Below, one piece after another: positions 1 to 35,093 of a DNA stretch of 35,093 nucleotides. The DNA lies in contig DF820466.1 of the NCBI GenBank assembly GCA_000739535.1, positions 243,050-278,142 of the forward strand, written 5' to 3'. This DNA comes from Candidatus Vecturithrix granuli (lineage in GTDB: Bacteria > Moduliflexota > Moduliflexia > Moduliflexales > Moduliflexaceae). Numbering within the stretch: the stretch's first letter is position 1; the number at the start of each line of letters is the position of its first letter. The translations under genes were made by a program, and so were the position numbers. Under the pieces are notes generated by a model. The model saw only the letters and a program-made list of their open reading frames with translations, made no database searches and had not been told where the DNA came from.

Positions 1-66
1 GAACGCCTGCGTGTTCGTCTCGACTCCGCTCGACGACCGGTCATCATGTACAAGGTAGCCACTACC
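1..66. repeat. Right part of GGTAGTGG-ended palindromic element
   Basis: This stretch matches 22734-22799 over 66 bases with two mismatches (t/c at base 14 and a/g at base 33), and ends in the same GCCACTACC terminus. The complete copy at 22685-22799 shows it is the right half of a small inverted-repeat element; the left half lies outside the window. The window therefore begins inside a repeat, which is where short-read assemblies often break. No coding capacity. Confidence 0.8.
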
Positions 67-109
67 ATGTTTTTTTCAGGATGTTTTGTGTATTTCGCGG
101 GCTGATGAG

Positions 110-1048
110 TTATTTTTCATAAGGCACTGCCAGGGCGGCCGGGGCATTGGTGCGTTTGACGACGCCGACCAGGGCCAGAATGGTTAGAATGTAGGGCAGC
201 ATGAGCAAAAATTGATAGGGCACGTTCACGCCCAATCCCTGAAGCCGCAGTTGCAAGGCATCCGCAACGCCGAACAGTAAGGTCGCAATCATGGCCCCCG
301 CCGGATGCCAGCGGCCGAAAATCACGGCCGCAATCGCAATAAACCCGCGTCCGGCGGTCAGGTTTTCCGTAAACATATTGAGTTGGGCTAAGGTCATAAA
401 CGCTCCGCCTAAGCCTGAAAACAGCCCTCCAATTATCACACAGACATAGCGCGTGGCGTACACATGAATACCGACCGTATCGGCCGCCAGCGGATACTCG
501 CCCACAGCCCGTAAATTTAAGCCAAAGGTCGTTTTAAATAAGATCAACGTGCTGAGCGGCACCAGCCCGAAAAATGTGAGATACACAAGGATATTTTGTT
601 GAAACAGAATTGGACCGAGAACCGGAATCTGGCTGAATGCCGGAATTTTCAAGACGCCTAAAGGGGTAATGCTGGGGGGAATAAAGGATTTACCGAGAAT
701 AAACCGGTAGAAAAAACTGGTTAATCCCAGCGCCAGAATATTCAGGGTAATGCCGGTAATCACCTGATCGAGTTTGAAGGTAATACTGAATACCCCGGCA
801 ATGAAGCCATAGATGGCGGCCGCGCCCATTGCACAGAAAGCGCCTGTCCAGAGGCTCTTTCCATAAAACGCGCCCAGAAAACCAGCCAATGCACCGATCA
901 GCATTTCGCCTTCAATACTGATTTTCAAGACGCCGGCTCGTTCGGCAAAGATTTCCCCCAAGGCCGCCAGCAGAACCGGGGTCGCCAGCCGGATTCCGGC
1001 AGCAAGCACGCCGATCAGAAATGTGTAACTCAGGATGTCAGACCACAT
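110..1048 (-). CDS. Nucleoside ABC transporter permease (YufQ/NupQ type)
   Basis: Inner-membrane permease of a BMP/PnrA-type nucleoside importer, BPD_transp_2 family, about 312 residues and almost wholly hydrophobic with 8-10 predicted membrane spans. Family-typical segments include the N-terminal TPVLLAALGEIFAERAGVL, the IEGEMLIGA loop, and GRGFIAIAAVIFGRW near the C-terminus. I start it at the ATG at 1046-1048 (MWSDILSYTF); an in-frame ATG at 1114 would add 22 polar residues that do not look like a permease N-terminus. It is the distal partner of the ATPase (3480-5033) and first permease (2398-3483) but is separated from them by an SDR gene and repeats, which is unusual because these subunits normally overlap. 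The substrate is inferred from family; ribonucleosides are most likely. Confidence 0.85.
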   Translation of the reverse strand: MWSDILSYTFLIGVLAAGIRLATPVLLAALGEIFAERAGVLKISIEGEMLIGALAGFLGAFYGKSLWTGAFCAMGAAAIYGFIAGVFSITFKLDQVITGITLNILALGLTSFFYRFILGKSFIPPSITPLGVLKIPAFSQIPVLGPILFQQNILVYLTFFGLVPLSTLILFKTTFGLNLRAVGEYPLAADTVGIHVYATRYVCVIIGGLFSGLGGAFMTLAQLNMFTENLTAGRGFIAIAAVIFGRWHPAGAMIATLLFGVADALQLRLQGLGVNVPYQFLLMLPYILTILALVGVVKRTNAPAALAVPYEK

Positions 1049-1148
1049 AAGAATACATTGGAACAGAAATTCTTCATAGTTCGTAGTTCTTGCTGTGAAT
1101 AAGTTATGTCCCAAACTCTAATTGGCAAAATACTATTGCACTGTTCGC

Positions 1149-1225
1149 TAAATTCTTAGGAGTGCGCCGCCGTCGGCGCAATGCGTTGATGGGGGCGACG
1201 ACCGCGTCGCACTCCTAAGAATTTA
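1149..1225. repeat. Inverted repeat with 18-bp perfect arms
   Basis: TAAATTCTTAGGAGTGCG at 1149-1166 is exactly reverse-complemented at 1208-1225. The 41-bp centre contains a further small palindrome (GCGCCGCCGTCGGCGC). The AGGAGTGCG / CGCACTCCT core recurs inside the tandem elements at 17.65-18.02 kb, so this is probably a relative of that family. It lies between the distal permease and the SDR gene. Confidence 0.8.
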
Positions 1226-1277
1226 CAGAATAATGCACTATTGTTCTGGGACAGAAATTTTTATTACTTCGGAAAAC

Positions 1278-1347
1278 TTTTACTGGCTTGGTCCTGTCGG
1301 ACAACTCAGGCTTGTCTGACAAGGTCCGACAAAACCTGTTAGTAAAA
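1278..1347. repeat. Imperfect inverted repeat downstream of the SDR gene
   Basis: TTTTACT at 1278 pairs with AGTAAAA ending at 1347, and inside these arms TGTCGGAC pairs with GTCCGACA. The arms are imperfect in between. It lies just 3' of the minus-strand SDR gene (stop near 1365) and might act as a transcript terminator or stabiliser. There is no clean T run, so I call it a repeat only. Confidence 0.55.
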
Positions 1348-1364
1348 ACCTCTATCCCAAACCA

Positions 1365-2189
1365 TTATACTCCGCCGAAGGCCGATAGACCGCCGTCAAC
1401 AATCACGGTGGTGCCGTGAACAAATTGCGCCGCATCGGAAAGCAGCCAGAGCACAGGGCCGACAAGATCCTCCGGGCGTCCCATACGCGCCATCGGAGTG
1501 TGCGCGATAATGCGCTGTCCTCGTTCGGTCAATTCGCCGGTTTCAGGATTGGTCAATAAAAAGCGATTTTGTTCCGTCAGGAAGAAGCCGGGAACTACAG
1601 CGTTGACCCTGATATTTGGCGAATATTCCTGCGAAATGTGCACCGCGAGCCATTGCGTGAAATTGGTTACCGCCGCTTTGCCGGCTGAATAGGCGACGCT
1701 GCGTGTGAGCGGTCGAAACGCGCCCATCGAAGAGATATTCAGAATATTTCCCTGTCTCTGCGCGACCATCGTTCGTCCAAACACCTGACATGTCAGAAAA
1801 GTTCCCATAAAATTCAGATCAAAGGTCTGCCGGACAGCTTCCTCCGGTAAATCGAAGAAAGAGAGCTCCTGACTGGTGGTTGCCGCTTTTTTCGCGCCGC
1901 CTGCTCCATTGATGAGAATATCAACCTTGCCAAATTTCTCCAGGGTTTGTTCAAGAAGTTGTTCTAACGAGACTTTTGAAAGCACATCCGCCTGCGCCGC
2001 AATGGCGGATCCACCAGATTGGACGATTTCGGCGACAAGCTGCTCCGCCCGCTCAGGTCGAGAATGTCCGACGAGCACGGTATGTGCGCCGCAGGCCGCT
2101 AACGCTTTACTAATCGTTCCGCACAAAATCCCGCTTCCGCCGGTAATAACAGCGACTTTTCCGGAAAAATCATAAGGATTGTTCAGCAT
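1365..2189 (-). CDS. SDR oxidoreductase, D-mannonate oxidoreductase (fructuronate reductase)-like
   Basis: NAD(P)-dependent classical short-chain dehydrogenase, about 274 residues. Visible motifs are the cofactor loop TGGSGILCG near residue 16, the NGAGG variant of NNAG, the NISS serine strand, the catalytic pair YSAGK, and a C-terminal VIVDGG. The overall sequence, including the GAxRPLTRSVAYSAGKAAV block, resembles the Bacillus YjmF type of D-mannonate oxidoreductase in hexuronate catabolism; substrate is inferred. The start at 2189 (MLNNPYDFSGK) has a good ribosome-binding site, GAAAGG, eight bases upstream; the in-frame ATG at 2255 lies in repeat DNA. It sits between two permease genes of a nucleoside transporter, flanked by repeats on both sides, so it looks like an insertion rather than part of that pathway. 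Confidence 0.85.
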   Translation of the reverse strand: MLNNPYDFSGKVAVITGGSGILCGTISKALAACGAHTVLVGHSRPERAEQLVAEIVQSGGSAIAAQADVLSKVSLEQLLEQTLEKFGKVDILINGAGGAKKAATTSQELSFFDLPEEAVRQTFDLNFMGTFLTCQVFGRTMVAQRQGNILNISSMGAFRPLTRSVAYSAGKAAVTNFTQWLAVHISQEYSPNIRVNAVVPGFFLTEQNRFLLTNPETGELTERGQRIIAHTPMARMGRPEDLVGPVLWLLSDAAQFVHGTTVIVDGGLSAFGGV

Positions 2190-2225
2190 ATTCTTATACC
2201 TTTCGTAATTACTTAGTTCATCTTT

Positions 2226-2371
2226 TCGCCGTAGGCGATAGAGTATTGTAGCCATAAGATACTCCCTTTTCTGCTTCTTTTTCGCCGTAGGCGATCCACA
2301 ACCGCTACGCGGTAGGTAGAGAGATAATGGGAACGCTTGTCATTCCTACAATACTTGAAGCACTACGTGCT
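2226..2371. repeat. Cluster of mini-palindromes with GTA/TAC centres
   Basis: Four short palindromes with a GTA or TAC centre are packed into 146 bases: TCGCCGTAGGCGA twice (2226-2238 and 2282-2294), ACCGCTACGCGGT at 2301-2313 and AGCACTACGTGCT at 2359-2371. CTACAATACT and AGTATTGTAG also form an inverted pair across the cluster. The region lies between the first permease and the SDR gene. I see no gene here. Confidence 0.6.
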
Positions 2372-2397
2372 AAATAGTTAATCTCCTTTCATTGTAT

Positions 2398-3483
2398 TTA
2401 CTTACCCCTCACCTCAGGCAGGGGTGTGATGTTTTCGTTCTCACGCCGCAACGATTGTAAATGACGTTTGACAGCATATTCACTGGCTAAGACAAACAGG
2501 ACGATCAAGCCCTGCACGACGGATGCCAGGGCGGCCGGAAGCCCGGCCATGCGCTGCATGGCATCCGCTCCCACCATCAATCCGGCAAATAGAATACTGA
2601 TCACAATCACGACCAGAGGATGGAGATACGATAGTAAGGCGATGACTATGGCGGTGTATCCATAGCCGGGCGAAATATTTTCAATCAAACGCTGATGCAC
2701 CCCGGCAATTTCGACCATCCCGGCCATTCCGGCCAAACCGCCGCTGAGAAGCATGGAAACCAGGATAATCCGACTGACGTTGATCCCGCCATATTTTGCG
2801 GCTAAGGGATTATGCCCCACCACGCGCATCTGATACCCCAGAGTCGTTTTTTTGAAAATGAAATACACAATGAACGCCGCGAGAATGCCGAGCGCAATTC
2901 CTAAATGTAAGCGGGTTTTGGTCAGCAAAATGGGCAATTTGGCCGCAGCCTGTAAGGTTTGCGATTGCGGCAGATAGCCTTGCGGATCGCGCAGTGGATG
3001 ATGAATCATGTAACTGATCAGAAAAATGGCGATGTAATTCATCATGATGGTTGTGATGATCTCGCTGACCCCAAAGCGTCCTTTGAGCCAACCCGGAATC
3101 GCCGCCCAACACCCGCCAGCCAGAAAACTCGCCAGCATCATTGCCGGAATCGCGATAACTTTGGAAGTCATGGGCGCGTAAATGCCGACAATGGCCGTCA
3201 TTAAGGCCCCGATATATAATTGACCTTCGGCCCCGATATTCCAGATCCGGGCGCTAAAGGCCACGCACATCCCTAAAGCCGCAAACAGCAAAGGCGTGGC
3301 TTTTAACAAGGTTTCGGCCAGGCTGTTCGCATTGCCAAACGCGCCGCGAAATAAGGCGCGAAAAGCGACAACCGGCTGCGCCCCGACCGCCAGAATCAGT
3401 CCGCTGCTTGCCAATAATGCCAGAATGATGGCGAGCAAAGGATACCCGAAAAGAATGAGATAACGAACAACAGCATTTTTCAT
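2398..3483 (-). CDS. Nucleoside ABC transporter permease (YufP/NupP type)
   Basis: Inner-membrane permease, BPD_transp_2 family, 361 residues, with an N-terminal anchor and 8-10 predicted spans. Family signatures include LLFAALGMCVAFSARIWNIG followed by AEGQLYIGAL, the conserved GFGVSEIITTIMMNYIA-like block, and LPAALASVVQGLIVLFVLAS near the end. The start ATG (3481-3483) overlaps the ATPase stop in an ATGA arrangement, so the two are translationally coupled. With the downstream permease it should form the membrane channel for nucleoside uptake, powered by the double ATPase. Family assignment is firm; the exact nucleoside is not. Confidence 0.88.
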   Translation of the reverse strand: MKNAVVRYLILFGYPLLAIILALLASSGLILAVGAQPVVAFRALFRGAFGNANSLAETLLKATPLLFAALGMCVAFSARIWNIGAEGQLYIGALMTAIVGIYAPMTSKVIAIPAMMLASFLAGGCWAAIPGWLKGRFGVSEIITTIMMNYIAIFLISYMIHHPLRDPQGYLPQSQTLQAAAKLPILLTKTRLHLGIALGILAAFIVYFIFKKTTLGYQMRVVGHNPLAAKYGGINVSRIILVSMLLSGGLAGMAGMVEIAGVHQRLIENISPGYGYTAIVIALLSYLHPLVVIVISILFAGLMVGADAMQRMAGLPAALASVVQGLIVLFVLASEYAVKRHLQSLRRENENITPLPEVRGK

Positions 3484-5033
3484 GTCTGTGCAGCTCCCGC
3501 CATCATTAAACCTATAGTCTCCCGATCCGCTTTTTCAGCAGGAACAATCCCGACAATTCTGCCCTGATACATGACCGCAATCCGATCGCTCAGGGCAAAA
3601 ATTTCATCAAGCTCGGTTGAAATTAACAGAATAGCAACTCCGCGCTCCCTTTCGGCGAGCAGTTGGCGATGGATGAATTCGGTTGAGCCAATATCCACGC
3701 CGCGCGTCGGTTGAATCGCCAATAAGACAGTGGGGTTCCGATCTAACTCACGCCCGACCACAAATTTTTGCTGATTTCCTCCTGATAATTCATGAATAAT
3801 CACATTGGTATCTTTGGCCCTGACATCATAGGTCATGAGTAAATTTTGGGTATAGTGGTGTGTCGGTTTTTTCTGCAACAACGCATGCTTCGAGAAGGGG
3901 GGACGAAAGAAAGAACCGAGCATGGCGTTTTCCTGCAAAGACAAATTCATGACAATGCCCATATCCTGACGTTTTTCAGGGATATGAGACACTCCAGCCT
4001 TTGTCAAACATCGCGGCGGCCAGGCGGCGATCTCCTGTCCGTGCAAGAAAATTTTGCCGCTGGTAGGCGGACACAAACCGGCTAAAATTTCGGCCAGTTC
4101 CGATTGTCCATTCCCCGAAACCCCGGCAATCCCCAGAATTTCTCCGCTATGAAGCGAAAAGGAGACGTTCTGCACCAGGGGTACCTGCTTTTCAGGCACA
4201 TAATAGAGCTGTTCGACGCGCAAGACTTCAGGTCCCTGAACTTGCCGCTTTTTCTCTAAACGTTCCAATATGCCTCGTCCCACCATCTGATACGCTAATT
4301 CGCGCTGCGTGGTTGCGGCGGCATTCACTGTCTGGACCACGCGGCCTCCGCGCAAGACTGTGGCGCGGTCGCTGGATTCAAGCACTTCATGGAGCTTATG
4401 GGTAATGAAAATCACCGACATGCCCTGTTGCACCAGGGTTCGTAAAATTTTGAAAAAATCCTGGGTTTCCTGGGGGGTTAAGACCGATGTTGGCTCGTCA
4501 AGAATCAGGAGTTCCGCCTTGCGGTATAAGGCTTTGATGATTTCCACACGCTGACGTTCGCCAACCGCTAAATGTTCAACTTTGGCCCTGGGACTCACGG
4601 TCAGACCGAATTGATCTGACAAATCCCGGATTTTTTGTTCGGCTCTTCTCAGATCAAGTATATTCTGAGTGAGACGCTGCCAATAAGCATGGAAGCCATG
4701 AGAAGGCCCGTGATCTTGCGGAGCTTTCATGCCCAGAATAATATTTTCCGTGACCGTAAGCGAAGGGATGAGCATGAAATGTTGGTGCACCATCCCGATG
4801 CCGCAGGCAATGGCATCCCTGGGAGAATGAAACTGCACCGACGCGCCTTTCCAGAAGATGTCGCCCTCATCCGGGTGATACAGGCCGTACAGGATATTCA
4901 TCAACGTGGTTTTGCCAGCCCCATTTTCACCGACAATGGCATGAATTTCCCCTTGCTTCACGTCGAGCGTAATATGATCATTGGCCAGAATACCGGGAAA
5001 GCGTTTTGTAATATTCTTCAGTTGCAGCAGCAT
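3480..5033 (-). CDS. Nucleoside ABC transporter ATP-binding protein (YufO/NupO type)
   Basis: Cytoplasmic ATPase of 517 residues with two fused nucleotide-binding domains. Domain 1 has Walker A GENGAGKTT (about residue 36), the signature-like LAVGERQRVEI, Walker B LLILDEPTSVL and switch histidine in FITHKL. Domain 2 has the degenerate GVSGNGQSEL P-loop, a full LSGGNQQK signature and VLLAIQPTRGVD in place of a canonical Walker B. This one-good-one-degenerate layout is typical of the sugar/nucleoside CUT2-BMP ATPases. The AIQPTRG block, with alanine-isoleucine-glutamine instead of DEP, is a hallmark of the nucleoside branch. It is the first gene of the transporter and overlaps the following permease by 4 bp. 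No BMP lipoprotein gene is adjacent. Confidence 0.9.
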   Translation of the reverse strand: MLLQLKNITKRFPGILANDHITLDVKQGEIHAIVGENGAGKTTLMNILYGLYHPDEGDIFWKGASVQFHSPRDAIACGIGMVHQHFMLIPSLTVTENIILGMKAPQDHGPSHGFHAYWQRLTQNILDLRRAEQKIRDLSDQFGLTVSPRAKVEHLAVGERQRVEIIKALYRKAELLILDEPTSVLTPQETQDFFKILRTLVQQGMSVIFITHKLHEVLESSDRATVLRGGRVVQTVNAAATTQRELAYQMVGRGILERLEKKRQVQGPEVLRVEQLYYVPEKQVPLVQNVSFSLHSGEILGIAGVSGNGQSELAEILAGLCPPTSGKIFLHGQEIAAWPPRCLTKAGVSHIPEKRQDMGIVMNLSLQENAMLGSFFRPPFSKHALLQKKPTHHYTQNLLMTYDVRAKDTNVIIHELSGGNQQKFVVGRELDRNPTVLLAIQPTRGVDIGSTEFIHRQLLAERERGVAILLISTELDEIFALSDRIAVMYQGRIVGIVPAEKADRETIGLMMAGAAQT

Positions 5034-5097
5034 CGTATTTTTCCAATATAGTGAATGAAGGCAAGATCATTATGAATTCGACGACATCCGTTTTCTG

Positions 5098-5359
5098 TTA
5101 TTTCAGAGGAGGAATTTTCCCTAAGGTCTGCATTGTTTGAGCTTGATCCCACAATGCTGACAATTCATTTTGATGTTCAGACGCCCATTCAATAATCAAG
5201 CCTAATGCTCTGGAAGACATGTTTCCAGCAATAACAGAAAGCGTTGTAATCGCAATTAAGGCTTTGTATTCGCCATATTCGGCATGGAAATGCGGGCGGC
5301 AAGTGATCATCGAAGTGCATTTTAATGACTATCCCAAAAAATCGGCTGATTTCAGGCAT
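5098..5359 (-). pseudogene. DUF4160 protein, broken by a 1-bp frameshift
   Basis: Reading from the ATG at 5357-5359, frame 1 gives MPEISRFFGIVIKMHFDDHL-PP, the conserved DUF4160 N-terminus. The continuation PHFHAEYGEYKALI...RALGLIIEWASEHQNELSALW lies one frame away. The switch falls in the run of C and G at about 5293-5299, where one extra base restores the expected DHLPPHFHAEY. The rejoined protein would be about 86 residues, the usual family length. The start overlaps the stop of the upstream DUF2442 gene by 8 bp, so the two were co-translated. The cause could be a true mutation or a sequencing/assembly error. Confidence 0.75.
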
Positions 5360-5636
5360 ACATTTTTCCCTTGTACAAGGTTGGGAAGACTTCGTCAGGC
5401 CTCTTTCCCGTAATTTTCAAATACAGCGCGTCGGGACAGAGATCAACCCGATCATTCCAGATAATCTCGCCTCCCTCGCCAATATAGACCTTTTCAAACA
5501 CCGAATAATCATTCCACAAGCTAAAGACGCCTTTTCCGACGAGATAAGTGAGATCCACCTCGCCTTTCACCCCATCAGCGTACTCGATCCAGAGCCGATA
5601 GTTATCTAAGGCGACTACTTTCACCGGTGTAAACAT
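5352..5636 (-). CDS. DUF2442 domain protein
   Basis: Small 94-residue cytoplasmic protein with the DUF2442 pattern: VKVVALDNYRLWIEYADGVKGEVDL, then a FSLWNDYSVFEKVYI strand-helix stretch and a DLCPDALYLKITGK ending. A strong ribosome-binding site AAAGGAG sits 8 bases before the ATG. It overlaps the DUF4160 gene by 8 bp. DUF2442/DUF4160 pairs are widespread in bacterial genomes and have the size and layout of toxin-antitoxin modules. I know of no settled biochemical role, and the TA idea is inference from organisation. Confidence 0.75.
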   Translation of the reverse strand: MFTPVKVVALDNYRLWIEYADGVKGEVDLTYLVGKGVFSLWNDYSVFEKVYIGEGGEIIWNDRVDLCPDALYLKITGKRPDEVFPTLYKGKMYA

Positions 5637-5759
5637 CGCTTATCACTCCTTTGATCTACAATATTTTAGCACTATTTACTTCCAATTCATACCTGTTCAT
5701 CTCCTCCATATTTTTTTCTCAAGAATCACATCTTTGTCAACTTTTTTATAGACGAATTT

Positions 5760-5792
5760 AAGAGAAAAGCGGCGAACAGACATCCTGTCGCC
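5760..5792 (-). terminator. Putative intrinsic terminator of the amidohydrolase gene
   Basis: On the minus strand GGCGACAG (from 5792) pairs with CTGTTCGCC (to 5771), with one bulged base and a 5-nt loop. It is followed by GCTTTTCTCTT. It lies about 85 bases past the stop of the amidohydrolase. The U tract is interrupted, so efficiency may be modest. Confidence 0.5.
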
Positions 5793-5876
5793 CCCTTTCT
5801 TTGCGCGCCCTATTTATCCGGCTGCTTACCTTTGTCAAAATCCACGAAGCGTTCTCGACCCCGGGAAGTGATGTTA

Positions 5877-7271
5877 TCAGGCTTGCATGGTTTTGGCCTT
5901 TTTCCGATGGGCTTCAAGGATCGGTTCCAGATTGAGGGTTTTGAGGCGACCCTGTTCCACCACAATTTTACCATTAATAATCAACGTATCGACGCGGGTT
6001 GGCTGACAGAGTAACAAGGCTCCGACTGGATCGCCTGCGCCGGAATAGCCGATGTCATCGAGCGCAAAGATGGCGACATCCGCCGCTTTGCCGTGTTCTA
6101 AAGTTCCCAGATCACTGCGACCTAAACAGGCCGCACTGCCAACCGTGGCGATATGGAACGCATCTAGCACGGTCATGCTGTCAGCCCCGCGCGCCAGACG
6201 CGCCAGCAGTAAGGCCTGGCGCACTTCGGCCAACATGTTCGAGGCATCGTTGGAGGCACTGCCATCAACGGCAAGCCCGATGGGCGACCCGGCGGCTTGT
6301 AATTCCGTGACTTTCGCAATGCCTGATCCCAGACGCATATTCGAACCGGGACAATGCGCAACTCCGACGCCCGCAGTTCCAAGCCGCATTATTTCTTCTG
6401 ATGAAAAGTGAATGCCATGCGCCAGCCACGCGCTATTGTTCAGCCATCCCACCTGTTCCAGGTAATCAACTGGCCGGCTTCCAAATTTTTTCAGGCAGAA
6501 ATTTTCTTCGTCAATGGTTTCCGCTAAATGGGTGTGTAAACGCACCCCTTTTTCCAGTGCCAGCGCGGCCGTATTTTTCATCAGTTCGGTGGTCACGGAA
6601 AATGGGGAACAGGGCGCTAAGGCGATCTGCGTCATCGCGCCCGGCGATGGATCGTGATATTTGGCAATGAGCCGTTCGGAATCCTTCAAAATTTCATCTT
6701 CAGTTTGCACGACCAAATCCGGCGGCAAGCCGCCGTCTTTTTCGCTCAGATTCATGCTGCCGCGGCAGGGATGAAAGCGCATTCCCAGTTCATGCGCGGC
6801 CTCAACCTGAATGTCAATTAACTCTCTGCTGATACCTTGCGGAAACACATAATGATGATCCGTCGTAGTCGTGCAGCCCGACAACATCAATTCAGCCATG
6901 CCCACCAGCGAGGACAGTCGGATCGCCTCTTCATCCAATCTGGCCCATATCGGGTATAAATTTTTGAGCCAGTGGAACAGGGCGGAATTCATGACCGGCG
7001 GATAAGCCCTGGTTAAGGTTTGATACAAGTGGTGATGCGTATTAATCAGCCCCGGCACAACGACTTTTCCATCGGCTCGGATCACCGTACAACGCTTATC
7101 ACCCGCGATGATCTCTTGCGGACTCTTGCCGGTAGCCTTTCCGATTTCTCGAACCATCCCATTCTGAATAAGCACATAACCGTTATTGATTACTGGCTGC
7201 TCCTTAATCATGGTGACGAGCGCCTCAGCATTGAAAATGAGTAAAGAAGATGGTTTATTTTGCATTTTCAT
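5877..7271 (-). CDS. 8-oxoguanine deaminase-like amidohydrolase
   Basis: Cytoplasmic Zn-dependent amidohydrolase of 464 residues in the TrzA/AtzB/8-oxoguanine deaminase group. Metal and active-site motifs are visible: GLINTHHHLYQT (HxH, about residue 77), HTHLAET (about 246), WLAHGIHFS (about 282) and VDGSASND (about 338). The TTTDHHYVFP and GSMNLSEKDGGLPPD stretches are the features that point to 8-oxoguanine deaminase, which makes uric acid and ammonia; hydroxyatrazine-type substrates cannot be excluded by eye. The start is an ATG at 7271 preceded by AAGGTATAATTT. It lies upstream of, and on the same strand as, the nucleoside transporter, consistent with purine salvage, but a likely terminator and the DUF pair separate them. 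Confidence 0.8.
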   Translation of the reverse strand: MKMQNKPSSLLIFNAEALVTMIKEQPVINNGYVLIQNGMVREIGKATGKSPQEIIAGDKRCTVIRADGKVVVPGLINTHHHLYQTLTRAYPPVMNSALFHWLKNLYPIWARLDEEAIRLSSLVGMAELMLSGCTTTTDHHYVFPQGISRELIDIQVEAAHELGMRFHPCRGSMNLSEKDGGLPPDLVVQTEDEILKDSERLIAKYHDPSPGAMTQIALAPCSPFSVTTELMKNTAALALEKGVRLHTHLAETIDEENFCLKKFGSRPVDYLEQVGWLNNSAWLAHGIHFSSEEIMRLGTAGVGVAHCPGSNMRLGSGIAKVTELQAAGSPIGLAVDGSASNDASNMLAEVRQALLLARLARGADSMTVLDAFHIATVGSAACLGRSDLGTLEHGKAADVAIFALDDIGYSGAGDPVGALLLCQPTRVDTLIINGKIVVEQGRLKTLNLEPILEAHRKKAKTMQA

Positions 7272-7664
7272 AAATTATACCTTATATTGTGCAATGTACC
7301 AGATTTCTCCGATCCGATACGCGCTAAAATGTTGCTGCTGTAGATGATTCTCATTCTACTTTGTCAAGTTTATGGAACTACAAGGATTTCTCATAAGAAA
7401 AGGATTTCTAACTATTGCCTGAAAACATAATTGTTTGCCATGGTAAAAGTCCAGAAAAATTATTTGTAATCACAAAACAAGGATCGTAAAATTTGTTGAT
7501 TTTCACCTTGACAATAAAAAATCTCTGCGTTTGGGTTCTTTGAATGGAGGTTTTTCATGAGAAAATACCTCCTTGCAGGCATGTCGAACTTCTGACAGCT
7601 TGTTCTCTACTGTTTGAAGTATGTTTTTGCAGCAGTAAACGTATTGGAACAGAAAGGAGGAAAC
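7272..7664. other. Divergent intergenic region, no gene seen
   Basis: About 390 bases between the divergent amidohydrolase and dienelactone hydrolase genes. On the plus strand there is TTGACA at 7508-7513, without a good -10 at 16-18 bases. A stem-loop follows at 7546-7572 (GGAGGTTTTTC / GAAAATACCTCC). AAGGATTTCT is repeated at about 7382 and 7400. On the minus strand a TTGACA near 7365 could serve the amidohydrolase. I see no convincing small gene or RNA. Confidence 0.5.
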
Positions 7665-8528
7665 ATGATGGATGCCAAAATGATGAAGCTTCATGATGAA
7701 TACACTCATGGCAATCTGAGTCGGCGTGAATTCCTTGAGAAATTAGGTGTTCTCGCGGGCGGTACGGCCGCAGCTTTGGCGCTCTTGCCCCTGTTAGAAA
7801 ACAAATCTGCGAACGCCCAGGTCGTTCCGGCCGATGATCCCCGCCTTCAAACGGAATATATCACCTATCCCGGTGAAACAGGGGACATCCGGGCTATGCT
7901 CGCTCGTCCGACAGGAAACGCCAAACTTCCCGGGGTAATCGTGATCCATGAAAACAGAGGACTGAATCCTCACATCGAAGACGTTGCCCGACGCGTTGCA
8001 TTGGAGGGATTTCTATCGATTGCGCCGGACGCCTTATCGCCGTTTGGGGGAACTCCCAAGGATCCTGACGAGGCTCGGGAGTTGATTGGGAAGCTTGACA
8101 GTCAGGCGACGATCAAAAATTACGTTGCGGCGGTCGAGTACTTGAAAACGCATCCGCTGTCAACCGGAAAAGTCGGCTGTATGGGATTCTGCTGGGGGGG
8201 CGGCATGACCAATCAGGTTGCTGTGAACTCTGCGGATTTAGTCGCAGCGGTGCCTTTCTATGGCAGCCAGCCTGCTCCTGAAGATGTCCCGAAAATCAAG
8301 GCCTCTTTGCTGTTACACTATGCTGGTCTTGACGAGCGCATCAATGCCGGTATCGCAGCCTACGAGGCCGCGTTGAAGAAGGCGTCAATAGATTACACGA
8401 TGTATATGTATGAAGGGGCCGCACATGCGTTTTTTAACGACACGAACGCAGAGCGCTATCACAAGGAGGCGGCCCAGCTTGCCTGGCAACGCACTCTTGC
8501 CTTCCTGAACGAGAAATTGAAAACCTGA
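7665..8528 (+). CDS. Tat-exported dienelactone hydrolase family protein
   Basis: Alpha/beta hydrolase, about 287 residues from the ATG at 7665, which follows an excellent AGAAAGGAGG; the ATG at 7614 lacks one. The N-terminus carries a twin-arginine signal (SRREFLEKLGVLAGG, then a hydrophobic stretch ending SANAQ), so the folded enzyme should go to the periplasm. The mature part has the family's HENRG loop, cysteine nucleophile in GFCWGGG, acid in LDERI and histidine in AAHAFFND. DLH enzymes open dienelactones, but many relatives act on other esters or lactones, so the substrate is open. It stands alone, with no aromatic catabolism genes nearby. Confidence 0.85.
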   Translation: MMDAKMMKLHDEYTHGNLSRREFLEKLGVLAGGTAAALALLPLLENKSANAQVVPADDPRLQTEYITYPGETGDIRAMLARPTGNAKLPGVIVIHENRGLNPHIEDVARRVALEGFLSIAPDALSPFGGTPKDPDEARELIGKLDSQATIKNYVAAVEYLKTHPLSTGKVGCMGFCWGGGMTNQVAVNSADLVAAVPFYGSQPAPEDVPKIKASLLLHYAGLDERINAGIAAYEAALKKASIDYTMYMYEGAAHAFFNDTNAERYHKEAAQLAWQRTLAFLNEKLKT

Positions 8529-8550
8529 AGCCTTTGGGCGAATAAGTCTC

Positions 8551-8640
8551 CTGACGATCAATCGCCAGTCTCAAAGCTGAAGAACGCTGAAGCGTCCTGC
8601 GAAATTGAGCAGCGGACTTCAGACTGCTTTGGCTTTGAGA
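8551..8640. repeat. CTCAAAGCTGAAG-type hairpin repeat, copy 1
   Basis: TCTCAAAGC at 8569-8577 pairs with GCTTTGAGA at 8632-8640, enclosing AAGCGTCC/GGACTTC pairs. The left part (GATCAATCGCCAG then CTCAAAGCTGAAG, ACGCTGAAGCG) is nearly the reverse complement of 27121-27162. It is therefore a dispersed element. It fills most of the gap between the convergent hydrolase and maturase genes. Confidence 0.7.
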
Positions 8641-8666
8641 CCGGTCATTGATGGCCGGGATCATTC

Positions 8667-9920
8667 TCACCTGCCGCAGCATTTCTTGTATTTCAAGCCG
8701 CTCCCGCAAGGACACGGGTCATTCCGTCCTACTTTGGGGTTCTGGCGGACAACCGTCGCCTGTGCGGGGATTTTTTGTTGTGCGAGCGTCTGCCGGCGCC
8801 ATTGAGCGGCGACTTCCTGGACGAAGGGCTGACAGTGGGTGAAAAAGCATTTATAGCCTGCACACAAATAGTTCAGCCCTGTTTTGCCGTCCGGCGTTCG
8901 GATGAAGCGATTTTTCGGACATTCGCCATGACACATCACCCTGACCTCACAGACCTGGCAGTAACGGGGCAGTGCCTTCAATTTTGCCTGTCCGAATGCC
9001 TTTTGCGCCTGGCTCTCTAACAGTTCGATCAGGGGAGTCTCTCTGATATTCCCAAGACGATGTGCAGGGTCAACGAAATGATCGCAGGAAAAAAAATCGC
9101 CGTTGTGTTCAACAACGGGAATATCCCCGCAGACCGGTCGAAAGATGCACAGTGAATGTTCCTGGTTAAAAGCTGTTCTGGCAGCTTCCTCGAAAATCTG
9201 CACTTTGATCCGTCCTATATCCTGGGCTTGCCACTCGTCGAAAATTGTACAGAGAAACTCCCCAAACGCTTCGGCCGGCACACTGAGATCGCTGACGCCG
9301 CTTTCAACCTCTAACTGCGGCTCGACCAGAGGAAGAAAGGTCACATATTGGGCGTTAATCTGCTTGAAGAACCGGTACACCTGGGTGGGGTACTGCACAT
9401 TCTGCGCATTTACCACGCACAGAATATCGCAGGCGATGCCGTATTGTTGTAAGAGTTGATACCCACGCATTACCTGTTCGTGGGTTGGCTGCTGATTTCT
9501 GGTCACGCGGTGCAGGTTGTGCAGTTCCGTCGGGCCGTCCAGACTCAGCCCCACAGCAAAGTCCATGCTTGCCAGAAAGCGGCACCAGTCGTCATTTAAC
9601 AGAGTACCGTTCGTTTGCATCCCATTGGCAATGCGCTGACGAGGGGGCTGATGTTTGCGCTGAAACGCGACAATTTTGCGAAAATAGTCCAGCCCCAAAA
9701 CCGTCGGTTCGCCGCCATGCCAGGAAAAACGGATCACTGGTCCGGGGAAAGCCTTGATATGCTGGACAATGTACTCCTCCAGAAGGTCTTCAGGCATCCG
9801 AAACGACTCGCCCTCCGGATAGAGTTGTTCCTTCTTCAGGTAATAGCAATAGTGACAGTCCAGATTGCAGATCGCGCCAATCGGTTTGGCAAACACTTGA
9901 AACTCACGCGAAGCTTTCAT
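8667..9920 (-). CDS. Anaerobic sulfatase maturase (radical SAM/SPASM) with SEC-C tail
   Basis: Radical SAM enzyme of about 417 residues. The N-terminal [10 protein letters not shown] gives the CxxxCxxC cluster site, followed by the anSME-typical [23 protein letters not shown] region follows with [24 protein letters not shown] and [15 protein letters not shown], binding two auxiliary [4Fe-4S] clusters. The C-terminus is a SEC-C zinc motif, [16 protein letters not shown]. These enzymes convert an active-site Cys or Ser of a sulfatase to formylglycine under anoxic conditions. No sulfatase gene is in the window, so its client is elsewhere or it modifies another protein. I favour the second of two tandem ATGs because AAGGA lies 4 bases before it and only 1 base before the first. 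Confidence 0.88.
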
Positions 9921-10084
9921 CATATCCTTGCTTTATGCAAGCGATGTGTTCGTGTCAATCAATGGGATGGTGCTACTCAGGGGACACATCTTCTCTTGTT
10001 CAAGTAACATTAGGGTAGGCTGATATTCAACAACTGCACATTCGATCAGTAACCGATGGGTTAAATCTGTTTCTTCTATCCGTT

Positions 10085-11647
10085 CTATTCTGGTAAATTT
10101 TTGTCAGATGCTTCGATCTCAAGATGCTGGGCATCACGATAATACAGATTGGCTTTATCGAAATTTCCCATCAACTGATGCGTCCGCGCAATCTGATACA
10201 GTATATCCACACGGGCTTGCAAATCATTATTCTGACGGTAGATATTCAAAATTTCTTCTAATAGTTTTAACCCATCATACCAACGGCCTTGTTCAACATA
10301 ACGAATCCCTAAAGGATAGGAAACTTTTGCCAAAATTTCCTGGTATGCTTTCGCCCTCGGGGAATTGAGTCGTTGCAAAATTTTGACCGCATTTTTCATA
10401 TACGTCCGTGCTGTTTCGAAATCTTCTTGTGCGACTACAAAAAAATGCCCCATCGTCATCATGGCTGCTGCTTTATCCTCAGTATCATCAACATCTTCAT
10501 AAAAGTGTAATGCTTTTTGATAATGATCCAAGGCCTGGTCATTTTTTTGTTGTAACGCGTAGTTATATCCTATCCCAAACAATAGACTCGCAATACTATG
10601 TTTAGCACTAATCTTCTGGGCAAGGTTTAGAGCCGGTGTATAATACTTAATCGCTTGAGAGAAATTTTTAATTTCCTGATAAAGCAATCCTATTTGGCCG
10701 AGAATATCTTGTTCTCCCCATTTATCTCCAATTTCTTGCGCGACATCGAGCGCTTGATTATAAGCGGCAAGAGCCTGCGAAATATTTCCTGACAAATAAT
10801 ATGTATATCCTAAATTGGCAAGAATGAATCGTTCAAAATCCTTACTACCACGTTCCCGCACAATCGCAAGAGATAAGGTAAAACACTCAATGGCTTGTGC
10901 TGTCTCTTCTAACTTCTTATAAGCATTTCCCAAATTATTCAACCAAAGAGCCTCATTTTCTTTATCTCCAACATTTCTCGCAATATTCAACCCCTGTTCA
11001 TAATATTCAATGGCTCGTGATAATTCTTCCAATTTAGCATAAGCATCACCTAAATTACCCAAAATAGCTCCTTCTATTCGTCTATCCCCTTTGTTTCGAG
11101 CAAGTTCAAGAGCCTTCTCATATAATAGAATCGCTTCTTTAACAGATCCTGTGGTCTGGTAAATTTTCCCTAAATAGACCAGATTCTCTATCTGATTTTC
11201 TATCGGCCTCCCTCGTCCAGGGGCCATCCCTCGAATACCACATTCTAATCGCCACAAAGCGACATCATCGTTCAGTCCTTTACCGCGAAAATCTACCCAC
11301 ATATTCTCAGCAAGGAACATCGGCAATTCCGGCACTCGAGGCGCATCAAGCAGTAACACAGGGATCACACGAAACTCAGAGTGATGAATTTGCTGACGTA
11401 GAGCAGTTTCCACTTCACGCTTTTGCCAGGGACCTTCACCAGTTTTTCCAACGAATACTGCGCAGGTAGTCGAACTTGATAATCCTTGTTCAAGTTGATC
11501 CATCGTGAATACCCCTGGAATAATTTCCCATATATCGAACCAAACATGTAACCCGGCTTGGTCATGTAAGTAAATCGCAATCTTTTCCACAGCCTCGTGG
11601 TCTTCACTGTTATAACTGAGGAATACGTCGTACGTTTTGTCTGTCAT
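10085..11647 (-). CDS. TIR domain-TPR repeat protein
   Basis: Cytoplasmic protein of 520 residues. Residues 1-135 form a TIR domain: box 1 YDVFLSYNSED, the WEIIPG loop, and W74-x-x-x-E78 (GPWQKREVETAL), where the glutamate fits the catalytic position of NAD-cleaving TIRs. From about residue 150 to 510 there are about eight to nine tetratricopeptide repeats of the 40-residue type (for example ILGNLGDAYAKLEELSRAIEYY), with the long spacing seen in LGN/NphP3-like TPRs. There is no STAND NTPase between sensor and effector. Possible roles are anti-phage NADase defence or a signalling scaffold; neither is proven. It is monocistronic, with a weak ribosome-binding site. Confidence 0.85.
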   Translation of the reverse strand: MTDKTYDVFLSYNSEDHEAVEKIAIYLHDQAGLHVWFDIWEIIPGVFTMDQLEQGLSSSTTCAVFVGKTGEGPWQKREVETALRQQIHHSEFRVIPVLLLDAPRVPELPMFLAENMWVDFRGKGLNDDVALWRLECGIRGMAPGRGRPIENQIENLVYLGKIYQTTGSVKEAILLYEKALELARNKGDRRIEGAILGNLGDAYAKLEELSRAIEYYEQGLNIARNVGDKENEALWLNNLGNAYKKLEETAQAIECFTLSLAIVRERGSKDFERFILANLGYTYYLSGNISQALAAYNQALDVAQEIGDKWGEQDILGQIGLLYQEIKNFSQAIKYYTPALNLAQKISAKHSIASLLFGIGYNYALQQKNDQALDHYQKALHFYEDVDDTEDKAAAMMTMGHFFVVAQEDFETARTYMKNAVKILQRLNSPRAKAYQEILAKVSYPLGIRYVEQGRWYDGLKLLEEILNIYRQNNDLQARVDILYQIARTHQLMGNFDKANLYYRDAQHLEIEASDKNLPE

Positions 11648-12155
11648 AAATAAAACCCCAGTATCCTTTCAAACAATCATCCCTTTTGGGTTTTCGTGTC
11701 ACGACACTTTTCTTTCGCGTTTGATATATGAGCGTAAAGCAGGTTGGTTTGTCAAGAGGTTTCTGTTGAAAGCATGAGAGTTGGGCAGGTAACAGCCATT
11801 CATCTCCTACTATCGAGGTTTCTGAGAAGCACTATAAAACAACATAAAATACTTGACAGATATTTATACCGAATATTATGTTTTCAGACGTTTTAGCAAT
11901 TCGACAGGATAATATTGTTTCTTCCTTGCCTGTTATGAGATATTTCTCTCCCTGGGCAGAGCCGGGATGTATGGTCAAAGCCTCATCCTGTCAAATGATC
12001 ATGTTTCAGCTTTTGAATTGTTGCGAATAATTCATTCATGCCGGTACTGTGGAAGCCCAGAAGATAAATCTTTACCTGAGAGGAGAGAGAGTTCTTCGGT
12101 GAGACTCTGCCAGATGGAAGAGAGCATCTATCGAAAAACTTTCATCATGAGATTT
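11648..12155. other. Divergent intergenic region with weak promoter candidate
   Basis: About 500 bases between the TIR-TPR gene and the plus-strand sugar operon. TTGACA at 11853-11858 with TATTAT at 11874-11879 (15-base spacing) is a weak sigma-70-like candidate for the operon. The reading frame of the next gene stays open upstream to 11967, but that segment (rich in C, S and R) does not resemble the isomerase family. I see no other gene or RNA. Confidence 0.4.
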
Positions 12156-13022
12156 ATGAAAATCGGTTTTCATACTGATGCCTTCAATTCATCGGTCTTT
12201 AGCTTTGAAAAATGCCTGCAATGGGCTCAGAAGAATGATGTCCACTACATTGAATGCGGCGTGCTTGATGGCGTGAGCTGGATTCATGGATTAGGCTATT
12301 TTCCTCATGTTGCGCTGTATGAAGATCCTCTGCTTCTACGGCAGAAAATGGCGACCTACGGGGTCAAATTCTCTCAGATTGATGCGGCGTTCCCGCTTTC
12401 CGGGAGAGAAGGAGCTATGTTAGGAGTGCCGTATGTCTTGAAATCGATTCCCTGGGCCAAACATGCCGGATGCGACCATATTGCGACAACCGATGGGTTA
12501 TTGAAACCCGAAGGATTGAGCGACGCACAAGCCTTAGATGCAATGAAAAGCAGCTATGAGCAGATTGTCAAGGTGGCTGAAGCGTATCATATTTGTATAA
12601 ATATTGAGATTCATGGCTACTTTACCACGAACCCGGCGATGGTTGAAAAAATGCTGAAATTTGTTGACAGCAAGTATTTCGGTCTGAATTTTGATACCGG
12701 GAATTCATTTATTGCCGGGCAAGATCCGGTTGATTTTTGTCGTCGTTTTATCAAACATATTAAGCATGTGCATATCAAGGATGTTTCCCAGTCGTTAGCA
12801 GATCAGTGTCGCGGCAAGGAAACCGGAATCGGCATTAGTCATTGCGCGATTGGGGATGGCGTGAATGCTGAGAATATTACGACCTGTTTGAAAATGTTGC
12901 GGGATTATGGGTATGACGGAGTCTTAAGTATGGAAACTGAAGGACAGGGAGGGCCTCTGATCGAAAAGTCATTGGCATGGTTGCGTAAAACGTTGCAGGA
13001 ATTGGATATTCCTGCGGAATAA
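12156..13022 (+). CDS. Sugar phosphate isomerase/epimerase family TIM barrel
   Basis: AP-endonuclease-2/xylose isomerase-like TIM barrel of about 288 residues. Metal-binding positions are visible in order: Glu in YIECGVLDG, Glu in NIEIHGYF, Asp in NFDTGNSF, His pair in HVHIKDVS and Glu in LSMETEGQG. The family interconverts sugars, keto-sugars or inositol derivatives; the substrate cannot be read from sequence. I begin at ATG 12156 (MKIGFHTDAF), where family members start; ATG 12147 is equally possible, and neither has a strong ribosome-binding site. It opens a CUT2 sugar transport operon, 32 bases before the binding-protein gene, so it likely acts on the imported sugar. Confidence 0.8.
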   Translation: MKIGFHTDAFNSSVFSFEKCLQWAQKNDVHYIECGVLDGVSWIHGLGYFPHVALYEDPLLLRQKMATYGVKFSQIDAAFPLSGREGAMLGVPYVLKSIPWAKHAGCDHIATTDGLLKPEGLSDAQALDAMKSSYEQIVKVAEAYHICINIEIHGYFTTNPAMVEKMLKFVDSKYFGLNFDTGNSFIAGQDPVDFCRRFIKHIKHVHIKDVSQSLADQCRGKETGIGISHCAIGDGVNAENITTCLKMLRDYGYDGVLSMETEGQGGPLIEKSLAWLRKTLQELDIPAE

Positions 13023-13054
13023 CTATTAACATAATATGTATGAGGAGACGGGTT

Positions 13055-14080
13055 ATGGTTCGCACGAAATATTTACGGGTAGGTCTTGCTTTTGTTTTGA
13101 TCCTGGCCTTTGTTGCTCATGTCGGAGTTGCATTAGCTGCAGAGAAAAAACTCACATACGGGTATGTGACGCCAGGGCCAGACACATGGTATAAAAAAGA
13201 CGTTGAAGGGTTTGTCTATGCGGCCGAGCGCGCCGGAGTTGAGATGATCGTGCTCAATTCGGATTATGATGTTGAAAAAGAAATTGCCAATATCGAATCT
13301 CTGATTACGCAGGGCGTTGACGGAATGTGCGTGTTTACGTTTAACGAAAGCGGCGCGAATATCGCGGCCAAAAAGGCTGCGGAAGCAGGGATTCCGCTTG
13401 TTGTCACTGATAATGTCGGTCAAGTGCTGAAACAAGATGCCGATATCGTGGCGTGCATTGATTTTGATTGGCAAGCCATGGGGAATGATTGGGCCGAATA
13501 TATCGCAGAACATTTTCCGGGCGAAAAGATCGCGATGGTCACCGGATTGTTTGAGCACGTTCCGGTTCAGATGTATCGCAGCACCTTTGAACCGCGTGTA
13601 AAAGAACTTGGGAAAAATGAAATTGTCGCCATTCGAGATGGCAAATATGATCCGAGCGTCGCCGTCAATCAGGCGCAAGATTTAATTGAGTCCGGACTTG
13701 ATTTCTCAGTGTTATTCGTCGGCAATGAGGATATGGCGGCCGCAATTATTCGTATGCTGAAAAGTCGAGACCTGCTCAATAACCCCATTAAAGTGATCGC
13801 CCAGAATGGTTCTCCGGTTGGAATCCCTCTTGTGAAGGATGGGAGTTTGACATATACAATCAGTAGTTCGCCCGGGTGGGAAGGCATGATCTCCTTTCTC
13901 GCGCTTCATGCCTATGTAACAGGAAAGAAAACCGAGTTGAATCAACAGATTATGCTGCCGATCACCCCGGTCAACATGACCACGATTGACGATAAAAAGA
14001 AAGTGGTGCCCTGGGAAATTGATCCGGTATGGCTCGAACTGACAGCGGAATATTTCCCGGAATATGAGGGATTGTATTAA
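13055..14080 (+). CDS. CUT2 sugar ABC transporter substrate-binding protein
   Basis: Periplasmic binding protein of about 341 residues (Peripla_BP_4, ribose type). A signal peptide covers residues 1-28 (RTKYLRVGLAFVLILAFVAH core, cleavage after ALA). Typical lobes follow: LTYGYVTPGP at the start, an IESLITQGVDGMCVF strand-helix and IPLVVTDNVG. The start ATG at 13055 has TGAGGAGA ahead of it; an in-frame ATG at 13040 would place five charged residues before the signal. It delivers sugar to the permease at 15800. A strong hairpin follows the stop, compatible with higher expression of this gene than of the downstream ATPase. Confidence 0.88.
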   Translation: MVRTKYLRVGLAFVLILAFVAHVGVALAAEKKLTYGYVTPGPDTWYKKDVEGFVYAAERAGVEMIVLNSDYDVEKEIANIESLITQGVDGMCVFTFNESGANIAAKKAAEAGIPLVVTDNVGQVLKQDADIVACIDFDWQAMGNDWAEYIAEHFPGEKIAMVTGLFEHVPVQMYRSTFEPRVKELGKNEIVAIRDGKYDPSVAVNQAQDLIESGLDFSVLFVGNEDMAAAIIRMLKSRDLLNNPIKVIAQNGSPVGIPLVKDGSLTYTISSSPGWEGMISFLALHAYVTGKKTELNQQIMLPITPVNMTTIDDKKKVVPWEIDPVWLELTAEYFPEYEGLY

Positions 14081-14115
14081 GTCCATTCGGTAAATACGCG
14101 CCTCCCTGTCTTGAC

Positions 14116-14147
14116 AAATAGCTCTAAACCTCGGTTTGGGGCTATTT
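14116..14147 (+). promoter_or_regulatory. Intercistronic hairpin after the binding-protein gene
   Basis: AAATAGCTCTAAAC (14116-14129) pairs with GTTTGGGGCTATTT (14134-14147) as RNA, a 14-bp stem with two G-U pairs and a CUCG tetraloop. No long U run follows, so it is more likely an mRNA stabiliser or partial attenuator than a full terminator. Similar hairpins after binding-protein genes let cells make more binding protein than ATPase; that role is inferred here. Confidence 0.65.
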
Positions 14148-14178
14148 ATCCTTATTCTCGACGTTTTAGGTGAAAGTT

Positions 14179-15669
14179 ATGGGTGAGTTACTGCTGCATG
14201 TTGAAGGTGTCACCAAAATTTACGGATCTCAAAAAGCTCTTGATGATGTCTTCTTTGAGTTGTATGCCGGAGAAGTGCATTGCCTGGTCGGTGAAAATGG
14301 CGCGGGGAAATCCACATTAATCAAAATTTTATCAGGAGCAATCAGCCCTGATGCAGGCACAATCCATATCCTTGGCAAACAGAAGCAGTTTTTGACGCCG
14401 AGGGAAGCTATTGCCCTGGGCATTTCTACGATTTATCAGGATGTTGAGCTTATTGACTCGCTGACAGTGGCTGACAACATCTTCTTAGGAAACGAGCGGC
14501 GAAGCAAAATTCCCGGAGTGGTGGATTCGAATACGCAATTTCGTAAGGCCCGGGAAATCATGGAAAAATTAAATATTACGATTGATGAAAGAGCATTGGT
14601 CGAACACCTGTCCGCGGCCCAGAAGCAGACTTTACAAATTGTTAAAGCGTTGCATAGCGATGCCAAAATTTTGATTATGGACGAACCAACGAGTTCGTTA
14701 GGCTTAGAAGAAACCCGGGCGCTCATGCAGTTAGTCAAGGAACTGGCAGCTAAAGGCATCGGTATTATTTATATTTCGCATTATTTGGAAGAAATTTTTG
14801 AGATTGGCGACAGGATCACGATCCTGAAAGATGGACGGTATATTGGCACCCATGACGTTGCCCAGGTTGATGTGAACACGGTGATCCGCAATATGGTGGG
14901 GCGGGATGCTTCGATCTTTTTTTCCCGAGAACCGGTTGAGATCGGAGAAAAACAATTCGAAGTCAACCATTTTTCCTATAAAGATGTGGTCAAGGATGTC
15001 AGTTTTTACGTCCGCAAAGGTGAAGTCTTCGGAATCGGAGGTCTGGTGGGTTCCGGACGGACTGAACTGGCAGAATTGATCGTTGGGATCGAGAGGAGTG
15101 AAGGAGGAAATATGTTTCTCAACGGCAAAATGCTTGACATTCATTCCCCTCAAGATGCGATTAAACAGGGAATTTGCCTGATCACGGAAGATCGGAAAAA
15201 ATTTGGCCTATTTGGAACGCGATCTGTCAGGGAAAATATTGCCCTTGTCCATAATGAAATTGCTCCAACTCCTTTTTTGAATCTTGCGCAAGAGGGCACC
15301 CTTGTCAATTCTATGATTCAAAAGTTACAGATCGCTGCATCGAGCCTGGAGCAAAATATCCTGCATCTCAGCGGAGGCAACCAGCAAAAGACGGTGATTG
15401 CCCGATTATTATTGAGTGAAGCGACCGTCTTTATTTTTGACGAACCGACAAAAGGCGTTGATATAGGTGCAAAGGAAGAGATTTATAAATTGCTCGTACA
15501 ATTAGCGCAAAACGGCAAGAGCATTATTATGATTTCTTCGGATATGCCTGAACTCATTTCGTTGAGCGACCGAATCGGAGTCATGCGACATGGAGAACTG
15601 ACGCACATCTTACCTGCTCATGCTGCGAAAGAAGAAGAGTTGATCAAATATTTTGTCGGAGTTCAGTAG
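14179..15669 (+). CDS. CUT2 sugar ABC transporter ATP-binding protein (RbsA/MglA-like)
   Basis: Cytoplasmic double ATPase of about 496 residues. Domain 1 has Walker A GENGAGKST, Walker B LIMDEPTSSLG and switch histidine YISHYL, but its signature is degenerate (LSAAQKQTLQIV instead of LSxGQ). Domain 2 has the GLVGSGRTEL loop, a full LSGGNQQKTVIA signature and FIFDEPTKGVDIGAK. This asymmetry is usual in CUT2 ATPases. I choose ATG 14179, which has AGGTGA 5 bases upstream, over GTG 14170. It powers uptake of the sugar bound by the 13055 protein. Confidence 0.88.
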   Translation: MGELLLHVEGVTKIYGSQKALDDVFFELYAGEVHCLVGENGAGKSTLIKILSGAISPDAGTIHILGKQKQFLTPREAIALGISTIYQDVELIDSLTVADNIFLGNERRSKIPGVVDSNTQFRKAREIMEKLNITIDERALVEHLSAAQKQTLQIVKALHSDAKILIMDEPTSSLGLEETRALMQLVKELAAKGIGIIYISHYLEEIFEIGDRITILKDGRYIGTHDVAQVDVNTVIRNMVGRDASIFFSREPVEIGEKQFEVNHFSYKDVVKDVSFYVRKGEVFGIGGLVGSGRTELAELIVGIERSEGGNMFLNGKMLDIHSPQDAIKQGICLITEDRKKFGLFGTRSVRENIALVHNEIAPTPFLNLAQEGTLVNSMIQKLQIAASSLEQNILHLSGGNQQKTVIARLLLSEATVFIFDEPTKGVDIGAKEEIYKLLVQLAQNGKSIIMISSDMPELISLSDRIGVMRHGELTHILPAHAAKEEELIKYFVGVQ

Positions 15670-15728
15670 GGATTCCGGGTTACATGAAAAGTGTTTTGAT
15701 CCGTTTGGATTGAGTGTGTCGAATCACC

Positions 15729-15767
15729 CCGGCGTTCCCCTCCGAATGTCAGGGGAACGGAGGCCGG
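15729..15767 (+). promoter_or_regulatory. Intercistronic hairpin between ATPase and permease genes
   Basis: CGTTCCCCT at 15733-15741 is exactly complementary to AGGGGAACG at 15751-15759. CCGG and CCGG extend the stem on the outside after a small bulge. No U tract follows. It fills the 130-base gap between two genes of one operon and could be a processing or stability element, or another dispersed repeat. Confidence 0.5.
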
Positions 15768-15799
15768 ATATTCTCATAAAATCGTCGTAGAGGGGAACA

Positions 15800-16741
15800 A
15801 TGAAATTTGAAAAAAAGAACCTGCTAAATAACCAATGGTTTTTTCTGCTGCTGGTTGTCATTGGGTTGTCCGTCATTACCGGGATTATCAACCCGAAATA
15901 CTTTTATTTGCGCAATGTCATCAATATTCTCGAACAGATTTCCGTGTTAGGACTGGTTGCTTCAGGGGCAACAATCTTGATGATCTCCGGAAATTTTGAT
16001 ATTTCGGTAGGGGCAACTATCGGCCTGGCTTCATGTATTATGGCGATCTTTATGAAAAATGATATGCCCAGTGTGCCTGCCGTAAGTATTGGGGTGTGTG
16101 TCGCCATTTTGTGCTGCTTTTTTGTCGGCCTGAATTCGATTCTGTTTCGAGCGCCCTCTTTCATTATTTCGCTGGCCTGTATCGGTATTTTTAAGGGCAT
16201 CGCCTTAGCCCTGACCGAAGGGACGATCCAGACAATCTACGGCAAATTTGAAATGATAGGGGCCTTGCGGATTTTTAATGTGATTCCTTTATTATTCATC
16301 ATCAGCCTGTTGGGATATATTGCCGTGCATATCATTCTTACTTATACTCGCTTGGGAAGAAGAGTCTATGCGATTGGCAGTAACCGGCAGGCAGCCTATA
16401 GATCCGGGATTGCCGTCAATAAGAATACTTTGATCTTTTTTACGCTCAATGGTTTGCTGGTTGGAATAGCCGCCATGCTTTTATTGTCAAGAGTTGGCGC
16501 TGTGCAGCCTTCCACGGGAAGCGGCATTGAACTGCAAGCCATTGGCGCCGTGGTCATCGGTGGAGCTCCGATGACCGGCGGAAAAGGAAAAATTATCGGA
16601 ACATTTTTTGGCGTCTTGCTGATGGGCGTGCTTTCAAATGTGTTGAATATGTTACGCGTGAATCCATATTTTCAAGATATTACGTTTGGAGCCTTGATTA
16701 TCGTATCCCTCGCCATCACGGCGTTTAGTCAGAGGGATTAA
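15800..16741 (+). CDS. CUT2 sugar ABC transporter permease (RbsC-like)
   Basis: Inner-membrane permease, BPD_transp_2 family, 313 residues with 8-10 predicted spans. The family motif appears as MISGNFDISVGA (about residue 73), followed by the RLGRRVYAIGSNRQAAYRSG cytoplasmic loop (about 187) and the AIGAVVIGGAPMTGGKG segment (about 250). The ATG is preceded by GAGGGGAAC. It completes the binding protein, ATPase and permease set of the first CUT2 system. Confidence 0.88.
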   Translation: MKFEKKNLLNNQWFFLLLVVIGLSVITGIINPKYFYLRNVINILEQISVLGLVASGATILMISGNFDISVGATIGLASCIMAIFMKNDMPSVPAVSIGVCVAILCCFFVGLNSILFRAPSFIISLACIGIFKGIALALTEGTIQTIYGKFEMIGALRIFNVIPLLFIISLLGYIAVHIILTYTRLGRRVYAIGSNRQAAYRSGIAVNKNTLIFFTLNGLLVGIAAMLLLSRVGAVQPSTGSGIELQAIGAVVIGGAPMTGGKGKIIGTFFGVLLMGVLSNVLNMLRVNPYFQDITFGALIIVSLAITAFSQRD

Positions 16742-16884
16742 ACGTTGACAGAAGGAAAATAACAGTGACGTTATAACATTAACATTTCGTTTTGTTCTTC
16801 GATATTCTCTAAAAACCAGCAGTCGTCGTAGCCGGAATGATATGGCGTCCAATTTGAACATAGGAACGTGAAGGAAGAAAGACG

Positions 16885-17580
16885 ATGAAGATTCATTATC
16901 TACAACATGTCCCTTTTGAGGGACTGGGCAGTATTGAAAGCTGGATTTGCGAGAGAAATCATCAATTGACCGTCACACGTGTATATGAAGATACCGATTT
17001 TCCGGCCATACAGGGTTTTGAGTGGTTGATTATCCTGGGCGGGCCGATGAACATTTATGAGGATGAGCAGTATCCCTGGTTGAAAAGCGAACGGCAATTT
17101 ATCAAAGAGACGATTCAGGCCGGGAAAACCGTGTTGGGTATCTGTTTGGGGGCGCAATTTATCGCCGATGCCCTGGGAGCAAAAGTCTTTCCGAATCCCC
17201 ACAAAGAGATCGGCTGGTTCCCGATTGAATTGACGGCAGAAGGACGCACTTCATGGTTGTTGCGCGAATTTCCGAAAAAGTTTCAGGTGTTTCATTGGCA
17301 CGGCGATACTTTTCCCCTGCCTCAGAGAGCAATCCCACTTGCCAGGAGTCAGGCCTGTGAGCAGCAGGCGTTTCTGTATCAGGAGTGCGTATTAGCGTTA
17401 CAATTTCATTTAGAAACCACGCGGCACAGCGCGGAACAACTGATCGCGAATTGCCGGAACGAACTTGTGGACGCGCCTTTTATCCAACCGGCAGAAATCA
17501 TGCTAGCTGACGACCAGAAATTTACGAACATCAACCACTTCATGCGTCTCCTGCTCACAAAGCTTGAACAACGAACCTGA
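16885..17580 (+). CDS. Class I glutamine amidotransferase (GMP synthase-like)
   Basis: Cytoplasmic class I glutamine amidotransferase domain protein of 231 residues with no fused synthetase. Catalytic elements are visible: the oxyanion strand ILGGPMNIYED, the nucleophile cysteine in GICLGAQ (about residue 93) and the His-x-Glu pair in LQFHLETT (about 173). Stand-alone members of this group release ammonia from glutamine or hydrolyse gamma-glutamyl substrates; the partner is unknown. A ribosome-binding site GAAGGAAG precedes the ATG. It lies 143 bases after the permease on the same strand, so co-transcription is possible, but a sugar-related role is not evident. Confidence 0.82.
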   Translation: MKIHYLQHVPFEGLGSIESWICERNHQLTVTRVYEDTDFPAIQGFEWLIILGGPMNIYEDEQYPWLKSERQFIKETIQAGKTVLGICLGAQFIADALGAKVFPNPHKEIGWFPIELTAEGRTSWLLREFPKKFQVFHWHGDTFPLPQRAIPLARSQACEQQAFLYQECVLALQFHLETTRHSAEQLIANCRNELVDAPFIQPAEIMLADDQKFTNINHFMRLLLTKLEQRT

Positions 17581-17652
17581 ACATATTCATCCTTCTGACC
17601 TGGACAGCAACAAAAGGCTTGACAAAATTCTGTCTGGCCTTTTACAATTTTT

Positions 17653-17832
17653 GATAGTGGTGAAATGGGAAGTGATGACTCATTGCCAGGGGTGGTCAGG
17701 AGTGACGCGGTCGTCGCAACGGCATCTCTGATGCCGCGCCTGTCAGGGCATTGACCTGACGCGATGACCTCATCGCACTCCTGTGCCCTGGACACTGTTC
17801 CGATATTCATCACTTCCCATTTCACCACTACC
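17653..17832. repeat. Palindromic MITE-like element, tandem copy 1
   Basis: The arms at 17655-17677 and 17808-17830 (TAGTGGTGAAATGGGAAGTGATG, split here into TAGTGGTGAAAT and GGGAAGTGATG) are perfect inverted repeats of 23 bp. The 130-bp centre holds nested palindromes built from GTCAGGAGTG / CACTCCTG, CGACGAGGTCG-like and CAACGGCATC / GATGCCG blocks. There is no open frame for a transposase, so it would have to move in trans. Copy 2 begins 7 bases later in the same orientation. Confidence 0.8.
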
Positions 17833-17839
17833 GAAATTG

Positions 17840-18024
17840 GGTAGTGGTGAAATAGCAAGTGATGACTCATGCGTCACGATGTGGTCAGGAGTGCGACGAG
17901 GTCGTCGCAACGGCATCAGCGATGCCGCACCTGTCAGGGCGTTGCCCTGAGGCGATGACCTCATCGCCCTCCTGTCTGTTGAGCAGTGTTCCGGGTACCC
18001 ATCACTTACCATTTAACCACTACC
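17840..18024. repeat. Palindromic MITE-like element, tandem copy 2
   Basis: GGTAGTGGTGAAATAGCAAG starting at 17840 is matched by the complement ending at 18024, with three mismatches over 25 bases. The centre is clearly homologous to copy 1. GAAATTG occurs just left (17833-17839) and just right (18026-18032), which may be a 7-bp target duplication or an extension of the arms. The right end abuts the broken nuclease gene. Confidence 0.8.
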
Positions 18025-18449
18025 AGAAATTGTTGACCGAGTTTCAGCAGTTTTTCCGGGAACATTCCGCGCATTGGGTCGAACGCTTCGACTATAAAGA
18101 AGCCGGGCTGCAACTGCTGCTGCAAGCCTTTTTACAGCGCATCCTCAACGGCGGCGGGCGCATTGACCGCGAATACGGCCTGGGACGCTAACGCACGGAT
18201 CTGCTCATAATCTGGCCCTATGATGAACAAGTTCAGCGCGTGGTGTTGGAATTAAAGATCCAGTATAAATCCCTGGAATATACGCTGCAGCAAGGTTTAG
18301 AACAGACCTGGCAGTGTATGGACGCCTGCGGCGCGACCGATGGACATCTGATCATCTTCAATCGCGACCCCGCCATCCTCTGGGACAACAAAATCTTCCG
18401 CCGCGAAGCGCAATATCATGATCATCCCATTGTCGTGTGGGGCATGTAA
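18024..18449 (+). pseudogene. C-terminal fragment of PD-(D/E)XK nuclease protein (PDDEXK_9-like), with in-frame stop
   Basis: Directly after the element the frame reads QKLLTEFQQFFREHSAHW, then FDYKEAGLQLLLQAFLQRIL, GGGRIDREYGLGR, a TAA at 18189-18191, and RTDLLIIWPY...VVLELKIQYKSLEYTLQQGLEQT to a natural stop at 18449. The Asp of RTDLLI and the ELK of VLELKI match a PD-(D/E)XK core. The surrounding LEYTLQQGLEQTWQCMDACGA block resembles the nuclease domain at the end of AAA-like ATPase proteins (DUF1703/PDDEXK_9). The ATPase half is absent and the stop splits what remains, so it is dead. There is no function to assign beyond ancestry. Confidence 0.65.
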
Positions 18450-18487
18450 CGGATGGGAACATAATTTACCTTTATTTGAGAAAGAGG

Positions 18488-19777
18488 CTATTTTGCTGCC
18501 ATCATCTCCAAAATAATGCGATCGGTCTGCTTCATGCCTTCTGAACTCAGGCGTCCCAGGTTGTCAATGGTCTTCTCAACGTCCTGCTCGACGATGCCTT
18601 CATTTTTGGAGACGCGCATGCCTTGCATCGCTAACAATGCTGACTGAATTCCGGCCTGTACAGCGGAAGAAACTTTCAACGCGCAACCATATTTTGCGCC
18701 ATCGCAAATGACGCCGGAGAGATTACCGACCATATTGGCGATAGTGGCGGAAATTTCGTGATAAGTTCCTCCTAAAAGATAAGCAATGCCGCAAGCGGCT
18801 CCGGTTCCGGCCGCAACTGCACCGCACATCGCCGATAACCGGTCAAAATGTTGCCTGAGATGAATGGTGATGAAATGGCTGAGCATCAAGGCTCTGGCAA
18901 GCGTCTCTTCAGAACATTGGAGTTCTCTGGCCGCGACAACAACCGGAATTGTGGCTGTGATTCCTTGATTGCCGCTCCCGGAATTGGTCATGGCCGGAAG
19001 CGCACAGCCAGCCATGCGGGCATCGATCGCGGCCGCTGTTTGCATGGCCGCTAATGTGGGAATGTCTTGACTGAGGATGCCTTTTTCAAGGTTGGTTCTA
19101 AACATCTTGCCCACGCGCAAGCCATAGTCGTTTATCAATCCTTCCTCAGCAAGCGTGGTATTCATTCTGGCGCTTTCCAGAATGAATTGCAGTTGTTCGA
19201 AGGGCGCGTGGGTTATAAAATGACAGAGGTCCTTTACCGTGAGATTGTCGGAAGCGGCCCGCGCTGCCTGTTCGTGAGGCACACGATTCCGGTTGAGTTC
19301 GAACATCGGATGACCATTGCGTTCAATCAGAATCACACGGGTATAATCGCCCTGAATGACCGCCCGTGCGGTTTCCTGACCCGTCGAGAGGGTGACTTCG
19401 ATATAGAGGACGTCAGACGCATCTTTGAGCGAAATGCTCACGTTCCGGGCATGGACAAATTGTTTGGCGCGTTCCACAGTTTCAGGGGTAATGCCTTGCA
19501 ACACTTCCAGATTCGCCGAGGCGTTGCCGCCAAAGGCTCCGAGGGCTGCGGCCAGACCCACGCCAGAGGCTCCTGCTCCGGGAATGCCAACGCCCATCGC
19601 ATTCTTTAACATGTTTCTGCTGAGCGACACGTCAATGCGTTCAGGATCGCGCTGCAAAACCTCCCGTGCTTTCGCCGCAGCGAGAGCAATCGAGATCGGA
19701 TCCGTACAGCCCAGGGCCGGTACAACTTCCTGTTTGATCAGATTGATATACACTTCCCACTTTGTATGTGTATTCAT
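18488..19777 (-). CDS. cyuA: L-cysteine desulfidase (CyuA/YhaM, UPF0597)
   Basis: Cytoplasmic Fe-S enzyme of about 429 residues that splits L-cysteine into pyruvate, ammonia and sulfide. Family features are VVPALGCTDPISIALAAA near residue 15, the SRNMLKNAMGVGIPGAG loop, the MTNSGSGNQGI segment, and conserved cysteines in MCGAVAAGTGAACG and GVICDGAKYGCALKVS that should hold the [4Fe-4S] cluster. I start at ATG 19777 (MNTHTKWEVY), which has AGGGGAGATCAA immediately upstream; the frame continues to 19822 only through repeat DNA. A large palindromic element has inserted just upstream and duplicated the ribosome-binding region. It is probably monocistronic. Confidence 0.85.
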   Translation of the reverse strand: MNTHTKWEVYINLIKQEVVPALGCTDPISIALAAAKAREVLQRDPERIDVSLSRNMLKNAMGVGIPGAGASGVGLAAALGAFGGNASANLEVLQGITPETVERAKQFVHARNVSISLKDASDVLYIEVTLSTGQETARAVIQGDYTRVILIERNGHPMFELNRNRVPHEQAARAASDNLTVKDLCHFITHAPFEQLQFILESARMNTTLAEEGLINDYGLRVGKMFRTNLEKGILSQDIPTLAAMQTAAAIDARMAGCALPAMTNSGSGNQGITATIPVVVAARELQCSEETLARALMLSHFITIHLRQHFDRLSAMCGAVAAGTGAACGIAYLLGGTYHEISATIANMVGNLSGVICDGAKYGCALKVSSAVQAGIQSALLAMQGMRVSKNEGIVEQDVEKTIDNLGRLSSEGMKQTDRIILEMMAAK

Positions 19778-19780
19778 TTG

Positions 19781-19871
19781 ATCTCCCCTGAAAATGTAGC
19801 GCGAAACTCCAGTTTCGCACATCGTTGATAGCCGCGAAACTGGAGTTTCGCGCTACATCTATCTCCCCTGA
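19781..19871. mobile_element. 25-bp-arm palindromic element with 11-bp target duplication
   Basis: The arms at 19794-19818 and 19834-19858 are perfect 25-bp inverted repeats (starting ATGTAGCGCGAAACTCCAG) around a 15-base loop. ATCTCCCCTGA occurs on both sides, at 19781-19791 and 19861-19871, as expected for a target-site duplication. The duplicated segment contains the cyuA Shine-Dalgarno (AGGGGAG on the minus strand), so one copy still serves the gene. There is no coding capacity. Confidence 0.8.
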
Positions 19872-20012
19872 CCATAAAATTTTTATTCGCCGTGGTGCGT
19901 TTGCCAAAACGCATGAATAACTCCTAAGAATTAGAGCATATTAGAAGGATGCCTGCTATATTGATATCGTCTGAAGTCAATAATAGTCAGGCAGGGTAAT
20001 AAGTGCAAGAAA

Positions 20013-20054
20013 TTTTTGATTCACCACGTACTTTTGCTCGTGGTGAATCAAAAA
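20013..20054. repeat. Palindrome with 16-bp perfect arms
   Basis: TTTTTGATTCACCACG at 20013-20028 is exactly complementary to CGTGGTGAATCAAAAA at 20039-20054, with a 10-base loop. The T5/A5 base of the stem could let it act as a weak terminator in either direction. It lies in a 586-base gene-free region between divergent cyuA and the chemoreceptor. Confidence 0.75.
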
Positions 20055-20072
20055 CTTTGAACATCCAATATC

Positions 20073-20104
20073 AGAAACCGGGTTTTTCGAAAAACCCGGT
20101 TTCT
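20073..20104. repeat. Perfect 32-bp palindrome
   Basis: AGAAACCGGGTTTTTC at 20073-20088 is followed directly by its exact reverse complement, giving a loopless 32-bp palindrome. It is the third palindrome within 320 bases. No bounding direct repeat was seen. It may be a REP-type element. Confidence 0.8.
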
Positions 20105-20225
20105 CGACCAGTCATTCATTTTCAGAGAGTATTCAGACATCCTTTTCTTATCTCTGCTCCTTGTAGTTGCTTACTTTGCCGATAAACAAACATTTCCATC
20201 AGTTTACGGGGTATCCTGATTTTGC

Positions 20226-20253
20226 TTGACAGTATTTTTAGAGATGGTATAAT
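20226..20253 (+). promoter_or_regulatory. Consensus sigma-70-type promoter for the chemoreceptor
   Basis: TTGACA at 20226-20231 and TATAAT at 20248-20253 are both perfect consensus hexamers with 16-base spacing. They lie about 110 bases before the chemoreceptor ATG, in the right orientation. Transcription would start near 20260. Confidence 0.65.
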
Positions 20254-20363
20254 TTTACTTTATCAAGTTCAGTTCTTGCGTCATATAGACTTGTATCAAA
20301 CATAGAGCCTGAGAATACGGATTGATTCGTGAACAATCCATATTATTTACGCTCTCGCCCGTT

Positions 20364-22706
20364 ATGAAACTATTCTCTCACTGGTCTATTGCGACAAAGT
20401 TGATTTTGATAAACCTGATGGTTTTCCTGATTATTGGGGGAGGCATGTTTGTGGTGTTTTTTTCATTTAGCAATATTGAACGTATGATGACAAGAATTGT
20501 AAAGCAAGATGTGTATCAGGTTATCGAAAATGCACGGATAGGAAGAGAACTCACAGGGGTATTTGCAGATACTTCTCATCTGCTCGATCGCTTCCTTGAA
20601 CAGGAAGACTTGTTGAAGAACGAAGGGGATCGTCTTGTGAAAACAACAAATGCTCTGGACACCCAGCGCACAAATGTGCGTTTACAAGAAGCTCTCCAGG
20701 AATTTACCCGGCAACTTCAGGCTCTGCTCGAACAAGGGACGATTATCAGTAAGGTGTCACAGGAATTGAATACCATAGATCAGGAGCTTACTCTGAAGCT
20801 CAAAGACCTGGAAAGTCTGATTGCAAACACGATCATCGTTGTGAGAATGGAAAGCAGAGATACTTCCAGCCTGGAAAGACTGAGTCTGAATGTCCCCTGG
20901 TATCGTGAGGCCCTTTTACGAGTAAATATCTCTCTTTACCGAGTCATCCAAAAACATCTTCGGATTGCTTCAAAGGAGGAAGAGGCCGGCAAAAGTATCC
21001 TGCAATTACTGGTATTACTGGATGAACTTGATGCAAAACTCCAATCATTGACAAGTTCTGAGCCAAATGTGAAGGAGTTTGGGCAACAGTTTATTGATAC
21101 TGTGCGAAGTTATAAAGAAACCATTGCTGCTTTCTATAAGGAGCTAACAGCATTTCAACAACAGCTTGATGCGATGAACAATGCTCAACGAGCGGTGTTG
21201 ACGGTATTAGAGGAAATAGATGCGCAGATCGTGGAAACAACAGGATATATCCAGGAAAATGCGACTGGAGTCATGCAATCCGCCAGAAGGCTCATCATCA
21301 TATTATCAGGAGTGATCATGGTTGCGACAGTTTTCGGATGGTTAGGGATACGCTGGATGGTTAAACCGCTGTTGCATCTCTCTCGGGTCGCCGATCAACT
21401 GGCAGATGGTGATATAGAGTGTCATATTGCCGACGCCAGAGCGCGCGATGAGATTGGGACATTGTCGCGAGCATTTAGAAGGTTAATCCTGTATTTTCAA
21501 GAGATGGCCCAAACTGTTATCGAGATTTCGCAGGGAAATTTGGAGTTGGAGGTAATGGCCAAATCAAAGCAAGATGTGTTGCGAAATGGTTTTCAGCAAA
21601 TGATTCTCTACCTTAAAGAAATGGGCAAATTCGCTACCCATGCGGCGCGGGGAGATCTCCGCCATCAGATTGTCTTACGTTCTCAAACCGACCAATTAGG
21701 AAATGCCTTTGTCCACATGAGGGAGGGACTGATCGCGTTGATTGCTGAAATTCGCTCAGGAGCAGACTATATTGCTTCGATCAGCTCACAAGTGCTGAGT
21801 ACCTCTTTAAAGAATACGGAAATATTGGAACAAATCGCGCATACTGCCGAAGTCACGTCTTCAGCCATGCAGGAAGTCAGTGCGAGTGCTGGAGAGGTTC
21901 GGATGACGACAGAAGACTTAACGTCATCTGTTGAAGAGACCAGCGCTTCCATCAATCAGATGCTCGCTTCCATCACACACGTCGCTGAAAATTCCAGGAA
22001 ACTTTCAGGATTCGCTGCCGATACTAGTGTAACGATGACTGCTATGGTCAATTCATTCGAAAAAATTGCTGACCAGGCCGAACATTCGAAAACCCTTGCC
22101 GAAACAACCACGCAGGATGTTGTCTTCGGACAAAAGTCCATGATGCAAATGATGATCCGGATGACCGCGATTTCAGAGGTGACAGAGGGCATTTCACAGA
22201 TCATTTCGCAGTTGGAGAACCGCTCACGCGAAATCGGTACCATTCTTGACGTCATTAACGAAGTTGCCGACCAGACGTCTCTGCTCGCATTGAATGCTTC
22301 CATTATCGCTGCCCAGGCTGGGGTCCACGGACGAGGTTTTGCGGTTGTGGCGAATGAAATTAAAGAACTCGCTACTCGCGTCGCGACTTCTACGAAAAAA
22401 ATCGCAGAGATTATCAAAAGCGTTCAGGGTGATTCAGCGGATGCTGCGAAGGCCATTGGGCAGGGGCAGCGCGAAGTCAAAAATGGGGTTATGATTGCCC
22501 GGCAAGCCGAGAAAGCCTTACAGAAAATCGAACAAAGTACGAAAAATTCTGCCGGTGTTGCGGCTGAAATTGCTATTTTAGTTCGCCAGCAAACTACCGC
22601 CAGTACTCAGGTTGCTGAATCGATCCATGATGTCGCAAATATGGTCAGCGAAATTACGCGAGCGACTCAGGAACAAGAAAAGAAGGTAGTGGTATCCTGT
22701 ACATGA
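20364..22706 (+). CDS. Methyl-accepting chemotaxis protein, 3' end cut by a repeat element
   Basis: Inner-membrane chemoreceptor of 780 residues. The first span is at about 10-35, a helical periplasmic sensor with coiled-coil character follows to about 300, the second span is at 306-330, HAMP runs to about 385 with a second HAMP-like stretch, and the signalling domain comes last. The hairpin tip (NEVADQTSLLALNASIIAAQ, then AGVHGRGFAVVANEI, about 631-665) is the non-canonical NASIIAAQAG type. The helix after the tip runs only to ITRATQEQEK, where the 115-bp element supplies KVVVSCT and a stop. The returning helix therefore looks shorter than the outgoing one. I chose ATG 20364 because the first membrane span starts shortly after it; TTG 20322 also fits. 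Likely non-functional or altered. Confidence 0.8.
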   Translation: MKLFSHWSIATKLILINLMVFLIIGGGMFVVFFSFSNIERMMTRIVKQDVYQVIENARIGRELTGVFADTSHLLDRFLEQEDLLKNEGDRLVKTTNALDTQRTNVRLQEALQEFTRQLQALLEQGTIISKVSQELNTIDQELTLKLKDLESLIANTIIVVRMESRDTSSLERLSLNVPWYREALLRVNISLYRVIQKHLRIASKEEEAGKSILQLLVLLDELDAKLQSLTSSEPNVKEFGQQFIDTVRSYKETIAAFYKELTAFQQQLDAMNNAQRAVLTVLEEIDAQIVETTGYIQENATGVMQSARRLIIILSGVIMVATVFGWLGIRWMVKPLLHLSRVADQLADGDIECHIADARARDEIGTLSRAFRRLILYFQEMAQTVIEISQGNLELEVMAKSKQDVLRNGFQQMILYLKEMGKFATHAARGDLRHQIVLRSQTDQLGNAFVHMREGLIALIAEIRSGADYIASISSQVLSTSLKNTEILEQIAHTAEVTSSAMQEVSASAGEVRMTTEDLTSSVEETSASINQMLASITHVAENSRKLSGFAADTSVTMTAMVNSFEKIADQAEHSKTLAETTTQDVVFGQKSMMQMMIRMTAISEVTEGISQIISQLENRSREIGTILDVINEVADQTSLLALNASIIAAQAGVHGRGFAVVANEIKELATRVATSTKKIAEIIKSVQGDSADAAKAIGQGQREVKNGVMIARQAEKALQKIEQSTKNSAGVAAEIAILVRQQTTASTQVAESIHDVANMVSEITRATQEQEKKVVVSCT

Positions 22707-22799
22707 TGCACGTTCCCTGAGCGAAGTCGAAGGGAACGCCTGCGTGCTCGTCTCGACTCCGCTCGGCGACCGGTCATCATGTACAAGGTAGCCACTACC
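22685..22799. mobile_element. GGTAGTGG-ended inverted-repeat element (MITE-like), complete copy
   Basis: A 115-bp element. GGTAGTGGTATCCTGTACATG at the left pairs with CATGTACAAGGTAGCCACTACC at the right with small gaps. Inside, TTCCCTGAGCGAAGTCGAAGGGAA forms a further palindrome, next to the CTCGACTCCGCTCGGCGACCGG motif. The right 66 bases recur at window position 1. The flanks (AAAAGAA left, GATTAAA right) show no target duplication, as expected if recombination joined two different copies or if the join is an assembly artefact. Confidence 0.75.
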
Positions 22800-22800
22800 G

Positions 22801-23091
22801 ATTAAATTTATCACCAGCAAAGATATCGAACTGAAGTGGTTTATAGATAATCGCGTGACCTCCTCCCGCAAGGATGTCAGCGGAGTGGCGCCAGAGATCC
22901 TGAATGACAAATTTGCCAGCGTTTTGGCCTCGCAACTCCCTTACGGCAAGGTAGAACCTCAAATCCCACAATGGCCTGAAATCATGGATGTTTTCACCAC
23001 ATCGCTCCAGGAAGCGATTGTCGGAATGAAGACGCCTGAAGACGCCCTGGCTGAAGCTCACGAAAGAATCAATGCCATTCTGGCACGATAA
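22801..23091 (+). pseudogene. 3' remnant of a CUT1 sugar-binding protein gene
   Basis: Immediately after the element the frame opens as IKFITSKDIELKWFIDNRVT, SSRKDVSG and continues to QIPQWPEIMDVFTTSLQEAI and EDALAEAHERINAIL. This is the last 97 residues or so of an extracellular solute-binding protein of the maltose/glycerol-3-phosphate type, where WKFIKFIT, RxxxPSR-like and the final AAEEALAEAQERIN blocks are usual. Roughly the first three quarters, including the signal peptide, is missing. Two CUT1 permeases follow, so the ABC system has lost its binding protein here. Confidence 0.8.
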
Positions 23092-23187
23092 CATGTCACG
23101 CTAAACCTGCAAATTGGCTACTGGTAAAGGGGAGCAGGCGGCTCCCCTTGTTATAAGGCAGGACCGTTCAATTTTCCGTATTTTCAT

Positions 23188-23241
23188 CATCTCGACTCCG
23201 CTCGATGACCGGAACACCGCACGTCGAGCGAAGTTGAGACG
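23188..23241. repeat. CTCGACTCCGCTCG hairpin repeat
   Basis: CATCTCGACTCCGCTCGATG (23188-23207) pairs imperfectly with CGTCGAGCGAAGTTGAGACG (23222-23241). The TCTCGACTCCGCTCG-x-x-GACCGG string also occurs at 19-40 and inside the 22685-22799 element, so this is a third, smaller relative. It lies in the leader between the binding-protein remnant and the first permease. Confidence 0.7.
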
Positions 23242-23302
23242 CTATTTCTGGCAAGAATTGAACAGCCTTGGCTATAAGGATAGTTCATCCAGAGACTTCA
23301 GC

Positions 23303-24160
23303 ATGAAAATAAAAGACCGTTACATGTGGATTCCTTTCGTGCTTCCGGGGGTTTTGTTGTTGGTGTTGGTGCTGGGTTTTCCTGCTGTCACAAGCATTTT
23401 ATACAGCTTCGAACCTGAAGGTGATCGCGGCAGCTATACCCTTGCCAACTACATCAATCTGCTGCAAGATCCCTTTTTTAAAACAACCTTCTGGAATACA
23501 GGGGTGTTCGTATTTTTCAGCGTCGCCAGCCATCTGGTTCTCGGATTGGCGGTTGCTCTGGTCTTAAACACGGCCCTGCCTGCCAAGCCGCTGTTTCGTA
23601 TTATTGCCTTGCTTCCCTGGGTGGTTCCCGATGTAGTGGCCGGGATTATCTGGAAGTGGATGTACAATCCCCTTTACGGCGCGATCAATGATCTCCTTCT
23701 GAGAACCGGCCTTATTCATAACCCGGTCGAATGGCTGACAAAACCGCAATTGGCTTTGTTTAGCGTAATCCTTGTGAATCTCTGGCGCGGATTTCCTTTT
23801 GTCATGCTGATTCTGTTGGCAGGGCTGCAATCCATTCCCAACTACCTGTATGAGGCTGCCGCCATTGACGGAGCCTCGGCGCGGCAGAGCTTTTTTCACA
23901 TCACCATCCCGGGTTTGCGGAAAATGCTCGTGGTGGCCTTAGCCCTGGATACCGTGTGGGAGGTGCGGCGATTCGGTCTGATCCAGGCCATGACGCAGGG
24001 TGGCCCCGGGGTATTGACCGAGGTGCTCTCTACCTATACGTACAAACAATATTTTAAATTTTTTCGATTTGAGTATGCCTCGGCGATCTCTGTCGTGATG
24101 ACGCTTGTGCTGTTATTGGTGAGTCTCCCGTATATCTGGATGATCAGTCAGGAAGAATGA
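23303..24160 (+). CDS. CUT1 sugar ABC transporter permease (UgpA/MalF-like)
   Basis: Inner-membrane permease of about 285 residues with six predicted spans (BPD_transp_1). The ATPase-contact EAA loop is clear: YEAAAIDGASARQSFFHITI followed by PGL (about residue 195). The start ATG at 23303 (MKIKDRYMWIPFVLPG) gives a normal family N-terminus; the frame is open further upstream only through repeat DNA. It overlaps the next permease by 4 bp (ATGA). No ATPase gene is adjacent, which is common because CUT1 permeases often share one MsmK/UgpC ATPase. Confidence 0.87.
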   Translation: MKIKDRYMWIPFVLPGVLLLVLVLGFPAVTSILYSFEPEGDRGSYTLANYINLLQDPFFKTTFWNTGVFVFFSVASHLVLGLAVALVLNTALPAKPLFRIIALLPWVVPDVVAGIIWKWMYNPLYGAINDLLLRTGLIHNPVEWLTKPQLALFSVILVNLWRGFPFVMLILLAGLQSIPNYLYEAAAIDGASARQSFFHITIPGLRKMLVVALALDTVWEVRRFGLIQAMTQGGPGVLTEVLSTYTYKQYFKFFRFEYASAISVVMTLVLLLVSLPYIWMISQEE

Positions 24161-24984
24161 AAAAGGTATTTTGGAAAATTAGCGTATGGGGTTTCCTGCT
24201 CGTGGTCTGTTTTTATTGCCTGCTGCCCTTTGCCTGGATGTTTTCCACCTCGCTCAAAACCGAAACAGAGGCGTTCCGGATTCCCCCGACCTGGATTCCC
24301 CTTCAACCGACGATAGATAGCTATATCGGGATTTGGGTCAGAAAAAATTTCGGCGTCTATTTTTTCAATAGCACCGCCATCTCGCTGGCCACCGCTTTGC
24401 TTTCGACCTTTGTGGGCGGAATGGCCGGCTATGGGTTTTCCCGCTTTGTTTTCAAAGGCCGGCGTTTTCTGATCGGGTTCTTTTTAGCCACGCAAATGCT
24501 GCCCGGAGTATTGCTGGTTGGCCCCTATTTCAAAGTGCTCACCAAAATTGGTCTCTATGATACCCGCACCGGTCTGATTATCGCATTTCTGACTATTTGC
24601 TTGCCTTTCTCGACCTGGATGATGAAAGGGTTTATTGATAAGGTTCCGGTCGAACTTGATCAGTCGGCCATGATTGATGGGTGTTCCAGAATAGGAGTGT
24701 TTTTTAAAATTCTCGCGCCGGTCATTGCCCCTGGAATGGTCGCCACGATTCTTTTTGCGTTTCTGCTGGCTTGGGGCGATCTGCTCTGGGCGTTGTGTTT
24801 GACCACCAGTGAATCCATGATCACTGTGACCCTGGGTATTGCCAGAACCGTAGGAGAGTTCCGCATCATCTGGCCGATGCTCATGGCAGGTTCCCTGGTT
24901 GGAGGGATGCCGGCCATTATTCTCTACATCTTTTTACAGCGGCTTCTGGTGCAGGGGTTGACCGCCGGGGCTGTTAAGGAGTGA
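24157..24984 (+). CDS. CUT1 sugar ABC transporter permease (UgpE/MalG-like)
   Basis: Inner-membrane permease of 275 residues with six predicted spans. Family marks are the N-terminal LLPFAWMFSTSLKTETEAF, and the EAA loop in the form LDQSAMIDGCSRIGVFFKIL followed by APVIAPG. The first EAA alanine is replaced (QSA for EAA), a tolerated change in this branch. Its ATG overlaps the stop of the partner permease. Together they form the channel for a sugar or polyol that cannot be named because the binding protein is truncated. Confidence 0.87.
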   Translation: MKKVFWKISVWGFLLVVCFYCLLPFAWMFSTSLKTETEAFRIPPTWIPLQPTIDSYIGIWVRKNFGVYFFNSTAISLATALLSTFVGGMAGYGFSRFVFKGRRFLIGFFLATQMLPGVLLVGPYFKVLTKIGLYDTRTGLIIAFLTICLPFSTWMMKGFIDKVPVELDQSAMIDGCSRIGVFFKILAPVIAPGMVATILFAFLLAWGDLLWALCLTTSESMITVTLGIARTVGEFRIIWPMLMAGSLVGGMPAIILYIFLQRLLVQGLTAGAVKE

Positions 24985-24999
24985 AAAAGGAGCGTTGTG

Positions 25000-25749
25000 A
25001 TGGAATTTGAAGGTCAAGTCATCCTGGTGACAGGTGCAGGCAGAGGGATTGGAAAAGCTATTGCCTCAGCGTTTGCGCGGGAAAAAGCGCGCGTCGTTCT
25101 GAACGATCTCTGCTCGCAAGATGAATTAGACAAGGTTGCGGCTGAACTTTCCGAGTTTGAAGGACAATGTATGGCCATCCGGGCTGATGTGAGCCGCTCT
25201 GACCAGGTCAGAGAGATGATCGCCCGCATTGAGCGGACGTTTCAGCGACTCGATATTCTGGTGAATAACGCCGGAATCATCCGCCGGGGCACGATCGAGA
25301 CCGTAACTGAGGAGGAATGGGATCTGGTGTTGCAAGTCAATCTAAAAGGCACGTTTAATTGCTGCAAGGCGGTCGTTGACATCATGAAACGCCAGCAAAG
25401 AGGCAAGATGATCAATGTATCCTCGGTGGCCGGGAAAATAGGAGATATTACCTCGGCTCCGGGGTATGGGTCGTCAAAAGCCGCAATTGACGCCCTGACT
25501 AAAACCTTAGCGCGGCAATTAGCTCAATATAATATCAACGTCAACGCCGTGGCGCCCCATGCCATTGCCACCGAAATGAGCGCGCAATGGTCAGAGAAAA
25601 AACGCCAGGCCATCATCGCCGCGATTCCGCTGCAGCGACTCGGAACACCTGAAGATGTGGCCGCCGCAGTTCTCTTTCTGGCCTCAGAAAAGGCCAATTT
25701 CATTACCGGCGAAATCCTGGATGTCAACGGTGGGTTTGTGATGGATTAG
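25000..25749 (+). CDS. SDR family oxidoreductase (FabG-like)
   Basis: Classical NAD(P)-dependent short-chain dehydrogenase of about 249 residues. The motifs are TGAGRGIG at the cofactor site, NNAG (about residue 88), the VSSVAG serine, YGSSK catalytic Tyr/Lys and a C-terminal ILDVNGGFVMD. AAAAAGGAG lies about 8 bases before ATG 25000; GTG 24997 is an alternative. It follows the CUT1 permease by 15 bases, so it is in that operon and probably oxidises or reduces the imported sugar or polyol rather than acting in fatty acid synthesis. That role is inferred from context. Confidence 0.85.
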   Translation: MEFEGQVILVTGAGRGIGKAIASAFAREKARVVLNDLCSQDELDKVAAELSEFEGQCMAIRADVSRSDQVREMIARIERTFQRLDILVNNAGIIRRGTIETVTEEEWDLVLQVNLKGTFNCCKAVVDIMKRQQRGKMINVSSVAGKIGDITSAPGYGSSKAAIDALTKTLARQLAQYNINVNAVAPHAIATEMSAQWSEKKRQAIIAAIPLQRLGTPEDVAAAVLFLASEKANFITGEILDVNGGFVMD

Positions 25750-25801
25750 TATAACAAGCATAACTTGAAAGAACAGGAGTAATTACGGTTTCACCTGGCA
25801 A

Positions 25802-25874
25802 CACTACAACGGATGAAAGAATGGAACGGATTATACGGTTCATTATCCGTTTAATTCTCAAATCCGTTGTAGTG
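25802..25874. repeat. CACTACAACG inverted-repeat element, copy 1
   Basis: CACTACAACGGAT at 25802-25814 is exactly complementary to ATCCGTTGTAGTG at 25862-25874. The centre holds a second inverted pair around GGAACGGATTATACGG / TTCATTATCCG. A related copy with the same CACTACAACG end is at 28902-28984. It fills the gap before the NapH-like gene. No coding capacity. Confidence 0.75.
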
Positions 25875-25908
25875 ATAATGCCGAAACGATGACTAACACC
25901 ATATAACG

Positions 25909-27054
25909 ATGATGCAAAATCTCAGTGCTCCTAAAATTGGCCGTTCCTTAGCAGCCTTCATTCCCATGATTCTTTTATCCCTGTTCGCTGCTATGCAAGC
26001 TGTCTCTCAAACCGATATGCAGATGAATATCGCCACAGCCATCACCGTCATCTATGTCTTGACCCTGTTTTTCCTCATCATTCATAAGAAAAAAACCGAT
26101 ACATACCGCAGTATGCTGTTCATTTCAATCGCGGTAGCGTTCCCCTTAGGTTTTACCCTGCGTGTATTCGAAGGACGGGGACGTTTTATGGTCTTAACGT
26201 TTGAGGATATGCTCATTCAGAACGCAGAATTCTGTCATATCGGGATTACGCAAAACATTCTTCCGCTGGTGTTGAGAAATGAAGTCTTTTTCCCGATTGA
26301 GGCGGGCGATGTCATCTTTACCTTGATGGTCGTCATCGGCCTGGGATTGATGATAGGAAGAGGGTGGTGCGCCTGGGGATGTTTTTGGGGCGGTTGGGAA
26401 GAAGGCTTCTCACAGATTCGAAAAAAAGCCGTGATCAAAAAAATTCCCCCGAAATTACGATTTCTGCCGTTCGCAGTATTGCTGGTTACTGCCCTTGTGT
26501 CAGCGCGTTTGTTCACGTCATTTTACTGCTTCTGGTTATGCCCGTTTAAAACGGTGAGCGAATTTGTTGAGATAAGAACAAATGTCGTCATGATCCAAAC
26601 CATCCTCTTTCTGGCCCTTTTTCTTGGATTAGTCATCGTGTTGCCGATCCTCACCAAGAAAAGAACCCAATGTACGTTCCTGTGCCCGTTTGGCGCGTTT
26701 ATGTCGTTGTTCCATAAGATCAATCCTTTTGAAATCAGGATAGATCCCGCAAAGTGCAATCATTGCCAGCATTGCATTCGTATCTGCCCGGTCCTGGCGA
26801 TCACTCCCGAAACCTTAGAAAAGGGTACAACCACGATAAGCTGTATCCGCTGCGCCAGATGTATTGATACGTGCCCCACAGGAGCGATCTCTTATCATAT
26901 TCGCGGGACGAAACTGTTTGTGAAGCCGGAGTTAAAGCGCATCCTCTTTCTGTATCCGGCCCTTTTTGCGGCTCTTTTTATCGGCGTGCCTGCAATTCAA
27001 CAATGTCTGTATAGAATTGCGCTATTTCTTTCAACAGGAAGCTTTATCCGTTAA
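25909..27054 (+). CDS. NapH/CcoG-like polyferredoxin membrane protein
   Basis: Inner-membrane Fe-S protein of 381 residues with about five to six spans. Cysteine motifs within or near the spans, RGWCAWGCFWGG, FYCFWLCPFK and TFLCPFGAF, match the NapH/NosR/CcoG group. Two cytoplasmic ferredoxin motifs follow: CNHCQHCIRICPV (about residue 283) and CIRCARCIDTCPTGAI (about 315), each enough for one [4Fe-4S]. Such proteins pass electrons between quinones and periplasmic redox enzymes or help assemble metal centres. No nitrate, nitrous-oxide or cytochrome oxidase genes are near, so the partner is unknown. The ribosome-binding site is weak, and ATG 25912 is equally likely. Confidence 0.82.
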   Translation: MMQNLSAPKIGRSLAAFIPMILLSLFAAMQAVSQTDMQMNIATAITVIYVLTLFFLIIHKKKTDTYRSMLFISIAVAFPLGFTLRVFEGRGRFMVLTFEDMLIQNAEFCHIGITQNILPLVLRNEVFFPIEAGDVIFTLMVVIGLGLMIGRGWCAWGCFWGGWEEGFSQIRKKAVIKKIPPKLRFLPFAVLLVTALVSARLFTSFYCFWLCPFKTVSEFVEIRTNVVMIQTILFLALFLGLVIVLPILTKKRTQCTFLCPFGAFMSLFHKINPFEIRIDPAKCNHCQHCIRICPVLAITPETLEKGTTTISCIRCARCIDTCPTGAISYHIRGTKLFVKPELKRILFLYPALFAALFIGVPAIQQCLYRIALFLSTGSFIR

Positions 27055-27062
27055 TAGACTTA

Positions 27063-27162
27063 AGCCTTGACATCAAGTCAAGGCTCAAAGCGAAAGCAGG
27101 CTGAAGCCAGATAGAGGGCGCTTTAGCGTACTTCAGCTTTGAGCCTGGCGATTAATCGCCAG
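27063..27162. repeat. CTCAAAGCTGAAG-type hairpin repeat, copy 2
   Basis: AGCCTTGAC (27063-27071) pairs with GTCAAGGCT (27077-27085). Further inside, GGCTCAAAGC pairs with GCTTTGAGCC and GCTGAAG with CTTCAGC. The block ends with the perfect 18-bp palindrome CTGGCGATTAATCGCCAG (27145-27162). The 27121-27162 part matches the reverse complement of 8551-8595. It stops two bases before the next gene's ATG, leaving no room for a normal ribosome-binding site. Confidence 0.75.
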
Positions 27163-27164
27163 CT

Positions 27165-27623
27165 ATGGAAAAAATAAAATCAATCCTTGGGTATAGTTGG
27201 GCGATAATGACCGTCCCCTTTGCGTTCGCAATCATGTTTTCTGCGCCAATAATTTATCAAACGCTTTTTGAAGCACGCGGACTGAAGGTTACCGACCGCA
27301 TTTCCGGCGCTGAGGTCGTGCAGGTGATTGAAAGAAATGAGTATTCCATCTATCTGCACAAACCTGTGTTTGATGGATTCTTTCACGAAAGAAACTCCGG
27401 ATTCGTGCAAGTTGATTTCATTGCTGAAACAGTGCTGCCGTTACAGATTGAAGAAGCAATTGATTATGATTTGGACAACGCGCCAGATTTCCATATTTCC
27501 ATCAATACGCAGTCCAATGAATATTCATTGAAGGCTGCAACAGAAAACGTCAAACAGCTTGGTGCGGAAGAGGTGTATGTGTTGGAGAACAGGCGTACTA
27601 TTCGAGTTGAAATTGAGCGATAA
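27165..27623 (+). CDS. Membrane-anchored protein of unknown function
   Basis: Protein of 152 residues that I do not recognise. Residues 8-34 form one hydrophobic segment (ILGYSWAIMTVPFAFAIMFS), leaving a soluble domain of about 115 residues, probably periplasmic. That domain has alternating strands and a charged end (ENRRTIRVEIER). It contains no cysteines or obvious catalytic motif. It follows the NapH-like gene on the same strand after 110 bases, so it may be its partner. The repeat abuts the start codon, so translation may be weak or coupled. Confidence 0.6.
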   Translation: MEKIKSILGYSWAIMTVPFAFAIMFSAPIIYQTLFEARGLKVTDRISGAEVVQVIERNEYSIYLHKPVFDGFFHERNSGFVQVDFIAETVLPLQIEEAIDYDLDNAPDFHISINTQSNEYSLKAATENVKQLGAEEVYVLENRRTIRVEIER

Positions 27624-27702
27624 CGACGGTGTCGCCCTTCTGAATTCACACACACGTGAGAGAAAGGAGTGCAAAGACGTCTTTGCCTATTTGCTGTAAT
27701 AC

Positions 27703-27730
27703 TTGACGAAATCGACTTATGTGGTATATT
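27703..27730 (+). promoter_or_regulatory. Putative sigma-70-type promoter of second CUT2 operon
   Basis: TTGACG at 27703-27708 and TATATT at 27725-27730 are separated by 16 bases, each one base from consensus. Transcription would start near 27737, giving a leader of about 215 bases that includes the 27759-27789 hairpin. Confidence 0.5.
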
Positions 27731-27758
27731 TGACGCTTGCAAGTGCCCGAAGTGTACT

Positions 27759-27789
27759 GGTGGAGGCCACCTTTGAGGTGGCCTCCACC
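27759..27789 (+). promoter_or_regulatory. Strong leader hairpin, 14-bp perfect stem
   Basis: GGTGGAGGCCACCT (27759-27772) pairs perfectly with AGGTGGCCTCCACC (27776-27789) around a TTG loop. It falls just after the predicted promoter and about 160 bases before the binding-protein gene. No U run follows, so it is not a classic terminator; it may control elongation or mRNA stability, or be a repeat element. Confidence 0.6.
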
Positions 27790-27950
27790 TCATACGCACG
27801 TCAGATTTTTGAAAATAACCATTGACTTTCTTTTGTGCTCTAATGTAGAAGCGGTTTTTCAGATTTGAGGAGAAAGGGGGTGGTGGGGAGTGACTGTTGG
27901 TCGTAGTTCGTATGTCACATCAATCATCTAACATTTTCCAGGAGGATTTT

Positions 27951-28892
27951 ATGAAACAATTTGGAGTGTTGATCATTGTGATGAGCGTTCTCTTGAGCGC
28001 AACGGCAATTTTTGCCCAGGACTTGTTTGAAATAGCAGTTTCGTTTCCGGGATCGGTCGAATTTTTTAGCGTCCAGAAGAAAGGTATGGATCAGGCGGCC
28101 GAGGAGTTTGGCGTGAAGCTGACCTATGGCGACGCAGAATGGGATGCCGGCAAACAATTGTCGCAAGTTGAAAATTTTGTGGCTAAAGGGATTGATTTGC
28201 TCCTACTCTGCACGGTGGATAATCAAGCCTTAATCCCGGCGGTTGATATTTGCAAAGAGGCCGGCGTGCCGTTAATGACCTTTACCAACGCCCTGGGACC
28301 GAATCCGGATGGTCAATTCGAGGGCGTGCTCTCCTTCATCGGCGTGAATGAAGTTGAATTAGGACGTTTATTGGGAAGAATGGCGGAAAAAATCCTGGAC
28401 AACAAGGATGCGAATATTGTGTTAATCGAAGGAACTCCGGGCACGCCTCCTCAACGTATGAGAACCCAGGGATTTAAAGAGATCGTTGATGCGCATTCGA
28501 ATTGGAAGATTGTCTATAGTCAGGCGATTCCGGGCTGGACCAAAGAAGGATCATTGGCGGCAATGGAAGCCTTTTTACAAACCGGACAGACGGTTGATCT
28601 GGTGGCAACCCATTGGCATGCAGCCGCAACGGCCGCAGCGACTGCGCTCGAAGAAGCCAATTATGAGGGAGATGTTGGTATTATCGGTCTGGAATTTACC
28701 AAAGAACTCATTCCTATTATCAAGGAAGGGAAAGTGGATATGACCACCGATTATTCAATTTCTGAATCTGGCTATAAAGCAGTGGAAACTGCGGTAAAAT
28801 ATCTCAAAGGAGAACAAGTTCCCTCGTTTGTCGAAATTACGCCGATAATCATTGATCAGAAGAATGTTGATGAACACGAACCGGAATTGTAG
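27951..28892 (+). CDS. CUT2 sugar ABC transporter substrate-binding protein, second system
   Basis: Periplasmic binding protein of about 313 residues (Peripla_BP_4). The signal peptide covers residues 1-22 (KQFGVLIIVMSVLLSATAIF, cleavage after FAQ or AIFA). The mature part starts DLFEIAVSFPGSVEFF and has the DAEWDAGKQLSQVENFVAKG helix, then the LLLLCTVDNQALIPAV and VLIEGTPGTPPQRMRTQGF blocks of ribose/galactose-type proteins. The start ATG has CCAGGAGGATTTT ahead of it. It heads an operon with a TIM-barrel enzyme, an ATPase and a permease. It is only distantly similar to the 13055 protein, so a different sugar is expected. Confidence 0.88.
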   Translation: MKQFGVLIIVMSVLLSATAIFAQDLFEIAVSFPGSVEFFSVQKKGMDQAAEEFGVKLTYGDAEWDAGKQLSQVENFVAKGIDLLLLCTVDNQALIPAVDICKEAGVPLMTFTNALGPNPDGQFEGVLSFIGVNEVELGRLLGRMAEKILDNKDANIVLIEGTPGTPPQRMRTQGFKEIVDAHSNWKIVYSQAIPGWTKEGSLAAMEAFLQTGQTVDLVATHWHAAATAAATALEEANYEGDVGIIGLEFTKELIPIIKEGKVDMTTDYSISESGYKAVETAVKYLKGEQVPSFVEITPIIIDQKNVDEHEPEL

Positions 28893-28901
28893 TATCCAGT
28901 G

Positions 28902-28984
28902 AACACTACAACGAATTGAAGAATTCAACGAATTGAAGCATTCAATAAAGAAATTCGTTCCATTCTTTAATTCGTTGTAGTGTT
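28902..28984. repeat. CACTACAACG inverted-repeat element, copy 2
   Basis: AACACTACAACGAATT at 28902-28917 is exactly complementary to AATTCGTTGTAGTGTT at 28969-28984. The interior has ACGAATTGAAG in direct repetition. It shares the CACTACAACG terminus with the copy at 25802-25874. It lies between the binding-protein gene and the TIM-barrel gene of one operon, so it may also shape mRNA processing. Confidence 0.75.
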
Positions 28985-29047
28985 TTCGCATGTTTCACAG
29001 GCGATTTCTCAAATCCGAACGGTCACGAAATATTTCTATAATTACTT

Positions 29048-30271
29048 ATGCACATTCATACACAACTTTTTTTAGGACATCAGGAACAACAAGAATTCTC
29101 AGCGCATGAGGTCAGACAAAAAATTCTCAACGCCAAAAAATTCGCGAATATTCAACGACTGATGATCTGGACTGATGATCGCCCGGAAACGTACCAACCC
29201 CTCGTTGCCTTGTGTCGCGAACATGAGATTCAACCCTATCTCTGGTTCCCGGTTCTGGCCGATATTCCGGGTTATCCCTCTCAAGAGCAGATGATGGTGT
29301 TGAATCATGAGCAGCAGCGAGGTTATGGACATCTCGGCCGTTGGGAAAAGCTTGGCGCAGGGGAAGAACAATTTCTTTTCCTGTGTCCCAATACACGCCC
29401 GGCGCTCGCTGATGTCTTTGAAATTTACAAAACCCTGGTTGGACAGGTTGATTTTGATGGCGTTTTTCTGGATCGTGTCCGTTACCCGTCGTGCGCCAAT
29501 GGATTTGAATCGCTGTTTACTTGTTTTTGCGATGCTTGCCAGCAGCGATTTGCCGAACTCTACGACGAACCCCTCGATGAATATATACCCGGGATTCGGG
29601 TCTTGCTTGACCGATTACAGCAGTTTAACGATCACGATCTTGAGCAATGTATGCAGCTCGATGACTTGTGGGGTTGCGGTGATTTGGATCAGTTTTTTGT
29701 GTTTCGCGCTCACAACATTACCTGTGCGGTTAAAATATTTACAGAATATGCCGGTTTACAGGGAAAACAGATCGGTTTGGATCTCTTTACCCCGTCTCTG
29801 TCGCCTTTTGTGTCGCAAGATTACCGTTTACTCAGCGCATGCTGCGATTGGATCAAGCCCATGAGTTACTGTCATGCCATTGGCCCGGCCGGGGTACCGT
29901 TAGAGATTGCGTGCCTGCTCAGGGCATTACACAGTCTGTGTCCGAAGGTCAGTGACTCACAGCGTATCGCCTTTTGCGCGCGGATTCTGAATGTACCGCT
30001 GCCAGAAACCGAAGAATTGATTTTGCAACGCGGAATCCCCGAAACCTTTGTCGCGCACGAACTGGAAAAAATTCGTAGTTTTGCGCTGCCGGAAAAAATC
30101 GAAATTTATCCTGGCGTCGAAATGGTAAAACATCCGCATTTTGACTTGAATATTGATCAACAGATTTTAGAGAAGTATCTGGCAGCCATTGCGGGCAAGG
30201 TCGACGGATTTGTGGCTTCCTGGAACCTGCTGTATATTCCGGATGAACATTGGAAGCTCATGGAGCAATGA
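29048..30271 (+). CDS. Putative glycoside hydrolase-like TIM-barrel protein
   Basis: Protein of 407 residues without a signal peptide, so probably cytoplasmic. The central FDGVFLDRVRYPS (about residue 138) and the CFCDACQQRF block (about 159) are features of uncharacterised glycosyl-hydrolase-like (GHL/COG1649-type) TIM barrels. WIKPMSYCHAIGP (about 276) would be a later barrel strand. Catalytic acids cannot be assigned by eye; Asp of LDRVRYP is the best candidate. It lies between a binding protein and an ATPase and overlaps the ATPase region's first ATG (ATGA), so it probably degrades or modifies the imported sugar. There is no clear ribosome-binding site at 29048. It is not a family I can name with confidence. 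Confidence 0.65.
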   Translation: MHIHTQLFLGHQEQQEFSAHEVRQKILNAKKFANIQRLMIWTDDRPETYQPLVALCREHEIQPYLWFPVLADIPGYPSQEQMMVLNHEQQRGYGHLGRWEKLGAGEEQFLFLCPNTRPALADVFEIYKTLVGQVDFDGVFLDRVRYPSCANGFESLFTCFCDACQQRFAELYDEPLDEYIPGIRVLLDRLQQFNDHDLEQCMQLDDLWGCGDLDQFFVFRAHNITCAVKIFTEYAGLQGKQIGLDLFTPSLSPFVSQDYRLLSACCDWIKPMSYCHAIGPAGVPLEIACLLRALHSLCPKVSDSQRIAFCARILNVPLPETEELILQRGIPETFVAHELEKIRSFALPEKIEIYPGVEMVKHPHFDLNIDQQILEKYLAAIAGKVDGFVASWNLLYIPDEHWKLMEQ

Positions 30272-30288
30272 GTGAAAAAAGGAACAGC

Positions 30289-31794
30289 ATGAAGATGACA
30301 GAACCGATTCTGCACATCGAAAATGTCAGTAAATCCTTTCCCGGCGTACAAGCGTTAGATCAGATCAATCTTGATATCCGGCAATCTGAGGTGCATGCCC
30401 TGCTCGGGGAAAATGGGGCCGGCAAATCAACCCTGGTCAAAATCATTGTCGGGGCCTACGCAAAAGATGCCGGACGGATCATTTTCAACGGCCAGCCCTG
30501 TGAATTTATCGCGCCTGCGCAAGCATATCAACGCGGAATGAGCATCATTTATCAGGAAACCAGCCTGATTCCTCAATTAACCGTGCTGGAAAATATCTTT
30601 CTCGGCATGGAATATACGCATTCATGTCTGGGAATAATCGACAACAAGCGCATTATAAGCGAATATGATGTGGTGTGTGAAAAATTCGGGTTTCATTTTC
30701 ATCGCAATGTACTCGCACGCAATTTAAGTGTTGCCGAACAGAAAATGGTGGAAATCCTCAAAGCGATGGTGCATCAGGCGTCGTTCATTATTATGGATGA
30801 ACCGACCGATTCGCTCACAGATACAGAAATCCGCCATCTGTTTGAGATTATTCGCGATCTGAAACATCATCAAATTACGGTGCTCTATATCACTCATTAT
30901 TTGGAAGAAGTGTTTGAAATTGCCGACCGATTAACCGTGTTGCGGGATGGCAAAAAAGTTGATACCGTCAAAACTTCCGATGTCGAGATACGCGATATTG
31001 TACGCATGATGGTCGGACAGGAGTTGAGCAGAGCAGAGCATTCTGCCGGACGCCAGGAACATACTCCTGAAGTCATCCGGGTGGAACAATTCACGCGCAA
31101 ACCCGCGTTTGCCAATATTTCATTTCAGGCTCATCAGGGAGAAATTCTGGGGATTACCGGCGTGATCGGCGCCGGAAAAAGCGAACTGGCTCGTGCGATT
31201 TTCGGCGCAGATCGTCGTGATAGCGGACAGGTCTATCTCGACGGCCGGCCCTGCGATATCCATTCACCCCAGGAAGCGGTCAGACATGGCATAGGTATGC
31301 TTCCGGAAGATCGCAAACGGTCAGGACTCCTGCTCAATCACGAGGTCTATAAAAATCTGACGATTGCGGCCCTGGATCGCTTTATCAAACACCAGATCCT
31401 GAGCAAAGTCAAGGAACTCAGCGCGACTGAAGACATGGTCAAGCAACTCGATATTAAAATCACAAGCCCCTATCAATCAGTGAAATACCTGAGCGGCGGT
31501 AATCAGCAAAAGATCGTGATTGGGAAATGGCTCACAGCGCGTCCTCGCATCTTGATTATGGATGAACCTACGCGGGGCATTGATGTCGGTTCCAAAAATG
31601 AAGTATATAAGATTATGAAACGATTGGCCGAGGCCAGCACTTGTATTCTCTTTATTTCTTCGGAAGTCCCGGAAATTATCGAAATTTCGGATCGGATTCT
31701 CATCATGAAAAAAGGACGAATAGCGTCTGAATATCGGCGCGGCGTGACGCAGAGAGAACTGATGCATGCAATTTTAGAAGGTGAGAAAGAGTAA
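30289..31794 (+). CDS. CUT2 sugar ABC transporter ATP-binding protein, second system
   Basis: Cytoplasmic double ATPase of about 501 residues. Domain 1 has Walker A GENGAGKST, the degenerate signature LSVAEQKMVEI, Walker B IIMDEPTDSLT and YITHYL. Domain 2 has GVIGAGKSEL, LSGGNQQKIVIG and LIMDEPTRGIDVGSK. I take ATG 30289, which has AAAAGGA 5 bases upstream. The ATG at 30268 overlaps the preceding stop (ATGA) with GGAG only 2 bases away and would add seven residues. The gene is in the operon of the 27951 binding protein. Confidence 0.88.
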   Translation: MKMTEPILHIENVSKSFPGVQALDQINLDIRQSEVHALLGENGAGKSTLVKIIVGAYAKDAGRIIFNGQPCEFIAPAQAYQRGMSIIYQETSLIPQLTVLENIFLGMEYTHSCLGIIDNKRIISEYDVVCEKFGFHFHRNVLARNLSVAEQKMVEILKAMVHQASFIIMDEPTDSLTDTEIRHLFEIIRDLKHHQITVLYITHYLEEVFEIADRLTVLRDGKKVDTVKTSDVEIRDIVRMMVGQELSRAEHSAGRQEHTPEVIRVEQFTRKPAFANISFQAHQGEILGITGVIGAGKSELARAIFGADRRDSGQVYLDGRPCDIHSPQEAVRHGIGMLPEDRKRSGLLLNHEVYKNLTIAALDRFIKHQILSKVKELSATEDMVKQLDIKITSPYQSVKYLSGGNQQKIVIGKWLTARPRILIMDEPTRGIDVGSKNEVYKIMKRLAEASTCILFISSEVPEIIEISDRILIMKKGRIASEYRRGVTQRELMHAILEGEKE

Positions 31795-31876
31795 AAATAC
31801 CGATTTGACTGGCATAGAAACTGGGGTTTTAGGGAAATTTTAGCATACGCTTAGTATATATCGGAGGAAGACACTT

Positions 31877-32827
31877 GTGATACAAAAATTTTTTGCACAA
31901 GGTAACGGATTCTCGTTCAAAAAATATGGGATGATGATCGGGTTCATCATGATCAGCATCATTATTTCGCTGATTACGCCGAATTTCTTGACGGCTCGCA
32001 ACATTCTTAATATGTTGCGTCAGAGTTCAATCGTGGGGATTATGGCGATTGGCAGTACCTTTGTGATTATCGGAGGAGGTTTTGATATTTCCGTCGGTTC
32101 GCTGCTGGCATTGACAGCCGCGATGTCGCTCGGTTTACAACAACATATCCCCTGGTATCTGGCTATCGTGGTTGTGCTTCTGGTTGGAGCCTTTGCCGGC
32201 CTGATCAATGGCATTTTGACGGCCAAAATCAAAATTGTGGCAATTATCACGACCCTGGGTACCATGACCATTTTGCGTGGAGCCACCTATTTATATACCG
32301 GCGGCTATCCGATTCTGGGCAGTTCTGAGTATTTCAAATTTATCGGGTCTGGGTACATTGGTTTTCTCCCCTTTCCGATTCTTCTGTTATTGCTTATGGT
32401 GATCTTCTGGCAATTTATCCTGCGTAAAACGAAATTAGGGCGTTATGCCTGTGCTATAGGAGGAAACAAAGAAGCGGCTCGCTTATCCGGCGTGCCGGTA
32501 GATTTTTATCATATCATGACCTTTGTGATTGGTGGTCTGATGGCAGCGATGTCTGGCATTATTTACGCCGCTCGTCTCAATTCCGCCACTCCCCTGGCCG
32601 GGCAGGGCTATGAACTGGATGCGATCGCCTCGACCGTGATCGGCGGAACCAGTGTGTCTGGAGGCGAAGGCAGTGTGATTGGCACGCTTATCGGCGTGTT
32701 ATTGCTCAATGTGGTCAACAATATGTTCAACCTGCTTGGCATTCAGGTGCATATCCAGTACGTCGTGAAAGGCATCATTATTTTGGCTGTCGTCGGAGTA
32801 GATTCTTATTCGAAATTTAAAGAATAA
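31877..32827 (+). CDS. CUT2 sugar ABC transporter permease, second system
   Basis: Inner-membrane permease, BPD_transp_2 family, 316 residues with 8-10 spans. The motif appears as IIGGGFDISVGSLLAL (about residue 69), then the TKLGRYACAIGGNKEAARLS loop (about 188) and the DAIASTVIGGTSVSGGEGSV segment (about 252). The start is GTG at 31877 after CGGAGGAAG. It is the last gene of the second CUT2 operon. Confidence 0.87.
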   Translation: MIQKFFAQGNGFSFKKYGMMIGFIMISIIISLITPNFLTARNILNMLRQSSIVGIMAIGSTFVIIGGGFDISVGSLLALTAAMSLGLQQHIPWYLAIVVVLLVGAFAGLINGILTAKIKIVAIITTLGTMTILRGATYLYTGGYPILGSSEYFKFIGSGYIGFLPFPILLLLLMVIFWQFILRKTKLGRYACAIGGNKEAARLSGVPVDFYHIMTFVIGGLMAAMSGIIYAARLNSATPLAGQGYELDAIASTVIGGTSVSGGEGSVIGTLIGVLLLNVVNNMFNLLGIQVHIQYVVKGIIILAVVGVDSYSKFKE

Positions 32828-32911
32828 GATCAAAAATGTTCTTATTCCCCTCATTACATGGCCTAATACGCTCCGAGCGCCAGAGTTGTAAGCATTTCTC
32901 GTACTGCGCGC

Positions 32912-33319
32912 CTATGCCAAACTCAATACGACCCCAAGGATGAGGAACGCAAGGAACACACTCTGAACAGAGTGGACAATGACACCCATCCAAGTGCTGC
33001 GGAAGTGCCAGCTCGGAAATGCGTAAAGGAAGACACTGGCGATGACAGACCCCGGAATACCCCAGGGCTGGTGAACGTGCCAGAAGCCATGGAGCACGCC
33101 GTTTGCTACCCAGTTCCACCTGCCGAAGACCCCCTCCATCTTGGGAAGCAACACTCCTCGAAAGAAAAACTCCTCTCCCAGGATCGTATTGAAGACAGCG
33201 AAAACCACAAACAAGCCAAAGAACCACCAGGCACCCACCAGCCCGTGCAGGATCTTTTCCGATTCAAAGATTGCGTTAAAGCTATAGCCGGAAGGCTCGG
33301 CAAGAAATAGGTGCTCCAC
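32912..33319 (-). pseudogene. C-terminal part of a CPBP (CAAX protease-like) membrane protease
   Basis: The 135 readable residues hold all CPBP motifs: GEEFFFRG (EExxxR), VLHGFWHVH and a late HSVQS within hydrophobic segments, ending naturally at 32912. The N-terminal half expected of the family (another 100 or more residues with spans) is absent. In the adjacent frame just upstream, FLKEKNEGHEWST (33310-33350) looks coding and could join near 33300-33310 by a frameshift. Before that no homologous sequence is evident. CPBP proteins process prenylated or signal proteins and some give bacteriocin self-immunity. It is probably a broken gene. Confidence 0.6.
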
Positions 33320-33953
33320 TCATGACCTTCATTCTTCTCCTTGAGGAACGCTCCTGATGACTTCCCCTGGGGCATTGGGATACCTCATGCCCGTACCATC
33401 AGGACAACGGGATTCAGACTTCGCCAGTTGCCATCCTGGTTACTGAGGCTTTCCGTTGAATGTTGCATTGCATCGCTGAGCATTGGAATTCAGCCAATCC
33501 AGGTTTCACTATACGCATCAGCCCTTGCGGTCACGTCTTGCATCGCCTCCTTCTGCTCATGCCGCTTTCCCTGCCTGCTGTGTGTCCCCTTGACCTTTCG
33601 GCTCATTTCGGGTTAGCAGAGTGGGCTATGGGGAACTCTGGGAAGTTTCCCCATATTCTCTTATGGATCCGACGGGCATGGTCTCCCCCTGCGGCATGTA
33701 CGAACAACTGCTGGGAAATATCCGCGCTTGCGGGTATGCTCTTCACCATATCTGGAAGTCGGATGACACACAAAAGCTACAGCGCGAGATTTGGCGGTAT
33801 CAGTGTCCGCAATGCTGGACGCCATGTGAAGCCTACCAGAGCATTTTGGGCGATTTCTTGCAATTGCCGTAAAACAAAAGCGGTCACCGACAAAATCCTT
33901 CTGCCGATGACCGCCTCTGCTTGTTCCCCATGCGCTCTATTTGTCAAGAGGAA
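33320..33953. other. Unassigned stretch, no gene supported
   Basis: About 630 bases with several short overlapping frames, none with a family signature or a convincing ribosome-binding site. The best is a plus-strand frame at 33621-33872 with a CPQC-x-x-x-C zinc-ribbon-like string (RYQCPQCWTPCEAY), which might be a transposase remnant. Confidence is too low to call it. The region may be decayed sequence next to the truncated protease. Confidence 0.4.
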
Positions 33954-34529
33954 CTATAAACGTATGGTTGTTTTGACTCTTTTGCGGCCTAATTCAGTTG
34001 GGAACCTTACACAAGCAGCTCCATAAAATTTGCCACTTGGATAGCGCCATGCTCCAAGACAGACGCCTTCACCCGGCTGTCCCCATAGAACAAAGTGATG
34101 CCGTCTCTTAACGCTGAGTAGCGTATCAGTATACCAGAACCATGTTCTGTCTATTGAGTAGAACCCGATCCATACAGGATGACGTGTTGTTCTGACATAC
34201 CAACTCAGTATATAATGTTGTCTCCTCGCTTTCGCAGATGCCAAATCACTGCTATCACTCGATTCTGGTTCGCTTTCATCCGTTTCTATTTCGAGCGTGA
34301 GTGGATTCTCATCACCTCCATCCATGGCAAAGGGCATCCCCATTCCCGAATCATTAACAGGCAAGCCTGCAGCGTCACCCTCCTTGATCACGATCTCATC
34401 CGAACTTCCATCATCTGCCAGTAGATCTGGGCTTGTGGGGGAAACTTGATCGTCTTTCGAGCAACTCACCACGCCGACAAGAACGAATACTGCCAATGCT
34501 GCCAAACACCATTTTACCGACAGCCTCAT
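33954..34529 (-). CDS. Putative lipoprotein of unknown function
   Basis: Protein of 191 residues. A lipoprotein signal occupies residues 1-23 (CLAALAVFVLVG, then VVSCSKDD with the lipobox cysteine at residue 23). Residues 25-100 are acidic and low complexity (D, E, S, P). The C-terminal 90 residues are rich in aromatic and basic residues (YILSWYVRTTRHPVWIGFYS, WFWYTDTLLSV), suggesting a compact beta-sheet domain. A GGAGGGTG ribosome-binding site precedes the ATG. I recognise no family. It stands alone on the minus strand. Confidence 0.65.
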   Translation of the reverse strand: MRLSVKWCLAALAVFVLVGVVSCSKDDQVSPTSPDLLADDGSSDEIVIKEGDAAGLPVNDSGMGMPFAMDGGDENPLTLEIETDESEPESSDSSDLASAKARRQHYILSWYVRTTRHPVWIGFYSIDRTWFWYTDTLLSVKRRHHFVLWGQPGEGVCLGAWRYPSGKFYGAACVRFPTELGRKRVKTTIRL

Positions 34530-34652
34530 TGTGACACCCTCCCCAAGCTGTAAACATTAGAAAATACATATATCATCCTGCGTTCTCTAAAAATACAGCC
34601 TCCATGATAAAAGTTATGAATCATTCAACCAACTCAACCGAACGTGTAATAC

Positions 34653-34681
34653 AATAGACATTATTTCCAACAATGTCTATT
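34653..34681. repeat. Inverted repeat, 10-bp stem
   Basis: AATAGACATT at 34653-34662 is complementary to AATGTCTATT at 34672-34681 with a 9-base loop. It lies in the 290-base gap upstream of the lipoprotein gene. It could be an operator-like dyad or part of a terminator; there is no further evidence. Confidence 0.45.
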
Positions 34682-34819
34682 TAAGAAATTAACATTTTTT
34701 TATGATTTGTCAAGGAGTTCTTCAGGTGTAATAAACAGGTGTTGACAAAATAAGATCGGTTGATTTAGATGCTTCGAACTTATCATGTTTTCTGAGGAAG
34801 AGGTGAGAGATGATCTGGT

Positions 34820-35008
34820 TTAAAAAAGAGGGAACTCAATTAAATATCCTGGGAATGTTTCTAAAAACCCATGTGGCAAGATCTCAATGATCTCTCGATT
34901 ATGATAGTTTTGATCCCATTTCCGTTTCCCTTCTCCCCATTCAATCACCATTCGATCAATGAAATCCTCGAATAATTTTTGGACTTGTTGTGATACCGGG
35001 CGGACCAT
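34820..35008 (-). CDS. Possible small or 5'-truncated protein near contig end
   Basis: From ATG 35008 the frame gives about 62 residues (VRPVSQQVQKLFEDFIDRMV...ILPHGFLETFPGYLIEFPLF) with reasonable codon use. The frame continues upstream to 35083 through a GC-rich stretch that looks artefactual. I do not recognise it; it may be a 3' piece of a larger gene whose start lies beyond the window. Confidence 0.3.
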   Translation of the reverse strand: MVRPVSQQVQKLFEDFIDRMVIEWGEGKRKWDQNYHNREIIEILPHGFLETFPGYLIEFPLF

Positions 35009-35083
35009 CACACGAAATCGTGATGAAGCCGAATGGGACCGGCAGCGGGACCCTGCCCGGACTCCAGAGGCGGTGATGGGCAA

Positions 35084-35093
35084 GGGGGGGGGG
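35084..35093. other. Terminal G homopolymer, probable sequencing artefact
   Basis: The window ends in ten consecutive G residues after an abrupt GC-rich stretch. Poly-G at read or contig ends is a known artefact of two-colour Illumina chemistry. Bases from about 35040 onward should be treated with caution. Confidence 0.6.

Follow-up and report, generated by a model that had tools for sequence, protein, structure and literature searches.

Bacterial IS-derived MITEs such as MITEAba12 are short and non-coding, carry terminal inverted repeats and occur in many near-identical copies with target duplications, having no transposase of their own (PMC6382973). IS1 itself is known for replicative deletions (Turlan and Chandler 1995, as cited in PMC9330008); such adjacent deletions run from the exact element end, keep the element and leave no duplication. 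In the Lenski lines, all deletion-linked IS150 events (14/14) lacked a duplication, while all ordinary IS insertions (69/69) had one (PMC11708052). The locus described here, at which a 115-bp element joins a truncated chemoreceptor gene to a truncated sugar-binding protein gene, can be set beside each of these systems. The element has all the MITE properties listed above, and differs from MITEAba12-type MITEs in that its ends match those of IS1-family elements of the same genome, its host belongs to KSB3 (Modulibacteria) and nearly its whole 115 bp forms an imperfect hairpin. With IS1 and its adjacent deletions it shares the GGTAGTGG ends, which in this genome also stand beside InsA/InsB genes, and a loss of DNA from the exact element end that spares the element and makes no duplication; unlike IS1, the junction element codes for nothing, so that a transposase would have to act in trans. 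As in the IS-associated deletions of evolving E. coli (PMC11708052), an intact element stands between unpaired flanks, although history was tracked through time there and is inferred from one assembly here. No direct precedent for an IS1 MITE, or for MITE-mediated deletion in bacteria, emerged from literature searches. We read the junction, with a probability of roughly 0.52, as a scar left when about 1.5 kb was lost locally by IS1-type adjacent deletion at one element copy.

Candidatus Vecturithrix granuli is a little-known sludge bacterium, and KSB3 (Modulibacteria) is an uncultured phylum. The genome holding the window (the whole stretch of DNA analysed, 35,093 nucleotides) comprises 21 contigs and 8,384,694 bases. 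It is listed as UASB270, 'Candidatus Vecturithrix granuli', phylum KSB3, in Table 1 of PMC4312070, and is a short-read metagenome assembly with 38-fold average coverage, built from MiSeq reads with SPAdes 2.5.0 at k=67 and scaffolded by SSPACE with mate pairs (PMC4312070). An Rfam search of the window gave 0 matches. Away from the junction, the window holds a 99-bp direct repeat (17704-17802 and 17895-17993; 84% identity, 191 bp apart) and, around it, an inverted 30-bp pair (17649-17678 / 17807-17836), as well as a terminal G run beside a single N at 35083-35093, which is probably a contig-end artefact. The junction and the other copy of the element in the window are made up as follows:

1 to 66, + strand: partial copy of the 115-bp element (right-hand 66 bp), directly after a run of N; an assembly gap cuts the copy.
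20364 to 22706, + strand: chemoreceptor (MCP) gene, truncated at its 3' end; Pfam HAMP (E=1e-12) and MCPsignal (E=6e-34), aligned with three paralogues.
22677 to 22684, + strand: left flank GAAAAGAA, receptor coding sequence, without a duplicate on the right.
22685 to 22799, + strand: 115-bp MITE with GGTAGTGG termini and imperfect long inverted repeats, as judged from copy number and fold; without target-site duplication.
22800 to 22807, + strand: right flank GATTAAAT, binding-protein coding sequence, without a duplicate on the left.
22801 to 23091, + strand: remnant of a carbohydrate ABC-transporter solute-binding protein gene, the last 96 of about 430 codons plus stop.

This is the arrangement that the sequence-only reading had proposed, and its details held. 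The receptor frame opens with the ATG at 20364, is native to 22684 and then takes six codons (V-V-V-S-C-T) from the element before the TGA at 22704-22706; alignment with the paralogue at C16:108833-111550 showed that about 104 residues are absent from the receptor C-terminus. The binding-protein frame opens two bases past the element with only the last quarter of the gene, has no start codon at its head and is closed upstream by an in-frame TAG in the element. Its 96 codons correspond to residues 335-430 of an intact 430-aa paralogue on contig C19 (77% identity), and they are 90-92% identical to intact relatives in Desulfobacterales and other bacteria, which lie in operons of other phyla. Both flanks are native coding sequence right up to the element, the receptor ending at 22684 and the binding protein beginning at 22800, and ATT-AAA-TTT-ATC at the right flank carries on the frame of the intact relatives (LMKFITSKDIELKWF in one of them, L024). 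The flanks GAAAAGAA and GATTAAAT are identical at 4/8 positions, which is chance level: when flanks were taken from different element copies, at least 4/8 matched in 44% of the pairings and 7-8/8 in 1.2%. The claim that no target duplication surrounds the element was thus confirmed, and a decayed duplication was ruled out, since the flanks are at chance level and most other copies stand between perfect duplications.

The element, GGTAGTGG...CCACTACC, has no coding capacity, and as a single strand it folds into one long imperfect hairpin (-66.7 kcal/mol, z -8.1; no shuffled sequence was as stable). About 45 copies are present genome-wide. A whole-genome census of element ends counted 42 on the left. 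On the right it gave 44 matches, one of which was the left end of a copy in reverse; this leaves 43 distinct right ends, 2 of them on longer IS1-like copies. The full-length copies (n=33) show 0-3 differences from the consensus and are 97-100% identical, and the junction copy has a single mismatch, a private variant at position 82. At 26 ungapped copies, 7-8 of the 8 flanking bases match on both sides, and these duplicated flanks have an A+T content of 77%; compared with the 1.2% reached by mismatched pairing, this indicates that insertion makes an 8-bp A+T-rich duplication, which the junction copy does not have. Other ungapped copies without a clear duplication lie at C14:242449-242563, C20:522109-522223 and C19:58522-58636, and the duplication is shifted or imperfect at C17:323375 and C20:533949. 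Short, non-coding, with terminal inverted repeats, dispersed near-identical copies and target-site duplications, the element is a MITE. The genomes of three relatives from the same family and order yielded no copy. A second, related subfamily with ...GGGAACAGTGAGCGGCTCGTTTCGACTTCGCTCAACGAG... was seen on C19 (L033, around 4531-4612) and at C20:856278-856336 (L116), with one of its copies just upstream of the C19 receptor.

The ends of the element point to the IS1 family. Its right end GGTAGTGGCTACCTTGTACATGATG shares 24 of 25 bases with GGTAGTGGCTACCTTGTAAATGATG, an end at C18:560610 that adjoins a gap and the start of an InsA-like frame (MITTITQDHCRTCGSTNLVKNGHY); by eye this start resembles the InsA on C14, and the 24-aa peptide, which is short, gave no Pfam match. 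The IS1-family element on C14 (PF03400, E=1e-39; InsA domains PF03811 and PF12759) starts with GGTAGTGG and has the matching inverted end GGTAATGG, its first 8 bases being common with the element. No intact autonomous IS1 with exactly the element's ends was found in the assembly, where each of the C18 copies lies beside a gap and is cut short at one end. On sequence grounds, the description that fits the element best is that of a MITE with IS1-type ends, and from those ends we infer that an IS1 transposase may be able to act on it. A transposase gene of the IS1 family that contains an in-frame TAG also lies beside a large gap at C14:393839-394222 (L124).

The sequence-only reading had taken the joined genes for two unrelated ones, each missing the part that faces the other. 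They are indeed unrelated in sequence and both parts are missing, but the genes were probably neighbours and the parts probably formed one contiguous lost segment. In this genome the binding protein has a single close paralogue (C19:142129-143421; 77% identity over the remnant, against 30% for the next best). It is located 151 bp downstream of a receptor, and the first 326 residues of that receptor show 50% identity to the window receptor; two C21 receptors of the same family directly follow periplasmic binding-protein genes; because of these arrangements, the receptor and the binding protein were probably once adjacent at the window locus too. Judged from the paralogues, the lost stretch would comprise approximately 0.3 kb of receptor sequence, a spacer of 0.15 kb and 1.0 kb of the binding-protein gene, about 1.5 kb altogether. 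As a separate observation, the window-receptor family tends to adjoin binding-protein genes (C21:1061492-1064468, L143; C21:468215-471731, L144; C19:139775-143421, L033) of varying types (SBP_bac_1, ABC_sub_bind and Peripla_BP_6), as if the two worked in pairs.

The sequence-only reading had suggested looking in related genomes for the full receptor 3' end and the full binding-protein gene. An intact binding protein occurs in other phyla, but no related receptor lies upstream of it within the DNA compared, and no orthologous undeleted locus was found among the relatives compared. When a full-length relative was used as query, the whole assembly gave matches to the C19 paralogue, the window remnant and distant proteins only, so that the missing N-terminal part has no other copy there. 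The reciprocal junction is also absent, as among all element ends enumerated GATTAAAT does not precede any on the left and GAAAAGAA does not follow any on the right. Together, these two results argue against an inversion or a join of unrelated loci. Inversion, which had been offered as an alternative to deletion, and exchange between copies were rejected for want of the reciprocal ends; a join of two unrelated loci is unlikely, given the same order of receptor and then binding protein on C19 and the lack of orphaned partner ends.

The proposal that a small non-autonomous element marks a deletion junction is supported, and the most parsimonious route is adjacent deletion beside one IS1-type element, because it needs one insertion where recombination or collapse need two, 1.5 kb apart. 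The ancestral locus would have read receptor, binding protein, permease, permease, and a MITE with IS1-family ends would have inserted at one side of the segment that was later lost. An IS1-type transposase, acting in trans, would then have joined one element end to a target about 1.5 kb off on the same molecule, taking out the receptor tail, the spacer between the genes and all of the binding-protein gene but its last quarter; one intact element without a matching duplication would have stayed behind. At the junction, the deletion starts exactly at the element end, the element is kept and the flanks (4/8) form no duplication. Consistently, the duplication-less copy at C14:242449-242563 (L111) splits an AAA-ATPase_like gene, and about 400 bp between the two halves are gone in comparison with intact paralogues (L132 and L133); this second copy on a small within-gene deletion supports adjacent deletion.

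Recombination between two copies, the route first suggested for the junction, is possible but not needed, since adjacent deletion by one copy gives the same structure. Two copies with the same orientation, inserted about 1.5 kb from each other in the receptor and the binding protein respectively, could have looped out the intervening DNA and left a hybrid copy; this would produce exactly the observed structure, with unpaired 8-mers on both sides, and the 97-100% identity of the copies is homology enough for RecA. However, homologous recombination of this kind needs two independent insertions, and with about 46 copies in 8.38 Mb only some 0.19 direct pairs within 1.5 kb are expected genome-wide; no ungapped direct pair surviving within about 1.5 kb was seen once a false join on C19 was discounted. 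At the C14 copy it would take two insertions within 0.4 kb of one gene, and the junction copy shows no visible mosaic, only its one private variant (position 82). We consider it unlikely. Still less would we expect a double-strand break that was repaired with loss of the 1.5 kb and capture of the element. Such a capture would account for the junction in one event without duplication, and de novo IS insertions that lack a duplication and accompany deletions have been reported (PMC11708052), but they are rare relative to adjacent deletion in that study and nothing at this locus speaks for one specifically, which makes this explanation very improbable.

The caveat of a misassembly at a collapsed repeat proved well founded in general. 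An artefact could have arisen here through the collapse of two genuine copies about 1.5 kb from each other, or through a merger, in scaffolding, of contig ends that lie in the repeat; the deletion would then be a feature of the assembly alone. The element is longer than the k of this short-read assembly (67), runs of N cut many of its copies, and the window starts after such a run with 66 bp of element, exactly k-1, which identifies the element as a repeat that breaks the UASB270 assembly in many places. Moreover, a false ungapped join through another copy can be demonstrated at C19:58522-58636. There, a 1.15-kb contig stands between two element copies (C19:57282-58636) whose outer flanks GATAATAA and GATAATGA are one duplication, and a rare variant at position 88 is common to both element pieces. 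This contig (L099, C19:57369-58521), which carries a TPR-like gene, is identical over 55 bases at its far end to the edge of the gap C19:610635-611908 (L122), and its near flank GATCTTTACTG recurs directly after the element end at C19:610567. The contig is misplaced into an element copy and belongs in that gap. Nevertheless, the C19 false join left orphaned partner ends visible, while the window junction has none, and joining unrelated loci would hardly reproduce the C19 order of receptor and then binding protein, so a misjoin of that type is improbable. A collapse would still require a direct pair of copies separated by 1.5 kb, and at 26 ungapped copies the assembly has the paired duplications right. 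The form of error that is possible is one in which two nearby copies collapsed and the 1.5-kb piece between them was lost from the bin; taken as a whole, we find an assembly artefact doubtful as the origin of the junction.

Under adjacent deletion, our preferred reading, the loss would have struck the head of a transporter operon whose remaining genes follow the remnant:

23303 to 24160, + strand: ABC transporter permease 1, intact; PF00528, 81% identity to L024 and L026.
24157 to 24984, + strand: ABC transporter permease 2, intact; PF00528, 86-90% identity to L024, L025 and L026.
24997 to 25749, + strand: short-chain dehydrogenase, intact; it also follows the permeases in L024, L025, L029 and L032.

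The intact relatives of the binding protein (90-92%) are followed by the same two permeases and often by the same dehydrogenase. In the window, between the remnant and the first permease, 23151-23280 contains a palindromic stretch with the core CTCGACTCCGCTCGATGACCGG / CGTCGAGCGAAGTTGAGACG (fold -48.7 kcal/mol). The outcome is that the operon has intact permeases and an intact dehydrogenase but a broken binding protein, and that the receptor is without its tail. That the MITE repeatedly drives small adjacent deletions in this KSB3 genome, having here detached the binding protein from a transporter that may now rely on the C19 binding protein, is an extrapolation to which we attach little probability.

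For short-read genomes, the target duplications around a MITE offer a practical test, since they distinguish true insertions from both deletions and false joins. Applied here, the test revealed that a contig had been misplaced in a published assembly. The element represents an apparently undescribed family of IS1-type MITEs in an uncultured phylum, and the junction adds a clean deletion scar beside a transporter operon to a known kind of event.

Follow-up and report, generated by a model that had tools for sequence, protein, structure and literature searches.

Cwp19, a studied member of the glycosidase-like barrel superfamily, is an exported GHL10 enzyme that acts on peptidoglycan and has lytic transglycosylase activity (PMC6016235). 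PgaB, whose C-terminal domain belongs to GHL13, is also exported, and is an enzyme of a biofilm polymer. GH42 enzymes, which share the barrel fold, are also active on small galactosides. Among importers, the CUT2 systems for ribose, xylose and arabinose combine three component families, including a two-domain ATPase and a single permease. An importer accompanied by an intracellular processing enzyme is an already known kind of system, and in the variant of it which we describe below, CUT2-type importers are linked to a GHL/GH42-like barrel with four cysteines.

The locus lies in a 35,093-nt stretch of the Candidatus Vecturithrix granuli genome; this whole stretch is referred to here as the window. 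The preliminary description had listed four genes, and all of them were found on the plus strand: a CUT2 substrate-binding protein with a signal peptide (27951..28892), a 407-aa cytoplasmic glycosidase-like TIM-barrel protein (29048..30271), a CUT2 ATPase with two ABC domains (30268..31794) and a CUT2 permease with a GTG start (31877..32827), the only permease gene of the operon. The barrel had been placed between the importer subunits; it is indeed inside the operon, and its precise position is between the binding-protein and ATPase genes. The barrel stop codon and the most likely ATPase start share a four-base ATGA overlap (30268-30271), therefore the barrel gene belongs to the operon and is probably translated together with the ATPase. 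Neither a sugar kinase nor any further catabolic gene was found in the operon. The gap of 155 bp that separates the binding-protein gene from the barrel gene contains a dispersed inverted repeat forming a hairpin of about 30 bp (28902..28984), recognised by folding and by its other genome copies; the folding energy of the gap is -46.9 kcal/mol (z -7.8). We infer that this hairpin may raise the production of the binding protein above that of the other products of the operon.

Based on these and the following observations, we suggest, as the probable explanation, that the operon encodes a CUT2-type importer together with a cytoplasmic enzyme whose substrate is the compound taken up. The binding protein would capture a small sugar-like ligand other than ribose, the permease, probably as a homodimer, would import it with the two-domain ATPase, and the barrel, made in parallel with the latter, would cleave or rearrange it in the cytoplasm as a hydrolase or lyase. 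The acidic active site would lie at the C-terminal end of the barrel, with D142 on strand 4 and perhaps E358 on strand 7, and a metal site of four cysteines would stabilise the structure.

The class of the importer is clear from Pfam, as the binding protein matches Peripla_BP_4 (E 2.2e-53), the ATPase matches ABC_tran in two stretches (E 6.3e-55) and the permease matches BPD_transp_2 (E 4.1e-50). The binding protein starts with a clear signal peptide (MKQFGVLIIVMSVLLSATAIFAQ), and the nearest sequence in the PDB is that of 2ioy, of the ribose-binding type (E 1.9e-33). In NCBIfam, the best matches of the importer genes are the ribose, xylose and arabinose CUT2 equivalogs, but none of the named substrate equivalogs reaches its cut-off (e.g. 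RbsB, 101.8 of 337 bits). As every one of them scores well below the cut-off, annotation cannot give the ligand. In the alignment with 2ioy, the phenylalanine pair and a ribose-contacting arginine are kept; at the positions of D89, R90, N190, F214, D215 and Q235, which we take to be the canonical contacts of ribose-binding proteins, the window protein has T, N, W, L, E and Y, respectively. The replacement of most of these contacts is evidence against ribose and argues for a ligand of a different shape. Thus, the window system shares its component families and layout with the named CUT2 importers, but differs from them in its scores, in its ribose contacts and in that its operon includes the gene of an unrelated enzyme. 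The import of a disaccharide, glycoside or nucleoside-like compound, as proposed earlier, does not follow from the binding-protein residues, which argue against ribose but do not point to a disaccharide. As a precedent for oligosaccharide binding by a CUT2-type protein, CbpD of Clostridium thermocellum was also considered, and was rejected, as it is reported to bind no cellodextrins and to have a pocket sized for a monosaccharide (PMC9601137).

The barrel protein carries the LDRVRYPS strand (FDGVFLDRVRYPS, residues 136-148) and the CxCxxC block (CFCDAC, residues 159-164) that had been noted before, and the reported lack of an export signal was borne out, as it has no N-terminal hydrophobic stretch and its maximal 12-residue Kyte-Doolittle mean is 0.22, versus 3.04 for the binding protein. 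No transmembrane segment was found in it. The protein itself matches no Pfam family up to E 1, no NCBIfam model and no PDB sequence. It does not reach the gathering score of GHL10 (PF02638), and members of its family match PF13200 weakly, e.g. the relative L015, which matches DUF4015 with an E-value of 7e-4. The gene family is thus without a name in the libraries searched. A six-member family profile, however, leads to signal-peptide-bearing proteins in many genomes, and these wider relatives match GHL10, DUF4015 and GHL6, several of them above the cut-off. Searched against the PDB, a 31-member profile (A3) finds Cwp19 (1.2e-11) and PgaB (4.5e-9). The profile of the small A2 set alone finds no PDB match and profile A5 finds PgaB alone, at 0.004, therefore the strongest PDB matches come via the wider alignment.

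The AlphaFold model of the window barrel, built with five sequences, is poor (pLDDT 48.5), and its Foldseek matches, headed by PgaB, were left out of the evidence. The model of L015 is of fair confidence (pTM 0.81) and has eight barrel strands. Its best superposition is on GH42 1kwg (VIA-align Z 21.5, 300 residues, 3.5 A), followed by PgaB (Z 20.2) and Cwp19 (Z 19.7). Together with the profile matches to Cwp19 and PgaB, these superpositions make the assignment of the barrel to the GHL10/DUF4015/GHL13 glycosidase-like superfamily well supported at the superfamily level, in agreement with the fold proposed previously, with the structural part of the argument resting on the relative. With the GHL10, DUF4015 and GHL6 families (PF02638, PF13200, PF14871) the barrel shares the profile superfamily, the DGxxLDxxRYP strand followed by the CxCxxC block and the barrel fold, but it matches none of these Pfam models. 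Cwp19 differs in having a signal peptide and a peptidoglycan substrate, in contrast to a cytoplasmic protein of an importer operon, and PgaB belongs to an unrelated pathway. The likeness to GH42 is one of fold and not of membership. The window barrel is far smaller, lacks the Asn-Glu acid/base motif of strand 4 and has no Pfam GH42 match.

Four cysteines, C113 (codon 29384..29386), C159, C161 and C164 (block C159-F-C161-D-A-C164, 29522..29539), are invariant in all 27 aligned sequences of four clades, the importer-linked set included, and are kept in five of the six outgroup sequences. Their spacing, C113-x45-C159-x-C161-x2-C164, is close to that of the GH42 zinc site in 1kwg, which we take to be formed by Cys 106, 150, 152 and 155 (C-x43-C-x-C-x2-C), and for this reason the cysteines are candidates for a structural metal site, which we consider likely. 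D142 (codon 29471..29473) is the residue with which strand 4 ends (105-111 in the model of L015), and its position is acidic in every aligned member: it is D, but E in the rhizobial/haloarchaeal type. E358 (codon 30119..30121), a candidate second acid, falls on strand 7 when aligned with the model of L015; it is E in the window protein, its paralogue and L089, and is replaced in most other members.

Glycosidases have their acids arranged on strands 4 and 7. As D142 and E358 fall on these strands, the window clade could have an acid pair, and a glycosidase reaction is plausible. The acidic catalytic pair expected of such an enzyme is therefore only partly in evidence: the strand-4 position is always acidic, but its strand-7 partner is kept in the window clade only, and no second acid is conserved family-wide in the alignment of the four clades and the outgroup. 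The catalytic Glu pair of GH42, with Asn-Glu on strand 4 and a second Glu on strand 7, was not found, strand 4 having Leu-Asp142 instead. It is in this light that we weigh the proposal of the preliminary description, a narrower form of the explanation given above, that the barrel is a true cytoplasmic glycosidase, releasing sugars from a disaccharide or small glycoside brought in by the importer. The superfamily with its GH42-like fold and the candidate pair D142/E358 speak for it, as do the FGGY sugar kinases beside two relatives (L113 and L117), which favour a sugar product. However, the barrel itself matches no glycoside hydrolase family model, the strand-7 acid is not retained throughout the family, the GH42-type Asn-Glu is missing from strand 4, and Cwp19 works outside the cell on peptidoglycan. 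On balance, we regard a true glycosidase as possible, but somewhat doubtful.

The window barrel used alone as a query found nothing in 84,980 genomes. An alignment of two members found four Bacillota relatives from rumen or digester; the same genome also holds a paralogue, 27-29% identical to the window barrel. No relative of the barrel was found in viral contigs, and the barrel was absent from three other genomes of the phylum that were examined. A plasmid search (tblastn) with the window barrel gave no record, and the same search with L086 gave 127; the rhizobial proteins are remote relatives, connected through L086 and a core profile.

Among the loci examined, the order binding protein - barrel - ATPase - permease occurs only in the window, so that the four-gene arrangement itself is not conserved. 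What recurs, in other phyla and in distant taxa including archaea, is the linkage of the barrel to a sugar-type importer. In five Bacillota genomes (L086, L087, L114, L115, L116), where the neighbouring genes were named by reading and from BLAST comparisons with those of the window, the barrel comes last, after permease, binding protein and ATPase in that order; wherever the contig extends far enough, a ROK repressor lies upstream. In L113, an FGGY kinase overlapping the barrel gene is followed by the barrel, binding protein, ATPase and two permeases, and in L085 a CUT1 importer adjoins the barrel. The paralogue (L013:5895-10036) lies directly downstream of an importer of the taurine/nitrate type, similar to SsuABC/TauABC (SsuB/SsuC/NMT1-like). 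The Rhizobium and Aminobacter loci combine the barrel, which is annotated there as ‘hypothetical protein’, with a CUT2 importer and with genes for Amidohydro_2 (fuconolactonase-like/lactonase-like), D-ser_dehydrat/Ala_racemase_N (a PLP enzyme similar to D-hydroxyaspartate aldolase), RidA and a DoeB-like deacylase; at least 80% of the rhizobial locus is present in 111 plasmid records. In Rhizobium etli p42c, the counterpart of the barrel is RHE_RS23740 and that of the binding protein is RHE_RS23700. In Haloarcula, a CUT1 importer is followed by the barrel and then by MR/MLE enolase-superfamily, SDR and RidA genes, and the operon also includes a creatininase gene. Two further barrels were observed: in Rhizobium tumorigenes 932 (L098:8001-9188) the barrel is present without the CUT2 locus seen in other rhizobia, and in L117 (6315-8668) an FGGY kinase is followed by an N-terminally truncated barrel of the rhizobial type, perhaps a decaying copy.

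The rhizobial partner genes favour an amide or amino compound as the substrate in those loci, and they raise a second narrower form of the importer-plus-enzyme explanation, in which the target of the barrel is not an O-glycosidic bond but an amide, N-acyl amino acid, amino sugar or lactone-like conjugate. The Haloarcula operon, with its enolase-superfamily, SDR, RidA and creatininase genes, points in the same direction. Yet these partners go with a different clade, which has E in place of D142, and are absent from the window operon, and we therefore consider chemistry of this kind unlikely for the window protein.

The tree groups the window barrel, the paralogue and L089 (99/96), apart from the importer-linked group of Bacillota and rhizobia. 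The importer label needs about seven changes on this tree; a single inherited operon was therefore rejected, and the association of barrel and importer has, on this tree, arisen more than once. Such a repeated association fits a shared biochemical role, from which a substrate in common with the window operon does not follow. The several label changes also speak for a rival reading, in which the barrel is non-catalytic, a purely regulatory partner, or present in the operon by chance in a genome rich in importers. Of the main genes in the window, about 27 in number, 11 read as importer genes, and with the region so packed, the adjacency of barrel and importer in this genome is, taken alone, weak evidence. 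Moreover, L089 has no importer nearby and the related clades L015-L018 and L076-L084 mostly do not adjoin importers. Against this stand the ATGA overlap within the operon, the linkage in at least three separate arrangements (Bacillota, Rhizobiaceae and haloarchaea) and the retention of the acidic residue and the four cysteines, so that a chance or non-catalytic partner seems improbable to us.

Returning to an importer with its own cytoplasmic enzyme, we tentatively propose a broader hypothesis, about which we are more sceptical than about the window operon itself: that bacteria and haloarchaea have a widespread, undescribed class of uptake pathways, with a cytoplasmic GHL/GH42-like barrel of four cysteines that processes the cargo of CUT2 or CUT1 importers. 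Both the enzyme family and its substrate would then be new. A literature search on the rhizobial locus and on importer-linked GHL proteins found nothing. Members of the barrel family lie beside a sugar importer on more than a hundred rhizobial plasmids, labelled ‘hypothetical protein’ where annotated. With a substrate for the family, a function could be assigned to these loci as well as to the window operon, and CUT2 systems would be shown to be able to supply a cytoplasmic enzyme dedicated to processing their cargo.

Several other features of the window were recorded. A second CUT2 operon (binding protein, ATPase and permease; 11967-16741) is preceded by a gene whose product, by reading, resembles a protein of the sugar epimerase/isomerase type; this would be another combination of importer and barrel enzyme, with the enzyme from a different family. 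At 110-5033, a set of two permeases and a two-domain ATPase resembles nucleoside-type importers, and at 23114-24984 a CUT1 permease pair, with no binding-protein gene seen adjoining, is followed by an SDR gene. A short and apparently incomplete minus-strand frame (32912-33319) reads as a fragment of a membrane protease of the CPBP type. The repeat upstream of the barrel gene belongs to a dispersed palindromic family of about 80 bp, with copies at 28902-28984 and about 25800-25874 and roughly 20 or more others elsewhere in the genome; the copy at 28902 forms a long hairpin and is REP- or MITE-like.
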